Positions 1 to 64,000 of a stretch of DNA of 64,000 nucleotides are shown one piece after another. This DNA is from a virus. Each line of letters begins with the position of its first letter. Within the stretch, counting starts at the first letter, position 1. The position numbers were made by a program, and so were the translations under genes. The notes under the pieces were generated by a model, which was not told the DNA's origin, ran no database searches, and saw only the letters and a program-made list of their open reading frames with translations. The DNA lies in IMG/VR virus record IMGVR_UViG_3300037258_001214, positions 30,376 to 94,375 of that record; one strand, given 5' to 3'.

Positions 1-837
1 ATGGCCGACAATGTCGCCGAGATCGCCGGCCGTGCCCGCCTGCTGGATCTCGCATGGACGCTGCGCGCCGCCGAGCTCGCCGCCGCCCGGGCGGAAGGAT
101 TCGAGACCGGCCGCGTCTCTGCCGCCGCGGGTCGCCACCGCCGCGGCCAGGGCCAGTTCTGGCCCCGCGCGGTGCCGGCCGTCATCCCCGCCGCCGCCCT
201 GGGCACCCTTCACCACGGGACCAGGACCAAGCTGCTCGCCGCCGCGGCCGCCCTGGGTGCCGTCACCGCCGCCGGGACCGCGGGCTTCGTCACCCTGCCG
301 GACGTCACCGCTCATGCCGCGCACCGCCATCCGGCCGCCGTAGCTTCGCTGGCGCCCGTCAGCGCCATCCGGATCCAGCCGGGTCCCGCGCCGTCGTACC
401 AGTCCAGGCACGGCCGTACCGACGCCGCCGGATCGCGGCTGATCGCCCGGCCAGCGGCATCGGCGCCGCCCCCGTCATCGCCGCCCCCGTCGTCCGCAGC
501 TCCGGCACAGGGCACCCTGGACGTGACCCAGGAGAGCATCACCCCGGGCCGAGACGGGACGGCGCGGATCGACCTGACCGCCGTCGGCGGTGACGTGAGC
601 TGGTCGGCCGCGGTGCCCGCCGGGGTGACGCTATCCAGCCACGGCGGGACGCTCGGGGCCGGCCAGGTGCTGGAGGTCACCTTGACCGCAGCACCGGGCA
701 CCGAACCCGGCGTGATCACGCTGACGGACCTGGGGGAAGCGCCGGTCACCGTGGCCCTGGAAGCCGCTGCGCCGGCCGTGGCGGCGGGGCAGCATCAGGG
801 GCCGAGGCTCAAGCCCGGCAGGCACCGCAGGCGCTGA
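1..837 (+). CDS. Membrane-anchored protein with BACON-like C-terminal domain
   Basis: Function unknown. The 278-residue protein begins at the first base of the window, so a longer N-terminus cannot be excluded. A hydrophobic Ala-rich segment at about residues 76-99 looks like a single membrane anchor. A Pro/Ser/Ala-rich linker (about 130-172) follows. Residues 173-255 form a beta-rich module with the pattern 'VSWSA...LSSHGGTLGAGQ', resembling BACON/Ig-like extracellular domains. A basic tail ends the protein. It converges on a methyltransferase gene, overlapping by 43 bp. The domain assignment is by pattern only. Confidence 0.6.
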   Translation: MADNVAEIAGRARLLDLAWTLRAAELAAARAEGFETGRVSAAAGRHRRGQGQFWPRAVPAVIPAAALGTLHHGTRTKLLAAAAALGAVTAAGTAGFVTLPDVTAHAAHRHPAAVASLAPVSAIRIQPGPAPSYQSRHGRTDAAGSRLIARPAASAPPPSSPPPSSAAPAQGTLDVTQESITPGRDGTARIDLTAVGGDVSWSAAVPAGVTLSSHGGTLGAGQVLEVTLTAAPGTEPGVITLTDLGEAPVTVALEAAAPAVAAGQHQGPRLKPGRHRRR

Positions 838-1643
838 GCGGGACGGCGGCGTAATGCGGGCGGCTTGATCCCGATCCCCGCCAGCACGTACAGCCGGAAC
901 GGCTCGCCTCCGGCCAGGGTCAGCCTGGCGCCCCCCGCCCGCACCGCCGGCCTGACCCCGGGCGGCAGCACCTCCAGGCCCGCGAGAAGGGCGGCAGCCT
1001 CGTCCGGGGTGTAGTTCACCAGCGGGTCCCCGGCGGCCTGCCACGCGCCGCTGAGCCGGCCGAACAGGGCCTCGTCCTCGTTGCAGGTCACGGTGAGGAC
1101 CACGGCCGACCCGGGCGCCAGTGCCGAGGCGTACCCGGCGATCACCTCGCGGGCCTGCGCCTGCTCCATGACGTTGGCCACCAGCCCGAAGACCGCGCAC
1201 ACGGGCTCGGCCAGGGCGATGACGTCGGTCACGGCAGGATGGGCGAGGACCGCCCCCGGGTCCCGGATGTCCGCCGTGGCGACAGAGAAGTTCTTGACCC
1301 CCTCGCGGGCCAGCCTGGACCCGTACCGGTGCACCGCCCGGTCCCGGTCCACGCACGCCACCCGGGCCTCCGGGCCGGCCTGCTGGGCGGTGTCCCGGAC
1401 CGACCCGGCAGCGGGGAACCCGGAGCCGAGGTCGAGGAACTGGGTGATGCCCAGGCGCGATGACGCCAGCAGGACAGCGTGAGCGAGGTAGGCCCGGTTG
1501 CTGCGGACCACCCGGCGCACGCCCGGGTAGATCTCCGCCAGCTGCCTCGCGAGCTGGCGGTCAGGATCGCCGTTGTGGTAGCCGTCCAGCAGGGCGTCGT
1601 AGACGCGGGATGGCACCGGCGCGGGCAGCGTCCGGGGGATCAA
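795..1643 (-). CDS. SAM-dependent methyltransferase, Methyltransf_19 (DUF574) family
   Basis: A 282-residue Rossmann-type methyltransferase of the family expanded in actinomycetes. Visible marks are an N-terminal 'RVYDALLDGYHN' (the family has 'RIYDYLLGGKDN'), 'VRSNRAYL' before the fold, the SAM-binding loop 'FLDLGSGFP', the acidic strand 'RVACVDRD' and 'TADIRDP'. The substrate is not known for the family. Its ATG overlaps the stop of the upstream paralogue (ATGA), so it is the last gene of a leftward operon. The C-terminus overlaps the convergent gene. Confidence 0.85.
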   Translation of the reverse strand: MIPRTLPAPVPSRVYDALLDGYHNGDPDRQLARQLAEIYPGVRRVVRSNRAYLAHAVLLASSRLGITQFLDLGSGFPAAGSVRDTAQQAGPEARVACVDRDRAVHRYGSRLAREGVKNFSVATADIRDPGAVLAHPAVTDVIALAEPVCAVFGLVANVMEQAQAREVIAGYASALAPGSAVVLTVTCNEDEALFGRLSGAWQAAGDPLVNYTPDEAAALLAGLEVLPPGVRPAVRAGGARLTLAGGEPFRLYVLAGIGIKPPALRRRPAQRLRCLPGLSLGP

Positions 1644-2632
1644 AGCGGGTCCGCCTCCTCGGTCGCCCCCCGCTCGTCACCGTACGCCGTGCGGTCGTGC
1701 CGGCCGGCCGGCGGATCTCGCGGGGAGAGAGTCCCATGGGGAGGGATCCCCGCTGGCCATCGCCGGCCGGCCTGGCACGGCCTCCTGGCGCGCGGCACCC
1801 CCGGGGGGCATGCAGGGTGCCGCGCGGTCCGTAAGTCCTCCGCCGCCGGGACGCGTCCCACGCCGGCCAGCACGTGCCCTTCGCGGCGCCGGAACACCGG
1901 CTCGGGCTGCCAGGGGCGCCACGTCTGCGCCTCGCTGACACCGGGGCCCGCCATGGGGAGCCCGGCGAAGAACGACGCGATGTCCTCCCTGCCGTGGTTG
2001 ACGAACTCCCCGGCGGTGTATTCCCACGCCAGCTTCCCGGCCAGGTCCTCGTCGTCGAAAGCCGCCACGGAGATGGCCAGGCAGCTGCCGGGGGCGGCCA
2101 GCCGCGCGTACCCCGCGGTCACCTGCCGGGCCGTGTCAGCGTCCAGGAAGTGCAGCACCGCGGCCAGGATCACGCACACAGGCTCCGCGGGGTCGATGAC
2201 GGCCCGCAGCTCCGGGTCGGCCAGCACCGCGGCGGGGTCGCGCAGGTCCGCCTCGGCGACTGCCACGCGAGGGCCGGCGAGCAGCGCGCGGGCATGCGAG
2301 AGCACCACCGGGTCCAGGTCGACATAGGCCACCCGCGCCCCCGGCCGGACCGCCTGCGCGGACTGGTGGACCGCTGGAGCAACAGGAAGCCCCGCCCCCA
2401 GGTCGATGAACTGGACGATCCCCTCACCGGCGGCCCAGGTGACAGCCTCGGCGATGAACGCCCGGTTCTCCCGGGCCATGTCGGCCAGCGGCGGGTAGAT
2501 CTCCAGCAGCGCGTCGGCCTCGCCGCGGTCGGAGGGAAAGTGGTCCTTGCCGCCCAGCAGCCGCGAGTACACGCGGGCCGCGTTCGGCGTGGCCGGATCA
2601 AACCCGGTCGCGGCCGGATCGAACCCGGTCAC
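1640..2632 (-). CDS. SAM-dependent methyltransferase, Methyltransf_19 (DUF574) family, paralogue
   Basis: A 330-residue paralogue of the downstream gene. It keeps the family pattern: 'ARVYSRLLGGKDHF' near the N-terminus, 'ARENRAFI', the SAM loop 'FIDLGAGLP', 'RVAYVDLD' and 'EADLRDP'. The GTG at 2632 is chosen because it overlaps the stop of the zinc-ribbon gene (GTGA), although the frame is open further upstream. The usual family end is near 'VLAGVGRV'; about 70 extra Arg/Pro-rich residues follow here, so the C-terminal tail may be non-native. Substrate unknown. Confidence 0.8.
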   Translation of the reverse strand: MTGFDPAATGFDPATPNAARVYSRLLGGKDHFPSDRGEADALLEIYPPLADMARENRAFIAEAVTWAAGEGIVQFIDLGAGLPVAPAVHQSAQAVRPGARVAYVDLDPVVLSHARALLAGPRVAVAEADLRDPAAVLADPELRAVIDPAEPVCVILAAVLHFLDADTARQVTAGYARLAAPGSCLAISVAAFDDEDLAGKLAWEYTAGEFVNHGREDIASFFAGLPMAGPGVSEAQTWRPWQPEPVFRRREGHVLAGVGRVPAAEDLRTARHPACPPGVPRARRPCQAGRRWPAGIPPHGTLSPRDPPAGRHDRTAYGDERGATEEADPL

Positions 2633-2907
2633 CGCGAGCACCGCCCCGGAGTGCCGCAGCACGACGGGTCGCGCCCGGGGCGGCGCGCCCGCCAGGCCAC
2701 CCTGAGCCGCAGGACCGCCAGCCGCAGCGGCGCGAAGCTGCTTCTCCTCACTGAGCACGCCCGCCAGCCGGCGCATACGGCCGTGAGCCGCCCGCAGCCG
2801 GGGCACCCGTCCGGCCAGACGTTGTGATCCAGTCCCGGGTCCAGGCACGGGCTGGCCGGGGACGGGTCCTGCATCTGGCAGTACCCGCAGGTAACGGGCC
2901 CCCTCAC
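2629..2907 (-). CDS. Small zinc-ribbon-like protein
   Basis: A 92-residue protein of unknown function. The N-terminal half has CxxC pairs ('TCGYC' and 'GCPGC') about 30 residues apart, suggesting a zinc ribbon. The second half is Arg-rich. The GTG start overlaps the upstream stop (GTGA) and its own stop overlaps the methyltransferase start (GTGA), which supports a real, translationally coupled gene between two well-supported ones. Confidence 0.55.
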   Translation of the reverse strand: MRGPVTCGYCQMQDPSPASPCLDPGLDHNVWPDGCPGCGRLTAVCAGWRACSVRRSSFAPLRLAVLRLRVAWRARRPGRDPSCCGTPGRCSR

Positions 2908-3134
2908 CGTCCGGCCTCCGTCCGGCCGGCGGTGATCCCGGTGACCCTGCGGGCCCGGTCCCGGTCGACGGCGCCCAGGACACCGCGGAGCACGACCGCG
3001 TAGTCCGGGTCGAACTCGGGGCCGAGCGCGGCGAGCATCTCCTCGCGTGTCCCCTCGGGGTTCGCGTCCCGCCACCCGCCCACCTCGGCGCGGGCCCGGT
3101 CAAGGTCGGTCAGCTTCTCGTCCCGGAATCGCAT
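2904..3134 (-). CDS. Small FRDEK-motif protein, paralogue of the adjacent reading frame
   Basis: A 76-residue acidic/basic protein starting 'MRFRDEK'. The neighbouring upstream frame (3138-3362) also starts 'MGFRDEK', so the two look like distant paralogues. Function unknown. It starts 3 nt after the upstream stop and overlaps the downstream zinc-ribbon gene by GTGA, so it belongs to the XRE-methyltransferase operon. Confidence 0.55.
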   Translation of the reverse strand: MRFRDEKLTDLDRARAEVGGWRDANPEGTREEMLAALGPEFDPDYAVVLRGVLGAVDRDRARRVTGITAGRTEAGR

Positions 3135-3137
3135 GGC

Positions 3138-4709
3138 TCAGCGCCGCCTCCCGTAGCTGACCCGCAGGGCCATTGCCAGCCCGGCCGCGGACGCCCGGGT
3201 CAGCACGTGCCCGGTCCGGTCCCTGCGTGCCGCCTGCCACCGGCCGTCCCCGCAGCCGAAAGCCCAGGTGCTGCCCCAGTCCTCATGCAGCGCTCCGAGC
3301 GCCTCGGCCACGGCGGCATCGTCCTGGCGTGTCTCTCCTGGCTTCTCGTCCCGGAATCCCATGGCGCCTGCCGGCCCTCCCTGGCTGTGCGGCACGTTTA
3401 CGCCAGATGACGCTAGCGTGACGCTGAGGCAAACGACAGGTACGGCCAGTACTGGCGGCCCGGTTACTTCCCGCCGTTCAGGTACTCTCCGTGCGCGCTT
3501 AGCCGGTAACTCAGCGGGCCGGTAGTACCGGGCGTACCCGTCCGCGTCGGTGGCCGCGGCGAGTTCCCGCAGCGGGCGCGTCAGTCGCTGCTGCCGTTCG
3601 AGCAGTTCCGAGACGAGCTGGCGGGCGACCCCCTGATGCCGGAACCACGCCGGCGCCATCCCCCTGGCCTGCGACAGGACGGCGACCGCGGCGCCGCTGT
3701 GGCGGGCGTCCACGTGCGCCTGGGCGACGTCGAGGAGATGACGGCCGCGGGAGATCGTGCCGGGCAGGTCGGCGAGGTCCATCTTCCCCGCGGCCTTCAG
3801 CGCCTTCCCCGGCTGCCGCTGCACCGCCCAGGCGTAGGTGGCCTGCATCTGGACCGACGCGGCGGCGAAGCTGGTCCCGTACACCCGGACCCGGTGCCCG
3901 ATCCGCTCCGCGGCAGCCCCCGCGAGCCGGATGTAGCCGTCCACGTCCCGGCCCGCCGCCGCGGCCGGGCCGACGGCGGTCATCAGGAGGTTCCCGAAAG
4001 CGGCCACATCCTGGTCCGGGCCCGCGAACGACGGCTCGATCCTCGCCGCTGCCGCGGCCGCGATCGTCTCCGCCTCAGCGAGGCGCCCCTGGTGCAGCAG
4101 CGCCCACGCGTACGTGCCCTGCATCGTGGCGTGCAGCCGCTCGTCATCGCCTTCGGCCGCCGCCGCGATCGCCCGCTCGGCCGCCATCGCGGCGAGGTCT
4201 TCCTTCCCCAGGTGGACCAGCAGCGCCGCCGCCTGGTCGTAAGCCAGCGCCAGCAGCTCGGCTGCTTCCGTCCCGTGCTCGCGCCGTGCTGCCCGCGCGG
4301 AGCGGATCAGGGGCGGCAGGACTGCGGTCAGCCGGGTCAGGTCCCCGGCCCAGTACGACGCCGTCGCATCCTCCACCGCTGCCCTGAGCTGGTCGGGGGC
4401 AAGCGGCCCGGAGTCATCCTCCCCGACACCGGGGATCACCGACGGCGACAGGATCACATCCCGGAGCGCCAGGACACCCCCGTCGTCGGGGGCGCCGAGC
4501 CGGGGGCGCCGGTCGGCCAGCTCCGACACGGTGACGTCGAGCGCGTCGGCGATCCTGGCCAGCACGGGGTACCGGGGATAGCGGGTGCCCTGCTCGGTCT
4601 TGGCGATCATCTCCGGGCTGATCCCGGCCCGGGCGGCCAGGTCCTCGCGGGTCAGGGCACGCTCGCGGCGCAGCCTCCGGAGACGGGTTCCCAGCGTGGT
4701 ATCGTCCAT
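3138..4709 (-). CDS. XRE-family transcriptional regulator, in-frame fusion to a small FRDEK protein
   Basis: The 523-codon frame has an N-terminal Cro/C1-type HTH ('LGTRLRRLRRERALTREDL...ISPEMIAKTEQG', residues about 5-62) and an all-helical TPR-like region to about residue 390. This is the architecture of actinomycete XRE regulators linked to small accessory operons. The ATG at 4709 has a good ribosome site (GAGGTG, 8 nt upstream). No stop separates it from a second unit beginning 'MGFRDEK' at 3362 (74 residues). The intervening 3363-3540 stretch is less GC-rich and reads like intergenic DNA, so the regulator may originally have ended near 3500 and the small gene may have its own start. It heads the methyltransferase operon. 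Confidence 0.75.
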   Translation of the reverse strand: MDDTTLGTRLRRLRRERALTREDLAARAGISPEMIAKTEQGTRYPRYPVLARIADALDVTVSELADRRPRLGAPDDGGVLALRDVILSPSVIPGVGEDDSGPLAPDQLRAAVEDATASYWAGDLTRLTAVLPPLIRSARAARREHGTEAAELLALAYDQAAALLVHLGKEDLAAMAAERAIAAAAEGDDERLHATMQGTYAWALLHQGRLAEAETIAAAAAARIEPSFAGPDQDVAAFGNLLMTAVGPAAAAGRDVDGYIRLAGAAAERIGHRVRVYGTSFAAASVQMQATYAWAVQRQPGKALKAAGKMDLADLPGTISRGRHLLDVAQAHVDARHSGAAVAVLSQARGMAPAWFRHQGVARQLVSELLERQQRLTRPLRELAAATDADGYARYYRPAELPAKRARRVPERREVTGPPVLAVPVVCLSVTLASSGVNVPHSQGGPAGAMGFRDEKPGETRQDDAAVAEALGALHEDWGSTWAFGCGDGRWQAARRDRTGHVLTRASAAGLAMALRVSYGRRR

Positions 4710-4806
4710 AACGGCACCTCGGCGTAAATCTGGACAGCTTCGACAACTGCCAGCATAACCGCCTAGGTCCAATCGGCGCTCTGGCCCATGAGCTGCGAAG
4801 CGTGCA

Positions 4807-4841
4807 GATGCCCCCGCCAAGTCCGACCTGGCGGGGGCATC
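4807..4841 (-). terminator. Intrinsic-type terminator hairpin
   Basis: A perfect 12-bp stem (GATGCCCCCGCC / GGCGGGGGCATC) with an 11-nt loop lies 17 bp beyond the stop of the leftward HTH gene. No U-tract follows, as is common in actinomycetes. It also separates that operon from the XRE promoter. Confidence 0.75.
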
Positions 4842-4858
4842 GTCGTCCCCTGCGGGGG

Positions 4859-5191
4859 CTAGCCTTCGGGCCGCTCGTGAAGCTTCGCCCGCTCGGGCCG
4901 CTCTCTGCCGATGAGCGCGTAGTACCGCATCCGCGCCCCGGTCCTGGACATGCCGACGCGGCGGCCGATCTCGGCCCAGTTCAGGCCCTCGCGGTCCCGG
5001 AGGTCCAGGACCGCGTCGGCGCGCACGTCGGCGCGCTTGCGGGGGCCGGCCGGCCGGATCAGGTCCCCGAGCCACCGCTGCACCGTGCGCGGGTCGGCGT
5101 GCACCTGGGCGGCGATGGCGTACGTGGTGAGGCCCAGGCCGTACAGGCGCCTGGCCTCGGCGACCTTGGCCTCGTCGCGCTGGCGGGGCAT
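4859..5191 (-). CDS. HTH DNA-binding protein (two HTH motifs)
   Basis: A 110-residue basic protein. The first HTH is 'EARRLYGLGLTTYAIAAQVHADPRTVQRWL' (about residues 11-40, resolvase/Sigma-70 r4-like). A second helical pair is 'NWAEIGRRVGMSRTGARMRYY' (about 75-95). The start ATG overlaps the upstream stop (TGATG), so it is coupled to the 5191-5523 gene. Probably a small regulator or recombination accessory factor; the exact role is not evident. Confidence 0.65.
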   Translation of the reverse strand: MPRQRDEAKVAEARRLYGLGLTTYAIAAQVHADPRTVQRWLGDLIRPAGPRKRADVRADAVLDLRDREGLNWAEIGRRVGMSRTGARMRYYALIGRERPERAKLHERPEG

Positions 5192-5523
5192 CAGGCGACC
5201 GGGTATCCGAGGTCGTCGCTGTCCTCGCCCCAGATGGCGAGCGACTGATCGGTAAGCTCGGCCTCGCCGGGCTCGCCCGCCACCCACCTGTTGCTGCTGA
5301 ACCGCGCTGCGGCGCCGTGCTCCTCCATGAACCAGCGCGGCCATGCGCTGGTCTCCAGCATGTTCTCCCGGACCGGGATCCAGACGGTTCCGTCCGCGGC
5401 CTCGGTGTAGCCGTCCGCGTAGGCGAGGCTGATCTTGTCGGCCGTGAGGGTGTTGAGGTGGGCGGCGAGGCGCTCGCATGCGGCGTCATACTGCTCGCAG
5501 GTCTGATAGGTGCGGTTGCTCAT
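5191..5523 (-). CDS. Hypothetical protein
   Basis: A 110-residue acidic soluble protein with no recognisable domain. It has a helical N-terminus ('YDAACERLAAHLNTLTADKI') followed by a Trp-rich middle ('VWIPVRENMLETSAWPRWF'). The ATG has a GAGGAGC ribosome site. Its 33-nt leader is nearly identical to that of the next gene upstream, indicating duplicated translation-initiation regions. Confidence 0.6.
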   Translation of the reverse strand: MSNRTYQTCEQYDAACERLAAHLNTLTADKISLAYADGYTEAADGTVWIPVRENMLETSAWPRWFMEEHGAAARFSSNRWVAGEPGEAELTDQSLAIWGEDSDDLGYPVA

Positions 5524-5553
5524 CTGATGCTCCTCGGGCTGTTCCCTGCTGAC
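5521..5553 (-). repeat. Duplicated leader / ribosome-binding region, copy 1
   Basis: Read on the minus strand, the 33 nt ending at the start codon of the 5191-5523 gene (GTCAGCAGGGAACAGCCCGA, then a GGAG site and ATG) match the leader at 5860-5892 with only a few changes. Both contain the SD sequence and start codon. Confidence 0.7.
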
Positions 5554-5607
5554 GTGCCCGGCGCGGGGCTCGCACCCGCCGTGCCGCTCTCCGGGCTGTG
5601 CTGCTGG

Positions 5608-5862
5608 TCAGGACCGCTCGGACCGGGTGCATTCCCAGCCATCCGCGCGGAGCTGCGCCCGGCGCTGCTCGAATGCGGCGGTCAGCGCGTCATGGCTGGT
5701 GAACAGTTCCCGCTCGATCGGGGTGTCCCGCCCGATCGGCCGGGACTGGATCATGGCGTATTCGCCGGAGGGGTGCCATAGGCCGAACAGGTGGATGTAC
5801 TCGTGCTTGAAGTCCTCGCCGCGGTCCCACGCTTCGTCGATCTGGACTGAGGTGACACTCAT
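5608..5862 (-). CDS. Hypothetical protein
   Basis: An 84-residue protein, not recognised. It starts 'MSVTSVQIDEAWDRGEDF' and ends with a helical 'ALTAAFEQRRAQLRADGW' segment. I chose ATG 5862 over the open upstream codons because AAGGAGC lies 8 nt before it. It is the first gene of the small leftward operon and lies directly below a strong promoter at 5899-5927. Confidence 0.6.
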   Translation of the reverse strand: MSVTSVQIDEAWDRGEDFKHEYIHLFGLWHPSGEYAMIQSRPIGRDTPIERELFTSHDALTAAFEQRRAQLRADGWECTRSERS

Positions 5863-5892
5863 CTGGGCTCCTTCGGGCTGTTCCTTGCTGAC
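5860..5892 (-). repeat. Duplicated leader / ribosome-binding region, copy 2
   Basis: Second copy of the leader (GTCAGCAAGGAACAGCCCGA, then AGGAG and ATG) in front of the 5608-5862 gene. It lies within the 5' UTR expected from the promoter just upstream. Confidence 0.7.
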
Positions 5893-5898
5893 ATCTCT

Positions 5899-5927
5899 AT
5901 AATGCCGCAATGGAGTCACCTTGTCAA
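5899..5927 (-). promoter_or_regulatory. Sigma70/HrdB-type promoter for the leftward small-gene operon
   Basis: Minus strand: -35 TTGACA (5922-5927, perfect consensus), 17-nt spacer, -10 CATTAT (5899-5904). Transcription would start near 5892 and read the duplicated leader and three small genes. The spacing and the AT-rich -10 in 70% GC DNA make this a strong prediction. Confidence 0.75.
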
Positions 5928-6034
5928 GACTTTCGGGACAGTATCCGCACGCAAGAGTCCCCGCACCGGATAAGCACCGCAGGTGTCAGCAAGGATGCTC
6001 GCCCCAATGGAGCCGGCGCGGGGACCAGTCCAGC

Positions 6035-6706
6035 CTAGCCGTGCTCTCCGCCATCCGGGGGGCTGGGCTGGTGCTCGTCGGCGTCGCCGTCCCGCGCAGG
6101 CTCGGCCCGGACCGACGCCCCGTCCAGGTCCCACGCCCCATCGCCGCCGAGGCCTTTGCGCGCGATCGCCAGTGCCAGCGTCACGGCCTGCGCCAGTCCG
6201 CCGCTCTCCACGGTGACCGCCATCAGCAGCACGGGGGGCGCGATGCCCGGCATCCCGCCGAGCTCCAGTCCCGACGCGGCCGGCTCGGCCCGGACGGCGG
6301 CGGCGAGGCGCGCGGACGCGGCCCGGTGCGCCGCAGCGGGGATCACCCTCCCGGCCCGGAACACGGACACTTCCGCCAGGTAGCGGCGCCTGGGCAGGAC
6401 ATAGGTCCCGCTGCCCTGCTGGAGCGACACCAGGCCTTCGGCGGCCAGCATCCGCAGCACGACCCCGGCCGATTCCGGCGAGATCCCGTGATCCTTCGCG
6501 AGTACCTGCCTGCTGGGCACCTTCTGGCCGGCCGGCCATTTCCCCTCGTAGATCTCACCCCGGAGCTTCCTGGCAACGGCCGTAATCGATGCCGCTTCGC
6601 CAGGTGTCACCAGGCCTCCTGCCAGACGGGGGTCATTCCCCACATCGTAGAGATCTCCGGGGTCTGCCGGTAGCACCTGCTGGCCTCCCTTGACATCCGC
6701 GGGCAA
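6035..6706 (-). CDS. GntR-family transcriptional regulator
   Basis: A 223-residue regulator with an N-terminal winged HTH ('KLRGEIYEGKWPAGQKVPSRQVLAKDHGISPESAGVVLRMLAAEGLVSLQQGSGTYV' pattern, given by its key parts: VPSRQ, GISPESA, GSGTYVL). The C-terminal region is less conserved. The true start may be one of several in-frame codons after 6706. It is divergent from the transfer-gene cluster at 6767, and a TAATGC-N5-GCATTA palindrome lies between them. This matches the KorSA-type arrangement in actinomycete integrative plasmids, where a GntR protein represses transfer genes and itself. The regulatory role is inferred from family and layout. Confidence 0.85.
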   Translation of the reverse strand: MPADVKGGQQVLPADPGDLYDVGNDPRLAGGLVTPGEAASITAVARKLRGEIYEGKWPAGQKVPSRQVLAKDHGISPESAGVVLRMLAAEGLVSLQQGSGTYVLPRRRYLAEVSVFRAGRVIPAAAHRAASARLAAAVRAEPAASGLELGGMPGIAPPVLLMAVTVESGGLAQAVTLALAIARKGLGGDGAWDLDGASVRAEPARDGDADEHQPSPPDGGEHG

Positions 6707-6724
6707 CGGCTTACGCTAAGACTG

Positions 6725-6741
6725 TAATGCACTACGCATTA
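6725..6741. promoter_or_regulatory. Palindromic operator, probable GntR binding site
   Basis: TAATGC-ACTAC-GCATTA is a perfect 6-bp inverted repeat with a 5-nt centre, located between the divergent GntR gene and the 6767 gene. It overlaps likely -10 regions in both directions, as expected for an autoregulatory repressor site. Confidence 0.65.
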
Positions 6742-6766
6742 GGCAATAGGTCAAGGAGTTCCCGCG

Positions 6767-7264
6767 ATGGCCAGCCTCACCCTCTACGAACTGCTCCGCC
6801 CCTGGCGCCTGCGCCGCGCCGTCCGCCGCTACGAGCACCACCTCAAGGCCCTGAACGAGACGACTGTCCCGTTCCTGCGGGCTAACAAGCTCGAGCTGAT
6901 GGCCCTGTACGCCGAGGCCATCTCCGGCTACGAGCACCGCGAGCCCGCCACCCGGGAATGGGGGGCCGCGGCGGACATCCTCCGCGCCGTGGCCGCCACT
7001 GAGCGGTTCTGCGTGCTGGCCGACGCGTGGCCAGGACGCAACGAGCCGGTCATCACCAGCCCTGGCTTCCTCAGGCACTGGGAGGACCTGGACCGCGGGG
7101 CTGTCCAGGGCGACCGCCGCGAGCGCGCCGCCGTCCTGCGCAGGCTGCACGCCGAAGCCGCTGAATGGGATGTACCCGGCGTCTCGGTCCTCGAAGGCAT
7201 CGCTCGGACCGAGGACGCCGCCGCCGCGGTGCTGGACGAGGACCGTGCGCTGGTGACCCGGTGA
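6767..7264 (+). CDS. Hypothetical protein, first gene of transfer-like cluster
   Basis: A 165-residue helical protein with a basic N-terminus ('LLRPWRLRRAVRRYEHH') and no recognised domain. The ATG has an AAGGAG site. It is the first gene after the GntR operator and overlaps whiB by GTGA. Likely part of the element's early or transfer operon; function not assigned. Confidence 0.6.
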   Translation: MASLTLYELLRPWRLRRAVRRYEHHLKALNETTVPFLRANKLELMALYAEAISGYEHREPATREWGAAADILRAVAATERFCVLADAWPGRNEPVITSPGFLRHWEDLDRGAVQGDRRERAAVLRRLHAEAAEWDVPGVSVLEGIARTEDAAAAVLDEDRALVTR

Positions 7265-7536
7265 ACGGCGGCGACTGGCGCGATCAGGGAGCCTGCCGGG
7301 GCGAGGACCCGGACCTGTTCTTCGGCCCCGAGGACGAACGCCCCGCCGCCAAAGCCGCACGCGAGGCCCGGGCCATCGCCATCTGCGCCCGCTGCCTCGT
7401 CCGCCTCGACTGCCTCGGGTTCGCCCTCGGCCGGCCGCAAAAGGCCGGCGTGTGGGGCGGGATGAGCGAGGACGCCCGGGCGCGCGAGCGGCGCCGCAGG
7501 CTCCGCCGGGCGGCGAGCGCAGCACGGCGGGCATGA
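7261..7536 (+). CDS. WhiB-family iron-sulfur transcription factor
   Basis: A 91-residue WhiB-like protein. Four cysteines are in the family order (C in 'GACRGEDPDLFF', then CARC and LDC), followed by the signature turn 'GVWGGM' and an Arg-rich C-terminus. WhiB proteins bind a [4Fe-4S] cluster and act with sigma factors; phage- and plasmid-encoded members are known. The GTG start overlaps the upstream stop (GTGA) and the gene overlaps the next by ATGA. Confidence 0.9.
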   Translation: MNGGDWRDQGACRGEDPDLFFGPEDERPAAKAAREARAIAICARCLVRLDCLGFALGRPQKAGVWGGMSEDARARERRRRLRRAASAARRA

Positions 7537-7751
7537 ATCGCCCCGCCGCCGCCGCGCTGGTCCTCTTGCTCATCGCGGCCTGCCGTATCCACGTCACCAT
7601 CTGGTTCTTCGGCCACCCGGTCGCCCATCCTCCCGTCGCGGGACTGATCCTCGTCGTGCTCGCCGCGGCCGCGGGCGGCATCCTCTTCCTGATCTGGCGG
7701 GCACTGACGGACACCATGCCGGCAGCCCGTCCCGCAACCTGGAGCACGTGA
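7533..7751 (+). CDS. Small two-helix membrane protein
   Basis: A 72-residue protein with two hydrophobic segments (about residues 5-25 and 34-57) and a short polar tail. It is coupled to whiB (ATGA) and to the TraB-like gene (TGATG). Small membrane proteins next to traB are typical of Streptomyces conjugative plasmids (Spd-type), which suggests but does not prove a role in transfer. Confidence 0.6.
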   Translation: MNRPAAAALVLLLIAACRIHVTIWFFGHPVAHPPVAGLILVVLAAAAGGILFLIWRALTDTMPAARPATWST

Positions 7752-9856
7752 TGAGCGACCCCATCCCCGATGGCGTGCCGGATCCGCCGGAACTGCACCT
7801 GGTGCCGCGTGACACCTCGTTCGAGCACGCGCTGGACGAGACCGCGCCCAAGCCCGAGCCGGTCCACGACGGCGACGGGATCGAGATCCCGAAGCTCGGC
7901 GGCGAGCGGCTGCCGCTGATCCCCGAGCACCTGAGGACGTGGAAGGGGATCCGCTCGACCGCGTGGAAGTACCTGGACGCGGCCGGGTTCCACGTCTCGT
8001 TCCACGCGCTCCGCTCGCCCGGGTACCTGGCCTTCTCGGCCTGGTGGGCCGTGGTCGGCGTGGTCCGCCTCGGCAAGCGGCAACTCGCCTGGTGGTGGGT
8101 GGCCGACCATAGCCACCTGCGGACCAAGCAGGTGCTTGACGGCAACTCGCCGGAGTACCGGAAGCTCACCTCGGACGTGCGGAAGATCCGGAGCTGGCGC
8201 GGCACCGTGCTCGGCGCCGAGCTGTTCGCCATCGTGCTCGCCCTGGTGCTCATCGCCGTCCTGGCCCCGTGGTGGGCGTGGCTCATCGTCGCCGCGGTGA
8301 CGATGCCGCCGCTGGCGCACGCGGGTCGGCCTGCGCACCGGCCGATCCTGCAGTCCGCGGTGACGACCCCGCTGGTCCGCAGGATCAGCACCGACGCGAT
8401 CGTCAGAGCCTACGAGCGGGCCGGGCTGTGCAGCACCGACCCGAAGAAGCCGGCCGACCACCTCGGGTTCGGATCGACCATGAGCCGCGACGCGCTGGAC
8501 AAGGGCAGCCAGGTCGTGGTCTACCTGCCGTACGGCGGGACGTTCGAGTCCGTGGTCAACGCCAGGACCAAGATCGCGTCGGGGCTGGACGTGGCTGAGG
8601 CGCAGGTCTACTTCACCCGGGATAAGAAGTCCGAGCGGCGTCACACGCTGCTGGTGCTCGATGAGGATCCGCTGGCCGAGCCTGCGGGCCGGACGCCGCT
8701 GCTGGACTGCAAGCAGCGGTCGGTGTGGGGAAAGATGCCGTTCGGCCTCGACCAGTTCGGCCGCCGGGTCGCGTTCTGCCTGATGTGGTATTCGATGCTG
8801 ATCGGGGCGCAGCCGAGGAAGGGCAAGACGTTCTCCGGCCGGCTCATCGCCCTGTTCTGCGCGCTGGACCCGTGGGTCAAGATCACCATCATCGACGGGC
8901 GCCAGTCGCCGGACTGGCTGCCATTCCGGTACGTCGCCCACCGCTACATCCGGGGCACCTTCCCGGGCCGGGACGGCGACCCGATCGAGCAGGCCCTCGA
9001 AGCACTGCGCGAGATCCGCCGCCACATCGACGAGGTGAACGACGAGCTGGCCACGCTGCCGGTGTCGCAGTGCCCGCAGGGCAAGCTGACCGAGCACCTG
9101 CACCGCACTAACCCGAAGCTGCGGGTGTGGCTGCTGATCATGGAGGAGTTCCAGGTCTATTTCGAGCTGGGAGACCAGAAGAAGAACAAGGAGTTCGCCC
9201 AGGTGCTGGCAGAGATCCAGGCCATGGGCCCTGCGGCTGGCGCCATCCTCGTGTCGCTGTCCCAGAAGCCCTCGGGTGTCGGCGCCGGCGACGTGCAGCG
9301 CCTGTTCAACCGGTTCCGTGACAACCACCAGCTCCGTTTCGGGTTGCGGTGCGCGAACCGGGACGTGTCCAACGCGATCCTCGGCAACGAGGCTTACGGC
9401 GAGGGCTACGACTGCTCGGGGCTGCCGCTGGGCGACGAGTACCGCGGCGTCGGCATCCTGTACGGCCTGACCGACGATGCCCCCACCGTGCGGACCTACC
9501 TCGCAGATGGCGAGGATGCCGAGGCCATCTGCCTGGCCGCGCGGAAGCTGCGCGAGAAACGCCGCACGCTGTCCGGGTACGCGCTCGGCGTCAAGGTCGA
9601 CGAGCCCGAGTCGGACATCGTGGCGGACCTGCTCGAGGTGACGGGCGGCGACGCTGGCTTGTGGTGGGAGACGGCGGCCGAGCGGCTGGCCGCCCGGTTC
9701 CCGATGCGGCACGCGGACGCGACCGCCGAGTCGGTAAGCGCCGCGGCCCGGGCCCGGGGCGTGCCGAGCGGCGACGTGCGGTGGCCGCCCGGGCGGGCCG
9801 GCACCAACCGCAAGGGGTGCAAGAAGACCGATCTAGCCGCCGCGGCACGGACGTGA
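7751..9856 (+). CDS. traB: FtsK/SpoIIIE-type DNA translocase, TraB-like
   Basis: A 701-residue membrane-anchored AAA+ DNA pump. Two adjacent hydrophobic segments lie at about residues 154-190. Walker A is 'GAQPRKGKT' (352-360) and Walker B 'LLIMEEF' (461-467), followed by 'SLSQKP' sensor-like and 'LRFGLRC' elements typical of TraB/TraSA proteins. In Streptomyces plasmids and AICEs such proteins form hexamers that move double-stranded DNA between mycelial compartments. ATG 7751 is preferred to GTG 7748 for SD spacing (GGAG, 7 nt). The C-terminal Arg/Lys-rich tail could be DNA-recognising. The symbol indicates family only. Confidence 0.9.
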   Translation: MSDPIPDGVPDPPELHLVPRDTSFEHALDETAPKPEPVHDGDGIEIPKLGGERLPLIPEHLRTWKGIRSTAWKYLDAAGFHVSFHALRSPGYLAFSAWWAVVGVVRLGKRQLAWWWVADHSHLRTKQVLDGNSPEYRKLTSDVRKIRSWRGTVLGAELFAIVLALVLIAVLAPWWAWLIVAAVTMPPLAHAGRPAHRPILQSAVTTPLVRRISTDAIVRAYERAGLCSTDPKKPADHLGFGSTMSRDALDKGSQVVVYLPYGGTFESVVNARTKIASGLDVAEAQVYFTRDKKSERRHTLLVLDEDPLAEPAGRTPLLDCKQRSVWGKMPFGLDQFGRRVAFCLMWYSMLIGAQPRKGKTFSGRLIALFCALDPWVKITIIDGRQSPDWLPFRYVAHRYIRGTFPGRDGDPIEQALEALREIRRHIDEVNDELATLPVSQCPQGKLTEHLHRTNPKLRVWLLIMEEFQVYFELGDQKKNKEFAQVLAEIQAMGPAAGAILVSLSQKPSGVGAGDVQRLFNRFRDNHQLRFGLRCANRDVSNAILGNEAYGEGYDCSGLPLGDEYRGVGILYGLTDDAPTVRTYLADGEDAEAICLAARKLREKRRTLSGYALGVKVDEPESDIVADLLEVTGGDAGLWWETAAERLAARFPMRHADATAESVSAAARARGVPSGDVRWPPGRAGTNRKGCKKTDLAAAART

Positions 9857-9953
9857 TGGCGCGGCACATGTGCCGCGTTGGCGCGGCACGCGCTGACCTG
9901 CGGGAACGTGATCGGGCGCGGCACATCGGCGTCTGTGCCGCGCCCGGTGCCGC
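9842..9953. repeat. GCGGCAC repeat cluster, candidate transfer (clt-like) locus
   Basis: Seven copies of GCGGCAC or its complement in 112 bp: forward at 9842, 9861, 9883 and 9918; reverse at 9870, 9935 and 9947. They include the palindrome GCGGCACATGTGCCGC (9861-9876) and a 12-bp stem (GGGCGCGGCACA at 9914-9925 and its complement at 9934-9945). No convincing gene lies between 9857 and 10027. TraB proteins recognise short repeated sequences at clt loci near traB, so this is a candidate for that or for an origin. Confidence 0.6.
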
Positions 9954-10027
9954 GCCTGGCTGGTGCTGTGACCTGCGGTTCCGCGCGGCGGTCGTGCTGA
10001 GCGGCGATGAGGAGGGGTCCGGACCCC

Positions 10028-10489
10028 ATGGGGTTGAAGCTGCGGGGGGTCGTCCGCTGCGGGCGGTGCGGGAAGGCCCGGGGTCGCACCCACCTGTGCA
10101 ACCCCGGCAGCCGCCGACGCAGGCGCACGACCCTGCAGAACCCGGTCACGTGGGAGTGCTCGACCTGCCACAAGACGCGAGGCCTGGCGCACACGTGCGC
10201 GCCCCGCTCGGACTTCAAGGCCCGCAAGCGGAAAGCTGCGACGGCCGAGCGGCGCCGCAAGAAGAAGGCCGCCACCGCGCGGCGGGCCGCCAGGCGCAAG
10301 CAGGCCGCAGCCGAGCGGCGCGCCCGGGAAAAGGCCCGCAAGAAGACCGCCCCCAAGTCGCGGCCGCGACCGCGAGGCGATGGTCACGAGCCGGGGGCGT
10401 GCGGCGACCGGGACTGCCCCAGGTACGGCTGCAAGGCGTATTTCCAGGGCGTCGAGGACTGCCCGCTGCCCCACGACGGAGGAGGCTGA
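10028..10489 (+). CDS. Zinc-finger basic protein
   Basis: A 153-residue protein. The N-terminal part has paired CxxC motifs ('RCGRC', 'ECSTC'). A long Lys/Arg/Ala-rich helix (about residues 75-120) and a C-terminal Cys cluster ('ACGDRDCPRYGC') follow. Probably a zinc- and nucleic-acid-binding protein. ATG 10028 is chosen because GAGGAGGGG lies 9 nt upstream. It follows the repeat cluster and sits in the transfer-gene operon. Confidence 0.65.
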   Translation: MGLKLRGVVRCGRCGKARGRTHLCNPGSRRRRRTTLQNPVTWECSTCHKTRGLAHTCAPRSDFKARKRKAATAERRRKKKAATARRAARRKQAAAERRAREKARKKTAPKSRPRPRGDGHEPGACGDRDCPRYGCKAYFQGVEDCPLPHDGGG

Positions 10490-10490
10490 C

Positions 10491-10781
10491 GTGCACGTCC
10501 TGCACCTGATCGCCCTCGGCCTGGTCTTCATCGCCGGCCGGGGGGTCTTCCTGTACTTCAGGCCCTGGCGTCCGTGCCGGTGGTGCCGTCCGGGCGGACT
10601 TCTCGGCGGCAGCCTGCTGGCGCAGATGGCCGGGCACCGGCCGGAGCAGCGCAAGCGCGGGCGCCACTGCTGGCGGTGCAAGGGCAAGGGCAAGAAGGAA
10701 ACGCGCCGGTGGGGTGCGTGGCACGTCCACAAGGTCAAGGACTCGCTGATCCGGGCGTGGCAAGAACGGGGACTGGACTGA
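10491..10781 (+). CDS. Small membrane protein with zinc-ribbon
   Basis: A 96-residue protein starting at GTG 10491 behind GGAGGA. It has an N-terminal hydrophobic helix ('VLHLIALGLVFIAGRGVFLYF') and two CxxC knuckles ('CRWC' and 'CWRC') in a basic background. The last base pair overlaps the next gene (TGATG). Likely an AICE/Spd-type accessory protein; function not assigned. Confidence 0.65.
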   Translation: MHVLHLIALGLVFIAGRGVFLYFRPWRPCRWCRPGGLLGGSLLAQMAGHRPEQRKRGRHCWRCKGKGKKETRRWGAWHVHKVKDSLIRAWQERGLD

Positions 10782-11185
10782 TGGCGCGCGGCGCCTGGAA
10801 AGGATCCGGCACCTGGGAGACCAGCGGCCCGGATCTGCGCGTCATCCTCCTGGTCGCCGTGGTCGCGGTGCTCGGCGGCTCCGGTGCCGCCGTCGCGATA
10901 GCGACGACGCTGCTCACGATCCTCATCGTCGCCGCTGTCGTCGCGGTAGCCGCCGTCGCCGTGACCCTGTGGCTGATCTGGCGCTTCTCGGGCAGCCGCG
11001 GCATGGTTACCCGCCCGGCCCCCCCGTCCGTGACCGCGACCGCGAGACCGCAGGTCACCCAGGCGACGGCCCGCGCGATCGAGAATCACGTCCACTACCA
11101 CGTCCACGTCGGCGAGCACGATGCCGCCGCCGTGCGCGCCGTGCTCCCCGGAACGGCCGGGGACGCCATCACCGAAGGGAACTGA
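10781..11185 (+). CDS. SpdB-like membrane protein
   Basis: A 134-residue protein with two tightly spaced hydrophobic segments (about residues 20-44 and 46-70) and a soluble tail containing 'ENHVHYHVHVGEHDAAAVRAVL'. This resembles SpdB-type plasmid-spread proteins of Streptomyces by layout (two TM, next to traB and DUF2637 genes). Coupled to the upstream gene by TGATG. Confidence 0.6.
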   Translation: MARGAWKGSGTWETSGPDLRVILLVAVVAVLGGSGAAVAIATTLLTILIVAAVVAVAAVAVTLWLIWRFSGSRGMVTRPAPPSVTATARPQVTQATARAIENHVHYHVHVGEHDAAAVRAVLPGTAGDAITEGN

Positions 11186-11187
11186 CC

Positions 11188-11814
11188 ATGGGCTGGGCAG
11201 TCGGATTCGACAGCAGATGGAACCGTGACATCGGGTACGGCGTACCTGCGACCTGCGACCGGCCGCGCTGCGGTGAGGTCATTGATCGCGGGCTGAGCTA
11301 CGTCTGCGGCGGCGAGCCGTACGGCGGGGAGCGTGGCTGCGGCCTGTACTTCTGCGAGCGGCATCTGGCCGGGTCGCGGAAGTCGGGAGACCGCTTTGTG
11401 CCGGTGTGCGGTCGCTGCGACAAGAACCGGGCGCCGTACGACCCGACGCCGGACGTCCGCGAATGGATCGAGCGGAAGCTGACCGACGAGTCGTGGGGCA
11501 CCTGGCGGGACGAGAATCCCGAGGCGGTCGCGGTCATGAAGGCGGCGGTCAGCGACCAGCAAGGAGGACTGACCGTGTACAAGCTGTACCGCGACGAGAC
11601 CGCATGCGATAGCGACGACTTCGGGCCGCCGCACGGCGAGTACCTGACCCTCGCCCTGGCGATGGTAGCTACCGGGCTGCCCGTCAGCGCCTGGCAGACG
11701 AGCAAGCACTGCCCGGATGAGATCTTCACCTGCAAGCCCGGCTCAGCCGGCGTGGACTGGCAGCTGCTCGCCCCCGGCGCTGCTGCCGAGTTCGCCGCGA
11801 TGAAGGCTGCGTGA
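11188..11814 (+). CDS. Hypothetical Cys-rich protein
   Basis: A 208-residue soluble protein not assigned to a known family. The N-terminal 75 residues contain about eight cysteines in CxxxC/CxxC spacing ('CDRPRCGEVI', 'CGLYFCERH', 'VCGRCDKN'), suggesting a treble-clef zinc domain. The rest is acidic, with 'SAWQTSKHCPDEIF'. It overlaps the DUF2637 gene by GTGA. Confidence 0.6.
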   Translation: MGWAVGFDSRWNRDIGYGVPATCDRPRCGEVIDRGLSYVCGGEPYGGERGCGLYFCERHLAGSRKSGDRFVPVCGRCDKNRAPYDPTPDVREWIERKLTDESWGTWRDENPEAVAVMKAAVSDQQGGLTVYKLYRDETACDSDDFGPPHGEYLTLALAMVATGLPVSAWQTSKHCPDEIFTCKPGSAGVDWQLLAPGAAAEFAAMKAA

Positions 11815-12764
11815 CCCGTCCGGCCGACTCGAAGAACGGGGCCCCGATGCTGATGCGACTCCCGCAATTCCGTCTCCGCCTGCGCCGCAGGAACCGGCCG
11901 CAGCCGGACGCGCCTCGTATCGTCCTGCGGTGGGACCGCCCGGCCATCATCGCCGCGCAGCCGGTCGCCGTCGTCGCCGCTGTTGCGGGGGCCGTCAGCT
12001 ACTCGCACATCGTGGCGCTCGGCCTGCGCGTCGGCCAGGATTCTGCGGACGCGCACCTGCTGCCGGTCTCGGTCGACGGCCTCATCATCGCGGGGTCGGT
12101 CATCATCATGTGCGGGTCGCTGCTCGGCTGGGTCGGCGTGGTCCTGGGCGTGGCCGCAACCCTGTTCGCGAACGTCGAGGCCGGCCTGCCGCACGGCGCG
12201 CTGTCGGCCGCCGTGTCGGCGTGGCCCGCGTTCGCGTTCACTTGTGCCAGCTTCATGCTCGAGCGGTGGCTGAAATCGCAGGCCGGCCGTACTGCCGGGC
12301 CGCCGCCCGAAGTGGCCGCGCTGCACGCGCAGGTGGACGAGCTGCGGGCGCAGGCAACCGCAGAAATCACCGGCCTGCGGAGCGAAACGGAGGCGGTCCG
12401 GAGCGAGCTGGAGACCGCAGAAACGGCCCGCAGCGAAGCTGAGTTGCGGACCGCGGAAGCTGAGGCGCAAACCGCAGAAACCGCCCGCAGGCTGGCCGCC
12501 GCGCTGAAGGCGATTTCGGACCGCAGGGACCCGCAGAAAAACCGCAGCCGCGAACCGAAACCAGGCACCGGAACCGGGCGCCCCGCACCCGCAATTGCGG
12601 TCGCTAAAGCACGCGAGATCCTGGCCGCAGACCCGGATATCGCCGGGGCGAAACTCGGCGAGCTCGTCGGCCGCAGCGGCCGGTGGGGTGAGGCCTTCAA
12701 GAAAGAGCACGGCACCGCAACCGCGAACGGCACCTGGGGCGAGATGGCCGGGGCGTCATCGTGA
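11811..12764 (+). CDS. DUF2637 membrane protein with C-terminal coiled coil and HTH-like end
   Basis: A 317-residue protein. Residues about 45-150 hold four hydrophobic segments with the DUF2637 signature ('YSHIVALG', 'LLPVSVDGLIIAGS'). Residues about 160-250 form an Ala/Glu/Arg heptad-rich coiled coil. The last 60 residues ('AREILAADPDIAGAKLGELVGRSGRWGEAF') look like a winged HTH. This domain order is common in actinomycete plasmid and ICE proteins encoded beside traB. It probably acts in the membrane during transfer or regulation; the exact role is unknown. Confidence 0.8.
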   Translation: MTRPADSKNGAPMLMRLPQFRLRLRRRNRPQPDAPRIVLRWDRPAIIAAQPVAVVAAVAGAVSYSHIVALGLRVGQDSADAHLLPVSVDGLIIAGSVIIMCGSLLGWVGVVLGVAATLFANVEAGLPHGALSAAVSAWPAFAFTCASFMLERWLKSQAGRTAGPPPEVAALHAQVDELRAQATAEITGLRSETEAVRSELETAETARSEAELRTAEAEAQTAETARRLAAALKAISDRRDPQKNRSREPKPGTGTGRPAPAIAVAKAREILAADPDIAGAKLGELVGRSGRWGEAFKKEHGTATANGTWGEMAGASS

Positions 12765-13048
12765 CCGGCCCGGCCCTGGAAGGATCTCCGGATATGAGCA
12801 CATGCCAGGCGGAATCGCTGGACGGCCACGCGCACACCGGGGATGTCACCGAGTACGCGGGCATCTGCGTGCGGGGCCACGAGCGGCGCGGGCTGCTCTG
12901 CGGCGCGTGCGCCAGGCCGCTGCGCGACCGGGGGCCCGTGGCGGTGACGTGCGCCGAGTGCCCCGATGATGACCCCCGGCCGCGTGTTCTCGTGCTGGCC
13001 GAAGTCTGGGACGAGTACAGGGCGGGGCTCCCCGTCCCGGATCTGTGA
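12761..13048 (+). CDS. Small zinc-binding protein
   Basis: A 95-residue protein with Cys pairs ('LLCGACARPL' and 'VTCAEC'), consistent with a zinc ribbon. GTG 12761 overlaps the DUF2637 stop (GTGA); an internal ATG at 12794 is an alternative start. The stop overlaps the next start (TGATG). Function unknown. Confidence 0.6.
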   Translation: MTGPALEGSPDMSTCQAESLDGHAHTGDVTEYAGICVRGHERRGLLCGACARPLRDRGPVAVTCAECPDDDPRPRVLVLAEVWDEYRAGLPVPDL

Positions 13049-13194
13049 TGATCGGCCGCACCTACCTTGAGCGCGGCCGGCCGGTCGTCGTGCTGGTCCG
13101 CTGGGCCGGGAAAGGCCCGCGCAACGTCCTGATCCGCCGCGAGGACGGCCAGCTGGTCGTGCGCCCGTTCCGCGGGTTGCGCCTGCCCCGGTAG
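13048..13194 (+). CDS. Very small conserved AICE-type protein
   Basis: A 48-residue basic protein: 'MIGRTYLERGRPVVVLVRW', then 'RNVLIRREDG' and 'VVRPFRGLR'. I recall similar short proteins at the end of conjugative-element operons in actinomycetes. The ATG overlaps the previous stop (TGATG). A beta-rich fold is likely; role unknown. Confidence 0.6.
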   Translation: MIGRTYLERGRPVVVLVRWAGKGPRNVLIRREDGQLVVRPFRGLRLPR

Positions 13195-13255
13195 GCTTAG
13201 CTCAGGCCGTTCGGTCACCCCTTTCCGCTGCTCAACCCTGATCGGTGAGTGCTCC

Positions 13256-13423
13256 GTGCTGTCCCCGCACAACCTCCTCGTCGCCGCGATCTTCATCCCT
13301 TACATGATCATGATGGGCACCCTGTTCGCCTACATCTGCTGGACCGGGCGCGAGCAGTCCGGGCGGGACCAGGACGACGCCGATGACGAGGCCGAGCCGC
13401 GCAGCCTGCCGCTGGCTGCGTGA
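13256..13423 (+). CDS. Small single-pass membrane protein
   Basis: A 55-residue reading frame starting at GTG 13256: a hydrophobic segment ('LLVAAIFIPYMIMMGTLFAYICW') followed by a very acidic tail ('DQDDADDEAE'). Composition and codon bias look coding. It lies just before the first leader element. Function unknown; possibly an accessory membrane protein of the transfer or lysis modules. Confidence 0.5.
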   Translation: MLSPHNLLVAAIFIPYMIMMGTLFAYICWTGREQSGRDQDDADDEAEPRSLPLAA

Positions 13424-13452
13424 CCGGGCGTTACGCTGTCATCAGGCACCCC

Positions 13453-13490
13453 GCCGCTACGGCCAGGGGCGCCACTTCGCCCGCAACGGG
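13453..13490 (+). promoter_or_regulatory. Tandem-hairpin leader, site A (before endolysin)
   Basis: GCCG-CTA-CGGC (13453-13463), 16 nt, then CCCG-CAA-CGGG (13480-13490), 27 nt before the endolysin start. First member of the recurrent leader family in this window. Confidence 0.65.
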
Positions 13491-13517
13491 ACCGCACGAC
13501 CCGCATGCGAGGCGAGG

Positions 13518-14306
13518 ATGACCGTTCCCGGCAAGCTCCAGGTCGACACAGGCACCGGCCACGTCACCGGCCCGGCGAGGATCTCGTTCAGCTCGCCGTT
13601 CCCGGTGCCGAACGGGGGCTGGGGCAGCGGCGCCATGATGGGCGTCGTCATGCACACCGAGGTGGGCGACAACCCGGGCACCGAGTCATGGTTCGAGAAC
13701 CCGGCCGCTCAGGCCTCAGCGGACTTCGCGGTCGCCCAGGACGGCTCGATCGTCCAGATGGGCCCGGTCGGCAAGGGATGGGTGGCGTGGGCCGAAGCGA
13801 ACGGCAACCGCGCGTGGTACTCGATCGAGCACGCCGATGACGGCCACCCGGCCAACCCGCTGACCGCCGCGCAGATCACCGCGAGCGCACAGCTCGTCGA
13901 GGTGCTGGCGCGGTTCGCCGGCTTCCCGCTCCAGGTCAGCGACAGCACCAGCGTGAAGGGCTACGGCTGGCACGGGATGGGCGGCCAGGCGTGGGGCGGA
14001 CACCTGAACTGCCCCGGCGACGTCCGCAAGGCCCAGCGGCCCCAGATCATCGCGCTGGCCATGGCCATCCGCCAGGGCGGGCAGCCCGCGGCGTCCGTCC
14101 GCGAGTGGACCACGGCGGGCATGTCGTCGCTGGCCCAGCTGGCACAGCAGGAGCACACCGAGCCTTCGACGATCCTGCGCCTGACCGCCCAGCACGCGCC
14201 CGTCTACCCGGGCCCGGTGGCCGCGTGGCTCAACGCCGTGTTCGCGGGCACCGCCGACCCGTCCAAGCCGATGCCAGCCGGACTGGCCCTGTACCTGCCC
14301 GCCTGA
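13518..14306 (+). CDS. Endolysin: N-acetylmuramoyl-L-alanine amidase (PGRP/Amidase_2)
   Basis: A 262-residue endolysin. Residues about 20-170 form a zinc amidase of the PGRP/T7-lysozyme type, with 'VVMHTEVG' (H46), 'WYSIEHAD' and 'GGHLNCPGD' (H162, C165) as likely Zn ligands. It would cut the amide bond between muramic acid and the peptide stem. The C-terminal 80 residues ('TAGMSSLAQLAQQEHTEPSTILRLTA') resemble a LysM-like or cell-wall-binding module. ATG 13518 follows a GCGAGG site; the upstream open codons fall in the leader. The holin follows directly. Confidence 0.85.
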   Translation: MTVPGKLQVDTGTGHVTGPARISFSSPFPVPNGGWGSGAMMGVVMHTEVGDNPGTESWFENPAAQASADFAVAQDGSIVQMGPVGKGWVAWAEANGNRAWYSIEHADDGHPANPLTAAQITASAQLVEVLARFAGFPLQVSDSTSVKGYGWHGMGGQAWGGHLNCPGDVRKAQRPQIIALAMAIRQGGQPAASVREWTTAGMSSLAQLAQQEHTEPSTILRLTAQHAPVYPGPVAAWLNAVFAGTADPSKPMPAGLALYLPA

Positions 14307-14316
14307 GGAGCCCGAG

Positions 14317-14547
14317 ATGACCTCACCTGTTGCCCCCGTCGAGACCAAGACCGCCGCCGCAGCGTCCGTGAGCACCGTCACAGGCGTGATCACGTGGATG
14401 CTGGTCAGCTACATCCCGGCCTGGCACGCGGGCATCCCCGCGCCGCTGGCGACCTTCCTGCCGTTCATCGTCGCCAGCGTCCTGGGAGCGGCTTCGGGCT
14501 GGCTGGCTCCGCACACGCCGCGCCCGGCCGTCCCGCCCGCGTCATGA
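14317..14547 (+). CDS. Probable holin
   Basis: A 76-residue protein with two hydrophobic segments (about residues 20-40 and 45-66) and a short Pro-rich C-terminus, directly downstream of the endolysin and overlapping the next gene by ATGA. Size, topology and position fit a class II-type holin that lets the endolysin reach the wall. No sequence signature proves it. Confidence 0.7.
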   Translation: MTSPVAPVETKTAAAASVSTVTGVITWMLVSYIPAWHAGIPAPLATFLPFIVASVLGAASGWLAPHTPRPAVPPAS

Positions 14548-14912
14548 CCCGCTGGGGTGCCTATGTCGAGCAGCGCCTTGGCGAGCTGGAGCGCGGCGAA
14601 GGCGACTATACCGAGCTGAAGCAGCCATCGGCGGCGACCGTGGCGCACGCTCGCAAGGTAGCCGCCGAGACGTTCCGCGACACCACGCCGACGCCTTCAG
14701 TGGTGCCCACGGCAGATGGCGGGATCGACTTCGCGTGGCACAAGAACGGCTACGACGTCGAGATCACCGTCACGGAGACCGAAGCGGACATCTGGGCCCG
14801 GCAGCGCGCTACCGGCGAGGAGTGGGCGAGCCCGCTTCCCGATCACGACCGGTGCTGCGTCCCTCGCGTCCTCGACGCGCTGGAGGCGACCGGGGTAGAA
14901 CGCACCGGCTGA
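14544..14912 (+). CDS. Hypothetical protein of lysis region
   Basis: A 122-residue soluble acidic protein: a helical N-terminus ('YVEQRLGELERGEGDYTELKQ') and a beta-rich core ('YDVEITVTETEADIW'). Similar short proteins sit near endolysins in actinophages. It is coupled to the holin gene by ATGA. No function assigned. Confidence 0.55.
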   Translation: MTRWGAYVEQRLGELERGEGDYTELKQPSAATVAHARKVAAETFRDTTPTPSVVPTADGGIDFAWHKNGYDVEITVTETEADIWARQRATGEEWASPLPDHDRCCVPRVLDALEATGVERTG

Positions 14913-14948
14913 CATCCGTACCATACTGACCAGCACCACCCTGTACCA

Positions 14949-14983
14949 GCGCCGCAACAGCGCCAGCGCAATCCCGGAACGGG
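14949..14983 (+). promoter_or_regulatory. Tandem-hairpin leader, site B (before terminase genes)
   Basis: A 4-bp stem with a CGCAACA loop (GCGC...GCGC, 14949-14963), 9 nt, then CCCG-GAA-CGGG (14973-14983). A further CATTG/CAATG inverted repeat (14989-15005) lies between it and the terminase small-subunit start. Confidence 0.6.
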
Positions 14984-15070
14984 AGATCCATTGGCACCAT
15001 CAATGGCTCCCGCACGGGGATGCCGCCGACGTCGCAGTGCGCGATTCCTCGCGTGCGCGCACGAGGGCAT

Positions 15071-15568
15071 ATGAGCGCCCCGCCTCTTACCGATGCCGAG
15101 CGCGCCAGGATCCGCGAACTCCACGCACAGGGAATGTCGGCGAGCGCGATCGGCCGGGAGATCGGCCGCAGTCAGGGTGCCGTCTCCAAGAACGCCGCAG
15201 CCATGGGACTGTCGTTCGACCGCGCCCAGACCAAGGCGGCCACCGGGGCGAACGTGGCCGACAGCGCGGCGCGGCGGGCTGAGACGTCGCGGCGGTTCCT
15301 GGAGAAGGCCAACGACCTGCTCGACCAGATGGACGGCCCGTTCGTGGCCTACAACTTCGGCGGCAAGGAGAACAGCTACAACGAGCACGAGTTCGAGAAG
15401 CCGCCCGTTGACGCGCTGCGGACGCTGGTGCAGGCCGCGGCGACCGCGTTCGACAGGCATATGGCCCAGGACCGGCACGACGCGGCCGGCGAGGAGGGCG
15501 GCTCGGCTGTCGACCAGTGGCTGCGGATGATGATGGGCGGCAACTCCCCGGCCGGCGGGACCCCCTGA
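15071..15568 (+). CDS. terS: Terminase small subunit-like HTH protein
   Basis: A 165-residue protein with an N-terminal HTH ('DAERARIRELHAQGMSASAIGREIGRSQGAVSKNAAAMG', key parts only) and a helical C-terminal part ('RRFLEKANDLLDQMDGPF'). HTH plus helical oligomerisation region directly upstream of TerL fits a small terminase that recognises packaging DNA. Its stop overlaps the TerL start (TGATG). ATG 15020 in frame is an alternative start. Confidence 0.7.
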   Translation: MSAPPLTDAERARIRELHAQGMSASAIGREIGRSQGAVSKNAAAMGLSFDRAQTKAATGANVADSAARRAETSRRFLEKANDLLDQMDGPFVAYNFGGKENSYNEHEFEKPPVDALRTLVQAAATAFDRHMAQDRHDAAGEEGGSAVDQWLRMMMGGNSPAGGTP

Positions 15569-16890
15569 TGCTGGCCGCGCTGCAGGCCAAGGCACTCGAC
15601 GCGGTGCCGCTGTGCACGCACCGGTTCAACATCTTCGAGGGCAGCGTCCGGTCGTCGAAGACGGTGACGTCGCTGCTGCCGTGGCTGGATTTCGTGCGGC
15701 ACGGCCCGAAGGGGCCCCTGCTGATGGTGGGGAAGACCGGGGACACGCTGAAGCGGAACACGATCGACCCGCTGACGGAGATGCTGGGCGCGTCCCGGTG
15801 CGCGCACAACATCGGGACGCGGGAGCTGAAGCTGCTCGGCCGCACGCTGTACCTGGCGTCGGCGAACGATGAGAAAGCGGCGGCGAAGATCGCGGGCCTG
15901 ACGCTGGCGGGGGCGTACGGGGATGAGCTGTCGACGTGGCCGGAGTCGTTCTTCCGGATGCTCGGGTCGCGGCTGTCGCTGCCGGGCGCGAGGATGTTCG
16001 GGACGACGAACCCGGACAACCCGATGCACTGGCTGAAAGCCGGCTATCTGGACCGGGCGAAAGTGCACCTTACCCAGGCCGGTGACGTGCTGGTCTCCGC
16101 TGACCCGGACGCGCTCGACCTGGCCAGGATGTCGTTCGTCCTGGCCGACAACCCGCACCTGCCGCCCGAGTACGTCGCCGCCCTGGCCGCGGAGTACACG
16201 GGCCTGTGGCACCGCAGGTACATCCTCGGCGAGTGGGTGATCGCCGAGGGCGCGGTGTATGACATGTTCGACCTGGCCCGGCATGTCGTCGGCGACTGCC
16301 CGGTGATCAAGCGGTGGATCTGCTGCTCGGTGGACTACGGGACGACGAACCCGTTCCATGCGCTGCTGATCGGCCTCGGCGTCGACAAGCGCTTGTACGT
16401 GGTCGCGGAGTGGCGGTGGGATTCGCGGAAGCGGCGCCAGCAGCTCAGCGACGCCCAGTACTCGGCGAAGCTCCGCGAGTGGCTGGCCAGCGTCCGGTAC
16501 CCGGGTTCGATGCTGCACGGGGTGACACCGGAGCGGATCATCGTGGACCCCTCGGCGGCGTCGTTCCGGGTGCAGCTGTTCCAGGACCGGATGCAGTCCA
16601 TGATGGCCGAGAACGAGGTGCTGGACGGGATCCGGCTGGTGTCGTCGCTGCTGTCGACGGGGCGGCTGCTGATCCACGAGTCGTGCACGGACCTCATCGG
16701 CGAGCTGCAGTCCTACAGCTGGGATGAGAAGGCGGCGGCTAAGGGGGAGGATGTGCCGATCAAGAAGAATGACCACGGCGTGGACGCTCTGCGCTATGGC
16801 ATTTACACGCCGCGCAGCGTGTGGCGGAACCTGATCATCCCGTCCGAGGCGCCCCCGAACTACCAGGATCATTTCGGGGTGCCGCTGTAG
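15568..16890 (+). CDS. terL: Terminase large subunit (PBSX/Terminase_3 type)
   Basis: A 440-residue DNA-packaging motor. The ATPase has a Walker A-like 'EGSVRSSKT' (24-32), Walker B 'LAGAYGDELS' (D119, E120) and coupling motif 'TTNPD'. The RNase H-like nuclease has 'SVDYGT' (D256), 'RIIVDPSAASF' and 'KNDHGVDALRYG' (D402, D406). It would translocate DNA into proheads and cut concatemers. ATG 15568 overlaps the small subunit stop. Length and motifs are intact. Confidence 0.93.
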   Translation: MLAALQAKALDAVPLCTHRFNIFEGSVRSSKTVTSLLPWLDFVRHGPKGPLLMVGKTGDTLKRNTIDPLTEMLGASRCAHNIGTRELKLLGRTLYLASANDEKAAAKIAGLTLAGAYGDELSTWPESFFRMLGSRLSLPGARMFGTTNPDNPMHWLKAGYLDRAKVHLTQAGDVLVSADPDALDLARMSFVLADNPHLPPEYVAALAAEYTGLWHRRYILGEWVIAEGAVYDMFDLARHVVGDCPVIKRWICCSVDYGTTNPFHALLIGLGVDKRLYVVAEWRWDSRKRRQQLSDAQYSAKLREWLASVRYPGSMLHGVTPERIIVDPSAASFRVQLFQDRMQSMMAENEVLDGIRLVSSLLSTGRLLIHESCTDLIGELQSYSWDEKAAAKGEDVPIKKNDHGVDALRYGIYTPRSVWRNLIIPSEAPPNYQDHFGVPL

Positions 16891-16906
16891 CGAGCGGCTT
16901 GACGGG

Positions 16907-16940
16907 TGGTAGCACAACCGGCTAGGGTGGTACTACCACC
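16907..16940. promoter_or_regulatory. Operator repeats GGTAGYACMACC before the RHH operon
   Basis: A half-site GGTAGCACAACC (16907-16918) is followed by the perfect 15-bp palindrome GGTGGTACTACCACC (16926-16940), just upstream of the SD of the 16957 gene. Two more GGTAGCACCACC copies lie inside the downstream RHH gene (17404 and 17429). They are likely binding sites for that RHH protein. Confidence 0.6.
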
Positions 16941-16956
16941 TAGAGGGGAGCCCGAG

Positions 16957-17268
16957 ATGCACCGCATAGCAGTCAAGATGCCAGCGGCGGCCGACCACGC
17001 CCCGCTGTCCGTGCTGAACCGGACCGGACGGGGCATCCGCACCACGATCGTCTGCTCGTGCGAGTGGATGCCGGCCAAGGCGCCCGCCGCCGCGTCCACG
17101 ATGAACAACTCGCACATGGCGCACCGCCGCAAGCAGGGAATGCCCCGTGCGGACTACTCGGCCACCGTGTTCGGCGAAGGCCCGTGGATGGGCCTGACGT
17201 GGGATGAGTGGCACGACGCGCACGGCGACGAGAACGTGGACCCCTACACCGGGATGTCCCGTGCCTAA
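16957..17268 (+). CDS. Hypothetical protein
   Basis: A 103-residue protein, not recognised: 'GIRTTIVCSCEWMPAKAPAAASTMNNSHMAHRR' (key parts: C-x-C, His cluster) suggests a metal-binding site, and it ends with an acidic 'DEWHDAHGDENVDPY' region. The start is set by GAGGGGAG, 7 nt upstream. It is the first gene of an operon with an RHH protein, with which it overlaps by 8 nt. Confidence 0.6.
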   Translation: MHRIAVKMPAAADHAPLSVLNRTGRGIRTTIVCSCEWMPAKAPAAASTMNNSHMAHRRKQGMPRADYSATVFGEGPWMGLTWDEWHDAHGDENVDPYTGMSRA

Positions 17269-17506
17269 CCAGCATGCCACCAAGCCCAGGGCCGTCCGGT
17301 TGCCGGGCGGCCTTGAGGCGCGCGTGAAGGCAGCTGCGGAAGCGGACGGCGGGACCGTCAACGCCTTCATCGTCGCCGCGATCGAGGAGAAGCTGGAGCG
17401 GCGCGGTAGCACCACCCCGGCCGGCCGGGTAGCACCACCCGCTGTCACCTTCACTGCGCCGCTCGACAGCCCGGATGCCCGTCGCCGGACGGGAGGAACC
17501 AGGTGA
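17261..17506 (+). CDS. Ribbon-helix-helix (Arc/MetJ-type) DNA-binding protein
   Basis: An 81-residue protein. 'RAVRLPGGLEARVKAAAEADGGTVNAFIVAAIEEKLERR' (residues about 10-48) is a canonical RHH fold: beta strand, helix, turn, helix. The C-terminus is Pro/Thr-rich. RHH dimers bind short palindromes, and repeats of GGTAGCACCACC lie both upstream of the operon and within this gene, suggesting autoregulation. GTG 17261 overlaps the upstream gene. Confidence 0.75.
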   Translation: MPNQHATKPRAVRLPGGLEARVKAAAEADGGTVNAFIVAAIEEKLERRGSTTPAGRVAPPAVTFTAPLDSPDARRRTGGTR

Positions 17507-17848
17507 GCCCGTTCCGCAGTCGCCAGCAGCCGCCTCCGCGGCGGCAGCCGCATCCCGACGCGCGCATTGAGGCCGAGTTCCAGCGGATCATCTCGCTGCG
17601 GAAGGCCGTTGCCCGCAAAGAGGGACTCGCCGCGAAGGACCACGAGCAGATCACCGCCATGCGAGAGCAACTCGCGCAGCACCCGACATGGGACCGGGCT
17701 CCGAAGCTGGCGGCAGCAGGTCGATGCGCTCCTGGACGAAGTGGAGGAACTGGACGGCGACGTCACGAAGCTCCACGACGAGATCGCCGCGCGGATCGGC
17801 AAGATTGATGACGCCGACCTGGCGTGGCTGGAAAGCGGTCAGCCATGA
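17503..17848 (+). CDS. Coiled-coil protein, apparently frameshifted
   Basis: Two overlapping frames together make a sensible 110-115-residue helical protein. The first (GTG 17503) gives 'ARIEAEFQRIISLRKAVARKEGLAAKDHEQITAMREQLAQ', ending 'WDRAPKL'. The second continues 'WRQQVDALLDEVEELDGDVTKLHDEI' and stops at 17848. The break is near 17706-17712, where CTGGCGG would need 2 more bases or 1 fewer. Past that point the first frame turns Arg/Gly-rich and looks non-coding. It could be decay, sequencing error or recoding. The end overlaps the next gene (ATGA). Confidence 0.5.
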
Positions 17849-18048
17849 TCCCCGCCGAGCTGGACCAGATCCGGGACCGCCTCCGTCCGCACGGCCCGCA
17901 CGTCTGCGATGACCGCTGCACCTGCCCGGTTCACGGCACGCCGCTGATCTACTGGCCAGCGGGGGACGATCACGCCTGCCGGGACATCACCTGCAAGTAC
18001 GGACACGGTGGCGCGCTAGCGCCTGCAGCGGAACCTCCCGCCTCGTAA
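17845..18048 (+). CDS. Small Cys-rich protein
   Basis: A 67-residue protein with a short helix ('ELDQIRDRLR') followed by 'HVCDDRCTCPVHG' and 'HACRDITCKYGH', a probable zinc-binding site. ATG overlaps the previous stop (ATGA). Function unknown. Confidence 0.6.
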   Translation: MIPAELDQIRDRLRPHGPHVCDDRCTCPVHGTPLIYWPAGDDHACRDITCKYGHGGALAPAAEPPAS

Positions 18049-18053
18049 GCTAC
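18038..18053 (+). repeat. 16-bp direct repeat with promoter-like TAAGCTAC, copy 1
   Basis: CCGCCTCGTAAGCTAC spans the 3' end and stop codon of the 17845 gene and recurs exactly at 18353-18368. The next gene starts 5 nt downstream (ATG 18058) without an SD, so a leaderless transcript from this motif is possible. Confidence 0.55.
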
Positions 18054-18057
18054 AGCT

Positions 18058-18363
18058 ATGGCCGAACCGCGCGAGCTCATCATCACCGACGACGGGGAAG
18101 CGCTCTTCTCCGGCCATGTCGGCATGCGCGTCCAACTGCCAGCCCAGCAGCTCCGGTGCTCTCCTGACCTCGCCGCCGCGATCCGCGAGCTGGACGCCGC
18201 CGCCGAGCCGGGCCGGCCCTCTCCGTCGCTGCTGATCTTCGGTGCCAGCGAGATCATCGCGGACGAGTCGGTGCTGTCCGGCGACTGGCACCTGGAGCAG
18301 GCCGGCCGCGTGATCCAGACCGGACACCTGGATGCAGCCTCGCTAGACTCGGCCGCCTCGTAA
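18058..18363 (+). CDS. Hypothetical protein, possibly leaderless
   Basis: A 101-residue protein with a beta-rich N-terminus ('RELIITDDGEALFSGHVGMRVQLP') and a central helix; not recognised. There is no ribosome-binding site before ATG 18058. Instead a TAAGCT motif lies 6-11 nt upstream, fitting leaderless transcription, which is common in actinobacteria. Confidence 0.55.
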   Translation: MAEPRELIITDDGEALFSGHVGMRVQLPAQQLRCSPDLAAAIRELDAAAEPGRPSPSLLIFGASEIIADESVLSGDWHLEQAGRVIQTGHLDAASLDSAAS

Positions 18364-18371
18364 GCTACGAT
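18353..18371 (+). promoter_or_regulatory. 16-bp repeat copy 2, with TACGAT -10-like motif
   Basis: Second copy of CCGCCTCGTAAGCTAC, continuing into GAT so that GCTACGAT is formed (TACGAT at 18366-18371). Similar GCTACGAT or TATACGAT motifs precede leaders J and D. Proposed late -10 element; no convincing -35. Confidence 0.45.
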
Positions 18372-18402
18372 TCACCCAGGACGCCTCAGCCGCGTCCGTC
18401 CC

Positions 18403-18437
18403 GCGCTGCAACAGCGCTCAGATGATCCCGCAACGGG
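18403..18437 (+). promoter_or_regulatory. Tandem-hairpin leader, site C (before portal operon)
   Basis: GCGCTG-CAA-CAGCGC (18403-18417, perfect 6-bp stem), 9 nt, then CCCG-CAA-CGGG (18427-18437). CAGGAG of the next gene follows 12 nt later. The first stem differs in sequence from other copies but keeps pairing. Confidence 0.7.
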
Positions 18438-18464
18438 TGCAAGCCTCACAGGAGATTGCGCCCC

Positions 18465-18737
18465 GTGCCGGAAACCTTGCCCGCGCCGCCTGATAACAGG
18501 CCGTACGTGCCGATGCACGAGCCCGGGCATGAGATCCGCACGCTATCCCTCGACGGCACCCGCAAGCACCGGTGGAAGCAGGTCGGCTGGCAGGGCCAGA
18601 CCGGCGCCATCTACGGCCTCGGCGAGAAGCCGCAGCTGCACGAGCCGGGATCGTTCTCGCCGCTCTACGTGATGGTCGATTCTGACTACGTAGAGCTTCC
18701 CTCTGAGCTTTCGAGGGGAGGTGATGCAGCGGAATGA
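18465..18737 (+). CDS. Hypothetical protein before portal
   Basis: A 90-residue protein with 'HEIRTLSLDGTRKHRWKQVGWQGQTGAIYGL' in the middle, suggesting a small beta-rich domain. GTG 18465 is chosen because CAGGAG is 10 nt upstream; the in-frame TTG 18456 is too close to it. Overlaps the portal start by ATGA. Function not known. Confidence 0.6.
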   Translation: MPETLPAPPDNRPYVPMHEPGHEIRTLSLDGTRKHRWKQVGWQGQTGAIYGLGEKPQLHEPGSFSPLYVMVDSDYVELPSELSRGGDAAE

Positions 18738-20550
18738 GTATGCCTTTCGTCCAGCCGTCAGCCATGCCGACCGGCTCCGCCACGCTCGGAGCACCGATCG
18801 GCCTGTCATCGACGCAGCCCATCGACGACCGCCAGATGTCCATGCTTCCCGTGGGCAGCCAGCCATGGCCGCCACCGCAATACGATCCGGTCAGCTACCA
18901 GCACCGGATCTGGAATGCGTGGTGGACCGGGGACCGCCAGATGCTGGCATGGGTTTATTACAACCTCGGAGCCAATTCGCCCTACGGTCGCGCTTTCTTT
19001 GCCACTACCGGTGAAAAGGGAATGCCGATGCCGCGCCCTGGCCAGTACAGGGGCGGCTTGCTGGGCAGTATTGAATACTCGTTCTGGTTAAGTGAGGCGA
19101 GCCCGTACCCCCAGGGGAGAAGCGCACCCGCCTGCACGTCCCCATCGCCGGCGACATCGCGCAGACCTCCGCGTCGCTGCTGTTCTCCTCGCCGCCCGAG
19201 CTGAAGACGACGCTCACCGGGCCGGAGGGCGTCGCGAACCAGGCGTGGCTCAATGCCCTGATCGACGACGGCTTCCACACGCGGCTCCTGGAGGGCGGCG
19301 AGATGTGCGCGGGACTCGGCGGGGTGTACCTGCGGATCGTGTGGGACACCTCGGTCAGTGACAAGCCCTGGATCCAGCCGGTCTCCGCTGATGTCGCGGT
19401 GCCGCAGTTCGCCTACGACAAGCTCCGGTCGGCGACGTTCTGGCGGGTGCTGGAGGATAACGGATCGGACGTGGTCCGGCACCTGGAGATGCACGCGCCC
19501 GGTCAGAACCAGGTCATCCACGGTGTCTACTCCGGCGGCCAGTCCGACCTCGGCGAGATCGTCCCCATGTCCGATTTCCCGGCCACTGCGCGGATCTTCG
19601 CCGACCTGCAGGGCGACACGCTGAACCTGCCCAACCTGCCGTTCGACGCGTCCACGGTCACCTACATCCCGAACCTGAAGCCCAACAGGATCTGGCGGGA
19701 CCTCGGCCCGGAGCTGTGGCCGCTGGGCCGGTCGGATTTCCAGGGCGTCGAGCCGCTGATGGACGCCCTGGACCACACCTACTCGAACTGGATGCGGGAC
19801 ATCGACCTGGCGGCCATGCGCCTCATCGTCCCGGCCGAGTACCTGGACAATATCGGGAGGGGAAAAGGGGCGGTTTTCGAGCCTGACCGCCGCGTGTTCA
19901 CGCCCCTGTCGATGCTCCACGACGGAGGCGGCGCGCCGTCGATCACCGCCAACCAGTTCGCGATCCGCTGGCGGGAACATTCCGAGACCTGCCAGGACCT
20001 GGCCAACCGCATCGTCCAGGAAGCCGGGTACAGCGCTCAGTCCTTCGGCGACTACCAGGGCAACGCCCCGACCGCGACGGAGATCGAGGCCCGGGAGCGC
20101 ACCAGCCTGATGACCCGGAAGAAGAAGATCCTGTACTGGCGGCCGTCGCTCCAGGACGCCATCTACTCGCTGATGTGCGTGGCCAGGCTGTACTTCGGCG
20201 CGTCCGCGATCACGCCGGAACGGCCGGATATCAACTTCCCCGCCGTGGCGCTCCCCGACGAGCAGGCCCTGGCGCAGACCGTGGCCACGCTGGCAGGCGC
20301 CGAGGCTGCGTCGAAGGCCACCTTGGTCGCGATGGCGCACCCGGAGTGGACGAAAGAAGAAGTCAACGCGGAGGTCCAGCAGATCCGCGCTGAGATCGGC
20401 ACCGAGCTGGCCGCGCACGCGAAGATCGCGCTGGCCCAGCCGCCGGGGACGTCGATCCAGGAGATGGAGGCGGGGCTGGAGCAGATGGCCCCGGTCACCG
20501 ACGACACGGGTGCAGATGAGGGTACCGGCGACCAGGAAGGCGGTTCGTGA
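18734..20550 (+). CDS. Phage portal protein, reading frame interrupted near 19088-19095
   Basis: The portal vertex protein is split over two frames. The first (ATG 18734, SD GGAGGTG) encodes 'RIWNAWWTGDRQMLAWVYYNLG' to 'GSIEYSFW'. The second continues 'GEPVPPGEKRTRLHVPIAGDIAQTSASLLF', a typical portal segment, and ends at 20550 with 'ATEIEARERTSLMTRKKKILYW' and a helical C-terminus. Between 'FW' and 'GEP' there are 8 extra bases, TTAAGTGA, which introduce an in-frame stop. Total length would be about 600 residues, plausible for a siphophage portal. The 18950-19093 stretch is markedly more AT-rich than its surroundings. Function requires a corrected sequence or recoding. Confidence 0.85.
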
Positions 20551-20930
20551 TGGCAGATCACTATGACCCGGCGCAGGCGCGGGACAATCGCGGCGAGTGG
20601 ACCAGCGGCGCGGGCGCGGTGGCGAGGAACGTCACCGGGAGGGGCGGCGGCCGGAAGGCGGCAGGCCCCCCGAAGGTGAAGAACCCCGGCGGCCGGAACA
20701 TGTACGCGCGGGACGACACCCCCGAGTACCAGAAGCGCGAGGGCACCAAGCCGAACATCCACGTTCCGGAGCCGGCTCCGGCGTCGGCGCGGCGCGCCCC
20801 GGCGGGCAGCAGGACGGCCAAGCCCGCTAAGCCGGCCCGCCCGGCCCGGCCGCCGAAGGCCAGGTTCGCCTCGCACGGCACCGGCGCCGCGTCGCAGTCC
20901 GGCGGTCCCGGGCCGGTCATCCCGAAGTGA
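20550..20930 (+). CDS. Hypothetical basic protein downstream of portal
   Basis: A 126-residue low-complexity basic protein starting 'MADHYDPAQARDNRGEWTSGAG'. The 'DPAQ.RD.RGEWT' motif recurs in capsid-region proteins of actinophages. Pro/Ala/Lys-rich tail. Start overlaps the portal stop (TGATG). Possibly a capsid-associated protein; unproven. Confidence 0.6.
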   Translation: MADHYDPAQARDNRGEWTSGAGAVARNVTGRGGGRKAAGPPKVKNPGGRNMYARDDTPEYQKREGTKPNIHVPEPAPASARRAPAGSRTAKPAKPARPARPPKARFASHGTGAASQSGGPGPVIPK

Positions 20931-20937
20931 GGCCGCC

Positions 20938-21246
20938 ATGGGCACGCTGAACGGCAAGCAGCGCAAGGCGCTCCCGAGGGACAGCTTCGCGCTCCCGGGC
21001 GGCGGCCCGGCGGGCGCGGACGCCTACCCGCTGGCCGGGCCGGACGGCCGGCCGTCGCAGGCGCACGCCGTGGCTGCGCTGGCCCGGGTCGCGAAGAACG
21101 GCACCCCGGCGGAGAAGCGCGAGGTACGCGCCGCGGTGCGGAAGAAGTTCCCGGGCCTGCCGAGCTCGCAGGGCAACGGCGGCAGCCAGGCGGCCGCGCA
21201 CAACCAGCGGGTGGACCGGCGGGCCGGGAAGAGCAGGGCCTCGTGA
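20938..21246 (+). CDS. Small helical protein, capsid region
   Basis: A 102-residue protein with 'FALPGG...YPLAGPDGRPSQAHAVAALARVAKNGTPAEKREVRAAVRKKFP', a motif seen in small actinobacterial proteins of the DUF6582 type (from memory). Basic Gln/Asn-rich tail. Overlaps the next gene (GTGA). Function unknown. Confidence 0.6.
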   Translation: MGTLNGKQRKALPRDSFALPGGGPAGADAYPLAGPDGRPSQAHAVAALARVAKNGTPAEKREVRAAVRKKFPGLPSSQGNGGSQAAAHNQRVDRRAGKSRAS

Positions 21247-21524
21247 GCGTCCTCGGCAGGCCCGCGAGCCAGCCTGACAAGCCCGCGACGAAGACCGCCT
21301 CGTCGCCGTCGTCCTACCGGATCGTCGAGGAGGGCCGCAGGTACTGGAGCGACCGCCCGACGAGCACGGGCAAGACCGCCGGGATCGCGTTCGGGACACC
21401 GGGCTCGTTCACGGAGTGCGTTGACCGCACGACCCCGCACCTCGGCGGGGGCGCCAAGGGTTACTGCGCTGAGCGCTACCACGATGCCACGGGCACGTGG
21501 CCGGGCCGGCATGGAGGCAAGTGA
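21243..21524 (+). CDS. Hypothetical protein
   Basis: A 93-residue protein with 'YRIVEEGRRYWSDRPTS' and 'FTECVDRTTPHLGGGAKGYCAERYH'. The two cysteines may be structural. Not recognised. GTG start overlaps the previous stop and the last base is shared with the next ATG (TGATG). Confidence 0.55.
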   Translation: MSVLGRPASQPDKPATKTASSPSSYRIVEEGRRYWSDRPTSTGKTAGIAFGTPGSFTECVDRTTPHLGGGAKGYCAERYHDATGTWPGRHGGK

Positions 21525-21724
21525 TGGCACCGAAGGCACCCAGGCCCAGGAAGGCGCCGAAGGGCAAGAAGGGCGCAGCGAAGCCCGCGGCGTCCTCATC
21601 GGCTCCGCCGCAGTCGGCACCGGCCGACGCGAAGGCCAACGGGTGGAAGCCGCCGTTCCCCGGTGCTAAGCCCCCGTTCAAGGAGCCCGCGGCGAATCCG
21701 GGCAAGAAGGACAGGGGCAAGTGA
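21524..21724 (+). CDS. Small Lys/Pro/Ala-rich protein
   Basis: A 66-residue, highly basic, low-complexity protein (many Lys, Pro and Ala). It may bind nucleic acid or be a structural filler. Coupled on both sides (TGATG and GTGA). Function unknown. Confidence 0.5.
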   Translation: MAPKAPRPRKAPKGKKGAAKPAASSSAPPQSAPADAKANGWKPPFPGAKPPFKEPAANPGKKDRGK

Positions 21725-21996
21725 CGGCCACGCTCACGCACACTTTCACGCAGACCCACAACGTCATCAAGCTGGCGAACCCGTTCCTTGCGTGCGGGAC
21801 GTGCGGGAAGTGCGTCGAGGCGCGCCACGATGACCGCTGCGGCTGTGATGATGAGGGCCCGCTTCTCCTGTTCCCGTGCTGCCACCGCGGCGAGTACCGG
21901 GACCTGTGCCCATCGTGGAGTCCGGTCGACGGCTGCACCTGCCTGAAGGTCCTCGGCCACGTCCCGCACCCCGCCGAACTGCCGAGGGGCGCGTGA
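21721..21996 (+). CDS. Cys-rich protein
   Basis: A 91-residue protein with ten cysteines: 'ACGTCGKCVEARHDDRCGCDD', 'FPCCHRG', 'DLCPSW' and 'GCTC', indicating zinc binding. Not assigned. GTG start overlaps the previous stop. Confidence 0.6.
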   Translation: MTATLTHTFTQTHNVIKLANPFLACGTCGKCVEARHDDRCGCDDEGPLLLFPCCHRGEYRDLCPSWSPVDGCTCLKVLGHVPHPAELPRGA

Positions 21997-22220
21997 TGGC
22001 CGACCGCGTAACCATCGTCCTCGCCAGCGACGACGCCGCCGAGACCCGCGACTGCTCGTTCACCGTCGATGACTACGACAAGCGCACGGACCCGGACGTC
22101 TACGGAGATCTGGACGCCTACCTCGACCAGCGTGCCTACCCGAAGCTGCGCGCCGAGTGGCGTCCCGACTTCCACGAGGTCTCGCGGCATGTCGAGCGCG
22201 GGGTGATCTCCGTTGGCTGA
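21996..22220 (+). CDS. Hypothetical small protein
   Basis: A 74-residue acidic protein: 'RVTIVLASDDAAETRDCSFTVDDYDKRTDPDVYGDL' (key part), mixed alpha/beta. Coupled to neighbours by TGATG and an 8-nt overlap. Not recognised. Confidence 0.5.
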   Translation: MADRVTIVLASDDAAETRDCSFTVDDYDKRTDPDVYGDLDAYLDQRAYPKLRAEWRPDFHEVSRHVERGVISVG

Positions 22221-22455
22221 CAAGGCAGTCCCGTCCCTGGGCAACACCGGGCCCCGCGACTTCTCCGCCCAGTTGCACTCCAACTTCACCGCCCCGGTAC
22301 CTCAGCCTCACATCACAGTGCACATCTACCTCTCCGATGAGGAAGCAGCGAAGGTGAGCCCGGCTGACGTATCCGCAGCGGTAGGCGAGCTGCTGGCCCG
22401 GCTCGGGGTGGATCAGGGCCAGGTCGACGTGTCCGGGCCGGAGCGTGCCGGGTGA
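22213..22455 (+). CDS. Hypothetical small protein
   Basis: An 80-residue protein. 'QPHITVHIYLSDEEAAKVSPADVSAAVGELLARLGV' predicts a strand followed by two helices. The start codon is TTG 22213, weakly supported, overlapping the upstream gene by 8 nt. Not recognised. Confidence 0.5.
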   Translation: MADKAVPSLGNTGPRDFSAQLHSNFTAPVPQPHITVHIYLSDEEAAKVSPADVSAAVGELLARLGVDQGQVDVSGPERAG

Positions 22456-22727
22456 AGCCGAGCGCAGGCGTGATGAAGGTCGGCGCGACGGCCGCCGGCT
22501 CGCGGCCGGTCACCGTCGAGTTCGACGCCGGCGACCAGAATCCGGTGGAGATCTACGAGGCGTTCGAGCGGATGCTTGCCGCGTGGCCTGACGCCAGGGT
22601 GCCGCTCAAGCGCGGCGCGGCCAAGGGCACCGTCTGCGGCTGCGGTGCCGATCACGGCGGATGGGTGTGCAGCCACTGCACGGTGCCGGATGCAGTGGCC
22701 CGGACCCTATCGGAGCCGCAGCCGTGA
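22452..22727 (+). CDS. Hypothetical protein with C-terminal zinc knuckle
   Basis: A 91-residue protein with an alpha/beta N-terminus ('RPVTVEFDAGDQNPVEIYEAFERMLAAW') and 'VCGCGADHGGWVCSHC', a likely zinc site. It is coupled by GTGA to the AAA+ ATPase gene, so the two may act together. Confidence 0.55.
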   Translation: MKPSAGVMKVGATAAGSRPVTVEFDAGDQNPVEIYEAFERMLAAWPDARVPLKRGAAKGTVCGCGADHGGWVCSHCTVPDAVARTLSEPQP

Positions 22728-23998
22728 ACGCGCAGCCCGCACCCGCTGCAGCCGACCGCGCGCCCGCGTCGGACCTGATCGCCACCCTGCGGGAGAAAGC
22801 CCCCCGCGCGGCGATGACCCTGGCAGCCGCCCAACTCGCGTGGCCCGCTACCGCGCGGGTCCGTTCCTGGGCCCGCGACCGGTCTACCTACACGGTCAAG
22901 GTCCACGGCACGGACGGCATCTACGACGACCTGCACGAGTGGGTGCTGTCCCTGCTGGCCCCGAAGGAACAGCGGGCCCTGGTGGCGTGGTCGACCAGGC
23001 GCGGGATGCTCATGGAAGCCCCCGTCAGCGGCCGGGCATCCGAGCCGCCGCCCCCGCCGCTTCGCCTGCGGTACGACGGCACCCGCGAGCAGGCCATCGC
23101 CGTGGGCGGCCACAAGATCCGCGTCGTCGTGGCCGAGCACGCCAGCAGCGATGAGGAGCGGTGGAAGCCGCCCGAGATCGTGTTCACCGCCCGGTCGGCC
23201 GCCGCGCGCTCGGCGCTGCTGCGCGAGATCGAGGGCGTGCTGCGCCGCAGCCGCCAGTCCGAGCGGAAGCCCTCGTTCCGGATGCTGGACAAGTGGGGCG
23301 ACTGGGAGAAGCTCGACGACCTGCCGCCGCGCACCCTGGACAGCGTGATCCTGCCGGACGGCCAGCTTGAGCGGCTGACCGCCGACGTGGCCCGGTTCCT
23401 GGCCGCCGAGCAGGACTACGTGCGCCGCTGCGTCCCGTGGCATCGCGGCTACCTGTTCGAGGGACCGCCCGGCACCGGCAAGACGTCCGTGGCCCGGGCC
23501 ATCGCCAGCCACTTCGGGATGGACGTGTGGTACCTCCCGCTGGCCGACGTCCGCAAGGACGCCGAGCTGCTGCGGGTCGCCACCCGGATCGGCCCGCGCT
23601 CCATGCTGCTGCTGGAAGACGCCGACGTGTTCCATGCCGCCACGAAGAGGGACGACGACAGCCCCGACAAGGTGACGCTCTCCGGGCTGCTCAACACGCT
23701 GGACGGCATCGCCACCCCGCACGGCCTGCTCACCGTGCTGACGACGAACCGGCCCGGAGCGCTCGACGACGCGGTGACCAGGGCCGGGCGGATCGACCTG
23801 ACCGAGCACTTCGGCCTCGCCGATGCCAGGCAGGTCGAGCAGCTCATCAGGCGCTGGTACGAGCGCGGCGCGATCGGGCCCGGTGGCATCCCTGAGATTT
23901 CCGGTATCGCCCCGGCCGACGTGATCGAGGCGTGCAAGCGCCACGACGACCCGGCGCACGCGATCGGCCAGCTACTCACCCTGGAGCCGCAGCCATGA
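22724..23998 (+). CDS. BCS1-like AAA+ ATPase
   Basis: A 424-residue protein with an N-terminal beta-rich region (about 60-200) like the BCS1 middle domain and an AAA+ module at 235-400: Walker A 'GPPGTGKT' (247-254), Walker B 'MLLLEDAD' (294-301), sensor 'LTTNRP' and the R-finger region 'DAVTRAGRID'. 'DLPPRTLDSVILP' precedes the AAA core, as in BCS1 proteins. These remodel or translocate folded proteins in mitochondria; bacterial and phage members are uncharacterised to my knowledge. It sits among head genes and is coupled to an RNase gene (ATGA). Confidence 0.85.
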   Translation: MNAQPAPAAADRAPASDLIATLREKAPRAAMTLAAAQLAWPATARVRSWARDRSTYTVKVHGTDGIYDDLHEWVLSLLAPKEQRALVAWSTRRGMLMEAPVSGRASEPPPPPLRLRYDGTREQAIAVGGHKIRVVVAEHASSDEERWKPPEIVFTARSAAARSALLREIEGVLRRSRQSERKPSFRMLDKWGDWEKLDDLPPRTLDSVILPDGQLERLTADVARFLAAEQDYVRRCVPWHRGYLFEGPPGTGKTSVARAIASHFGMDVWYLPLADVRKDAELLRVATRIGPRSMLLLEDADVFHAATKRDDDSPDKVTLSGLLNTLDGIATPHGLLTVLTTNRPGALDDAVTRAGRIDLTEHFGLADARQVEQLIRRWYERGAIGPGGIPEISGIAPADVIEACKRHDDPAHAIGQLLTLEPQP

Positions 23999-24552
23999 CC
24001 GCGATCGACTACGACACCGAGTTCATCGAGTCGGGTCCAGCGTCGCCGATCCTGGCGCTGTCGATCGGGATGATCCGCGACGACGGCGCGACCTACTACG
24101 CGGTGGTCGACGACCGCGACGCGATCACGCTGGCGCTAATGAACCCGTGGCTTGCCGAAAACGTCATCCCGTCTCTCCCGGTCCAGTTCTTCGTCGGCGG
24201 GCAGCGGTGGACCTGGGCCACCGGCCACCCCGACTACAGCGCGGTCAAGCCCCGGCGTCAGATCGCGGCCGAGGTCGCGGAGTTCATCACCAGCACGCCC
24301 GACGTGGAGCTGTGGGCCGACTACTGCGCCTACGACCATGTGGTCCTGGCCCAGCTGTTCGGCCGCATGACCGACCTGCCCAGCGGCGTGCCGATGTGGA
24401 CGCACGACCTCCGGCAGGAATGGGACCGCCTCGGCCGGCCCGGCCTGCCGTCGCTGTCGGGGATCACCGAGCACAACGCCCTCGACGATGCCCGCGAGTG
24501 CCAGTTCCGGCGCCGCTGGCTGGCCAGCCGCCAGGAAGAAGGCACCCCATGA
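23995..24552 (+). CDS. DEDD-type 3'-5' exoribonuclease, Rv2179c/DUF5051-like
   Basis: A 185-residue nuclease. 'IDYDTEFIE' (D7, E9) matches motif I of the DEDD exonuclease fold, 'ELWADYCAYDHVVLAQLFG' motif II and 'EHNALDDARECQ' motif III. The pattern matches the Mycobacterium Rv2179c family, known as metal-dependent 3'-5' exoribonucleases. Its phage role could be RNA turnover or tRNA/host-defence processing. It overlaps the AAA+ gene by ATGA and the next gene by ATGA. Confidence 0.85.
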   Translation: MTAIDYDTEFIESGPASPILALSIGMIRDDGATYYAVVDDRDAITLALMNPWLAENVIPSLPVQFFVGGQRWTWATGHPDYSAVKPRRQIAAEVAEFITSTPDVELWADYCAYDHVVLAQLFGRMTDLPSGVPMWTHDLRQEWDRLGRPGLPSLSGITEHNALDDARECQFRRRWLASRQEEGTP

Positions 24553-25067
24553 TGCACCCCTCAGAGAACCTGGTCCGGCGCGCGGAGTCGTTCGCCGAGA
24601 TCTGCATCTGCACCCCGGTCCGCATGGTCCGCGGCTGCCCCCGTCATTCCCCAGGCGATTCCGGAACCCCGGAATCGCACCACCACATGTTGATCCGCAT
24701 CATCGAGAACCAGGAGAAGATCATGACTGAGCTTTCGCAGGCCCAGACCGACATCAACACCGCCGTGGAGGTGGTCACCGGACTGCTGACCGACGTCGGG
24801 GACAAGCTGGCCGACGTCAACACCCAGCTCGGCACCCTGGCCACCGACCTGCTGGCTATCCAGCAGCAGATCGCCAACGGCCAGCCGGTCGACACGAGCG
24901 CGCTGAACACCATGGTCGGCAACGTCGCAGCCGTCCAGGCGAGCCTCGACAGCACGAGCGCGGCGCTGGACACGGCGGTCGCGAACGTGACCGCTGTCGC
25001 CAGCCCGCCCGCCCCGGCTGTCCCGGCCGAGCCCGTTGCCGGCGGCGACACCGGAAGCGCCAGCTAG
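24549..25067 (+). CDS. Coiled-coil protein
   Basis: A 172-residue protein. Residues 1-50 contain 'ICICTPVRMVRGCPRH', and residues 59-140 form a long heptad-like helix ('LSQAQTDINTAVEVVTGLL', 'LADVNTQLGTLATDLLAIQQQIA') followed by an Ala/Pro tail. An internal ATG at 24723 with AGGAGA upstream could give a shorter product of coiled coil only. Possibly structural; not recognised. Confidence 0.6.
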   Translation: MMHPSENLVRRAESFAEICICTPVRMVRGCPRHSPGDSGTPESHHHMLIRIIENQEKIMTELSQAQTDINTAVEVVTGLLTDVGDKLADVNTQLGTLATDLLAIQQQIANGQPVDTSALNTMVGNVAAVQASLDSTSAALDTAVANVTAVASPPAPAVPAEPVAGGDTGSAS

Positions 25068-25070
25068 GCC

Positions 25071-25313
25071 GTGGCCACCGCAACGGCACCGATCACCAGC
25101 GAGGAAGCGGCCACGCTGTTCCGCCTGGAAGCGCACGTCGTCCTGCGGCCGGCCGAGCAGGACAAGCTCGGTGCCACCGACCTCTTCGAGGCCGTCCAGG
25201 ATCTCCTGGAGCGCAAGGGCGTCAACCGGGCGGACTGCTTCCTGGAGGCGATGCGGACCGACCCTGGCAGTCGCTATGCACAGGACCACACCCACGACAG
25301 CCCGGAGCCGTAG
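25071..25313 (+). CDS. Hypothetical helical protein
   Basis: An 80-residue protein from GTG 25071 with 'AATLFRLEAHVVLRPAEQDKLGATDLFEAVQDLLERKGV' (key part), largely helical. Not recognised. It starts 3 nt after the previous stop. Confidence 0.5.
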   Translation: MATATAPITSEEAATLFRLEAHVVLRPAEQDKLGATDLFEAVQDLLERKGVNRADCFLEAMRTDPGSRYAQDHTHDSPEP

Positions 25314-25315
25314 CC

Positions 25316-25540
25316 ATGGCAGGCAAGCACGTCCCCTCGTCAGCCGCCCCAGGCTCGACGCAGGACGCATCGGGGAAGGTCGGCGCCCATTACGCGGCGC
25401 CGACCTCCTCCGGGGCGGACTCGACCGCTGACATGCGGGACGGGGACTCCGACTCGGGATCGTGGGCACCGGACGAGCCCGCGACGACGGTTCCGGGGTC
25501 GGCGGCGAGCGAGGCCCTGCGCGGCGGCGGCACGCCGTGA
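25316..25540 (+). CDS. Low-complexity small protein
   Basis: A 74-residue Ser/Gly/Asp/Ala-rich, probably disordered protein. The ATG follows the previous stop closely and the stop overlaps the next GTG (GTGA). Weakly supported except by its tight packing in the operon. Confidence 0.45.
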   Translation: MAGKHVPSSAAPGSTQDASGKVGAHYAAPTSSGADSTADMRDGDSDSGSWAPDEPATTVPGSAASEALRGGGTP

Positions 25541-25842
25541 TCCCGTTCGGCGAGCGCTCCCTCATCCAGGTGTGGTGGACCGACACGACCAACGTCGCGG
25601 GCGGCTGGCATGACGAGGGAGACCTCGCCGCCTTCGCCACGAACGGCGCCTGGGAGGCCAGCAACACCGGCTGGCTCGTCTACGAGGACGAGTTGTGCAT
25701 CGTGCTCGCCGGCCGGATGACCGACGACGGGAAGCATGTCGGCCTCGTCGAGCGGATCCCGAAGGCCGCGATTACCTCCAGGACGGCCTGGTCCTCGCTC
25801 GGAAACATAGACCGGCCCGTGTCATCGCTGGCCAATCCATAA
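25537..25842 (+). CDS. Hypothetical protein
   Basis: A 101-residue beta-rich protein: 'RSLIQVWWTDTTNVAGGWHDEGDLAAF' and 'ELCIVLAGRMTDDGKHVGLVERIPKAAI'. Similar small proteins appear in actinophage genomes next to scaffold genes. It is the last gene before the leader of the scaffold operon. Confidence 0.55.
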   Translation: MIPFGERSLIQVWWTDTTNVAGGWHDEGDLAAFATNGAWEASNTGWLVYEDELCIVLAGRMTDDGKHVGLVERIPKAAITSRTAWSSLGNIDRPVSSLANP

Positions 25843-25852
25843 CCGCTATCTA

Positions 25853-25900
25853 TACGATTTCGGCAACCGGGCCGCAACGGCCGCCTAGCCCTGTAACAGG
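25853..25900 (+). promoter_or_regulatory. Tandem-hairpin leader, site D (before scaffold)
   Basis: A TACGAT motif (25853-25858), then GGCCG-CAA-CGGCC (25870-25882, 5-bp stem), 7 nt and CCTG-TAA-CAGG (25890-25900). The second hairpin departs from CCCG/CGGG but keeps pairing, and it sequesters part of the AGGAG of the scaffold gene. Confidence 0.7.
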
Positions 25901-25907
25901 AGTACTC

Positions 25908-26894
25908 ATGCACGACACCAGGCCAGCGCCCGGGGAGATCATCGGCTACCGCAAGGACGGCCGGCCTATCCGCCTGGCGGCCGGCGGGTCTGAGACGGCG
26001 GTGGAAACACCCCCGGCTCCTCCGTCCGCACCCGCGCCGCCCCAGCAGCCCCCGCCAGCTCCGCCCGCCGCGCCGCCAGCACCGGCCCAGCCTCAGCAGC
26101 AGGCCCCGGCCGCCCCTGCGCAGCCTGCCGCACCAGCAGCACCTGCACCGGCTGCGGAACCCGACTGGAAGGCTCAGGCCGAGACCTCCCGGCAGGAAGC
26201 CGTCACCGCCCGCGCCGAAGCCGACCGGCTCAAGGCCGAGGCCGAACGGTGGAAGCAGCAGTCCCGCCAGCAGGAAGCCCGCTCCAAGGCCAACCACCAG
26301 CAGGTGCGGGGCCTGGAGGGCGTGGTCCGGCAGATCGCGGAGAAGCTCGAGATCCCCTTCGACGACAAGCCGGACCCCGAAGAGGTCGCCCGCAGGCTCA
26401 CCGAGGCGCAGACGGTCGCCCGGCAGAGGACCGTCGAGCTGGCCGTCTACACCACCGCGGCCGAGGCCGGGGCGATGGCCGCGGCGCTGCTGGACTCCCG
26501 CGAGTTCATGGCCCGCACCGCGATGCTCGACCCGGATGCGGCGGACTTCCCCTCCCAGGTGGCCGACCTGGTGAGGGAAGCGGCGCAGATGCCGAAGTAC
26601 CAGGCCCCGGCTCCGCCTCCGCCGCCCGCGCTGACACCGCAGGTCACCCAGCCGCCGTCCCAGCAGCAGCCCGCCGCCCAGTTCCAGCAGCCCCCGGCGC
26701 AGCCGCCCGCCGCGTCCAGCGGCGCCGACTTCAACGGCGCCCCGGGCGGGAACCGGATGTGGACCCAGGCCGACTACGACTACTGGACCGCGCCGGGACG
26801 TGACCGGGACGGGTCGATCATGTCCAAGGCGATCGCGGACGGCCTGCTGGTCAACCTGGGGGTCGGGAAGCCGTCAAGGAAGTCACGGCGGTAG
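25908..26894 (+). CDS. Capsid scaffolding protein
   Basis: A 328-residue protein with a Pro/Gln/Ala-rich disordered N-terminal half (residues 30-85), a long charged coiled coil (about 90-165: 'RQEAVTARAEADRLKAEAERW'), a helical core and a Pro/Gln-rich C-terminus. It starts with 'MHDTRPAPGEIIGYRKDGRPI', a pattern of actinophage head proteins. Composition and location upstream of the capsid gene fit a scaffold guiding procapsid assembly. ATG 25908 follows the leader's CAGGAG. Confidence 0.75.
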   Translation: MHDTRPAPGEIIGYRKDGRPIRLAAGGSETAVETPPAPPSAPAPPQQPPPAPPAAPPAPAQPQQQAPAAPAQPAAPAAPAPAAEPDWKAQAETSRQEAVTARAEADRLKAEAERWKQQSRQQEARSKANHQQVRGLEGVVRQIAEKLEIPFDDKPDPEEVARRLTEAQTVARQRTVELAVYTTAAEAGAMAAALLDSREFMARTAMLDPDAADFPSQVADLVREAAQMPKYQAPAPPPPPALTPQVTQPPSQQQPAAQFQQPPAQPPAASSGADFNGAPGGNRMWTQADYDYWTAPGRDRDGSIMSKAIADGLLVNLGVGKPSRKSRR

Positions 26895-26898
26895 GGGG

Positions 26899-27618
26899 AT
26901 GCCCGGTCCGGACGTCTTGCCCCCGCTGGCGTATTTCCAGCACCAGATAGTGCTCATCCCGAAGCAGTTCGGCTACGTGGGCAGCTACACCCGTGGCATG
27001 CTCGACGTGGAGCAGGTGCAAGACCGCGCCTTCGGTCAGATGATGTACCGGTTCACCACCAGCGTCCTGTCCGGGCGTACCGTCACCGAGACGCAGCGGG
27101 CGTCGGTCAAGGTGCCTGCCAGCTGGTGGCAGCACCTGAAGAGGACGGCTGGCGAACGGCACGCGGAATGGATCCGGAAGCCGCACAGCCCGTGGCTGCT
27201 GTTCATCCTCCCGCTCGACATCCTCACCATCGTGCCCCGCGTCTACCTCGTCCCGTGGTTCCTGCGCCGGCATCCGGTGAGGTACGCCGAGATCACCGCC
27301 GAAGTCCGCTTCACGCGCGACACGCTCTACCCCGGCGCCGATGTCTCGCTTCCGCATGACCGCTTCGGCGTGCCGGTCATGTGGGAGTCGCTGGAGATCG
27401 CGCCGATGGCCCCGGACGGCGAGCCGTGGACGCTGGACGACTATGGGGCGCCGCGCTTCGTCAGCCGCCATGAGCTTCTCGGCGAGATCTACCGGGACAC
27501 GGACCTGATCAACGCTAGGGGGGCCTTCGGCGGCATGATCACGCCGGACGGTGTCCTCGACTGGCTCGGCCAGCACGGCGTCAGCGTTGACCAGCTCGTC
27601 GCCAGGAGTGCCCTGTGA
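26899..27618 (+). CDS. Hypothetical protein in head operon
   Basis: A 239-residue protein, not recognised. It has a beta-rich first part, a strongly hydrophobic central segment 'WLLFILPLDILTIVPRVYLVPWFL' (about residues 95-118) and an acidic C-terminus. The central segment may be a membrane helix, unusual for a head gene. ATG 26899 sits right after GGGGG, so SD spacing is poor. Confidence 0.55.
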   Translation: MPGPDVLPPLAYFQHQIVLIPKQFGYVGSYTRGMLDVEQVQDRAFGQMMYRFTTSVLSGRTVTETQRASVKVPASWWQHLKRTAGERHAEWIRKPHSPWLLFILPLDILTIVPRVYLVPWFLRRHPVRYAEITAEVRFTRDTLYPGADVSLPHDRFGVPVMWESLEIAPMAPDGEPWTLDDYGAPRFVSRHELLGEIYRDTDLINARGAFGGMITPDGVLDWLGQHGVSVDQLVARSAL

Positions 27619-27637
27619 GCGGGCCGCGAGGTGCGGC

Positions 27638-28126
27638 ATGAGCCTGACCACCGACCCGGAGGACCTGCGCCTCGGCCGTGGTGCTGACCGGGAGCCTGGC
27701 CCGCAGAACACGGCCTACCTGGTCCTGTCCGACGGGGAGCGCGCCAAGGGCTTCGTGCGGCCGGTGCGGCTGTCCTACCGGCACGCCGGCATCCCCGGCC
27801 CGCGCTGGCCGCTCCGCGATCTCACCGGCGAGGAGCAGGAACGCTACGCAGGCAGCGGCTACGCCAGGTACGAGGAATACCCGCCTGACGACCTGTCCGC
27901 GCTCGGCCGGTTCTGGACCCAGGCGCAACTCGACGGCATCGGCAAGGGCTGCCGCGCGGTCACGACCATGAACCGGGCCATCGCGGAGACTTACAGCCGC
28001 ACGCCCGGCTTCTACGGGGCCACCTACTGCTGCTCCTGCCGTCTTCACCTGCCCGTGGGGCCGCAGGGAGAGTTCACCTGGATCGAGCCTGACGGGTCGG
28101 AGGCGGGGAACCGCGTTGGCACCTGA
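27638..28126 (+). CDS. Hypothetical protein
   Basis: A 162-residue protein: 'NTAYLVLSDGERAKGFVRPVRLSYRH...PRWPLRDLTGEEQERY' (parts) and 'TYCCSCRLHLPVG...FTW..DGSEAGNRVGT'. The CCxC plus 'PDGSE...VGT' ending is common in small actinophage proteins. GAGGTG lies 7 nt upstream of ATG 27638. Function unknown. Confidence 0.6.
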   Translation: MSLTTDPEDLRLGRGADREPGPQNTAYLVLSDGERAKGFVRPVRLSYRHAGIPGPRWPLRDLTGEEQERYAGSGYARYEEYPPDDLSALGRFWTQAQLDGIGKGCRAVTTMNRAIAETYSRTPGFYGATYCCSCRLHLPVGPQGEFTWIEPDGSEAGNRVGT

Positions 28127-28436
28127 GCAGGCGGAGGACGCCTACCCCGTCGCCTACTGTGCTCCCGGCCGGCGCTTCGCCGCCGCGCTCACCCTGATGT
28201 TCAAGGGCGAGGAGGTCGCGCGGATCGTCGAGCACCCGTGGCTTGAGGGGACCGCGGGCGTCTACGTCGTGGCCGAAGATCGGCTGGACCTGACCAAGCT
28301 GCTCCCGGTCAGGTGCGAGGTCTCCGAGCCGTTGCCGTGGCGTGACCCCAACTGGGTGTACGGGGCGCTCGTGAACACGCCCATACGGGGCATCTGCCCC
28401 GCTGTAGGCGTAACGGGCATCTCGGCGTTACCATGA
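28116..28436 (+). CDS. Hypothetical protein
   Basis: A 106-residue protein from TTG 28116 (overlapping the previous gene by 11 nt): 'ALTLMFKGEEVARIVEHPW' and 'VYVVAEDRLDLTKLLPVRCEVSEPLPWRDPNW'. The last 20 codons run into hairpin-rich leader-like DNA (28387-28431), so the original stop may have been earlier. Not recognised. Confidence 0.5.
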   Translation: MAPEQAEDAYPVAYCAPGRRFAAALTLMFKGEEVARIVEHPWLEGTAGVYVVAEDRLDLTKLLPVRCEVSEPLPWRDPNWVYGALVNTPIRGICPAVGVTGISALP

Positions 28437-28495
28437 GCACGACGCACCCCGCGTCCGCGTACAGGCCGCCAGGCCTCGCGGCGGGGAGCGGTAGC

Positions 28496-28528
28496 CGCCG
28501 GAACGGCGAGCAGTCCGCCCGCAACGGG
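28496..28528 (+). promoter_or_regulatory. Tandem-hairpin leader, site E1 (distal to major capsid)
   Basis: CGCCG-GAA-CGGCG (28496-28508), 9 nt, CCCG-CAA-CGGG (28518-28528). It is followed by GCAGGAG and a TTG-initiated 6-codon frame ending at 28580 that contains GTACTCGC, also found at the start of the capsid gene. It looks like a duplicated capsid leader and start. Confidence 0.65.
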
Positions 28529-28605
28529 TAGCACACCTCACTTGAGCAGGAGCTACCTCTTGCACGCGGTACTCGCCTGAACGGCGGCTTTGCTTTACCC
28601 GGAAT

Positions 28606-28640
28606 TGCCGTAACGGCATTTCAAATTCACCCGCAACGGG
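28606..28640 (+). promoter_or_regulatory. Tandem-hairpin leader, site E2 (proximal to major capsid)
   Basis: TGCCG-TAA-CGGCA (28606-28618), 11 nt, CCCG-CAA-CGGG (28630-28640), in AT-richer DNA, 34 nt before the capsid TTG start. The window thus has two consecutive leader units before this highly expressed gene. 28437-28674 has no convincing gene. Confidence 0.7.
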
Positions 28641-28674
28641 ATTCTCGCGAATTCCCTGAAGGGGTGAAATAGAC

Positions 28675-29586
28675 TTGACAGTACTCGCGTTTAAGCCAGA
28701 AGCGTGGTCGAAGGTAATTCTCGCTGCCGAGAAGAAGGCACTTGTCTTCGGTGGCCCGGGAATTGTCAACGATGACTACGAGGGCGAAGTGTCGGGACCG
28801 GGAACAACGGTCCACATCACGCAGTTCGGTGACCCGGAAGTCTCCGACTACGCGCCGAATGAGTCCATTGCCTATCAGGAACTGGACGACGCCGGCCAAG
28901 AGCTGCTCATCGACCAGCGGAAGTATTTCGCGTTCACGATCGACGACGTGGACAAGCGCCAGGCCGCCGGGGACATGCAGTCCTATCTCGAAGACAGGGC
29001 GGCATACAAGCTGGCCGACACCGCGGATCAGTTCATCGCGGGCCTGTACGTCAACTGCGCCAGCGCGAACATCCTCCTGAACAGCGGCACTTCCTCGCTG
29101 ACCGTCGACAACGAGCTGGCCCCGCTGACCTACGGCGGCTCCTCGACCAACCCGGCGGACTTCTACCTCCAGGTCGTCCTGCCGCTGAAAGTCAAGCTAG
29201 ACGAGGCGTACGTCCCGAAGAAGGGCCGCTACCTCGTCGTCCCGCCGTGGGCGGAAGCGCTGCTGGAGCAGACGCAGGCATTCGTCTCCGTCGCCACTCC
29301 CGCGCAGCAGGAGGTATTCACCGAGGGCCTTATCGGGCGTGTCTCCGGATTCGACGTCTACACGAGCAACAACAGTGTCGAATTCGACCAGGCGAATAAC
29401 GGCTGGGTCGTTCAGGCGGGCCACCCGATGGCAATTACTTTCGCGGAGCAGATTGTCCAGACGGAAGCTCTCCGCCTCCAGACGACTTTCGCGGACGCGG
29501 TCCGCGGATTGCACGTCTACGGCGGCCGGCTGGTCCGTCCGGACCACATCGCTGTCGCGGGCGTCAAGCGCCCGGCCGGAATCTGA
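28675..29586 (+). CDS. Major capsid protein (HK97-like)
   Basis: A 303-residue protein with typical capsid traits: 'SKVILAAEKKALVFGGPGIVNDDY' early, 'PGTTVHITQFGDPEVSDY', 'DQRKYFAFTIDDVDKRQAAGDMQSYLEDRAAYKLADTADQFI' (P-domain spine helix; key parts), 'RYLVVPPWAEALL' and 'GFDVYTSNN'. This matches the P22/HK97-fold coat proteins of actinophages (phage capsid Gp5-like). The start is TTG 28675 with GAAGGGGTG upstream. Codon use is clearly more AT-rich than in neighbours. Confidence 0.88.
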   Translation: MTVLAFKPEAWSKVILAAEKKALVFGGPGIVNDDYEGEVSGPGTTVHITQFGDPEVSDYAPNESIAYQELDDAGQELLIDQRKYFAFTIDDVDKRQAAGDMQSYLEDRAAYKLADTADQFIAGLYVNCASANILLNSGTSSLTVDNELAPLTYGGSSTNPADFYLQVVLPLKVKLDEAYVPKKGRYLVVPPWAEALLEQTQAFVSVATPAQQEVFTEGLIGRVSGFDVYTSNNSVEFDQANNGWVVQAGHPMAITFAEQIVQTEALRLQTTFADAVRGLHVYGGRLVRPDHIAVAGVKRPAGI

Positions 29587-29601
29587 GAGGGGGTAACAGA
29601 T

Positions 29602-30018
29602 ATGTCTCGTACTGCACTGGCCGCTATCCAGCTGGCGCATGTCGGCGGCGTCAGCGCCGGGGCCGGGGTCGAACCCGACCACACGAACGGCAACATCGTC
29701 GCGTCGCCGGGGCCTTTCCGGTCGCTGATCGTCGTGGCGAACGCCGGGTCGGCCATCAACCTGATCGTCCGCGCGAGCGGCTACCAGGGCACGCCCACCG
29801 GGGCGGCGAACTCCGCCTACACGACCGACCAGTACCAGCCGTTCGCCACGGCGAGCATCGGTGACCTGACCTACAGCCTGACCGCTAACGCGACGTCAGT
29901 GATCGACCTGGAGGAGGACACCGAGCGGTTCACCCAGGCGGACGGGTCGATGTGGCTCGACTGGGGGACGCCCACCAACCTCCTGGCCTGGGTGCTCCAG
30001 CGGCCGTACATGCCGTAG
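29602..30018 (+). CDS. Probable capsid decoration / head-stabilising protein
   Basis: A 138-residue beta-rich protein: 'DHTNGNIVASPGPFRSLIVVANAGSAINLIVRASGYQG' and 'DLTYSLTANATSVIDLEEDTERFTQADGSMWLDW' (parts). Size and position immediately after the major capsid gene fit a decoration protein. SD GAGGGGGT. The TAG stop lies in the loop of an ATGCCG/CGGCAT hairpin. Confidence 0.6.
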   Translation: MSRTALAAIQLAHVGGVSAGAGVEPDHTNGNIVASPGPFRSLIVVANAGSAINLIVRASGYQGTPTGAANSAYTTDQYQPFATASIGDLTYSLTANATSVIDLEEDTERFTQADGSMWLDWGTPTNLLAWVLQRPYMP

Positions 30019-30086
30019 CGGCATCACCGCATGCCGTAGCAGACCTGAGCGCGGCCCCGGTTTCCTTCCGGCGGCCGGGGCCGCGC
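30010..30086 (+). terminator. Stop-codon hairpin and GC-rich terminator-like stem
   Basis: ATGCCG-TAG-CGGCAT (30010-30024) places the stop codon of the preceding gene in the loop. Then a 12-bp stem GCGCGGCCCCGG / CCGGGGCCGCGC (30049-30060 and 30075-30086) with a 14-nt loop follows. There is no U-tract. It could be a partial terminator that tunes head-gene expression or an RNA processing/stability element. Confidence 0.6.
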
Positions 30087-30123
30087 CCAGCCGGAAGAGG
30101 TACTACGCAAGGAGGCAACACAG

Positions 30124-30579
30124 ATGGCCGCAGCAGCGAACGTCGCGGACCTGCCCGTGATCAGGCTGATCAACCCCGCCACCGGGGTCAGCCTGGAATA
30201 CCAGGGCAGGTGGCTGCGCCCCGGCAAGGCGAGCATGGCCGACGTGAAGCGGGGCATCGCCCGGTACCCCGGTGACAAGGTGTGGCTCACCCTTCCCCCG
30301 GGCGTGCAGAAGCAGCTCGACGCCGGGCGGCTGCAGGTCGCCGGGGAGTTCGCTGCCCGGGAGAGCATCCAGGCGTCCGGGACCGCTGAGTCGCTGATGC
30401 CCAGGGGCAACGCCAGCCACGAGCAGTGGCTGAGCTTCGCCGTCACCCAGGGGATGGACCGGGAGGAAGCCGCGGGGCTGACCCGGGACCAGATCCGGGC
30501 CCGGTTCACTGCGCCCGCGTTCGACCCGGACGCGGCACCGCAGGAGATCGGCGCGGATTTCGAATTGCTGAACGGCTGA
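30124..30579 (+). CDS. Hypothetical head protein
   Basis: A 151-residue protein: 'LPVIRLINPATGVSLEYQGRWL' at the start, 'ASHEQWLSFAVTQGMDREEAAGLTRDQI' (helical) and 'FDPDAAPQEIGADFELL' at the end. The C-terminal helical part resembles head-tail connector accessory proteins. AAGGAGG SD before ATG 30124. Not firmly assigned. Confidence 0.6.
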   Translation: MAAAANVADLPVIRLINPATGVSLEYQGRWLRPGKASMADVKRGIARYPGDKVWLTLPPGVQKQLDAGRLQVAGEFAARESIQASGTAESLMPRGNASHEQWLSFAVTQGMDREEAAGLTRDQIRARFTAPAFDPDAAPQEIGADFELLNG

Positions 30580-30587
30580 TCTAGCCG

Positions 30588-31347
30588 ATGCCCACCCTGG
30601 CGCCGTACAGCAACGCGAGCTCGGACGTCTTCCCGGGCGGCCTGCTTGAGCTGATCGTCCAGTTCGAGTCCAGCATGAACTCGGGCCAGGCGTGCGCGGC
30701 CAGCGGCGTCACGATCGGCATCACCCAGTCTGGCGCCCCCGACTCCGGCCAGGGCACGCCGGTGGCCACGACCTCAGCCGGGATCGTCACGCTGGGGATG
30801 GGCCTGTACCAGTACACCTGGCCCGTCCCCGAGAGCACCATGCCGGGCACCTACCTGGTGACGTGGACCGGGGTCCGGGCCAGCGACAGCGAGACGGTCA
30901 CGTACTCCCAGGCCGCGACGGTCGCGGCCAACCCGGAGGCCGTCCCGCTGCCCGGCCTGTATGCCAGCGTGGCGCAGTACCGGGCCTGGTCCGGTGACCA
31001 GTGGACCCCGGCGCAGCTGGTCCAGGTGAAACTGCAGCGGGCCACCGAGGACATCGACGTGGCCCTGGTCGCCGCGGTGTACCGCACCGACGCGGACGGC
31101 ATGCCCTTGGACGCGATGCTGGCCAATGTCCTGGTCCGGGCCACCTCGGCGCAGGTGCAGTACCTGCTGGCGGTCAACGACGACAGCGGCATCAAGCGCG
31201 AGTTCGCCAGCACCAGCGTGGGCGGCGTGTCGGCCACCCGGTCGGCGCGGATGCAGGGCGGCGCGCTGCCGCCGCTGGCCCCGCGCGCCCTCTCGATCCT
31301 CCGCGTCGCCGGCGTCCTGCCAGCTGCGCCTCTCATTTCCTGGTTAG
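30588..31347 (+). CDS. Head-tail connector-like protein, 3' end probably frameshifted
   Basis: An about 253-residue protein: an Ig-like N-terminal domain ('GGLLELIVQFESS...YQYTWPVPESTMPGTYLVTWTG') and a helical C-terminal domain ('YASVAQYRAWSGDQWTPAQLVQVKLQRATEDIDVAL') like gp6-type adaptors. The natural end seems to be 'LPAAPLISW', where TGGTTAGG would read TGG TAG with one T fewer. As given, the frame continues 280 codons to 32189 across two well-supported genes with Arg/His-rich nonsense-like sequence. The end here is set at the TAG at 31345-31347. Confidence 0.65.
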
Positions 31348-31359
31348 GAGCAGCAAGCA

Positions 31360-31989
31360 ATGTTCACCATCCCCTCGAACGCGAGCCCGGCATCCCCGGT
31401 GACCTACGAGTGGCTCCAGGACCTCATGGAGTCCCAGGCGCAGGAAGCCGTCGCCATCGCCGCGATCGCGGGAGGCTTCCCGGGCCCAGGCGCCAGCGGC
31501 TACCTCGGCTGGTCGGCCCCGGTGTGGCACGCGACCTCCACCGCGGCGCTGACGTCCACCGACATCTACGTGATCGCCGTCTACGTGCCGGTGGCCGGGA
31601 CCGCGACCTTCGTGGACGTGGACGCCACCACCGCGGGCACCGTCACCGTCGCCGACACCGGCCTTTACACCCTGGCCGGGACGAAGCTGGCATCCGCGGC
31701 GACCGCGCAGCTGACCACGAACTCCGCGGCGTGGGGCGCCGGGATCAACACGTGGCAGTACGTCACCCCGGTCGCCCTGGCCGCGGGCGTCTACTACGCG
31801 ACGATCGAGACCACCAGCTCGGGTGCGCCGTCGCTGGCGGCCAGCCCGGCGAGCCCGGTGATCAACTTCAACCTGCCGTCCAACGTCTACAACTACGCGA
31901 CGGACAGCACCGGCACCATCCCGTCCTCGATCACCCCGTCCGGCCTGACCGGCGTGGTGACCGCGCAGCCGTGGGTCGGCATCCGCTAA
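31360..31989 (+). CDS. Hypothetical virion protein (BppU/Ig-like beta-rich)
   Basis: A 209-residue Ala/Thr/Ser-rich protein: a helical start ('VTYEWLQDLMESQAQEAVAIAAIAGG') then a jelly-roll-like region with 'TDIYVIAVYVPVAGTATFVDVDATTAGTVT' and 'AAGVYYATIETTSSG'. Such domains occur in phage fibres and capsid spikes. AGGAGCA lies before ATG 31360. Precise role unknown. Confidence 0.6.
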   Translation: MFTIPSNASPASPVTYEWLQDLMESQAQEAVAIAAIAGGFPGPGASGYLGWSAPVWHATSTAALTSTDIYVIAVYVPVAGTATFVDVDATTAGTVTVADTGLYTLAGTKLASAATAQLTTNSAAWGAGINTWQYVTPVALAAGVYYATIETTSSGAPSLAASPASPVINFNLPSNVYNYATDSTGTIPSSITPSGLTGVVTAQPWVGIR

Positions 31990-31993
31990 GGCC

Positions 31994-32374
31994 ATGGGAC
32001 GACGGGGACGGCTTGCCAGGACCGCGGCCATCGCCGCCGCGGTCCTCGGCGTGCCGTTCCTGGTCGCCTGGTACGAGCAGGTGCGCCGCTGGGGGGCGGT
32101 CCACACCGGCAGCCTCAACTCGCCCGGCACGCCGCCGAACTACGACTTCTTCAGCGGGTTCGGGTCGATCATCCTGCCTCCGCTGCTGAACGGGCTCGCC
32201 GTCGGGGCCGTGTTCTGGTGGCACCACCAGTGCGGCGTAACCGGGTGCTACTGGTACGCGCGCCGCAAGACCGCAGCGGGAGAGCCGGCCTGCTGGCGGC
32301 ACCACCCCGAGCACAGGCGGACGGCCGCTGACCTGCACGCGGCACACCATGAGGCACGAGGGGGACCGAGGTGA
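31994..32374 (+). CDS. Small membrane protein with Cys/His C-terminus
   Basis: A 126-residue protein with two hydrophobic segments (residues about 8-27 and 58-76) and 'CGVTGCYWYARRKTAAGEPACWRHHPEHRRTAADLHAAHHE' (parts), a likely metal-binding tail. This type of small membrane protein is frequent in actinophage head regions. Overlaps the next gene by GTGA. Confidence 0.6.
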   Translation: MGRRGRLARTAAIAAAVLGVPFLVAWYEQVRRWGAVHTGSLNSPGTPPNYDFFSGFGSIILPPLLNGLAVGAVFWWHHQCGVTGCYWYARRKTAAGEPACWRHHPEHRRTAADLHAAHHEARGGPR

Positions 32375-32709
32375 ATCCGGAGTGGGTGGCCGCGCTCGTC
32401 GCCCTGGTCGTCGCCGTCGCCGCCGGCCTCGGCTGGGCAGTGCGGTGGGCCTGGCGGGTCCTGCGGCGCGTCGTTCACTTCCTCGATGACTACTCGGGCC
32501 AGCCTGCCCGTGACGGCCTGGCCGCCCGCCCGGGCCTCATGGCCAGGCTCGGCGGCGTCGAGGAACTGCTGGCCAAGGTCGTGGCGGAGACGACGCCGAA
32601 CGGGGGCGGGTCGATGCGGGATGAGGTGGCCCGGACCGCGCGGGACGTCGCCGACATCAAGTCCGAGCAGGCGAAGGTACGCGAGAAGCTCGAAAGGACG
32701 AGCCAGTGA
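32371..32709 (+). CDS. Single-pass membrane protein with coiled coil
   Basis: A 112-residue protein: N-terminal TM helix ('VAALVALVVAVAAGLGWAVRWAW'), then a helical region ('MRDEVARTARDVADIKSEQAKVREKLERT'). The layout resembles phage membrane proteins near lysis genes; here it lies in the head region. GTG start and GTGA overlap with the next gene. Confidence 0.6.
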   Translation: MNPEWVAALVALVVAVAAGLGWAVRWAWRVLRRVVHFLDDYSGQPARDGLAARPGLMARLGGVEELLAKVVAETTPNGGGSMRDEVARTARDVADIKSEQAKVREKLERTSQ

Positions 32710-33032
32710 AAAGACCCACCCCGATGCAGGTCACGGGCAGCTTTATCGCGCTCTCGCTGGTAGTGGGCGGCGGTAGCCTCTGGTCGGGCTATGTCGAGGC
32801 GCACTCGCAGGCCCGGTCGCAGGCTCACGCGGTGCTCGTCATCGAGCAGCGCGAGCAGGCCGCGCAAAAGGCAGCGGGCGTCGTGCTCGGTGACAAGCTG
32901 TGCTCGACGTTCGACACGCTCTCGGCGCTCAAGCCACCTGCGGGTAACCCGAAGGCGAACCCGAGCAGGGCGTACGAGCAAGAGCTGCATGCCGCGCTCG
33001 ACCAGCTCGGCACCGACCTGGGCTGCAGGTAG
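32706..33032 (+). CDS. Membrane-anchored / secreted small protein
   Basis: A 108-residue protein with an N-terminal hydrophobic anchor ('VTGSFIALSLVVGGGSLWSGYV'), a polar helix ('AHAVLVIEQREQAAQKAAGVV') and two cysteines (C in 'DKLCSTF' and in the terminal 'LGCR'), possibly forming a disulfide outside the membrane. Spanin-like or superinfection-exclusion roles are possible but unproven. Confidence 0.55.
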   Translation: MKRPTPMQVTGSFIALSLVVGGGSLWSGYVEAHSQARSQAHAVLVIEQREQAAQKAAGVVLGDKLCSTFDTLSALKPPAGNPKANPSRAYEQELHAALDQLGTDLGCR

Positions 33033-33038
33033 GCCACG

Positions 33039-33386
33039 GTGGGCGCGGAGACGGCCAATACCTCGGTGACGATCTACCGCGGCACCACGTCCAACCAGTT
33101 CGGCGACCAGGTCGACAGCAACGTCCCGTACATCACCGGCCTCCCCGCGACCCTGATCGAGACCGGCAAGAACACCCAGGATCCGAGCACCCCGACACCC
33201 CGGACGATCCGCGCGATCTACTGCAACGTCCCCGAGTGGGCCGGGGTGCTCAACACTGACCGGATCATGGACGAGCGCACCGGGGATGTCTTCATCGTCA
33301 TCAGCGTGACCAAGCCGCCGACGATCATCGGGGCGCCGGTCGACACGGTCCTGCAACTGAAGCGGATCAGTGCGAACGCGGCCTAG
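33039..33386 (+). CDS. Head-closure / stopper-like protein
   Basis: A 115-residue beta-rich protein: 'NTSVTIYRGTTSNQFGDQVDSNVPYITGLPATLIETG' and 'DRIMDERTGDVFIVISVTKPPTIIG..VDTVLQLKRI' (parts). The late 'DRI.DE.TGD.Y.V..V' pattern is that of head-closure (Gp16/HCP-like) proteins that plug the portal after packaging. GTG 33039. Assignment by motif and position. Confidence 0.65.
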   Translation: MGAETANTSVTIYRGTTSNQFGDQVDSNVPYITGLPATLIETGKNTQDPSTPTPRTIRAIYCNVPEWAGVLNTDRIMDERTGDVFIVISVTKPPTIIGAPVDTVLQLKRISANAA

Positions 33387-33395
33387 GCTGCGGCC

Positions 33396-33557
33396 ATGAA
33401 GCGGGCATGCGCCGATGGCGACGAGCAGGACGCCTTCACCGGCTGGCGGCACGTGATGTCCTGGCAGCGCGGCGAGCTGCGGAAGATCAAGCGCCGGGCG
33501 GGCAAGCGGGAGCGGCGCGTGGCCAGGGCTGCTATCGAGCGGGGGCGTGGCGGGTGA
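33396..33557 (+). CDS. Very small basic protein
   Basis: A 53-residue frame 'MKRACADGDEQDAFTGWR', then a Lys/Arg-rich helix ('GELRKIKRRAGKRERRVAR'). It lies exactly between two genes and overlaps the next start by GTGA, which supports it despite its size. Similar 'ED.FTGWRHVLCWQRGE.KKIKR' peptides occur in actinophages as I recall. Confidence 0.55.
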   Translation: MKRACADGDEQDAFTGWRHVMSWQRGELRKIKRRAGKRERRVARAAIERGRGG

Positions 33558-34939
33558 CCACGCCCCAGCAGCCTCCGCCCTCAGCCGGTGACGAGCGGGA
33601 GGACACCGCGGCCGAGGCGGGTATCGCCGCCGCCGCCGTCATGGCCGCCGCTGAGGTCACCATCCTCGTGGCCATGGCCGCCGCCATCACCTCAGTCGTC
33701 GCGGGCTCCCTCGGCGTGCAGATGGCCAAGCGGAAGGTCATGCGGGCCGTCGCGGCCGCGCTCGGGGCGGCGTCGGCGAAGATCCGGCAGGTCCACGCGA
33801 CGGCCGCGCAGGACGCCACGGCGGCCGGGGCCCGCGCGGCCGCGTCCGGCGGGCCGGGAGAAGCGGGCGGCGAGGCCGGCGGGCAGCCAGCGGGCAGCCG
33901 CGCGGCACAGGAGCAGGCAGCAGCGGCGACCCAGCCGGGCGCTGGCCCGGGCCGGGCGGAGGCGCCGAAGCGGGTCACCCAGCACAAGGGCCACGGCGCC
34001 GCCCCTCCGCTGCCCGGTGCACCCGGCCAGATCGACAAGGCCGTCCTGAACGCGCAGCGGGACGCCGGGCAGGCGTTCGACGCCGCGATGTTCGCCGCGC
34101 TCGGCGGGAAAGGCTCACCGCTGCCCCCGTCGAACCCGTACCGGGATGCTGTGGACAAGGCCATGCGCAGGCTCACCGGCATCGGGGCGGACGTCAAAGA
34201 CCTCACCGGCGCCGAGCGGGCCGCGCAGTCCCTGTCCAGGCTCAAGGCGTCCCAGGTGGTGCTGGACGACCTGGCCAGCCAGGGCCTGACCGGGTTCACG
34301 GACTCGCGGGGCCGGCGCTGGTCGCTGGACGCCTACGCGGAGATGGCCACCAGGACGGCGGCGTCACGGCTGCACCTGTCCACGCAGCTCGGCATGATGG
34401 CCGAGGCGGGGAACGACCTGGTGATCGTGGACAACCCGAGCAAGGCCGCCCCGTGCCCGCTGTGCCGCCCCTACGAAGGCAAGGTGCTCTCGCTGTCCGG
34501 CAAGACGACGGGCGCCAGCACGATCACCGACGCCAGCGGAGTCGAGCGCACCGAGCAGGTCATGACCTCGCTGGCCGATGCCGTCGCCCACGGCCTGCTC
34601 CACCCGAACTGCCGCCACTCGCTGATCCCGTGGACCGAAGGCGCGGGCGCCGTGGCCACGGCAGGCGGAAAGGAACGCGGCTACGTCGAGCACAACCAGC
34701 CGATCTCGGAGCCCCTGCCGATCGGGACGCCCGGGCAGTACGAGGACGAGCAGAAGCTGCGCGGACACGAGCGGAACGTCCGGGCCGCGTCGATGCGTCT
34801 CGCTGCCGCTGTCACCCCGCAGGCCAAGGTCCAGGCCAGGGCGCGTCTCACGCACGCCAGGGCGGGGCTGGAGGCTCACGTGAAGGCCACGGGAGCACTG
34901 CGGCAGCCCCGCCGCGAGAAAGCCGGCGTGGCGCGCTAG
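33554..34939 (+). CDS. Minor capsid protein 2-like (phage_min_cap2 / head morphogenesis)
   Basis: A 461-residue protein. An Ala-rich helical N-terminus with a possible hydrophobic helix (about 25-60) and a Gly/Ala/Pro-rich region (about 110-170) are followed by the conserved core: 'GFTDSRGRRWSLDAYAEMATRTAASRLHL', 'NDLVIVDNPSKAAPCPLC..YEGKVLSLSG' and 'HGLLHPNCRHSLIPWTEG'. The CPLC...HPNCRH motifs are diagnostic for the minor-head family and may bind metal. It probably acts in portal-proximal assembly. GTG start overlaps the upstream gene. Confidence 0.85.
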   Translation: MTTPQQPPPSAGDEREDTAAEAGIAAAAVMAAAEVTILVAMAAAITSVVAGSLGVQMAKRKVMRAVAAALGAASAKIRQVHATAAQDATAAGARAAASGGPGEAGGEAGGQPAGSRAAQEQAAAATQPGAGPGRAEAPKRVTQHKGHGAAPPLPGAPGQIDKAVLNAQRDAGQAFDAAMFAALGGKGSPLPPSNPYRDAVDKAMRRLTGIGADVKDLTGAERAAQSLSRLKASQVVLDDLASQGLTGFTDSRGRRWSLDAYAEMATRTAASRLHLSTQLGMMAEAGNDLVIVDNPSKAAPCPLCRPYEGKVLSLSGKTTGASTITDASGVERTEQVMTSLADAVAHGLLHPNCRHSLIPWTEGAGAVATAGGKERGYVEHNQPISEPLPIGTPGQYEDEQKLRGHERNVRAASMRLAAAVTPQAKVQARARLTHARAGLEAHVKATGALRQPRREKAGVAR

Positions 34940-35217
34940 CGGTACGAGGTGACCGTCTTCCGCTTCCTCTTGCCGCTGAGGTAGATGGGCGTCCACAGGC
35001 CGCAGGTGCAGATGATCATCGTCCAGTGGAAGATCTCGACGCCGAACGACATCCGGTTCCTGGAGACCGCGCGCCTCGGCTGCTGCGGCGGCTGATACTG
35101 AGGCTGGGGAGCGTACTGGGGTGGCGGCGGATATTGCTGCTGGTACGGGTACTGCTGGGGCTGGCCCTGGTACTGGGGCTGGTTCGGTCTTGGCTGTCGC
35201 GGATCCTGAGGCATCAT
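34936..35217 (-). CDS. Pro/Gln-rich small membrane protein
   Basis: A 93-residue protein: the first half is a Pro/Gln/Tyr low-complexity region ('PQYQGQPQQYPYQQQYPPPP'), and the second half is a hydrophobic helix ('FGVEIFHWTMIICTCGLWTPIYL') with a Lys/Arg-rich tail. This is a common actinobacterial small membrane protein design. SD AAGGGGAG before ATG 35217. It converges with the minor capsid gene (4-bp overlap), forming the left edge of a leftward island. Confidence 0.65.
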   Translation of the reverse strand: MMPQDPRQPRPNQPQYQGQPQQYPYQQQYPPPPQYAPQPQYQPPQQPRRAVSRNRMSFGVEIFHWTMIICTCGLWTPIYLSGKRKRKTVTSYR

Positions 35218-35303
35218 TGCCGTTACTCCCCTTCCGGCTGGGAATTGACAGGGAGTAGACGCGCAAATGCGGCTCAAGGATGGCAAAGATCAGGTTGTGC
35301 GCC

Positions 35304-35410
35304 GGCCGTCACCGGTTCCCGATACGCCCGGGCCGCACGATTTGAACGGCAGCCCCCTCCGGCAAGGCCAGCCGAGGCGCTCGCGGTCGGTTCCGCAGCC
35401 GGTGACGGCC
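35304..35410. repeat. 107-bp structure closed by a perfect 12-bp inverted repeat
   Basis: GGCCGTCACCGG (35304-35315) and its exact complement CCGGTGACGGCC (35399-35410) bracket 83 bp containing further short stems. It lies in the gene-free interval 35218-35423 between two leftward genes. It could be a terminator for the upstream gene or a structured RNA; no tRNA fold could be made from it. Confidence 0.45.
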
Positions 35411-35423
35411 GCACAGTTAAAGG

Positions 35424-35861
35424 CTAGCGCCCGGCCTGCTCGGCGTGCGCCTTGATGTCGGCCAGGAACTCCCGGACCGTCATCCGGCGCCATCCGGCAG
35501 TGATAAAGCCCTTCGGCAGGCCGGCGCTCCAGTCGGCACACTCATGGTCGCCCTTATTGCAGCACAGGGGATCTTGGGGGAAGAGTAGCGGCCAGTCCAG
35601 GAACGGGGTCAGGTCAGCAGCGAGCGGCTCGACATGCTTGCCGGTCACGGTGTCAGCCTCAGGGATCGCCTCGGTGCGGCGGTAGGCGGCAAGATACAGG
35701 CCGCCAGCGGTGCTATCGGGGATCTGCTGGTAGAGGTCGCGCACCATCGGACCGTCGTCCGGGATGCGGTGCATCACAATGGTGATGCCGGGCAGCGGGG
35801 CGTCCTGGTCGATGACCTTCTGGTGGTGCGGTCCGCCGACCAGCATCACCCGGACGCTCAC
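35424..35861 (-). CDS. Hypothetical protein
   Basis: A 145-residue protein: 'VRVMLVGGPHHQKVIDQDAPLPGITIVMHRIPDDGPMV' at the start suggests a beta-alpha-beta fold; 'DPLCCNKGDHECADWSAGLPKGF' and 'WRRMTVREFLADIKAHAEQA' follow. Not recognised. GTG 35861 overlaps the DUF6221 stop (GTGA), so it is co-transcribed in the leftward island. Confidence 0.6.
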   Translation of the reverse strand: MSVRVMLVGGPHHQKVIDQDAPLPGITIVMHRIPDDGPMVRDLYQQIPDSTAGGLYLAAYRRTEAIPEADTVTGKHVEPLAADLTPFLDWPLLFPQDPLCCNKGDHECADWSAGLPKGFITAGWRRMTVREFLADIKAHAEQAGR

Positions 35862-36205
35862 GGCTTCCACTCCTGGTCGTAGTCCGGGTGATCGGCCCAC
35901 CGGACGAGCAGGTCCCGGAATTCCGGGCACGGCCACGCCATCCTCTGCCACTCCTCGGGATAGGCCAGGCGCTCCTCAAGGCACCACGAGCAGGTGCCGT
36001 CGGGCTTGGGCTGGTGCCGTTCCAGGATGCGCCGCCCGGCCTCGACCTCGCGGAGCACGCGGCGTGCGATCGCCTGCGCTGCCGACCCGTCGGTGAAGAT
36101 CCGGATCAGCGCACCCATGCCCGTGGCGCCCTCGGTGACAAGGCTCTTGGCCGACTGCTCGTCCTCGTCCAGCCGGGCGGTCGCGAACGCTACTGGGTCG
36201 CTCAC
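35858..36205 (-). CDS. DUF6221-family protein
   Basis: A 115-residue protein with the recognisable DUF6221 pattern: 'VAFATARLDEDEQSAK' at the N-terminus, 'RRVLREVEAGRRILERH', a 'CSWC' pair and the ending 'RWADHPDYDQEWKP'. The family is widespread in actinomycetes and their phages but has no known function. Start GTG 36205 overlaps the previous stop. Confidence 0.8.
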   Translation of the reverse strand: MSDPVAFATARLDEDEQSAKSLVTEGATGMGALIRIFTDGSAAQAIARRVLREVEAGRRILERHQPKPDGTCSWCLEERLAYPEEWQRMAWPCPEFRDLLVRWADHPDYDQEWKP

Positions 36206-36501
36206 GGCGTCACGCTCCCGACATCGGGAAGGTGCTGCCCGAGGGTGACCACCAGCCGGCCGTTCTCCTCGGAGACCGTGGCACCCATCGCGGTGAATAG
36301 CTCGGCCTCGTGTCCCTGATCTGGGATGATGCCGGGTTCGTTGCAGTGCCCGCAGGTTACCCAGTGGCCATGCTCTGGCTTGCGGACGCTTCGCTCGCAG
36401 GCGCAGGTCGGGCAGTGGGGCTGTTCCCACCATGGCGGCGACACGTGGCGCGTGTAGCACATGCGGCCCGCGCTTTGCGGGTGAAAGACCATCACCTGCA
36501 T
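36202..36501 (-). CDS. Hypothetical zinc-binding protein
   Basis: A 99-residue protein with 'CPTCACERS' and 'VTCGHCNEPG' (two CxxC pairs, zinc ribbon) and a mixed C-terminus 'LFTAMGATVSEENGRLVVTLG'. Start ATG 36501. Its 3' end carries a partial copy of the repeat found at the ends of the next two genes. Confidence 0.6.
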   Translation of the reverse strand: MQVMVFHPQSAGRMCYTRHVSPPWWEQPHCPTCACERSVRKPEHGHWVTCGHCNEPGIIPDQGHEAELFTAMGATVSEENGRLVVTLGQHLPDVGSVTP

Positions 36502-36503
36502 CG

Positions 36504-36533
36504 CTCACGCTCCCGGTATCGCGGCCATCGGCC
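36504..36533 (-). repeat. 30-bp direct repeat at gene ends, copy 1
   Basis: CTCACGCTCCCGGTATCGCG plus GCCATCGGCCG (plus-strand reading) covers the stop codon and last nine codons of the 36505 gene. It recurs at 36957-36986 with one mismatch. Confidence 0.75.
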
Positions 36534-36954
36534 GGTCGATCCCCTGGACCCGGTAGACCTTGCAGCCCATGAAGTCGCCGACGAAGCCCGGCGGCGACTC
36601 GGAGGGAAGCATGAGCGCCGGGTAGAGGTTCATCGCCCGGATCGCCTCTATCTGCGGTATCAGGCGCATCAGGCGTTCGTTGGGCTCCCGGAAGTCGCCC
36701 TTAGTTCCGCAGGCGGGGCACTCCCAGATGGCCGGGTTCTTGTCCGTGGTGACGATCCGGACGTGGTGCTCGAAGGTCTTGCCCTTGCACAGCGCCAGGC
36801 CGCCCAGAGACGCGAGCATCCCGGCCGTCACCGGGTCGAACTTGGCCATCATCTCCATGTGCTCGGCCCACTTGCCGTGCATGCAGCCGGGCACCTCGCA
36901 GGATGCCGGGTCGTGGGGATCGGTGAACGCGGTCGAGAAGTCTTCGCTGGCCAT
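36505..36954 (-). CDS. Hypothetical protein with zinc pair, C-terminus RPMAAIPGA
   Basis: A 149-residue protein: 'CEVPGCMHGKWAEHMEMMAKFDPV' (CxxxxC..H), 'IWECPACGTKGDFREPNERLMRLIPQIEAIRAMNLYPAL' (parts), ending 'DRPMAAIPGA'. The upstream neighbour ends almost identically, from a shared 30-bp repeat. Function unknown; member of the leftward island. Confidence 0.6.
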   Translation of the reverse strand: MASEDFSTAFTDPHDPASCEVPGCMHGKWAEHMEMMAKFDPVTAGMLASLGGLALCKGKTFEHHVRIVTTDKNPAIWECPACGTKGDFREPNERLMRLIPQIEAIRAMNLYPALMLPSESPPGFVGDFMGCKVYRVQGIDRPMAAIPGA

Positions 36955-36956
36955 GC

Positions 36957-36986
36957 CTCACGCTCCCGGTATCGCGACCATCGGCC
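36957..36986 (-). repeat. 30-bp direct repeat at gene ends, copy 2
   Basis: Second copy, covering the end of the 36958 gene. A shorter related stretch (CGTCACGCTCCCGACATCGG) lies at the end of the 36202 gene near 36209-36228. This suggests cassette-like duplication of gene ends. Confidence 0.75.
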
Positions 36987-37284
36987 GCTCGGCCTCGAAC
37001 TGCAGCGATCTGCCGAGCGCCGCCTTGATCTCCTTGCCCCACATGGCGGAAATCAGCGACGAGGTGAACGAGCCCGGCCGCTCCGGGCGCGGCTGCGGCT
37101 TCCCGTCGCATGCCCGCGCGTGCTCGCGGGCAGTCCGCAGGATGTCCAGCGGCGTATCCCCGTCGACCCAGGTCTCCCAGTCGCACAACCGGTAGGAGTG
37201 GGTCAGCGCCACCCCTCCGTCGTCCCGCTCGGTGCTGACGGCGAACTGGCTGAGCGCTATTCGCTTGCGTGGCATGCCCCGCAT
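36958..37284 (-). CDS. Hypothetical protein, C-terminus RPMVAIPGA
   Basis: A 108-residue protein: 'DDGGVALTHSYRLCDWETWVDGDTPLDILRTAREHARACDGKPQP' (parts) is followed by a short helical part and 'ERPMVAIPGA'. First gene of the leftward island. ATG 37275 is an alternative start; GCTACGAT lies 8 nt upstream of ATG 37284 on this strand, suggesting a near-leaderless transcript. Confidence 0.6.
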   Translation of the reverse strand: MRGMPRKRIALSQFAVSTERDDGGVALTHSYRLCDWETWVDGDTPLDILRTAREHARACDGKPQPRPERPGSFTSSLISAMWGKEIKAALGRSLQFEAERPMVAIPGA

Positions 37285-37379
37285 CGTAGCCCGCGCCTCT
37301 AGTGCACCGGCCGCCCCCGCTTGCTACGATCAGCACGACGCCGAGAGCCGAAAACGCCCGGCATCAGGCAGGAGCCCGC

Positions 37380-37419
37380 CCGCAACGGCCGGGGCCAGCC
37401 GCCAATCGCCCGCAACGGG
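37380..37419 (+). promoter_or_regulatory. Tandem-hairpin leader, site J (before tail-neck genes)
   Basis: CCG-CAA-CGG (37380-37388, weak 3-bp stem), 20 nt, then CCCG-CAA-CGGG (37409-37419), 33 nt before ATG 37453. A GCTACGAT promoter-like motif (37323-37330) lies upstream, and its mirror at 37282-37289 faces the leftward island. Confidence 0.6.
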
Positions 37420-37452
37420 GAGCATCACCACTGCTACCCCGGAAGACGGGCC

Positions 37453-37773
37453 ATGCGGATCGAGTTCGACCCTGACGCGTACGCGCACATCGCCGAGGCG
37501 GTAGACGCGTTCTTCCTTGACGTGCTCGGTCCCGCGATCCGCGACGATGCCCGCCGCTTCTGCCCGAAGCGCTCCGGTGACCTCGCCGACAGCCTCGAAC
37601 GGCACCTCGAAGAGCACACCCTCATCGTGTCGGCCACGGGCTCCGAGAAGCGCGAGTACGCCGCCTACGTCGAGCTAGGCCACCGCATCGTGGCCTGGGG
37701 CCACGAAACCGGCCACGTCCAGCCGCCTTCGCCGTTCTTGCGGCCGGCGCTCTACCAGCAGAGGAGCGCCTGA
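37453..37773 (+). CDS. HK97 gp10-like head-tail connector
   Basis: A 106-residue protein: 'AFFLDVLGPAIRDDARRFCPKRSGDLADSLERHLEEHTLIVSATG' and 'YAAYVELGHRIVAWG...QPPSPFLRPAL' (parts). The 'P..TGdL..S' to 'Ya.yvE.Gt......pfl.pAl' pattern is that of HK97 gp10 / phi-ETA gp-like connectors. Shares one base with the next start. Confidence 0.8.
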   Translation: MRIEFDPDAYAHIAEAVDAFFLDVLGPAIRDDARRFCPKRSGDLADSLERHLEEHTLIVSATGSEKREYAAYVELGHRIVAWGHETGHVQPPSPFLRPALYQQRSA

Positions 37774-38147
37774 TGGCCGTCTTCAGCATCCACGACCGCG
37801 TGACCGGCTGGGTTGATGACCAGCTCGCCCAGGAGGACCCGCTCGACGCCGATGAGTGGGGACGCCACCTCACCATGGCGGCCATGCAGACCCCCAAGGG
37901 CGACGCCATCGTGTGGATTCTCCTCGTCACGATGCGCGGCCCCTACCTCGGCCAGGACCCGATCGGCTCCACCAGCAAGTTCCAGGCGAACGTCCCGCCG
38001 GAGACCGCCGTCCGCGCCGCCGTCACGCGCGCCGTGGAGAACCTGCGGAAAGCCTTCGAGATCAAGAAGCGCGAGGGCTTCACGCCGGGCAACGGCCACA
38101 ACCAGGCTGGGCTCCCGCCGGGCCTGATGGGGCGGAAGCTCGGGTGA
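37773..38147 (+). CDS. Hypothetical neck/tail protein
   Basis: A 124-residue protein: 'DAIVWILLVTMRGPYLGQDPIGSTSKFQANVPPETAVRAAVTRAVENLRKAFE' (parts), a beta strand plus helix. Located between the gp10-like and tail terminator-like genes. Not firmly assigned; overlaps the next gene by GTGA. Confidence 0.6.
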   Translation: MAVFSIHDRVTGWVDDQLAQEDPLDADEWGRHLTMAAMQTPKGDAIVWILLVTMRGPYLGQDPIGSTSKFQANVPPETAVRAAVTRAVENLRKAFEIKKREGFTPGNGHNQAGLPPGLMGRKLG

Positions 38148-38626
38148 GCACCCTGGCCGCGCTCCACACGCCGACCGATCTCGTGGCCGCCGAGTGGATC
38201 CGCACGATCCCGGGCCTTGTCGCTGACGGGGTGGCGACCCAGCTTCCCGCCGACGAGAAGACATGGGCCGCGAACGGGTTCGTGGTCGTGCCGACGCAGG
38301 TCGGCGGCACCCCGCACAGGAACATCCCGATCCGCCGTCCCGTCTGCCAGGTCGAGACGTGGGGCACCGTACCGGGATCCGACAAGCTCCCGTGGGGCAT
38401 CGCCAACCAGCTGATGGAGCAGATCCGGGCGGGGACCTACGACCGGACGACGTTCGGTCGGCTCCTCACCATCACCGCCGGCGGTGTCACCTACCCGCCC
38501 GCCCGCGTGCTGTCGGCCACGATGATGACCGAGCCGCGCCGCATCTGGTCCGACTCGGGGGACTACGCCGGGTTCCAGGCTGACCTGATGCTCCACTGGG
38601 TCGCCGCGGGCGAGACGGTGCCCTGA
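38144..38626 (+). CDS. Tail terminator-like protein
   Basis: A 160-residue protein: 'AAEWIRTIPGLVADGVATQLPADEKTW', 'NIPIRRPVCQVETWGTVPGSDKLPWG.ANQLMEQI' and 'DYAGFQADLMLHWVA' (parts). The layout fits tail terminators (gpU-like) located between gp10 and the major tail protein. GTG start overlaps upstream; shares its last base with the next ATG. Confidence 0.7.
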   Translation: MSTLAALHTPTDLVAAEWIRTIPGLVADGVATQLPADEKTWAANGFVVVPTQVGGTPHRNIPIRRPVCQVETWGTVPGSDKLPWGIANQLMEQIRAGTYDRTTFGRLLTITAGGVTYPPARVLSATMMTEPRRIWSDSGDYAGFQADLMLHWVAAGETVP

Positions 38627-39282
38627 TGGCGGCCGCCCCGAAGCGGGTCACCAAGACCACCGTCACCACGCCGGTCAAGGGCGGCGGGACGAAGCGGGTC
38701 TCCACGACCACCACCCGGCAGGGCGGGAACGTCACCACCACCAAGACGACCACCGTCTCAGGGCCCAAGAAGGCGACGAAGCCGAAGAAGGCCGCCCCGG
38801 CGAAGAAGACGGCCAGCAAGAAGGCCTCCAAGCCGGCCAAGCTCGCCCGTCCGCAGCTGACCGGGGAGTGGATCTGCGGGCCGAACGAGAAATACGCGCT
38901 GTGCGGCGCGGTGGCCGTCGCCAACACCCTCCTGGCCGCTACCGGGGTGCGGGCGTCCAGCGGGGACATCGAGCGGCTGTACCGGGCCGCGGGCGGCCGC
39001 GGGGATTCCGGGGTGCCGGTGCCGGAGCTGCTCGCCGCGGCGTCGGTCACGGGGCTGGCCGGGTGCCGCCTGGCCGTCTTCGGCCTGTGCGGCGCGGACG
39101 ACGAGGCCGCGCGGCTGCTGCTGCTCACCCTGGCCGGCCTGGGAGACCTGCACGCCGCCGCGGTCGCGGGCGGGGACCTGATCACCTGGGGCGAGGCGGT
39201 CCCGCTGGCCAGCCTGCCCGTCACCGTCGAGTGTGCCTGGTCGATGACCTGGCACGGAGAAGAGGCAGACGCACATGGCTGA
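38626..39282 (+). CDS. Protein with Lys/Thr-rich tail and Cys-peptidase-like C-terminal domain
   Basis: A 218-residue protein. Residues 1-75 are extremely Lys/Thr/Ala-rich and disordered ('KRVTKTTVTTPVKGGGTKRV'). Residues 80-215 form a compact domain starting 'ICGPNEKYALCGAVAVANTLLAATG', which resembles the active-site region of C39/papain-like peptidases (Cys at the start of a long helix). A 'WSMTWHGEE' segment near the end may hold a His. Possible tail-associated protease or cleavage factor; the catalytic assignment is speculative. Confidence 0.55.
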   Translation: MAAAPKRVTKTTVTTPVKGGGTKRVSTTTTRQGGNVTTTKTTTVSGPKKATKPKKAAPAKKTASKKASKPAKLARPQLTGEWICGPNEKYALCGAVAVANTLLAATGVRASSGDIERLYRAAGGRGDSGVPVPELLAAASVTGLAGCRLAVFGLCGADDEAARLLLLTLAGLGDLHAAAVAGGDLITWGEAVPLASLPVTVECAWSMTWHGEEADAHG

Positions 39283-39511
39283 CAAGACGGCCGAGCCGAA
39301 GCGCTGGGTCCTGATCAAGATGCTTCACGCCGCGGTCGAGCGCACCGCGGCGGAGATCGAAGAGCTGCAGGCCCACGGCCTGTTCGTCCGCGACGCCTCC
39401 GGCCCGGACGACACGCACCCGGAGCCGTCTCCGCCCGCTGTCCCGCCGCCCGCGGGCACCGCGACTTCCCCGCCGCCCGGCGGGAATCCCAGTGACAAGG
39501 AGAAGCCCTAG
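39275..39511 (+). CDS. Small protein with helical N-terminus and Pro-rich tail
   Basis: A 78-residue protein: 'RWVLIKMLHAAVERTAAEIEELQAHGLFV' followed by a Pro/Ser-rich tail. The 8-nt overlap with the upstream gene and tight downstream packing support it. Function unknown. Confidence 0.55.
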   Translation: MADKTAEPKRWVLIKMLHAAVERTAAEIEELQAHGLFVRDASGPDDTHPEPSPPAVPPPAGTATSPPPGGNPSDKEKP

Positions 39512-39868
39512 ATGTCAAACCAGATCCTCACCCCGGTCCTGGACGTCGCCGACGGCGCGGGACTCAACATCACCGCGCTGCTGACCACGCCGACCGCCGT
39601 GACCTTGCAGTTCGCGAACACCGGCCGGGAGCGCCTCATCGTGGTCCCCGGCGCCTCGGCCGAGACCGTGACCGTGGATGTCGGGACGCTGGTCCTCGGC
39701 CAGTCCGTCGCCAACTTCTCCTCGGTGACCCTGACCTCCGCCGACTACTACCAGTTCGGGCCGTATCACACCATCCTCGACCAGCCCGGCGGGAACCTGA
39801 TCCAGGTCACCCTGTCGACCATCACCTCGATCGAGGTGGCGCTGCTCCAGGGCGTCGGCGTCTACTAG
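39512..39868 (+). CDS. Hypothetical virion protein
   Basis: A 118-residue all-beta protein: 'VTLQFANTGRERLIVVPGASAETVTVDVGTLVLGQ' and 'YYQFGPYHTILDQPGGNLIQVTL' (parts), like small phage decoration proteins. ATG 39512 directly follows the previous stop. Lies just before leader G. Confidence 0.6.
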   Translation: MSNQILTPVLDVADGAGLNITALLTTPTAVTLQFANTGRERLIVVPGASAETVTVDVGTLVLGQSVANFSSVTLTSADYYQFGPYHTILDQPGGNLIQVTLSTITSIEVALLQGVGVY

Positions 39869-39896
39869 GCCCCGCCTCCCCCTCGTCTCCGGTACG

Positions 39897-39933
39897 GCGC
39901 CGTAACGGCGCGCCAGCCAGATCCCGCAACGGG
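39897..39933 (+). promoter_or_regulatory. Tandem-hairpin leader, site G (before major tail protein)
   Basis: GCGCCG-TAA-CGGCGC (39897-39911, perfect 6-bp stem), 11 nt, CCCG-CAA-CGGG (39923-39933), 39 nt before the major tail protein ATG. One of the clearest copies. Confidence 0.75.
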
Positions 39934-39972
39934 TGACCCGTAACCAAGCCACACCCCTTTGCGGGAGCATCC

Positions 39973-40557
39973 ATGATCCAGCCTTTCAACGTGTGCCAAG
40001 GGCCGGCCACCGTCTACTGGAGCCTGTTCGGCGCCACCGAGCCCGCGGGCTCGGCGATCACTGCCCCTCCGAACCCGGCGATCTGGACTGACGTCGGCGG
40101 TATCGCCGACGGGACATCGGTCCTGCTGGAAATCGACCTCACCTACACCGACCAGGGCGTCGCGCAGCTCGTCGACCCGATCGGGGCGCGGCTCACCAAG
40201 CGGGTGATCCAGCTGACCGCCGCGCTGGAGGAGGCCACGCTCCAGAACATCAACCTGGCGCAGAACCAGCTGACCACGATCTCGCCGCAGTCAGGTTTCA
40301 CCCAGCTGTCGCCGGTGACCGCCTCGAGCGCGACCCAGCCCACCTATACGGCGCTGATCATCGACGGGTGGGCGCCGACCACGGGCCTGGTCGAGCCTTC
40401 CGCCCGCCGCCGGATCATCCTCCGCAAGGCGCTGTCTTCCTCGAAGGTCGACCTGGAGTACGAGAAGACCAAGCCGAACGTCCTGAACACCACGTGGACG
40501 GGCTACTGGGTCAGCGGCACGGTCCCCCCGTACGACATCTACGATCAGACGGCCTGA
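39973..40557 (+). CDS. Major tail protein
   Basis: A 194-residue beta-rich protein: 'GPATVYWSLFGATEPAGSAI', 'WTDVGGIADGTSVLLEIDLTYTDQ', 'VDPIGARLTKRVIQLTAALEEATLQN' and 'RRIILRKALSSSKVDLEYEK'. This matches tail-tube proteins, with the 'W.dvG....gv.l......D...g' pattern. It is preceded by a strong leader, as expected for an abundant protein, and followed by tail-assembly chaperones. Confidence 0.8.
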   Translation: MIQPFNVCQGPATVYWSLFGATEPAGSAITAPPNPAIWTDVGGIADGTSVLLEIDLTYTDQGVAQLVDPIGARLTKRVIQLTAALEEATLQNINLAQNQLTTISPQSGFTQLSPVTASSATQPTYTALIIDGWAPTTGLVEPSARRRIILRKALSSSKVDLEYEKTKPNVLNTTWTGYWVSGTVPPYDIYDQTA

Positions 40558-40562
40558 CGACC

Positions 40563-40919
40563 ATGACAGCGACAGCAGCCCGCAAGGCCAGGCCCGAAGA
40601 CGACGCCCCGCAGATCGTCTCCCTCCGCTCGGTCCCGGACCGGCAGGAGGAGCGCGTCGTCCTGTTCGAGATCAATGACCGGCAGTACTCGATCCCGACC
40701 AAGGTGGCGACGAACAAGGCGCTCCGGTACCTGCACATCGGCCGGACGCAGGGCCAGGAAGCGCAGATCGACTTCATGCTCGGCGTCCTGCTCGGCGAGG
40801 AAGGCTACGAGGCGCTGATGGGCTTCGACGACCTCACCGAGGACAACCTCATGGACGTCGTCAAGGCCTGCCAGAAGGTCATGACCGGGGCCGTAGAGGT
40901 CCCAAAAGGCAAGCACTAG
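40563..40919 (+). CDS. Tail assembly chaperone, short form (gpG-like)
   Basis: A 118-residue acidic protein: 'QIVSLRSVPDRQEERVVLFEINDRQYSIP' and 'LGEEGYEALMGFDDLTEDNLMDVVKACQKVMTGAVEVPKGKH'. Position between the major tail and tape measure genes and the frameshift signal near its end identify it as the shorter tail-assembly chaperone. Confidence 0.85.
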   Translation: MTATAARKARPEDDAPQIVSLRSVPDRQEERVVLFEINDRQYSIPTKVATNKALRYLHIGRTQGQEAQIDFMLGVLLGEEGYEALMGFDDLTEDNLMDVVKACQKVMTGAVEVPKGKH

Positions 40920-41278
40920 AACGCCTCAAGCAGGTCACGTGGGTGCTCGGATACCTGGACGACATCGCCTCTGACCTGTCCGTTTTCCACCGGATCACCG
41001 ATGCGGGAGAGATGGAGGCGCCCGTGTTCTTCATGCTGGCCCGGCGCCTCCCCGCCTACCAGGGGGTGCTCGCGGCGCGGCTGGCGGCCGAGGGCAACGG
41101 CAAGGGCGGCGGCGGGCGCGCTCCCGCCTCGTACGAGCGCGGCAGCGGCCGGGAGAACCGCGCCGCCACCGCCGCCGCGGCGCCGCCGCTGACGGCGGGG
41201 ATGGCGGCCGGGCTGAACATGCAGCTCGGCGGCCAGTGGATCCGGCACACGGTCCTGCCTCCGGCCGGGGGCGGTTAG
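40563..41278 (+). CDS. Tail assembly chaperone, frameshifted long form (gpGT-like)
   Basis: A -1 shift at CCCAAAA (40901-40907) joins the short chaperone to the -1 frame ('RQALERLKQVTWVLGYLDDIASDLSVFHRI'), ending at 41278, about 238 residues in all. The extension has an Ala/Gly-rich tail. The downstream frame has no good independent start or SD. In lambda-like phages the two products are made in a fixed ratio and load the tape measure protein; this is inferred here by analogy. Confidence 0.85.
40901..40907 (+). other. Programmed -1 frameshift site CCCAAAA
   Basis: In the zero frame the heptamer reads C CCA AAA, which fits X XXY YYZ exactly, 10 nt before the zero-frame stop TAG (40917-40919). 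The -1 frame is open to 41278. Confidence 0.85.
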
Positions 41279-41280
41279 CG

Positions 41281-44200
41281 ATGGCGTCAGGTTTCCGCAT
41301 CGCCAGCGCGTTTGTCAGCGTCGATGCCGATACAGGCGACCTGCGCGCCCAGGTGGAGCAGGCGCTGCAGGAGTCCGGCGGGAGCATCACCGTCCCCGTC
41401 CGGGCCGACACCGAAGGCCTGAAGACCGCGCTCGACGCCGACCTGGCCGGCGACGGGGCATCGGTCGACGTCACCGCCGAGCCGGACACGCGGAGCTTCG
41501 ACGAGAAGCTCCGGGATGGCATCGAGGCGTCCGGCGGTCACCAGGTCCTCGTCGAGGCCGAGCCGGACACCTCCGGCTTCCGGGACAAGCTCGACTCGGA
41601 CCTCGCCGGGGAGACCGCAGGCGAGCAGGTCACCGTCCCCGCCGAGCCCGACGGCACCGGATTCGGGGAGAAGCTCCGGGCCGTAGCCGACGCGAACCAG
41701 GCCGAAGCCGACGTGAAAGTCAACCTCGACGACAGGGGCTCCGGCGGCGGGAGCGTCTTCGACAGCCTCCGCGACGACGCGGCGGCCGCGGGCTCGGACT
41801 CCGGGGGGATCTTCGGCAACCGGTTCGTGCAGACGCTGGTCGGCGGCAAGAAGACCGCGATCGTCACGGGCGTATCCGCGCTGCTGGCCACCCTCCCGGC
41901 CCTCGGCGGCATCGGCGGGGTCGCCATGGGCGCGGCCATGATCGGGGGGCTCACCGCGAAGCTGGCGTCGGCCAGCCCGCAGCTGCAGGCCGCGTTCCAG
42001 GGGGTGTTCGGCGGGAAGAACGCGGCAGGCAAGCAGGTCACCGGGTCGCTGACGACGACGCTGGAAGAAGCGTTCAAGCCGATGATCCCGGCTATCACCG
42101 GAGTCCTGAAGCAGGTCTCCGCGCTGGCCAAGTCGGTGGTCCCGGAGCTGACCGGGATCTTCAAGACGATCGGCCCGCAGCTCAGCTCCGTGTTCCAGGG
42201 CGTCGCCGGGGTCGTGAAAGGGTTCCTCGGCGTCATGTCGGCGGCCGCCCCCGCGTTCGGGCCGTTCGTCAGCGCGATCACCGGCCTGGTCCGGGGCATC
42301 CTGCCGGGCCTGGCCTCCATCATCAAGGCGACCGTCCCCGCGATGACGCAGTTCAGCGGGATCATCGGCAAGCTGGGGTCCTCACTCGGCGGGATGTTCT
42401 CCGCGATGGCGCCCGCGGTGGCCGCGAGCATGAAGGTGTTCGGCGCGCTGATGGGGGTCATCGGCGGCCTGCTGCCGGTGATCGGGAAGCTGGCCGGGTC
42501 GCTGGCCCAGGCCCTGGCCCCGGTCCTGGTGGCGGTCGCCGGGGCGCTCAAGGCCCTGGAGCCGGGGTTCACGGTAATCGCCAAGGTCATCGCCTCGTTC
42601 GCCGGCGCGGTCCTGACGTCCCTGTCGGGCGGCCTGCAGGCCATCGCGAAGCTGATCGGGTCCCTCGCCCCGGTCGTCGCCAAGCTCGCCACGGCGTTCA
42701 GCCAGGCCTTCCAGGTGATGGAGAACCGCGGCGTCTTCAACGACATCGAGGACGCGCTCGAGGAACTGGTCCCCCCGCTGTCCAAGTTCATCAGCGCCAT
42801 CGTGGCCGGGCTGGTGCCGATCCTGCCGCCGCTGATCTCCTTCATCGGCCAGCTGGCGTCCATCCTGCAGGGCGTCCTGGTCGCCGCGGTCACCGCGCTG
42901 CTCCCGCCGCTGACCCAGATCATGCAGGCCCTGATCCGGCTCCTGGACAGCGCCGTCGTCCCGCTGCTGCCGATGCTGGCCGGCCTCGCCCAGCAGCTCG
43001 CCACGCTCGCGGAGAAGGCGATCCTGCCTCTGCTCCCCGTCGTCGGCCAGGTCGTCACGATGCTGATCACCTTCCTGGCCAAGGCCCTGGTGCCGCTGCT
43101 GCCCGCCATCATCCAGCTCCAGGCCGCCTTCCTCCCGGTCCTGGCCGCCCTGACGCCGCTGCTGGTGCCGCTCGCGGACCTGGCCGCCCTGCTGATCCGG
43201 CTCGCGCTGGACGCCCTCACCCCGGTCATCCGGGTGATAACCGACGTCGTGACGTGGCTGGCGAAGTTCGAGACGGGACTGTCCGGCCTGGCCGGGATCG
43301 CGGGCAAGATCGCCGCCCCGTTCGTGGCGGGCTTCAACCTGATCAAGAACACGATCATGTCCGTGTTCGACCCGTGGTGGCAGTCGCACGGCCAGGAGAT
43401 CATGCAGGTCTGGAAGGCCGCCTGGGACGCCATCAAGGCCGTGTTCGGCGCGGTCTGGGACTACCTCGTCACGATCACCAAGGTCGAGTGGCAGCTGGTC
43501 ATGGACGTCCTGAAGCCGGGCATGGACCTGCTGACCGTCATCTTCAAGACCGCCTGGGACGCCATCGAGACTGTTTTCAAGACCGCCTGGGACCTCATCA
43601 CCACGGCCACCAAGATCGCCATCTCGGGCATCGAGTCGGTACTCAAGATCGCCTGGGACGTCATTACCGGGATCTTCACCGTCGCCCTCGACCTGGTAAC
43701 CGGCCACTGGTCCAAGGCGTGGACCGACCTGAAGTCGATGCTCACGCAGATCTGGAACGCGATAAAGAGCTACTTCCAGCAGGTGTGGAACGACATCTAC
43801 GACCTGGTTGTCCAGGTCGTGAACAACCTCAAGAGCTTCTTCGCCACCGCGTGGGGCGATATCAAGTCCGGGGTCTCCACGGCTTTCAATGACGTGCGCA
43901 CCACCATCAGCAACATCTGGAACGGGATCGTCAGCGACATTGAGGGGTTCGTCAACCACATCAAGTCGCTCGTCGGCGATATCGTCGGCGCCCCCGGCAA
44001 GGTCGTCAGCAGCGCCCTCGGTGCCATCGGCATCCACCTGGCCAGCGGCGGGGTGATCCCCGGCTACTCACCCGGCGTCGACTCGGTCCCGGCCGAGCTG
44101 AGCCCCGGCGAGGGCGTCCTGGTGCCGGAGGCGGTCCGGGCGCTCGGCGGGGCCACCGGGATCGCCGCGATGAACAGCTTCTTCAGCTCGGGGCGCACAG

Positions 44201-44367
44201 GCGGCGGCGCCGCGGCCTTCTCCGCTGCCGCGCCTGCCGCGCCCGCGGCAGCAGGGGGCCACGGAGGCCTCACCCAGAACGTCAACTTCTACGGCACCCA
44301 GTACCCGACGCCTGAGATGAAGCAGGCGATCCTGATGGACCTCGCCGCCGCGGTGGGGGTGAGCTGA
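41281..44367 (+). CDS. Tape measure protein
   Basis: A 1028-residue protein, the largest in the window. It starts 'SGFRIASAFVSVDADTGDLRAQVEQAL', then has acidic repeats ('VDVTAEPDTRSFDEKLR'). Several hydrophobic and amphipathic segments (about 190-480) follow, with repeating 'FKTAWDAIETVFKTAWDLITTATKIA' tryptophan units (about 740-870) and a C-terminal 'ASGGVIPGYSPGVDSVPAELSPGEGVLVPEAV' motif typical of tape measures. It sets tail length and helps DNA entry. Length predicts a tail of roughly 150 nm (rule of thumb). Confidence 0.92.
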   Translation: MASGFRIASAFVSVDADTGDLRAQVEQALQESGGSITVPVRADTEGLKTALDADLAGDGASVDVTAEPDTRSFDEKLRDGIEASGGHQVLVEAEPDTSGFRDKLDSDLAGETAGEQVTVPAEPDGTGFGEKLRAVADANQAEADVKVNLDDRGSGGGSVFDSLRDDAAAAGSDSGGIFGNRFVQTLVGGKKTAIVTGVSALLATLPALGGIGGVAMGAAMIGGLTAKLASASPQLQAAFQGVFGGKNAAGKQVTGSLTTTLEEAFKPMIPAITGVLKQVSALAKSVVPELTGIFKTIGPQLSSVFQGVAGVVKGFLGVMSAAAPAFGPFVSAITGLVRGILPGLASIIKATVPAMTQFSGIIGKLGSSLGGMFSAMAPAVAASMKVFGALMGVIGGLLPVIGKLAGSLAQALAPVLVAVAGALKALEPGFTVIAKVIASFAGAVLTSLSGGLQAIAKLIGSLAPVVAKLATAFSQAFQVMENRGVFNDIEDALEELVPPLSKFISAIVAGLVPILPPLISFIGQLASILQGVLVAAVTALLPPLTQIMQALIRLLDSAVVPLLPMLAGLAQQLATLAEKAILPLLPVVGQVVTMLITFLAKALVPLLPAIIQLQAAFLPVLAALTPLLVPLADLAALLIRLALDALTPVIRVITDVVTWLAKFETGLSGLAGIAGKIAAPFVAGFNLIKNTIMSVFDPWWQSHGQEIMQVWKAAWDAIKAVFGAVWDYLVTITKVEWQLVMDVLKPGMDLLTVIFKTAWDAIETVFKTAWDLITTATKIAISGIESVLKIAWDVITGIFTVALDLVTGHWSKAWTDLKSMLTQIWNAIKSYFQQVWNDIYDLVVQVVNNLKSFFATAWGDIKSGVSTAFNDVRTTISNIWNGIVSDIEGFVNHIKSLVGDIVGAPGKVVSSALGAIGIHLASGGVIPGYSPGVDSVPAELSPGEGVLVPEAVRALGGATGIAAMNSFFSSGRTGGGAAAFSAAAPAAPAAAGGHGGLTQNVNFYGTQYPTPEMKQAILMDLAAAVGVS

Positions 44368-45623
44368 TGCTGTCACCTCCGAGCCCGGCGCAGGCCGGCC
44401 AGCCGTATTACCTGCACTTCTCGTTCACCGACTTCCAGTCCGGCTCGCCCGTCGACCCCGCCAGCCTGACCCTCGACATCACCTACGGGACCGAGGCCGG
44501 CATCAGCGGCGACGTGGCGGGCACGTTCACCTACGGCAGCGCGTCGGCCGAGGCCAGCAACACGATCTGGCGGACCGGCACCGGTGCCTACACCTTCCGC
44601 TGGGATGTGCCGCTCTCCGGGCTGCTGCCGGGCGTCTACGTGGCCACGTGGGCCAGCGTCTACGGCAGCAATAACGACCTGTTCGAGGCGATCGAGAACT
44701 TCCCGATTGTCTCCGGCGCCCCGTTCATGCCGGTGCCCTCGGGTGACACCGGGTACTGGACCGGGACGATCAGCTACCAGCCGCCGTGGGCTTCGTCGCC
44801 GTTCGTGATCCCGCTCGGGTCCGTTGATGACAACGGCGTCGCGTGGATGATCAAGAACCTCACCGGGTGGGACGGCCCGCCCACGGTCGGCCAGGTCATC
44901 CAGCGGTCCGCCGACCACGGCGGCTGGCCGTCCGCCCAGTACTACGGGCCCAGGCTCCTCACCTTGACCGTGCTGGCCAGCGCACCGGACCAGGCGTCGA
45001 GGGACGTGGCCAAGCAGCAGCTGGTGCAGGCCTGTCCCGTCTCCGACCTGGCCACGTTCACCTACAACGAGCCGGTGCCGAAGGTCGCCTACGTCCGGCA
45101 GAACGGCTCCGCGAACATCGGCATGACGTTCCCGACCTTGTGCGACGCCGAGTTCACGATCCCGTTGATCTGCCCCGACCCGAGGAAGTACGCGACCACG
45201 CCGGGCCTGCAGACAGCCACGCTCCCGGCCCCGGTGATCAACCCGCTGACCCTTCCGGTGACGCTGCCGACCGGGTTCCCGGGCAGCACGCCGCCGCTGG
45301 CCAGCGCCGTCACCTGCGTCAACGCGGGCACCTTCGAGACGCGCCCGGTGATCACCGTCAGCGGGCCGATCATCAGCCCGAGCATCGTGAACGCGGAGAC
45401 GGGGCAGGCGATCACGTTCACCGGCCTGTCAATGGCCGCCACCGACCAGCTGATCATCAGCACCGACGCACGGCAGGCCTTCCTCGACGGCGTGTTCCAG
45501 GCCGCCGATGTCACCTCGGCGTGGTGGGTCCTGGAGCCGGGCGCGACGCAGGTCTACCTGACCGGCGAGAACTTCAGCGGCGGAGCCGTGCTGGTCGTCT
45601 CCTGGAGCTCGGCGTGGGCCTAG
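44367..45623 (+). CDS. Distal tail protein
   Basis: A 418-residue protein. The N-terminal domain is Ig-like ('QPYYLHFSFTDFQSGSPVDPASLTL'), and the rest has the distal tail pattern: 'GPPTVGQVIQRSADHGGWPSAQYYGPRLLTLTVLAS' (parts), 'FTYNEP' and 'CDAEFTIPLICPDPRKYAT'. The location after the tape measure agrees. It would form the baseplate hub ring. ATG shares its first base with the tape measure stop. Confidence 0.82.
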   Translation: MLSPPSPAQAGQPYYLHFSFTDFQSGSPVDPASLTLDITYGTEAGISGDVAGTFTYGSASAEASNTIWRTGTGAYTFRWDVPLSGLLPGVYVATWASVYGSNNDLFEAIENFPIVSGAPFMPVPSGDTGYWTGTISYQPPWASSPFVIPLGSVDDNGVAWMIKNLTGWDGPPTVGQVIQRSADHGGWPSAQYYGPRLLTLTVLASAPDQASRDVAKQQLVQACPVSDLATFTYNEPVPKVAYVRQNGSANIGMTFPTLCDAEFTIPLICPDPRKYATTPGLQTATLPAPVINPLTLPVTLPTGFPGSTPPLASAVTCVNAGTFETRPVITVSGPIISPSIVNAETGQAITFTGLSMAATDQLIISTDARQAFLDGVFQAADVTSAWWVLEPGATQVYLTGENFSGGAVLVVSWSSAWA

Positions 45624-45940
45624 AAACGATAAAGCCCGGGGCGCTCGGCCGCCTCCGGTGGGCTATCCGGACGCGCCGCAAGCCGGCCTCGTTCGCAGGG
45701 CTGCTGCGGCTGTGGTGGGCGGACTTCATCCTTCACCCGTTCTTCGAGTGCGACGAGCGCTGCCAGGACTGCGGGCGCGCTTACGTGCTCTGGCACGCCC
45801 CGGGTGAGCTGTACGCCGAGGTGCACGGATCGGGCTTCGGGCTGCTGTGCCCGCGGTGCTTCGACCGGCAGGCCGAGGCGAAGGGCATCACGATCAGCTT
45901 CGAGGCGCGCGTGATGCGCAGGGAGGAAACTCATGGCTAG
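45614..45940 (+). CDS. Small zinc-binding protein in tail operon
   Basis: A 108-residue protein: 'ERCQDCGRAYVLWHAP' and 'LLCPRCFDRQAEAKG' give two CxxC pairs with about 30 residues between, a zinc ribbon. The N-terminus is basic. GTG start overlaps the previous gene by 10 nt. Such a protein between tail genes is unusual; function unknown. Confidence 0.6.
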   Translation: MGLETIKPGALGRLRWAIRTRRKPASFAGLLRLWWADFILHPFFECDERCQDCGRAYVLWHAPGELYAEVHGSGFGLLCPRCFDRQAEAKGITISFEARVMRREETHG

Positions 45941-47015
45941 CTCTGTGAGCTGCGGCGTGGCCGCTTGGATGGATGGCCCGAGCCTGGACGCGAACAACCC
46001 GTTCCGCCAGTTCGACGTCGGGACCAGAGTCCTCAACGTCGGCACCGCCTCGGCGGTCGCGGTCCCCGGCGGCGTGTTCCCCGGCCTCGGCGCGATGGGG
46101 GTCTCGGCGGGCTCAGGCCTTTCGGTGCAGGTGGCGGCCGGGTACTGCTGCGTCCCTTCACCCACGGCGAACAACGGCGGCTACATCTTCGGCACGCTCA
46201 CCGCGGCGACCCTGACCCTGGCCGCGGCTGATCCGACCAACCCGCGGACCGACCTGATCGTGGCCATCGTCTCCGACACCGGGAACAGCGCGAGCTTCTG
46301 CGCCGTCCAGGTGGTCACCGGCACCCCGGCCACGCCGCCGACCACGCCGTCGCTGCCGTCCGCGGCGATCCCGCTGGCCACCGTCTCCGTCCCTGCTGCT
46401 GCCGTGGCCCTGGCCTCCGGCGCGATCTCCGACCAGCGGTCCTATGTCTGCGCTCCCGGCGGGATCCTGCCGATCGCGAACGCCGCGGCCGCACCCGCCG
46501 TGCCGTCCTCGCAGATCATGTACGACGTGTCCCGGAACCTGCTGGTGCAGGGCACCGGGACAGCGGGGACGGTGAGCCTGCTCGGCACCGGAGGATGGGC
46601 TCCGGCGCTGGCCTACGCGTCCTCACCGGTCTCCGACTCCTCAAGCAAGGGCAGCGTGACCCAGGTCGCGTCGGTGAGCGTGACCACCGACGGGGCGACG
46701 GACATCGAGATCTACTACAAGTGGCCCGGGTTCTACGTCTCCGCGTCGCCGCCGCTGATGGTCGCGCTGAGCGTCGCTATCGACGGGACGGTCCTGGATC
46801 AGACCCCGGTCCTCGTCCAGTCCTCCAGCTCGGGAGCGCCCGGCAACGGCGGAAGCGCGCGGTACTACACCAGCAGCGGGCAGGGGACCACGCCGACGGC
46901 GGGGACGCATACGATCACGTTCCGGTTCCAGTCGGCCAGCGCGAGCCTGACGACCACGATGCAGTGCGCGGCCGCGGCGCTGGCGATCCTGCGGGTCGCG
47001 CCGGCGGTGGTGTAG
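45933..47015 (+). CDS. Tail fibre / receptor-binding-type protein
   Basis: A 360-residue Ala/Ser/Thr/Val-rich beta protein: 'VSAGSGLSVQVAAGYCCVP', 'PRTDLIVAIVSDTGNSASFCAVQVVTG', 'SDQRSYVCAPGGILP', then a C-terminal lectin-like domain ('DIEIYYKWPGFYVSAS...PTAGTHTITFRFQS'). It is homologous in layout to the next gene. Likely a baseplate or host-recognition protein. Confidence 0.7.
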   Translation: MASSVSCGVAAWMDGPSLDANNPFRQFDVGTRVLNVGTASAVAVPGGVFPGLGAMGVSAGSGLSVQVAAGYCCVPSPTANNGGYIFGTLTAATLTLAAADPTNPRTDLIVAIVSDTGNSASFCAVQVVTGTPATPPTTPSLPSAAIPLATVSVPAAAVALASGAISDQRSYVCAPGGILPIANAAAAPAVPSSQIMYDVSRNLLVQGTGTAGTVSLLGTGGWAPALAYASSPVSDSSSKGSVTQVASVSVTTDGATDIEIYYKWPGFYVSASPPLMVALSVAIDGTVLDQTPVLVQSSSSGAPGNGGSARYYTSSGQGTTPTAGTHTITFRFQSASASLTTTMQCAAAALAILRVAPAVV

Positions 47016-49013
47016 ATGGCCACATTCCAGGCGCTCGGCTACCCACTCTGGTGTGATGGCCAAGAGTGGACGTCGCTGCTGTCGCGCCAGCTCGGCGGCG
47101 GCGTGGCCGTCTGGGACTCCAACGCCTCGCAGACCGCGGTCAACCCGCTCGGCGGGGTGATGGGCGGGACCGGCCACCCGCTGCAGGTCGCCCAGCAGGC
47201 CAGCCCGGACCTAAGCGTGCTGGTCAACGCCGGGTACGTGGCCGTGCCGCACCAGACGGCAGGGCACGGGGTCTACCTGTTCGGGCTGCAGGCCCAGTCG
47301 ACGCTGACCATCGCCAGCAACGGGGCGGGCAGCAGCAGGCTTGACCTGATCGTGGCCCGCGTCCACGACCTCGGGAGCGGCTCCAGCTCCTGCGACATCG
47401 AGGTGGTGCAGGGGACCGCGGGAAGCGGGCAGCCCGCCACCCCGTCAGCGGCGCTCCTGCTGGCCGTCGTCACCGTGGCCCCGAGCGCTACCACGATCAC
47501 CACGTCGAACATCGCCGACCAACGGACGTTCACCGTGGCGCCGGGCGGCGTGCTGCCCGCCACGACCTCGGCCGCCCCGCCGCTGTCCCCCGGCCAGGTG
47601 GCCTGGAACACGTCTCTGTCGCTGCTGGAGCGGCTGGCCAGCCCGATCACGCTCACCCAGACCTGGACCGAGGCCGGGACCTACGAGTGGATGTTCCCCG
47701 CTGGCGTGCCCACCTCGGAATGGGAGGCGACCGGTGCCGGGTCGGCCGGCGGCGGCTCCCCTGACAACAACGGGGCCGGAGCAGCTGGCGGCGGCGAATG
47801 GGCAGCCGACACGATCACCGGCACGCCGGGCGTCACAACGCTCACGATCGTCGTGGGCGCCGGGGGAGAGGCCTCGCCGGCAGGCGTGAACACCCCCGGT
47901 ACCGGGACGGCCTCGACCGTCGCAGGCGGCTCGGTGGAGCTCGTGGCGAACCCGGGCCAGCCGGGGACTGCGGACGGTGACGTCGGGGCCGGAGGGACCG
48001 GCAGCACGAACGCCCGGCACAACCATGGCGGCCAGGGCGGGGCGACGCTGCCCGCCGGCGAGGCGGGCGGCGGCGGAGGAGGGTCCGGCGGTCCCGGGTC
48101 GCCCGGCCAGGACGGCGCCACCGCGGCTGGGGCCGAGATCGGCGACGAGACAGGCCAGGGCGGCCAGGGCGCCGCTGCGGTCCCGGGCGGCGGCCCGGGC
48201 GGCCCGGGCGGCAGCTTCGGCGGTCCTGGCTTCGCGCCTGCCACGGGCCCGGGCGGCGGCGGAGGCGGTGCCGGCGGGTCGTCCAGCCCCAGCGGCCCGG
48301 GCCTGGACGGCCAGGTGACCGCCACGTGGGTCGTGCAGCCCGCCGCGCTCACCCCGGTGTTCTCCACCGACTCTGCTGAGGACGACCTGGCCGTCGTGGA
48401 CACCTCCACGGGCGGGGCGGGCAGTTCCGGGCTCACCCCGGCAGCGGGGTCCTCCTACGGCTGGGGGATCGGCTACGGGTCGACGACGTACACCGGGTTC
48501 TTCGGGTTCTTCAGCGGCTTCGACGCGGACGGCAGCGTCGTGCCGCAGATCCAGGTGGAGTTCGACGCGGACGGCCAGACCGATTTCCAGCTCGACGTCA
48601 AATGGGGCCTGGCCGTGCCCGAGGCCGCGGTGGACGCCGCCTCGCCGTCGATCGCTCATGGCCAGTGCCGGATCATCCTGCAGCTTGACGGCGCGGTCCT
48701 GGACACCGTGTACCTGTGCTGCTCAGCGTCGGGTGGGGTCACCAAGCCGGGCGACGGCGGGTGCTTCACCTACTACACCTCGGCCCAGAACGGCACGACT
48801 CCCTCAGCAGGGGTGCACACGGCGACGCTGGCCGTGGAGACGCTGAACACCCTGTCGGGGCAGCTCTCGGGCGCGCACGTCGGGGACCTGGCGTCGGTGG
48901 GCACCAGCCCGCACCCGTTCGGCGGGTCGGCACTGCCGACGGGCTTCACGAACGCGCTGACGGCGGAGAACTGCTCGCTGCGGGTCGCCGGGATCGGGGC
49001 GAGCGCGATATGA
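47016..49013 (+). CDS. Glycine-rich tail fibre protein
   Basis: A 665-residue paralogue of the previous gene: the same N-terminal module ('LSVLVNAGYVAVPHQTAGHGVYLFG', 'SRLDLIVARVHDLGSGSSSCDIEVVQG'), then a long Gly-rich region (about 245-430, 'GGGGGGSGGPGSPGQDGATAA'-like, as in collagen/PE_PGRS-type fibres) and a C-terminal beta domain ('QIQVEFDADGQTDFQLDVKWGL'). Probably a receptor-binding fibre; the Gly-rich shaft is prone to length change. Confidence 0.75.
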   Translation: MATFQALGYPLWCDGQEWTSLLSRQLGGGVAVWDSNASQTAVNPLGGVMGGTGHPLQVAQQASPDLSVLVNAGYVAVPHQTAGHGVYLFGLQAQSTLTIASNGAGSSRLDLIVARVHDLGSGSSSCDIEVVQGTAGSGQPATPSAALLLAVVTVAPSATTITTSNIADQRTFTVAPGGVLPATTSAAPPLSPGQVAWNTSLSLLERLASPITLTQTWTEAGTYEWMFPAGVPTSEWEATGAGSAGGGSPDNNGAGAAGGGEWAADTITGTPGVTTLTIVVGAGGEASPAGVNTPGTGTASTVAGGSVELVANPGQPGTADGDVGAGGTGSTNARHNHGGQGGATLPAGEAGGGGGGSGGPGSPGQDGATAAGAEIGDETGQGGQGAAAVPGGGPGGPGGSFGGPGFAPATGPGGGGGGAGGSSSPSGPGLDGQVTATWVVQPAALTPVFSTDSAEDDLAVVDTSTGGAGSSGLTPAAGSSYGWGIGYGSTTYTGFFGFFSGFDADGSVVPQIQVEFDADGQTDFQLDVKWGLAVPEAAVDAASPSIAHGQCRIILQLDGAVLDTVYLCCSASGGVTKPGDGGCFTYYTSAQNGTTPSAGVHTATLAVETLNTLSGQLSGAHVGDLASVGTSPHPFGGSALPTGFTNALTAENCSLRVAGIGASAI

Positions 49014-50230
49014 CCCTGACCCAGGCGCAGATCCAGCAGTACTACGCCTCAGGCGGCCCGTTCGCTTCGGCCCGGAAATCTGTGTACAGATACCTGACTT
49101 CCAACGTGCTCAGCGGCGCCATCATGGGGGACTGGCTGCCGATGGAGCCTCAGTCGTTCTCCCGCGTCATCAACGGGGCCGGCACCTTCACCGGGGCGCT
49201 GGACCTGATACCGAGCGACCCGGTACGGAACGCGGCCAACCTCGCCGCCATCACCCCCCGCAAGGCGGTCCTGTGGGTGCTGCAGGACGGCACGCCGGTC
49301 TGGAACGGGATCCTGTGGGACTGGATCCCCCAGTCCGTCCTCCAGCAGCAGCTGCAGGTGCAGGCATCCACGGTGGACTCGATCCTCGCCAAGCGGGTCA
49401 TCGAGGCAGACCTCGTGTTCACCGGGGCGGACATCTTCGACATGGCCCGGGGGATCATCCAGTACGCCCTGTCGAAGTCACCGAACGGGCAGGTCGCGGG
49501 CATCACCTACACGCAGGGCACCTGCGGGGTGACGGACTCGCTGACGTTCGACGGTTCCCAGAACCAGATGGCCTCCGACGCGCTCGGCACGCTGGTGACG
49601 ACCTACGGGATCGAGTACGCGTTCCGGCCCTATATGGACGCCGGCGGCAACCTGCGGACCAGCGTCGACCTCGGCTACCCGGCGCTCGGCCAGCCTTACC
49701 CGGCCTCCGGCCTGGCCTACAGCTTCCCCGGCAACCTGCTGGACTACCGGTTCACCGCAACCGGCTCGTCCGGCGCAAACCGGGTCATCGCCACCGCCCA
49801 GAACTCGAACGGCTCCGGATCCGCCGACCCCAGCACGGCGCTGGCCGGATCCGCGATCGACTCGGCGGACATCGGGAACGGCTACCCGCTGACCGAGGAG
49901 GCCGTGTCAGCGACCGGGGTCACGCTCACCACCGATTCCCAGCTCGACGACTACGCCGCCGGGGTCCTGCCGAGCGTGACGGCAACTCAGCTGGCCCCGC
50001 TGGTGGTGCTCGGCAACGGGCAGTATCCGCCGGTCAACGTGACGCAGCTGGGCTCCTACGCTTCCGTGGCGTTCACCAGCGCCGAGCACCCCGCCGGCCC
50101 GGCCGGCGAGCCAGGGTTCACCGGAACGGGCCGGGTCGTGTCCTGGACCGTCTACCCGCCCACATCCCAGCAGGCGGAATATGCCTGGATCCAGCTGGGC
50201 GCCATGCCGTTCGAGGGGAGCACCCTGTGA
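49010..50230 (+). CDS. Minor tail protein, baseplate hub-like
   Basis: A 406-residue protein: 'ASARKSVYRYLTSNVLSGAIMGDWLPMEPQSFSRVINGAGTFTGALDL' (parts), 'AVLWVLQDGTPVWNGILWDW', 'STVDSILAKRVIEADLVFTGADIFDMARGIIQYAL' and 'IEYAFRPYMDAGGNLRTSVDLGYP'. This matches the hub/'minor tail' proteins of actinophages that follow the distal tail gene. ATG overlaps the previous stop (ATGA). Confidence 0.72.
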   Translation: MTLTQAQIQQYYASGGPFASARKSVYRYLTSNVLSGAIMGDWLPMEPQSFSRVINGAGTFTGALDLIPSDPVRNAANLAAITPRKAVLWVLQDGTPVWNGILWDWIPQSVLQQQLQVQASTVDSILAKRVIEADLVFTGADIFDMARGIIQYALSKSPNGQVAGITYTQGTCGVTDSLTFDGSQNQMASDALGTLVTTYGIEYAFRPYMDAGGNLRTSVDLGYPALGQPYPASGLAYSFPGNLLDYRFTATGSSGANRVIATAQNSNGSGSADPSTALAGSAIDSADIGNGYPLTEEAVSATGVTLTTDSQLDDYAAGVLPSVTATQLAPLVVLGNGQYPPVNVTQLGSYASVAFTSAEHPAGPAGEPGFTGTGRVVSWTVYPPTSQQAEYAWIQLGAMPFEGSTL

Positions 50231-50889
50231 AGTTCCCCAACCAGCTGCAGAACCGCGCCGCGGCGACCATCGCGCAGACGGCGAGGCTGGTCACCACCGC
50301 CCACCAGCGGCTCAACACGATCGGGTCCCAGGTCTCGTCGCTGACTCCCGGCGACTGGGAAGCCCTCACCCTGGACGCCGGCTGGTCGAACGTCTCCGGC
50401 TACATCCCCGCGCAGGTCAGGATCCTCCAGAACGGGCTGGCCCAGCTCGTCGGCCACATCCAGGGCGGCACGACGACCAACGGGACGACGATCGCCACCC
50501 TCGGTGCCGGGTTCTACAACCCGGAGCACGCCCACTCGTTCACCGCGAACGTCCTGGCCGGGGCCGCCGCGGTATCGGTGGCGGGCACGATCAGCGGCAC
50601 GACCGACAACAACGGCCTGACCGACTCCAGCACGGGAGGGCAATCGGGCATCGTCGTGGCCGGCAATCCGACCAGCAGCGCCCATGAGCACTTCCCGGGA
50701 ACCTACGACGTCAACAACGCGGCCCACCAGCACACCAACCTGTCCGGCGGCCAGGTGCCCGCAACGCCGGTCAACTACAACACGGTGATCCTGTCGCTCA
50801 GCACGAGCGGGGTCCTCACCATCCAGAACTGCCCGGCCGCGGCGACGCAGATCAGCTTCAACGAGAACCTGCCGCTCGTGACCTCGTAA
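50227..50889 (+). CDS. Minor tail protein
   Basis: A 220-residue protein with a helical N-terminus ('NRAAATIAQTARLVTTAHQRLNTIGSQVSSL') and a His/Asn/Thr-rich beta C-terminus ('EHAHSFTANVLAGAAAVSVAG', 'AAHQHTNLSGG'). The 'HxH' repeats are often metal-binding in fibre tips. GTG start overlaps the previous stop. It is the last gene before leader H. Confidence 0.65.
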   Translation: MKFPNQLQNRAAATIAQTARLVTTAHQRLNTIGSQVSSLTPGDWEALTLDAGWSNVSGYIPAQVRILQNGLAQLVGHIQGGTTTNGTTIATLGAGFYNPEHAHSFTANVLAGAAAVSVAGTISGTTDNNGLTDSSTGGQSGIVVAGNPTSSAHEHFPGTYDVNNAAHQHTNLSGGQVPATPVNYNTVILSLSTSGVLTIQNCPAAATQISFNENLPLVTS

Positions 50890-50921
50890 GCCTCCCGGCT
50901 GTACCTTTAGATCAGCAGAGC

Positions 50922-50956
50922 GCCGCAACGGCCGCGCAGGAACGACCCGGAACGGG
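50922..50956 (+). promoter_or_regulatory. Tandem-hairpin leader, site H
   Basis: GCCG-CAA-CGGC (50922-50932), 13 nt, CCCG-GAA-CGGG (50946-50956), 46 nt before ATG 51003. GGGAAAGGA serves as SD. Confidence 0.7.
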
Positions 50957-51002
50957 TGCCGACGATAACCGCACCCCCCCACCGGGAAAGGATCCCGCGC
51001 AC

Positions 51003-51587
51003 ATGCCCAGCGACACCATCATCAACTGGTCCGCCCACGCCCGGATCGCCAAGTACTCACCGGACCAGGTCGCGTACGCGGTCCGCACGCTCGGCTACGA
51101 GCCGCCCGGCCACAAGCTCTCCCTGATCTTCAAGGAGCCCGAGGACGGGATCACCGAGGAGCCCGGCAACCTGCTCGTCACCGTGGGCCTGAACCTGCTC
51201 ACCGAGCTGATCGAGGGCGGCGGCGGGACGCCGTTCGCGCACGCGGACGCGATCATCGGCGTCGGGGCGGGCACCACCACGGCGGTCATCGGCGACACGG
51301 CGCTCACCGACGACAACACCGCGAACGCCTACTACCAGCAGGCGGACGCGTCGTTCCCGACGCAGTCCAACGGGGTGATCACGGCCCAGGCCACGTTCGC
51401 GAGCGGCAACGCCAACTTCGCGTGGCAGGAGTGGTGCCTGGCCACCGGCTCAGGCGGCATCACCGCAGGTGACCACCTGTCTGCGGTCGCTACGTCGGTG
51501 ATCATGCTCAATCATAAAGTAGCCAGCTTGGGCACCAAGGCTTCGGGCGCAAGTTGGGTTTTTACGGCAACTTGCACCCTTAGTTGA
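51003..51587 (+). CDS. Tail protein whose 3' end is AT-rich next to an HNH gene
   Basis: A 194-residue protein, 'INWSAHARIAKYSPDQVAYAVRTLGYEPPGHKLSLIF', then a conserved beta region ('TPFAHADAIIGVGAGTTTAVIGDTALTDD', 'ANFAWQEWCLATGSGG'). Such proteins occur in tail regions of actinophages. The last ~27 codons from about 51507 (AAT CAT AAA GTA; GTT TTT ACG GCA ACT) change to AT-ending codons, just before the HNH endonuclease gene. This suggests the end was replaced together with that gene. Confidence 0.7.
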   Translation: MPSDTIINWSAHARIAKYSPDQVAYAVRTLGYEPPGHKLSLIFKEPEDGITEEPGNLLVTVGLNLLTELIEGGGGTPFAHADAIIGVGAGTTTAVIGDTALTDDNTANAYYQQADASFPTQSNGVITAQATFASGNANFAWQEWCLATGSGGITAGDHLSAVATSVIMLNHKVASLGTKASGASWVFTATCTLS

Positions 51588-51617
51588 TCTTGAAAAACTT
51601 GTAGTACAGTGTCGTCC

Positions 51618-52442
51618 ATGACGACCGCTCACAAGTGGCCCGAGCTCTACGATCCCGAGTGGATGCATGAGCACTACACCGTGCAGAAGATGACCATGTA
51701 CGACATTGCGGAGTTGGTCGGATGCAATGACGGCACGGTTTACTACGCCATGCGCAAGATCGGCCTCCAGGCGCGGCCGAACACCCAGCGGCTGGCGAAG
51801 TTCAAGCGCAAGCGGTGCCGGGCATGCCGCGAGATGTTCCAGCCGACGGCGACCTGTCATCTGTACTGCTCGGACCGGTGCCAGCCGCAGGTCGCGCGGA
51901 TGCGGCACACCTGCGCGACCTGCGGGACGGAGTTCGAGGCCAGGGTGCCGCGCTGGCGGTATTACTCCCAGAAGTTCTGCTCGGCAGAGCATCGGCAGGA
52001 ATACCTTCAGAACGACCCGGGCCGGCTGCGGCGCAGAGTCGCCGACGGCGGCTATATCCACATCCGCGTCGGCGTCGGGTATCCGGGAGCATTTGCCAGC
52101 GGCTACATGCCCGAGCATCGCTGGGTCATGGAGCAACGGCTAGGGCGCAGCCTCCTGCCGGCCGAGGAAGTCCACCACCGGAACGGGCACCGGGACGATA
52201 ATGACCGCTGCCCTGTGTGCCCGTTCAGCGTGGCGCCCGCCAAAGTCCGGGGTGACCGCCTGCACTGCACCGCATGCGGCTGGGTGAGCGCCAGCCAGCC
52301 CAACCTGGAGCTATGGACCCGATCGCAGCCGCGAGGCCAGCGCGTCGAGGACAAGATTGAGTGGGCGCTCGGGTTCCTGGCCGAGTACGGGCGCGTCAGC
52401 TTCCAGGCGTCCCTGCCGGCCGAAGCCATCGCAGCGTCCTAG
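51618..52442 (+). CDS. HNH homing endonuclease with zinc ribbons and HTH
   Basis: A 274-residue free-standing endonuclease. The N-terminus has an HTH ('MYDIAELVGCNDGTVYYAMRKIGL'). Two zinc-binding stretches follow ('RCRACREMFQ...YCSDRC', 'CATCGTEFEAR...FCSAEH'). The HNH_3-type core is 'MPEHRWVMEQRLGRSLLPAEEVHHRNGHRDDNDRCP' (key parts: EHR, VHHRNG, N-rich), ending with 'NLELWTRSQPRGQRVEDKIEWA'. It would cleave unmodified alleles of the target phage gene to spread itself. Lower GC than neighbours; GTG 51609 is an alternative start. Confidence 0.85.
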   Translation: MTTAHKWPELYDPEWMHEHYTVQKMTMYDIAELVGCNDGTVYYAMRKIGLQARPNTQRLAKFKRKRCRACREMFQPTATCHLYCSDRCQPQVARMRHTCATCGTEFEARVPRWRYYSQKFCSAEHRQEYLQNDPGRLRRRVADGGYIHIRVGVGYPGAFASGYMPEHRWVMEQRLGRSLLPAEEVHHRNGHRDDNDRCPVCPFSVAPAKVRGDRLHCTACGWVSASQPNLELWTRSQPRGQRVEDKIEWALGFLAEYGRVSFQASLPAEAIAAS

Positions 52443-52452
52443 CATTGCCTTA

Positions 52453-52490
52453 GCGCCGCAACGGCGCACCGCAGGACGACCCGGAACGGG
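52453..52490 (+). promoter_or_regulatory. Tandem-hairpin leader, site I
   Basis: GCGCCG-CAA-CGGCGC (52453-52467, perfect 6-bp stem), 12 nt, CCCG-GAA-CGGG (52480-52490), then CGGGAGG at 52512 and a 15-codon frame from ATG 52526. The next rightward gene is now 53034, because a reversed gene separates them. Confidence 0.7.
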
Positions 52491-52503
52491 TGACCAGCCC
52501 CTT

Positions 52504-53004
52504 TCACCGTTCCGGGAGGCGGGCCATGCGCGCAGCCGGCTCGCTTCCGGTCGCGGCTAAGGGCCGGGCGTGACCCGCCGGCTGGCGGCCGGCGTCCGAC
52601 GCCAGGTCCCCGATGTACGCCCCGGGGATGCCGAAGTGCAGGCGCTGCACCTCTGTCCCGGCCGGCAGGCCGTACTCGGCGCTCTGGTCCCGGGAAGCGC
52701 TCCAGGTCGTCTCGAATACCACGCGACGGGCGCCGCGCATCCCGGCACGCAGGCCGTCCGGGAAGTCCACGGTGAAGTACCCGTACGGCTGCGGGCCGTC
52801 CATCCGCAGCCGGACGTGCAGGACGTCGCCGCGGACCTCGGTCTCATATGCCGCCGGCTGCAAGGAGGCCGGCGCGGGGGAGAGGACGGTGCACCGGACG
52901 GGGGCGTCCCGGCTGCGGCGGCACCAGGCCTGAACGCTCGCCCTGCGCCTGGCGGGCATCAGCGGACGGCGCGCAAGCCAGTAGATCGCCCTGGTCGTGA
53001 CCAT
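52504..53004 (-). CDS. Reversed cargo gene of unknown function
   Basis: A 166-residue protein: a basic Arg-rich N-terminus, then 'YETEVRGDVLHVRLRMDGPQPYGYFTVDFPDGLRAGMRGARRVVFETTWSASRDQSA' (parts) with real-protein composition. Not recognised. It is the only leftward gene among the tail genes. ATG 53004 has no SD, but GATAAT (53011-53016, minus strand) lies 6 nt upstream, so it may be a leaderless, independently expressed moron gene. Confidence 0.6.
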   Translation of the reverse strand: MVTTRAIYWLARRPLMPARRRASVQAWCRRSRDAPVRCTVLSPAPASLQPAAYETEVRGDVLHVRLRMDGPQPYGYFTVDFPDGLRAGMRGARRVVFETTWSASRDQSAEYGLPAGTEVQRLHFGIPGAYIGDLASDAGRQPAGHARPLAATGSEPAARMARLPER

Positions 53005-53033
53005 GCGGCGATTATCCCGCAAGGGGCGCTCCG

Positions 53034-55277
53034 GTGACCACCTGGCGGCTGATGGACGGCGCCTCCGGGCGCCCCGGGGTCGGCTCGTCCGGCACCCAGC
53101 CGCCCACGGGCCCGACCTCCTACTCCGGTCCCTACGTCGCCGGGACCGTCTTCCAGGTCACCGCAGGCGGCCTGTGGTTTCAGGGCTACTGGTGGTGGTG
53201 CCCGCCCGGAGGTGACACCGGGGCTCAGAAGTTCGCGTTGTGGTCCCTGGACGGGGCCGCCAGCGGGGTCCTGATCTCCGCGAGCGTGGTTGCGTCGGGC
53301 ACGCTCACGGCGAACGCGTTCAACTTCGTGCCGGTCTCCGCCCCGATCCAGTTGGCCATAGGCACCGAGTACCTGGCCGCGACCGGGTACACCGCCAGCG
53401 CGGGATTCCCGCTGACCGCCAACCAGTTCGGCAGCGGCGACCCGTACAGCAGCGGAATCGTCAACGGGCCGCTGACCGGCCTGTCCGACGGAGACGGCGG
53501 CGGCGGCGGGACCGCCACCCGGTTCACGCCGCAGGGCATATTCGGCACCGGCGGCTCGGACCCGTCGACGACGATGCCCGCGTCCGGATTCGACTCCGGC
53601 AACTTCTGGGTCGACGTCCAGGTCACCGACACCGCCCCGGGCGGCTACACCGGGTCCTTCCGGATCTGGCCGGCCAAGTACGACATTGTCGCCACCGGTA
53701 CCGGTACCGACTCGCCTGATAACTACATCCTGGGCACCGAGTTCACGCTCTCCGAGGCCTGCACGCTGAACAACGTCTGGTTCTACAGCCCCAGCGGCGC
53801 GACGCAGCTCCCCACCCAGTGCGCTGTCTGGGACGTGTCGTCGCAGACGATGGTGTCCGGCACGCTGAAAACGTCGCCAGGCTGGTCCGGAGCTGCGGGA
53901 TCCGGATGGGTGTCCGCGAGCTACAGCGGTGTCACCTTGGCCGTAGGTGATTACAAGGTCTCCGTCTGGAACAGCGCCGCATCGCCGTCCGGGTGGAACG
54001 AATACACGATCGACTACTTCACCACCGGGGACGGCGGGTCAGGTATCACCACCGGGCCGATCAGCGTCCCGCCCGCATCGACGGCGACCAGCCCCGGCCA
54101 GTGCACCTACCAGACCTCCTCGGCTACGTTCGCGTACCCCGACCTGTACGTGGCGGCAGAAGGCCAGTCGTACTGGGTCGATGCGGAGGTCACCCCGGCC
54201 GCCTCCACGCCCGTCTCCGGCGCCGACACCGGCTCTGGAGCCGATGCGGGGTCAGTAACGGCAGGCCTCAGCGGGGCCGATGCCGGGTCCGGGGCCGATG
54301 CGGGAACCGTGGCGGTCAGCGACAGCGATGCGGGCAGCGGGGCCGATGCCTCCGGCATCGCCGCAACCCCGAGCGGGGCCGATGCGGGGAGCGGCGCGGA
54401 CTCGGCTACGGTCACCGTCAGCGGCGCCGACACGGGCACGGGGGCCGAGTCCTCGTCGATCGCGGCCACGCTGAGCGGCAGCGACAGCGGGTCGGGGGAC
54501 GACTCGGCCGCCATCGGCGTCAGCGATGCCGAGACGGCCTCGGGGGCCGATACCGGCACGCTGATCGCCACCCTGGCCGGCGGCGATACCGGGAGCGGGG
54601 CCGAGACGGCGCTGGCCGCCGTGGCGGACTCCGACGCGGGCTCAGGCGCTGATGCCGGGTCGGCAGAAGCCGCGGTCGCCAGCGGTGATACGGGCGCCGG
54701 CCTGGACGCCGCGGCGATCGCGGTCAGCGATGCGGACGCTGGCTCAGGTGCGGACAGCGGCAGCACCGCGGCGGCGCTCAGCGGCACCGAGACGGGGGGC
54801 GGGGCCGACTCGGGCGTCATCGGGGTAGCGGGCACCGAGACGGGCTCGGGTGCGGACCTCGGGACCGTGGTCCTGGGCGCGGCTGACACCGACACCGGGT
54901 CAGCAGCCGACGCCGGATCAGTATCGGCCAGCCCGGGCGGCGCCGACACAGGAGGCGGGGCAGACGCCGGCCAGGTCGCCGTCTCCGGCCCGGACGCTGG
55001 TGCGGGCGCCGATGCCGGGAGCGTCGCGGTCGTCAGCTCCGATGCGGGCTCGGCCGCGGACGCGAGTTCGGAAACGGCAACTGTCACCGGTGCCGACACC
55101 GGCCTAGCTGCCGACACCGGGTCGGTCAGCCTGCCGGGCGCGGAGGGCCGGCTCCGCGCCTCGCTGCTCGGCGGCTCCGCTGTCCTCACCGCCTCCTACG
55201 GCGGTACCGCAACCCTGGCCCGCGCCTACGCCGGGACCGCATCCAACGCCAACGAATACGCCGGGAGCGCCTCATGA
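53034..55277 (+). CDS. Tail fibre with DUF4082-like domains and long acidic repeats
   Basis: A 747-residue virion protein. Residues about 1-210 and 215-390 each resemble a DUF4082 domain ('GGLWFQGYWWWCPPGGDTGAQKFALWSLDG', 'ACTLNNVWFYSPSGATQLPTQCAVWDV', parts). Residues 394-700 hold about 18 units of 'S-G-A-D-x-G-S-G-A-D-x-x-x-V-x-V'. The C-terminus is Ala/Thr/Tyr-rich. DUF4082 modules are carbohydrate-binding-like and common in actinomycete surface proteins. Likely a receptor-binding fibre. GTG start; GTGA-type overlap with the next gene. Confidence 0.75.
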   Translation: MTTWRLMDGASGRPGVGSSGTQPPTGPTSYSGPYVAGTVFQVTAGGLWFQGYWWWCPPGGDTGAQKFALWSLDGAASGVLISASVVASGTLTANAFNFVPVSAPIQLAIGTEYLAATGYTASAGFPLTANQFGSGDPYSSGIVNGPLTGLSDGDGGGGGTATRFTPQGIFGTGGSDPSTTMPASGFDSGNFWVDVQVTDTAPGGYTGSFRIWPAKYDIVATGTGTDSPDNYILGTEFTLSEACTLNNVWFYSPSGATQLPTQCAVWDVSSQTMVSGTLKTSPGWSGAAGSGWVSASYSGVTLAVGDYKVSVWNSAASPSGWNEYTIDYFTTGDGGSGITTGPISVPPASTATSPGQCTYQTSSATFAYPDLYVAAEGQSYWVDAEVTPAASTPVSGADTGSGADAGSVTAGLSGADAGSGADAGTVAVSDSDAGSGADASGIAATPSGADAGSGADSATVTVSGADTGTGAESSSIAATLSGSDSGSGDDSAAIGVSDAETASGADTGTLIATLAGGDTGSGAETALAAVADSDAGSGADAGSAEAAVASGDTGAGLDAAAIAVSDADAGSGADSGSTAAALSGTETGGGADSGVIGVAGTETGSGADLGTVVLGAADTDTGSAADAGSVSASPGGADTGGGADAGQVAVSGPDAGAGADAGSVAVVSSDAGSAADASSETATVTGADTGLAADTGSVSLPGAEGRLRASLLGGSAVLTASYGGTATLARAYAGTASNANEYAGSAS
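54212..55135 (+). repeat. Tandem coding repeats (D-x-G-S-G-A-D units)
   Basis: About 18 imperfect units of 16-18 codons, consensus 'SGADTGSGADAGSVAV' alternating with 'SGADAGSGADASGIAATL'. Units differ enough to suggest old expansion; nucleotides are GC-rich and may recombine. Confidence 0.8.
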
Positions 55278-55612
55278 GCCTTCGCTTCGACCTGTCCGGG
55301 GTCGCTGGCAACGACCTGGAGTTCGAGTTCGCCCTGACCTACAACGGGATCCCGCTGAACCTGTCCGGCTACATGCTGGCCGTCTACCTCAAGGCCTCGG
55401 CGACGACGCCGGACGCCCTGGCCAGCGTCTTCGGGTCCGGCACCGGGCTCACGATCACCGACGCCTCGGTAGCCCAGTTCACCTGGGCGATCCCGCGTGC
55501 CGACACGGCGCTAGCCGCGCCCGGATCGCTGTGGTACCGGGTCGACGTCACCGACCCGGACTCGAACGTGGCCACCGCCATGTTCGGCGCGCTGAACCTG
55601 GCGGCGGCCTGA
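55274..55612 (+). CDS. Small tail-associated beta protein
   Basis: A 112-residue protein: 'LRFDLSGVAGNDLEFEFALTYNGIPLNLSGYMLAVYLKA' and 'AAPGSLWYRVDVTDPDSNVATAMFGALNL' (parts), an Ig-like or BppU-type domain. Located between two fibre genes. ATG overlaps the previous stop (ATGA). Confidence 0.65.
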   Translation: MSLRFDLSGVAGNDLEFEFALTYNGIPLNLSGYMLAVYLKASATTPDALASVFGSGTGLTITDASVAQFTWAIPRADTALAAPGSLWYRVDVTDPDSNVATAMFGALNLAAA

Positions 55613-55628
55613 TGGCAGGTGATAGCGG

Positions 55629-56879
55629 ATGACCTTCGCCCCGGTCCAGTCCAAGGCCGGCTCAGGCACGTCCAGCCCGGTCACCGTCACGCTGAGCAGT
55701 CCCACCGGTGCCGGGAACTGCCTGGTCGTCAAGGTCAGCTTGTCCAACAGCTCCCCGCCGACGGTGAGCAGCGTCAAGCTCGGCGGGGCGGCCGGTAACT
55801 TCGCCTCGGCCAAGGCCGCGTCCGTGGGCCCTGTCGGGGTCGCGATCTGGATCGACGAGGACTGCGCAGGCGGCCAGACCGCCGTGGCGGTCGCCTTCAG
55901 CGGCGGCACCGGGTTGTCCCCCGAGGTCGCCGTCTGGGTCGAGGAATGGTCCGGGGTGAAATCCTCCGGGGCTGTCGACGTCAGCAACGACGGCACAGGC
56001 AGCGGGGGGACGACGTTCTCCAGCAACTCCTCCGGCACCCTGTCGCAGGCGAACGAACTGGTCATAGCCGCCGTCGCCGCGTTCGGCCCGTCGATGACCA
56101 TCACCGGGCCTGCCACCGGAGGGTGGACGAACCTGGCCCAGGAGAGCGCCGGGACCAGCGTCGGGCTGATGGCCGGCTACCAGGTCGTGAGCGCGACGAC
56201 GGCCCTGACCTACTCGGGCACCCTGTCCACGTCGTCGAGCGACTACGCCGCGGTGATCGTCACCCTGGAAGGCGGCACCCCGGTCTCCAGCTCGGACACC
56301 GGGTCAGGTGCCGAGTCGTCGTCGATCGCGGTCAGCGACACCGACGCGGGCACCGGGGCCGATGCCGGCACGGTCGCGGCCACGGTCAGCAGCGCGGAGA
56401 CCGGCTCCGGGTCGGACGCAGCCAGGGTCGGGGTCGCCAGCGGCGACACCGGGAGCGGGGCCGAGGCTGCCAGTCCTCCGCCCGCCACGCTCACCGCCCC
56501 CGACACCGGCGCCGGCGCCGAGGGCGCTCCCTCGATCGCGTTCACCGCGGCGGGCGACACCGGGTCGGCCGCCGACGTGGCCACGGCGGTACTCGGGGCG
56601 TCCGGATCGGACACCGGGACGGCGGCCGAGTCGTCGTCGATCTCGGTGCAGATCGGCAGCGGCGACACCGGGAGCGGGGCCGAGGCCAGCACCATCGCGG
56701 CCACGCTGCCCGCCACGGCTGACACCGGTTCTGGCGCCGACGTGGCCAGGGTCGGGGTCACCAGCGGCGACACCGGGTCGGGGGAGGAGCACGCCGTGCA
56801 GGCGCCGTTCATCGCCCCGCCGGCCGTGCTGTGGCGGGCACCTGACTACTTGTCGAAGACCGGAGGGACGATGAGATGA
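55629..56879 (+). CDS. Tail fibre with acidic repeats
   Basis: A 416-residue protein. Residues 1-215 form a beta domain ('SSPTGAGNCLVVKVSLSNSSPPTVSSVKLGG', 'ANELVIAAVAAFGPSMTITGPATGGWTN', parts) resembling IPT/TIG-like fibre domains. Residues 218-388 carry about 10 'S-D-T-G-S-G-A-E/D' units like those in the 53034 fibre. Ends with 'LWRAPDYLSKTGGTMR'. Probably cooperates with the other fibres. Confidence 0.7.
   Translation: MTFAPVQSKAGSGTSSPVTVTLSSPTGAGNCLVVKVSLSNSSPPTVSSVKLGGAAGNFASAKAASVGPVGVAIWIDEDCAGGQTAVAVAFSGGTGLSPEVAVWVEEWSGVKSSGAVDVSNDGTGSGGTTFSSNSSGTLSQANELVIAAVAAFGPSMTITGPATGGWTNLAQESAGTSVGLMAGYQVVSATTALTYSGTLSTSSSDYAAVIVTLEGGTPVSSSDTGSGAESSSIAVSDTDAGTGADAGTVAATVSSAETGSGSDAARVGVASGDTGSGAEAASPPPATLTAPDTGAGAEGAPSIAFTAAGDTGSAADVATAVLGASGSDTGTAAESSSISVQIGSGDTGSGAEASTIAATLPATADTGSGADVARVGVTSGDTGSGEEHAVQAPFIAPPAVLWRAPDYLSKTGGTMR
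56284..56793 (+). repeat. Tandem coding repeats in second fibre
   Basis: About 10 units of 15-20 codons, consensus 'S(S/G)DTGSGAEASxIA(V/T)', related to the 54212-55135 array. The two fibres thus share a repeat system, which could allow exchange between them. Confidence 0.75.
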
Positions 56880-57208
56880 CAGCCCAGGGTTTCGCATTGG
56901 ACGACAAGCTGCCACTGAGCGGAGGGACCATGAGCGGCACGCTGAACTTCGAGGGCAGCCCGCCCTACACCGTGGTGAAGAACACCATCGCGGGCAAGGT
57001 GACCCTGAACGGGACGAGTGCGGTCACGGTGGCCACCACGGCGGTCGACGCGGACTCGCTGGTGCTGCTGACCGTCCAGCCGGGCACGGCACCGGTGGGC
57101 ATCCCCTACGTGGCCACCCTCACCAGCGGGTCAGGGTTCACGGTCAAGTCGACCAGCGGCTCGGATACCGCGGTAAATGTAGCATGGTCCATTGTTGAAG
57201 CGGTCTAG
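56876..57208 (+). CDS. Short tail-tip protein with recoded 3' end
   Basis: A 110-residue protein: 'FALDDKLPLSGGTMSGTLNFEGSPPYTVVKNTIAGKVTLNGTSA' (parts), the 'LPLSGGTMSGTL' motif being common in tail-fibre shafts. It ends 'SGSDTAVNVAWSIVEAV'. The last nine codons (GCA TGG TCC ATT GTT GAA GCG GTC TAG) encode the same residues as a copy at 57839-57865 in GC-rich codons. This looks like a repaired end after HNH insertion. Confidence 0.75.
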   Translation: MTAQGFALDDKLPLSGGTMSGTLNFEGSPPYTVVKNTIAGKVTLNGTSAVTVATTAVDADSLVLLTVQPGTAPVGIPYVATLTSGSGFTVKSTSGSDTAVNVAWSIVEAV

Positions 57209-57233
57209 AACGGATTTGCGATAAACTGAGTGC

Positions 57234-57833
57234 ATGCTTGCAACTATTTGCGCCAACGGCCTCGCGTGGCGCTTGTTCCCGTGCAAGGTGTGGACAGGAG
57301 CGCGGGGTAGCTCCTGGGGCGGTTACGGTCACCGCCGAATTGACGGCAAGGTGGAGATGGTTCACCGCGTCGCGCTGGCGGAGAAGCTCGGCCGCCCGAT
57401 CCGGCCCGGCATGAAAGCGCTCCACCACTGCGACAACCCGCCGTGCCATGAGCCCGAGCACATCTACGAGGGCACTAGCGCCCAGAACAACCAGGACACC
57501 ATTGAGCGTGGTCGGTGGCGCGGGCCAGCTAGCCGACCCGCGATAGACGAGTCACTGAAAGAGGCCATCGTCCGCAGGTACGTCACCGATGGAGCGTCAT
57601 TTGACGAAGTAGCCGCAGAATTCGGCATCGGCGCCAGCTCGGTGAACCGGCTCGTGCCGCGCGACCAGCATCGGCCTGTGGGGATGCGCGGACAGTCACC
57701 GCAAGTCATCGAGGCGATTTGCCGTAAATATGCAGCGGGCGGCGTAACCCAACTCGCGCTGGCCAGGGAATTCGGCCTCGCTACCGGGACGATCAGCCGC
57801 ATTATCTCGATGAACTCCGCTAAGAGCGCCTGA
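57234..57833 (+). CDS. HNH homing endonuclease with C-terminal HTHs
   Basis: A 199-residue endonuclease: HNH_3-type core 'GYGHRRIDGKVEMVHRVALAEKLGRPIRPGMKALHHCDNPPCHEPEHIYEGTSAQNNQD' (key parts: VHR, HHCDNPPC, HIYEGT). It is followed by two HTH motifs ('SFDEVAAEFGIGASSVNRLV' and 'VTQLALAREFGLATGTISRII'), likely DNA-recognition modules. No good SD precedes ATG 57234. Lower GC than neighbours. It lies between the recoded gene end and the remnant original end of the tail-tip gene. Confidence 0.85.
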   Translation: MLATICANGLAWRLFPCKVWTGARGSSWGGYGHRRIDGKVEMVHRVALAEKLGRPIRPGMKALHHCDNPPCHEPEHIYEGTSAQNNQDTIERGRWRGPASRPAIDESLKEAIVRRYVTDGASFDEVAAEFGIGASSVNRLVPRDQHRPVGMRGQSPQVIEAICRKYAAGGVTQLALAREFGLATGTISRIISMNSAKSA

Positions 57834-57838
57834 CCCGA

Positions 57839-57865
57839 GCCTGGAGCATCGTCGAGGCGGTCTGA
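57839..57865 (+). pseudogene. Remnant original 3' end of the tail-tip gene
   Basis: GCC TGG AGC ATC GTC GAG GCG GTC TGA encodes 'AWSIVEAV' and a stop, the same as 57182-57208, but in the host-like codon set. It no longer belongs to a gene; it marks the far border of the HNH insertion. Confidence 0.8.
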
Positions 57866-57883
57866 CGGACCCCTGAACGCGAA

Positions 57884-57917
57884 CTGCCCCGCCACCCTGG
57901 AATGGGTGGCGGGGCAG
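57884..57917 (+). terminator. Strong terminator of the late operon
   Basis: A 14-bp perfect stem (CTGCCCCGCCACCC / GGGTGGCGGGGCAG) with a TGGAAT loop, after the last tail gene. No U-tract. Probably ends late transcription. Confidence 0.8.
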
Positions 57918-57984
57918 CGACTGCACGGGACCGGGCTGTCAGCCTTCAGGCGCTGCCTGCATGCGCCCTGGTCAGGATCTGGGG

Positions 57985-58010
57985 GCCGGCCCAAGAGAGG
58001 GGGGGCCGGC
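57985..58010 (-). terminator. Terminator-like stem for the leftward group
   Basis: GCCGGCC (57985-57991) and GGCCGGC (58004-58010) form a stem around a purine-rich loop. It lies 30 bp past the stop of the leftward secreted-protein gene. Confidence 0.5.
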
Positions 58011-58039
58011 GCCCGGCCCGTGCCGCGAGAGGGAAGGGC

Positions 58040-58783
58040 CTACGGCAGGGTGCCGAAGTCGGCGCCCCACAGCTGGTTCGTGTTCACGTCCAGGAACGGG
58101 AACGCCGCGAACCCGGTCAGGTTGTCCACCTGAAGCTGCGGGCGCGGCTTGTCAGTCGGGAACCCGTTCGCCGGGTAGGTCAGCACGAACGGCTCGGAGA
58201 AGTTCGTGTCAGACCCGTTGATCGGCGGGGCGTAGCTGCTGCCGAACCCGGCGAGGGTCTGCAGCGGGACGATCCACACCGTCTTGGCGGAGACGCCGCA
58301 CGGCTGCAGCGTCACCCCCTCGCCCTGGACAGCGGTGACGGCGACCCCGGCGCACAGGCCGCTGTCGACGCCGAACGGCGCGTACTCCACCTCGAACGCC
58401 GGGTCGTTCAGGTCCACCGGGGCGACGCACGCCGGGAACGTCGGCGTCGTGCAGCCGTAGTGCAGCGCGACCGCTGAGGAGACCAGGCCAGCAGCAAAGA
58501 AGTCGGCGGTGGTGCCCTGGAAGGCCAGGGTCCAGTCCTCGGCCGGGTCGGTGTTGGACTGCCGGAACAGGATGACCGGCTGGCCCACGTTCCTCTTCTG
58601 CTGGAAGACGTCCATGACGAACGCCGCGTCGTGATGGGTGCCGAACTGGTTGCTGAAGATGTCGATGCAGGCGTGTCCGCACGACGGGGTTGCCGCGCTG
58701 GCCGTCCCTGCCGCCGCGAGACCGGCGCCGGCGGCCAGGGTCAGCACCGCGGCTGCGGCCAGAACCTTGCTCTTGATGCTCAA
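58040..58783 (-). CDS. Secreted actinobacterial protein of unknown function
   Basis: A 247-residue protein with a clear signal peptide ('SIKSKVLAAAAVLTLAAGAGLAAAGTASA', cut about residue 31). The mature part begins 'ATPSCGHACIDIFSNQFGTHHD' and contains 'VGQPVILFRQSNTDPAEDWTLAFQGT' and 'CGVSAKTVWIV' with paired Cys. I recognise this as a family recurrent in Streptomyces genomes, function unknown. Start TTG 58783 with GAAAGGA 8 nt upstream. Probably host or lysogenic-conversion cargo. Confidence 0.7.
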   Translation of the reverse strand: MSIKSKVLAAAAVLTLAAGAGLAAAGTASAATPSCGHACIDIFSNQFGTHHDAAFVMDVFQQKRNVGQPVILFRQSNTDPAEDWTLAFQGTTADFFAAGLVSSAVALHYGCTTPTFPACVAPVDLNDPAFEVEYAPFGVDSGLCAGVAVTAVQGEGVTLQPCGVSAKTVWIVPLQTLAGFGSSYAPPINGSDTNFSEPFVLTYPANGFPTDKPRPQLQVDNLTGFAAFPFLDVNTNQLWGADFGTLP

Positions 58784-58863
58784 GAGTCGTTTCCTTTCGT
58801 CGGGGACCATCCCCTGCGGATAGTCCTCGTTTCCCCCGGCCCGTAGTTGCAGGGCCGGAAGCT

Positions 58864-59323
58864 TCAGATGGTCAGCACGCCTCCCATAGCGTGCGCGGTA
58901 TGTCTTCCGTGCCGCCCCGCGCCCGCGGCCGCGATGGCCGGTCCCAGCCCGGATGCGCGGGGCGGCACGGCCACCACGCGCCAGCCCGCGGCCCGGAGCG
59001 AGGCACCTGACTCGCCGGCCTGCGTGTAGGTCACCAGCCGCGTGTAGCCGAGCGCGAACGTCGCCCGGGCGCACGCTCCGTACAGGAGCGAGCCAGCATT
59101 CCGGTACCCGTCGCTGGCCACCCGGGTGACTTCCAGCGTCTGGCCGTTGTCCAGCAGCCGCGCGACCGGCCGGCCCGCGATCGCGACCCCGCGCAGCACG
59201 CTGCCCTCGTCCGCGGCCCCCACAGCGAACTTCATGCCGCGGGGGGGGGGCGTGGTGGCGATGCCACATCAGCGTGAACCGGCAGGCGTCACGGTAGGAG
59301 ACGGGTACCAGGTGAAGGGTCAA
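58864..59323 (-). CDS. XF1762-like (GNAT-fold) protein, frame broken at a G10 tract
   Basis: Two frames combine. ATG 59323 gives 'MTLHLVPVSYRDACRFTLMWHRHHAPPP', and the other frame continues 'GMKFAVGAADEGSVLRGVAIAGRPVARLLDNGQTLEVTRVASDG' (parts) to 58864. The joined protein (~150 residues) matches the XF1762 family ('HRHH.P..GhKF..G'), probably acyltransferase-fold. The break falls in a run of ten G (59241-59250, plus strand), where one base more restores the frame. The homopolymer suggests slippage or a sequencing error. The start overlaps the helicase-methyltransferase stop (ATGA). Confidence 0.75.
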
Positions 59324-61959
59324 CTGGCCTCCACCTCGGCCGGGGCCTCGTCGAGCAGGTCGAACAGCGACGGCACAGAGGCCTCGTCCGCGGCGCCCTG
59401 GACGTAGCCCACGCCATCGGCGAAGTAGCCGGGGCTCAGCTCGACGCCCCAGCCGATCCGGCCCGATTTCACCGCGCAGTAAGGCACCGACATAAGGCCG
59501 CCGAAGGGGTCATACACCGTCTCGCCTGGCGCCGAGTAGCGGACGAGCAGCCTGTCAACGATGTCCCACTGGATCGGGCAAAGGTGGTACTGCTGCCCTT
59601 TCCGCTCCTGGAGCATGTTGAGCGTCCGCATCCGCGCGACGTCGGTCCACACGTCGGGGTGCCAGCTCGGCGTCTGCAGCAGCATGAACCCGGCCGGCAG
59701 ACGGCCGCCGCGCTCGAGGTGCTCGCCCAGCTGGACGTGCCGCTCGTAGCCGTAGACCGAGGTCAGGTAGCGGTCACGGAACCGCTTGAAGATGTCCGAG
59801 TGCGGCAGGCCGTCCAGCTCGCGGGGCAGCAGCGGCCGGTTGCCGTCCGACCGCCAGAACCCGTGGGCGTCGGTCTGCCAGCGCGACCGGCTGTACGCGG
59901 TCTTGGACTTCACGACCGGGGTGTCCGCGTAGCCATCGCTGTTATCGGTGGGCGGCTTGCGGAACACCAGCACGTACTCAGGAACCCCGGCGCCCATCTT
60001 CGAGCCGTCTTTGCACTGCTCAGTCCAGCCCAAGCGGTAGGTCTGGTTGTTCTCGCGCACCACATCGGTCACGACGGTGATCTGCGCCAGCAGGGCGAAC
60101 CCGTGCCGCATGTAGTGGAAGATCGCCTCAGCGTGGAACGGCTGCAGGGTCTGGAACCCGAGCCCGGTCAGGCCGCCCGGGGTGATCCGGTCCTTGACGT
60201 GGATGCACATGACCCGGCCCGGGGCGAGCACGCGGAACAACTCGGGCGTGAGGAAATCCATCTGCTGCCAGAACGCGCCGTTGTCCTCGTTGTGGCCGAA
60301 ATCGTTGATGTTCGGGCTGTATTCATATTGCGTGGAGAACGGGATAGACGTGATTATCTGGTGGACGCTATCTGATGCCATTCCGGCCGTTTCAAGCACC
60401 GCGTCATTGTTCACGAGGAGATAGCCGGGGCCGCGCGCTTCCCGGCGCGTGACCCCTGATGACCTGGTGAGACCCGAGGCTATGGCGTCCTGGGCGAGGC
60501 CTCGCTCGCGGATGATCCGGCTCATCCTGGCGACCTGCTCGTCGTGCTGGCGCCATTTCTGCTCAAGCCGCGCCTTGATGCCCTGCTCGGCGTCGGAGTG
60601 GACCAGGTGCACCGTGCACGGTGACTGCTGGAGGAACCGGTGGATCCGGTGGATGCCCTGCGCGACTTCAGCGAACTTGAACCCGATCCCCGCGAAGATC
60701 ATCGTGTGGCACTGCTGCAGGTTCACCCCGGCGCCGTACATCGACGGCTTGGTCAGGAACACCGAGGTCTCGCGGGCACGCCACCGCTCGATCAGCACCT
60801 CGCGGTCCTCGACGGGCTGGCTGCCGTACAGCGATGAGACGGTGATCCCCTCGGCGGCCAGGGCGCGCTCGATGGCCCGCTGCTCGTCGTTGAGGTCGCA
60901 CCAGATGACGAGCTGGTCGCGCAGCTGGCCGTCCGGGCCGCGCTCGGCGCGGATGATCTCCGTGACTTCCGCGATCCGCGCGTCCAGGCTGAACCGCTTC
61001 TCGGCCGAGGCCTCGCGCACCCCGAACGCCGCGTCCCTGAACATGAAGCCCTGGCCGTCCTGGTGCTCCCCGGCGCCGAAATAGGGGGCCATCGGGGACT
61101 GGACCTCGTGCCAGCGGACGTCGAGCGGGGGAAGCTCGTAGCCTTCGTCGGAGTGGCCGAGGTCGGACGGCTTCTGGAGGAACAGGGCCCAGGATGCTAC
61201 CCAGTGCCAGAAGTCGTCCGCCATGTGCGGCAGCAGGGTCAGCCGGTCGGCATGCTCGGAGTCCCGCTTGAAGAACCTGGTCTTCCCTTGCGAGATGTCC
61301 ATGATGTCCAGGAACGCCGCGTAGGCGAGCAGTTCGGTGTAGTCGTTCGGGTCGGGGGTGGCCGTGGCCACGAACCGGTAGGCGGCCGACCCTTCGTACA
61401 GGCGCATCAGCTCGCGGAAGGTCTTGGTGCTGCCCATGCCGGCCAGCACCTTGGCCTCGTCCAGGGAGATGGCGTCGAACTTGCGCGGGTCCAGGTGGCC
61501 GTCCCTGACCGGCTCGTAGTTGGTCAGGTAGATGCCGTCCTTCTTGGCCTCGGCCTCGCTGCGGATGTAGGACAAGTCAAGGCCGAGCAGGGTGCGCGCG
61601 TCGCGGATGAACTCTCCGCGCACCCCGAGCGGGCAGACGATCAGGCCGCGGCCGGAGCCGAGCTTCTTGATGATGAGCCGGAGCGCCTCGATCTGCTGGA
61701 CCGTCTTGCCGAGCCCGTAGGCCTCGAACCAGGCGCGGCGGCCTCCTTGCACGCCCCACACGACACTCTCTCGCTGGTGTGGTTTCAGGACCGGGTGCAC
61801 CTCGTCCGGGTCGACCTCGAACCCTGCCACGGGAGCGACCGAGGCCTTGGCGGCGAGGAATTCCCGGTAGGCCGCTATGCGAGCCTCAGCGTCCGTGCTC
61901 ACGACCATGGCGCTTCCCTCCGCTGGCGGCGGGGCTCCGGATCGCAGGCGGGGCGTCAT
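59320..61959 (-). CDS. SNF2-type helicase fused to N6-adenine/N4-cytosine DNA methyltransferase
   Basis: An 879-residue two-part enzyme. The N-terminal half has SF2/SNF2 motifs: I 'AYGLGKT' (80-86), II 'DEAK' (167-170, instead of DEAH), III 'TATP' (199-202), V-VI 'MYGAGVNLQQC' and 'QGIHRIHR'. The C-terminal half has MTase motif IV 'TSIPF' (537-541, unusual for D/S-PP-Y/F) and motif I 'DPFGG' (817-821), in the order IV then I, typical of beta-class enzymes. No nuclease motif is seen. It may be a phage DNA-modification or anti-restriction enzyme. ATG 61959 overlaps the HTH stop (ATGA). Confidence 0.85.
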   Translation of the reverse strand: MTPRLRSGAPPPAEGSAMVVSTDAEARIAAYREFLAAKASVAPVAGFEVDPDEVHPVLKPHQRESVVWGVQGGRRAWFEAYGLGKTVQQIEALRLIIKKLGSGRGLIVCPLGVRGEFIRDARTLLGLDLSYIRSEAEAKKDGIYLTNYEPVRDGHLDPRKFDAISLDEAKVLAGMGSTKTFRELMRLYEGSAAYRFVATATPDPNDYTELLAYAAFLDIMDISQGKTRFFKRDSEHADRLTLLPHMADDFWHWVASWALFLQKPSDLGHSDEGYELPPLDVRWHEVQSPMAPYFGAGEHQDGQGFMFRDAAFGVREASAEKRFSLDARIAEVTEIIRAERGPDGQLRDQLVIWCDLNDEQRAIERALAAEGITVSSLYGSQPVEDREVLIERWRARETSVFLTKPSMYGAGVNLQQCHTMIFAGIGFKFAEVAQGIHRIHRFLQQSPCTVHLVHSDAEQGIKARLEQKWRQHDEQVARMSRIIRERGLAQDAIASGLTRSSGVTRREARGPGYLLVNNDAVLETAGMASDSVHQIITSIPFSTQYEYSPNINDFGHNEDNGAFWQQMDFLTPELFRVLAPGRVMCIHVKDRITPGGLTGLGFQTLQPFHAEAIFHYMRHGFALLAQITVVTDVVRENNQTYRLGWTEQCKDGSKMGAGVPEYVLVFRKPPTDNSDGYADTPVVKSKTAYSRSRWQTDAHGFWRSDGNRPLLPRELDGLPHSDIFKRFRDRYLTSVYGYERHVQLGEHLERGGRLPAGFMLLQTPSWHPDVWTDVARMRTLNMLQERKGQQYHLCPIQWDIVDRLLVRYSAPGETVYDPFGGLMSVPYCAVKSGRIGWGVELSPGYFADGVGYVQGAADEASVPSLFDLLDEAPAEVEAS

Positions 61960-62246
61960 GCGGCTGGCTTCCTTCGGCGCGGCTCGCGGGCCTGCAGCAG
62001 CGGGACGGAGGCGCCGGGCACCCTGGGAGTGCCGGGCCGGGGCGGCGCGCGGCGGATGACGGGGGGAGATGGCTGCTCCTCGCCCAGGCGCACGATCTCC
62101 TTCAGGTGCTCGTCCGTCCACCGGTACGAGCCGCCGATCATCGTGAACGGGATCTCCCGCCGCCGTGCCTTTTCCCGCAGCCAGGATGCTTTGCAGTCGC
62201 CGCCGATGATGGCGGCGGCCTCCTCGGCGGTGTGGACGAGAGACAT
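61956..62246 (-). CDS. Excisionase-like MerR/HTH protein
   Basis: A 96-residue protein: 'VHTAEEAAAIIGGDCKASWLREKARRREIPFTMIGGSYRWTDEHLKEI' (key parts) is a winged HTH of the HTH_17/excisionase type, and the tail is Pro/Arg-rich. It is divergent from the integrase over a 137-bp repeat-rich region, so it is a good candidate for Xis or an early repressor. First gene of the leftward group. Confidence 0.75.
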   Translation of the reverse strand: MSLVHTAEEAAAIIGGDCKASWLREKARRREIPFTMIGGSYRWTDEHLKEIVRLGEEQPSPPVIRRAPPRPGTPRVPGASVPLLQAREPRRRKPAA

Positions 62247-62258
62247 AGGCCCGACCAT

Positions 62259-62371
62259 AGCGCACACTGTGACACACTGCAAAAGAGTGCGCGCACTGTT
62301 ACCCAAGCTTTACCAGGACGCGGGAGTGTGCTGTACTGGCGTGCAGTGTGCGCTACGGTCACGCACTGCAA
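62259..62371. promoter_or_regulatory. Repeat-rich xis-int intergenic region (operators or attP arms)
   Basis: AGCGCACACTG (62259-62269) and its complement CAGTGTGCGCT (62344-62354) form an 11-bp inverted repeat across the region. Between them are a second CACACTG (62273-62279), the palindrome AGTGCGCGCACT (62286-62297) and related ACTGT/CACTG boxes. Possible promoters are TTGCAG-N17-TATGGT (minus) and TTTACC-N17-TGTACT (plus). The repeats suit binding of Xis, of the integrase's LacI-type HTH or of arm-type integrase domains. Confidence 0.6.
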
Positions 62372-62383
62372 GGGGATCAGGCT

Positions 62384-64000
62384 TTGGGATACGCCGAGAA
62401 ACGCGGCACAGGGGACCGCGCCTACTGGCGCGGCCGGTACAAGACCGACCCCGGAAAGTACGGCACCGTCTCTCACCCCGACGGGTCGGTCGTCAAGTTC
62501 CGCACCAGGAAAGAAGCCGAGCGCGCCGCCGGCGCAGAGGAGACCGCCCGCGGGCAGGCCGTACGCCAGGCCGCCGCCGAGGAGGAAGCGGGCCGGATGA
62601 CGTTCGCCGCCTGGGCCAGCACGTGGCACGCCGGCCTGCCCGACCTCGACCCCGACACCCTGGACGGCTACCGGTCCATCATCGAGTACCACCTCCTGGT
62701 GCCGTTCGGGGACAGGTGGCTGGACGAGATCAGCCGCGCGGACATCGACCGCTGGGAAGCCGCTGAGCGCGCCCGCGGGTACAAGCCGCAGGGCATCGCG
62801 AACCGCCGCAACCTGCTCTCCATGATCCTGGCCGACGCCGCCGGCGACCCCGCCGTCACCCTCGCCGCGAACCCCGCGGCCAGGAGAAGGAGACGGGGCA
62901 GGCGCGCCGGCCCGGAGCCCGGAGACGACGGAGACGATGACGACGAGGATGACGAGCAGCACGCGAAAGTGATCACCACCCCGCTCGGCGCCCTGCTGAT
63001 CGCCGAGCGGTGCGCCATCATGTCCGGCCGGGACGACGAGTGCGTCCTGGTGACCCTCGGCTACTACACGGGCCTGCGGTGGGGGGAGCTGGCCGGCCTG
63101 GAGGTGCCCTTCGTCCGGCCGGGGAAGATCCGGGTCCGGTGGCAGCTGCGCCGCGACCGGGTCCGCAAGCGGCCCAAGTTCGGGAAGGTCCGCGAGGCGG
63201 ACGTGCCCCCGTTTCTCGGCCGGCTCATCGCCGGGCACCTCGAGCGGACGAGACCGCAGCCCTGCTCCTGCCACGGCCGCGCGTACGTGTTCAGCGGCCT
63301 CGGCCGGGCCCGCGGCGCCCGCCAGGGCGTCACCGTCGCCGAAGTCGCCCGGCAGGCCGGGGTGGCGCAGGCCACGGTGTCCGCGGCACTGAACCGGCCC
63401 GCCACCGTGGCACCCGCCACCCGCGCGAGGATCGGGCAGGCCATCGAGGCCACCGGGTGGTCCCGGGACCAGGGGACCAGGCCCGCGCACCTGTACCGGT
63501 CAGGGTTCGGCCAGTGGGCGTGGGGACCCGCGGTGTCCGGCTGGTACCCGGAGCGGGCACCGATGCCGCGCCGGGTCGTGCCGGTCATGGCCGCGCCGTG
63601 GCCTGGCGTCCCGGCCCGCGGCCGGGGGAACACGGCCCGGGCCGACGCCTGCTGGACGCCGCTGGCCGAGGGGATGACCCCGCACGGCCTCCGGCACGCG
63701 CACAAGAGCCTGATGGCCGAGCTGCGGACCCCCGAGGTGCTCTCCCATGACCGGCTCGGCCACGAGATGCCGGGGATCGCGGGGATCTACTCCCACCCGA
63801 CCCCCCCGATGCGCGCAGAGCTGATGGCGGGGCTGACGGCGTGCTGGGAGAAGGCGCTGGACGAGCGGCTGGCCATGTGCCCGGACTCGCCGGTCCCGGT
63901 GCTCGCCGCGCTGCTGCGGGAGCGGGCGGCGGGTTTTTCTCCCAGGATTCTCCCCGATGATCTTGGAACCGGCTACCTGAGAGCGGTCCCAGACCTCTGA
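62384..64000 (+). CDS. int: Tyrosine integrase with LacI-type HTH insertion
   Basis: A 538-residue site-specific recombinase. The N-terminal SAM-like core-binding domain (about 70-180) is followed by the catalytic domain: R232 ('TGLRWGEL'), 'HGLRH' (H434, R437), 'GHEMPGIAGIYSH' with the nucleophile Y469. Between R and HxxR, residues about 316-361 read 'VTVAEVARQAGVAQATVSAALNRPATVAPATRARIGQAIEATGW', a canonical LacI HTH (key parts). An acidic run 'DDGDDDDEDDE' precedes the catalytic domain. Start TTG 62384 (AAGGGGA SD); GTG 62348 is an alternative. The stop is the last codon of the window, so the protein is complete. Confidence 0.9.
   Translation: MGYAEKRGTGDRAYWRGRYKTDPGKYGTVSHPDGSVVKFRTRKEAERAAGAEETARGQAVRQAAAEEEAGRMTFAAWASTWHAGLPDLDPDTLDGYRSIIEYHLLVPFGDRWLDEISRADIDRWEAAERARGYKPQGIANRRNLLSMILADAAGDPAVTLAANPAARRRRRGRRAGPEPGDDGDDDDEDDEQHAKVITTPLGALLIAERCAIMSGRDDECVLVTLGYYTGLRWGELAGLEVPFVRPGKIRVRWQLRRDRVRKRPKFGKVREADVPPFLGRLIAGHLERTRPQPCSCHGRAYVFSGLGRARGARQGVTVAEVARQAGVAQATVSAALNRPATVAPATRARIGQAIEATGWSRDQGTRPAHLYRSGFGQWAWGPAVSGWYPERAPMPRRVVPVMAAPWPGVPARGRGNTARADACWTPLAEGMTPHGLRHAHKSLMAELRTPEVLSHDRLGHEMPGIAGIYSHPTPPMRAELMAGLTACWEKALDERLAMCPDSPVPVLAALLRERAAGFSPRILPDDLGTGYLRAVPDL

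Follow-up and report, generated by a model that had tools for sequence, protein, structure and literature searches.

A free-standing HNH endonuclease gene very probably inserted into the 3' end of a phage tail-tip gene as a cassette that carried a synonymously different copy of that gene's end, completing the protein and leaving the native end behind. The locus lies in the window, by which we mean the whole 64,000-nucleotide stretch of viral DNA that was analyzed (positions 30,376 to 94,375 of IMG/VR virus record IMGVR_UViG_3300037258_001214). Duplications of this kind recur across several phages, both at the ends and at the starts of genes.

The duplicated gene end at the tail-tip locus

The tail-tip gene (56876 to 57208, plus strand), identified from its open reading frame and a domain search, encodes 110 residues with a C-terminal K1-lyase_C domain that reaches residue 107. 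Its 3' end (57182 to 57208) reads GCA TGG TCC ATT GTT GAA GCG GTC TAG. The HNH gene follows on the same strand (57234 to 57833), and five bases after its stop a second copy begins (57839 to 57865, plus strand), which lacks a start codon of its own and reads GCC TGG AGC ATC GTC GAG GCG GTC TGA. As the original prediction had stated, both copies encode AWSIVEAV followed by a stop, with all eight residues equal, synonymous changes in 5 of 8 codons (5 of the 7 that can change) and different stops, TAG and TGA; 6 of 24 nucleotides differ. A degenerate back-translation of the peptide and its stop matched the window exactly twice (0.00 matches expected from 100 shuffles), and the same search found it encoded in no other IMG/VR contig. 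In a blind survey of HNH loci, the repeat scored 40, within the range of the controls (maximum, 53), as it is 8 codons long; its strength is the exact agreement of all residues and the stops at both copies.

The two copies differ in composition, with a third-position GC content of 0.50 upstream and 1.00 downstream. The atypical codons begin 5' of the repeated peptide: the best change point lies near 57164, before which the third-position GC content of the tail-tip gene is 0.92 and after which (~14 codons) it is 0.43. We therefore place the putative imported, AT-shifted end at 57164 to 57208 (plus strand), its left boundary being a statistical change point rather than a proven junction. Since the downstream copy has the GC-rich spelling usual for this phage and is followed by a predicted hairpin with a 14-bp stem (57884 to 57917, plus strand; z = -5.3), while the upstream copy is AT shifted, the downstream copy appears to be the old native end of the tail-tip gene; the hairpin, just 3' of the native stop, is probably the gene's old transcript end. 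Searches of viral contigs, phages, and bacterial genomes returned no HNH-less relative of the tail-tip gene that could be read through its 3' end, the closest (68% over residues 6 to 49) stopping short of it. Because of this, we infer the native status of the stranded copy by analogy with the phage Kabocha, described below.

The HNH gene encodes a 199-residue protein with an HNH_3 domain at residues 42 to 86 (curated Pfam cutoff) and C-terminal helix-turn-helix domains at residues 106 to 151 and 164 to 192. No Rfam intron family matched this locus at permissive thresholds, and no conserved group I or group II core was found; the intron that the original prediction had set against its own reading thus did not appear. 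With an HNH_3 nuclease, DNA-binding domains, and no self-splicing intron around the gene, the locus has the sequence features of a putative free-standing HNH homing endonuclease gene.

A second HNH gene, detected by domain search, occupies 51609 to 52442 (plus strand). The gene that precedes it (51003 to 51587, plus strand) has a third-position GC content of 0.99 up to ~51450 and of 0.60 thereafter, although its encoded C terminus is still conserved; relatives of this gene that are not followed by an HNH gene lack this drop. The two HNH-preceding genes of the window are among the 3 lowest of 48 genes for third-position GC content in the last 15 codons. Since a duplicate search found no stranded native end behind the second HNH gene, replacement of the gene end may be complete here, as in one mitochondrial case described in the cited part of PMC3630166.

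Several other features of the window were recorded. Two tail proteins (53034 to 56879) contain long repeats of the DTGSGADAG type, and the portal gene (18734 to 20550) is apparently split by a frame change near 19090 to 19120, in a run of C and G, which may be natural or a sequencing error. On the minus strand, a single open reading frame (59320 to 62277) combines SNF2-type helicase domains with an N6/N4 DNA methylase domain. The tyrosine integrase at 62348 to 64000 carries a LacI-type helix-turn-helix domain (residues 329 to 371) between its integrase regions.

Terminase ends of Kabocha and its relatives

The junction comparison with HNH-less relatives that had been proposed for the tail-tip gene, and for which that gene offered no suitable relative, was decisive in Kabocha and Gray, both isolated phages of Gordonia rubripertincta. 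Their 1,482-nucleotide terminase genes are identical except at position 354, the single mismatch in the first 1,427 nucleotides, and at 18 positions in the last 55 nucleotides. These 18 mismatches alter 14 of 17 codons and change no residue. Gray has no HNH gene, and the 54 nucleotides behind the Kabocha HNH gene match the Gray terminase end at 54 of 54 positions; the DNA that follows Kabocha's stranded copy is 98.8% identical to that of Gray. Gray-type terminase ends are also found in Chidiebere and Schomber, likewise without the HNH gene. Given the complete match to Gray and the confinement of the mismatches to the gene end, the stranded copy is the native one in Kabocha; the recoded end, which starts where the insertion lies, arrived together with the HNH gene. 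The reverse polarity, with the AT-rich end ancestral, had been named as the outcome that would contradict the original prediction; in Kabocha, the sole case with a near-identical HNH-less sister, it is the stranded copy that is ancestral.

The annotation starts the Kabocha HNH gene at 2725, yet its open frame (2611 to 3318 of the extracted locus) extends back to an ATG at 2611, and this ATG overlaps the stop of the terminase gene.

The original prediction had also described the replacement end as AT richer. This holds in the window but does not extend to a general signature, since the two terminase ends of Kabocha have the same third-position GC content (0.53), and we dropped AT-richness as a mark of imported ends. 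A shift toward AT is expected wherever a GC-saturated third position changes synonymously.

Two further terminase genes bear on how such ends arise. In ScarletRaider, the terminase ends in the same residues but spells them with other codons. That of Gordonia phage ChisanaKitsune (2200 to 2275 of its locus), which has no HNH gene, follows the Kabocha spelling for 23 nucleotides and then the Gray spelling; 8 differences from Gray are packed into 16 nucleotides, compared with ~6% differences across the gene. A hybrid of this type would result if recombination between the two end copies had removed the cassette, and on its sequence the ChisanaKitsune end is a candidate excision scar. A shared donor lineage would also produce such a hybrid.

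Duplicated ends and starts at other HNH loci

We surveyed ~100 loci with related HNH genes, some of them near-duplicates, for a copy of the upstream gene's C terminus behind the HNH gene, with noncognate pairs as controls (maximum score, 53, for C-terminally anchored duplicates). The methylase gene of the mycobacteriophage Awesomesauce (score, 92), the Kabocha terminase (82), and a gene of IMG/VR contig L136 (77) exceeded all controls, and the methylase of the mycobacteriophage SkinnyPete has the same architecture as that of Awesomesauce. The stranded methylase end of Awesomesauce matches the HNH-less phages TChen and Piper2020 at 61 of 72 nucleotides, compared with 44 of 72 for its in-gene end. 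The comparison of Awesomesauce and SkinnyPete with TChen, Piper2020, and Dori is consistent with a native stranded end and an imported in-gene end. The original claim of an HNH gene that delivers a replacement end, keeps the protein intact, and leaves the old end as debris was therefore borne out directly by Kabocha and Gray, fits the methylase comparison, and is carried over to the window by analogy. Imported and native ends share 19 of 23 residues in Awesomesauce and 15 of 24 in L136.

The gene starts provided a mirror image, in which the split gene's native start is joined to the HNH gene, with a recoded start rebuilt downstream. When we searched for a duplicate of the downstream gene's start before or inside the HNH gene, contigs L108 and L106 scored 76 and 69, respectively (99.9th percentile of the controls, 68; maximum, 82). 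The first keeps 15 of 15 residues while changing 8 of 14 degenerate codons, and the second keeps 12 of 13 residues while changing 9 of 11. Their HNH reading frames open with the split gene's native start, and the gene is rebuilt behind in other codons. The assignment of both as mirror cases rests mainly on near-exact identity starting at both start codons; the downstream gene of L108 had no match in the phage collection. Gordonia phage GAL1 (score, 68) and contig L110 (score, 56) are probably further examples.

The HNH proteins of Kabocha, L108, L106, L136, and L110 all match Pfam HNH_3; that of Awesomesauce falls below the HNH_3 threshold, yet aligns with the family.

Two annotations at these loci are also worth recording. 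The annotated "nucleotide kinase" of GAL1 (2829 to 3716 of its locus) reads through the HNH gene in another frame and is probably a split start, an HNH gene, and a rebuilt gene. Gordonia phage Bradissa (2471 to 3128 of its locus) has an HNH gene with 73% DNA identity to that of Awesomesauce, followed by a remnant of a methylase end (NAVTPPAARDLVGVVAESLGVA); the gene upstream does not end like that methylase.

Proposed mechanism, alternatives, and known systems

We propose that a two-part cassette moved into the tail-tip gene at its 3' end. The cassette would comprise a synonymously different 3' end of the host gene, with its own stop, and a free-standing HNH homing endonuclease gene. Insertion would have severed the tail-tip gene a few codons 5' of its stop; the cassette's copy would have completed the protein, with the native end and the old hairpin left stranded behind the HNH gene. 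By established homing biology, the HNH protein would nick or cut the native end, and homing repair would copy the cassette into the cut gene. The changed spelling and the split site may then protect the rebuilt end from the enzyme.

Phage HNH genes may commonly travel as natural home-and-rescue cassettes at either gene end, entering coding sequence with neither intron nor intein because they bring a synonymously recoded version of the short segment that they cut off. The recoding would be retained for the immunity that it gives the rebuilt gene against the element's own nuclease, and loss of the element would leave a resistant synonymous scar; we hold this broader reading tentatively, at somewhat less than even chances. 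We give an even chance to a narrower form of the proposed event, in which the imported end is no more than the 3' end of a diverged relative's gene that hitchhiked with the neighboring HNH gene, rescue and resistance being by-products that arose without selection for recoding. Natural divergence of the donor would likewise yield synonymous differences, as the ScarletRaider terminase end illustrates, and the imported ends of Awesomesauce and L136 differ from the native ends in residues as well as codons. The fungal mitochondrial cases discussed below are read, in the cited part of PMC3630166, as horizontal transfer of a foreign end. Against hitchhiking stands Kabocha, where the divergence sets in at the insertion point and where 14 of 17 codons change with every residue preserved behind 1,427 nucleotides that hold one mismatch, a tighter pattern than a random recombination tract.

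The remaining alternatives concern the repeat itself. An intron whose 5' end resembles the 3' exon, with splicing that joins the tail-tip gene to 57839, has a precedent in that group I intron 5' ends can show such resemblance (PMC11855218), and HNH genes are common in introns. We nevertheless consider it highly improbable: the permissive Rfam search was negative, the mirror cases put the repeat on the opposite side, and splicing would change nothing, as both ends already encode the same protein. Tail genes recombine often, and the downstream copy has no gene body, so the repeat could be left over from a module exchange or from a tandem duplication of a tail gene, with the HNH gene beside it by coincidence. 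This, too, is quite improbable, given that what the two copies share is precisely the terminal codons on either side of the HNH gene and that the same layout occurs at terminase, methylase, and other genes. A chance repeat, for which only the length of 8 residues speaks, has a negligible probability, since neither the shuffled windows nor any other IMG/VR contig contained a match.

The insertion of such a cassette would show how an endonuclease gene that lacks any means of splicing can take up residence in a coding sequence without destroying the gene it interrupts. It would also explain some unusual gene ends and an apparent misannotation, and the isolated pair of Kabocha and Gray makes the idea testable in the laboratory.

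Among known phage systems, the ShiLan domain of mycobacteriophage methylases is an HNH insertion in a phage gene that is neither an intron nor an intein, and, read in the host frame, its first 11 residues are similar to the 11 that follow the insertion; the authors weighed this repeat as a sign of an intron and left it unexplained (PMC11855218). A recoded-end cassette may explain it. In the methylase insertion of Pollywog, which we take to be of the ShiLan kind, SYEPVCVAVKP and AFEPIVVARKP form the repeat, with synonymous changes in the kept residues. In contrast to the window, the methylase frame runs open through the ShiLan insertion, whose HNH gene is read out of frame (PMC11855218), so the methylase protein is not rebuilt. 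The mob and seg endonucleases of T4, which perform intronless homing, share the placement of free-standing HNH genes beside essential phage genes but differ in their intergenic location and in cleavage sites away from the insertion site, as described in the cited part of PMC2988022. Omega lysin A and HNH gene 51 of cluster J phages likewise tie an HNH insertion to the acquisition of a new 3' end by the upstream gene, although the cited portion of PMC3706429 reports a loss of 35 bp and describes no duplicated native end. Recoded gene ends of this sort are not described in the cited sections of the T4 review (PMC2988022), which also makes no mention of duplication, or of a phage nuclease gene study (PMC10448857); on the openly available literature compared here, novelty is provisional.

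Engineered home-and-rescue drives would have a natural counterpart in the proposed cassettes. In the cited part of its description, the HomeR drive similarly combines nuclease homing with rescue of the target gene but is CRISPR based and man-made, a resemblance of logic only (PMC7968924). The closest parallel comes from fungal mitochondria, where mobile endonuclease open reading frames carry a foreign carboxy terminus, in atp6 of Allomyces and in atp6, atp9, cox2, and nad3 of Glomus, according to the cited part of PMC3630166. There, an endonuclease gene lies in the 3' part of a gene, a divergent C-terminal copy completes that gene, and the native end lies downstream, a position of the native end that Kabocha and Awesomesauce share and that the window probably does too; the window endonuclease is likewise preceded by a divergent host-gene end in frame with the host gene. 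The same sections describe LAGLIDADG and GIY-YIG enzymes in mitochondria, with ends that are longer and in some cases have no stop and are read through, whereas the window has a phage HNH_3 enzyme, and they mention no start-side version, which the phage mirror cases provide. As far as these sections go, the fungal precedent carries foreign gene ends in the same way, and the phage HNH version is a variant of this known principle.
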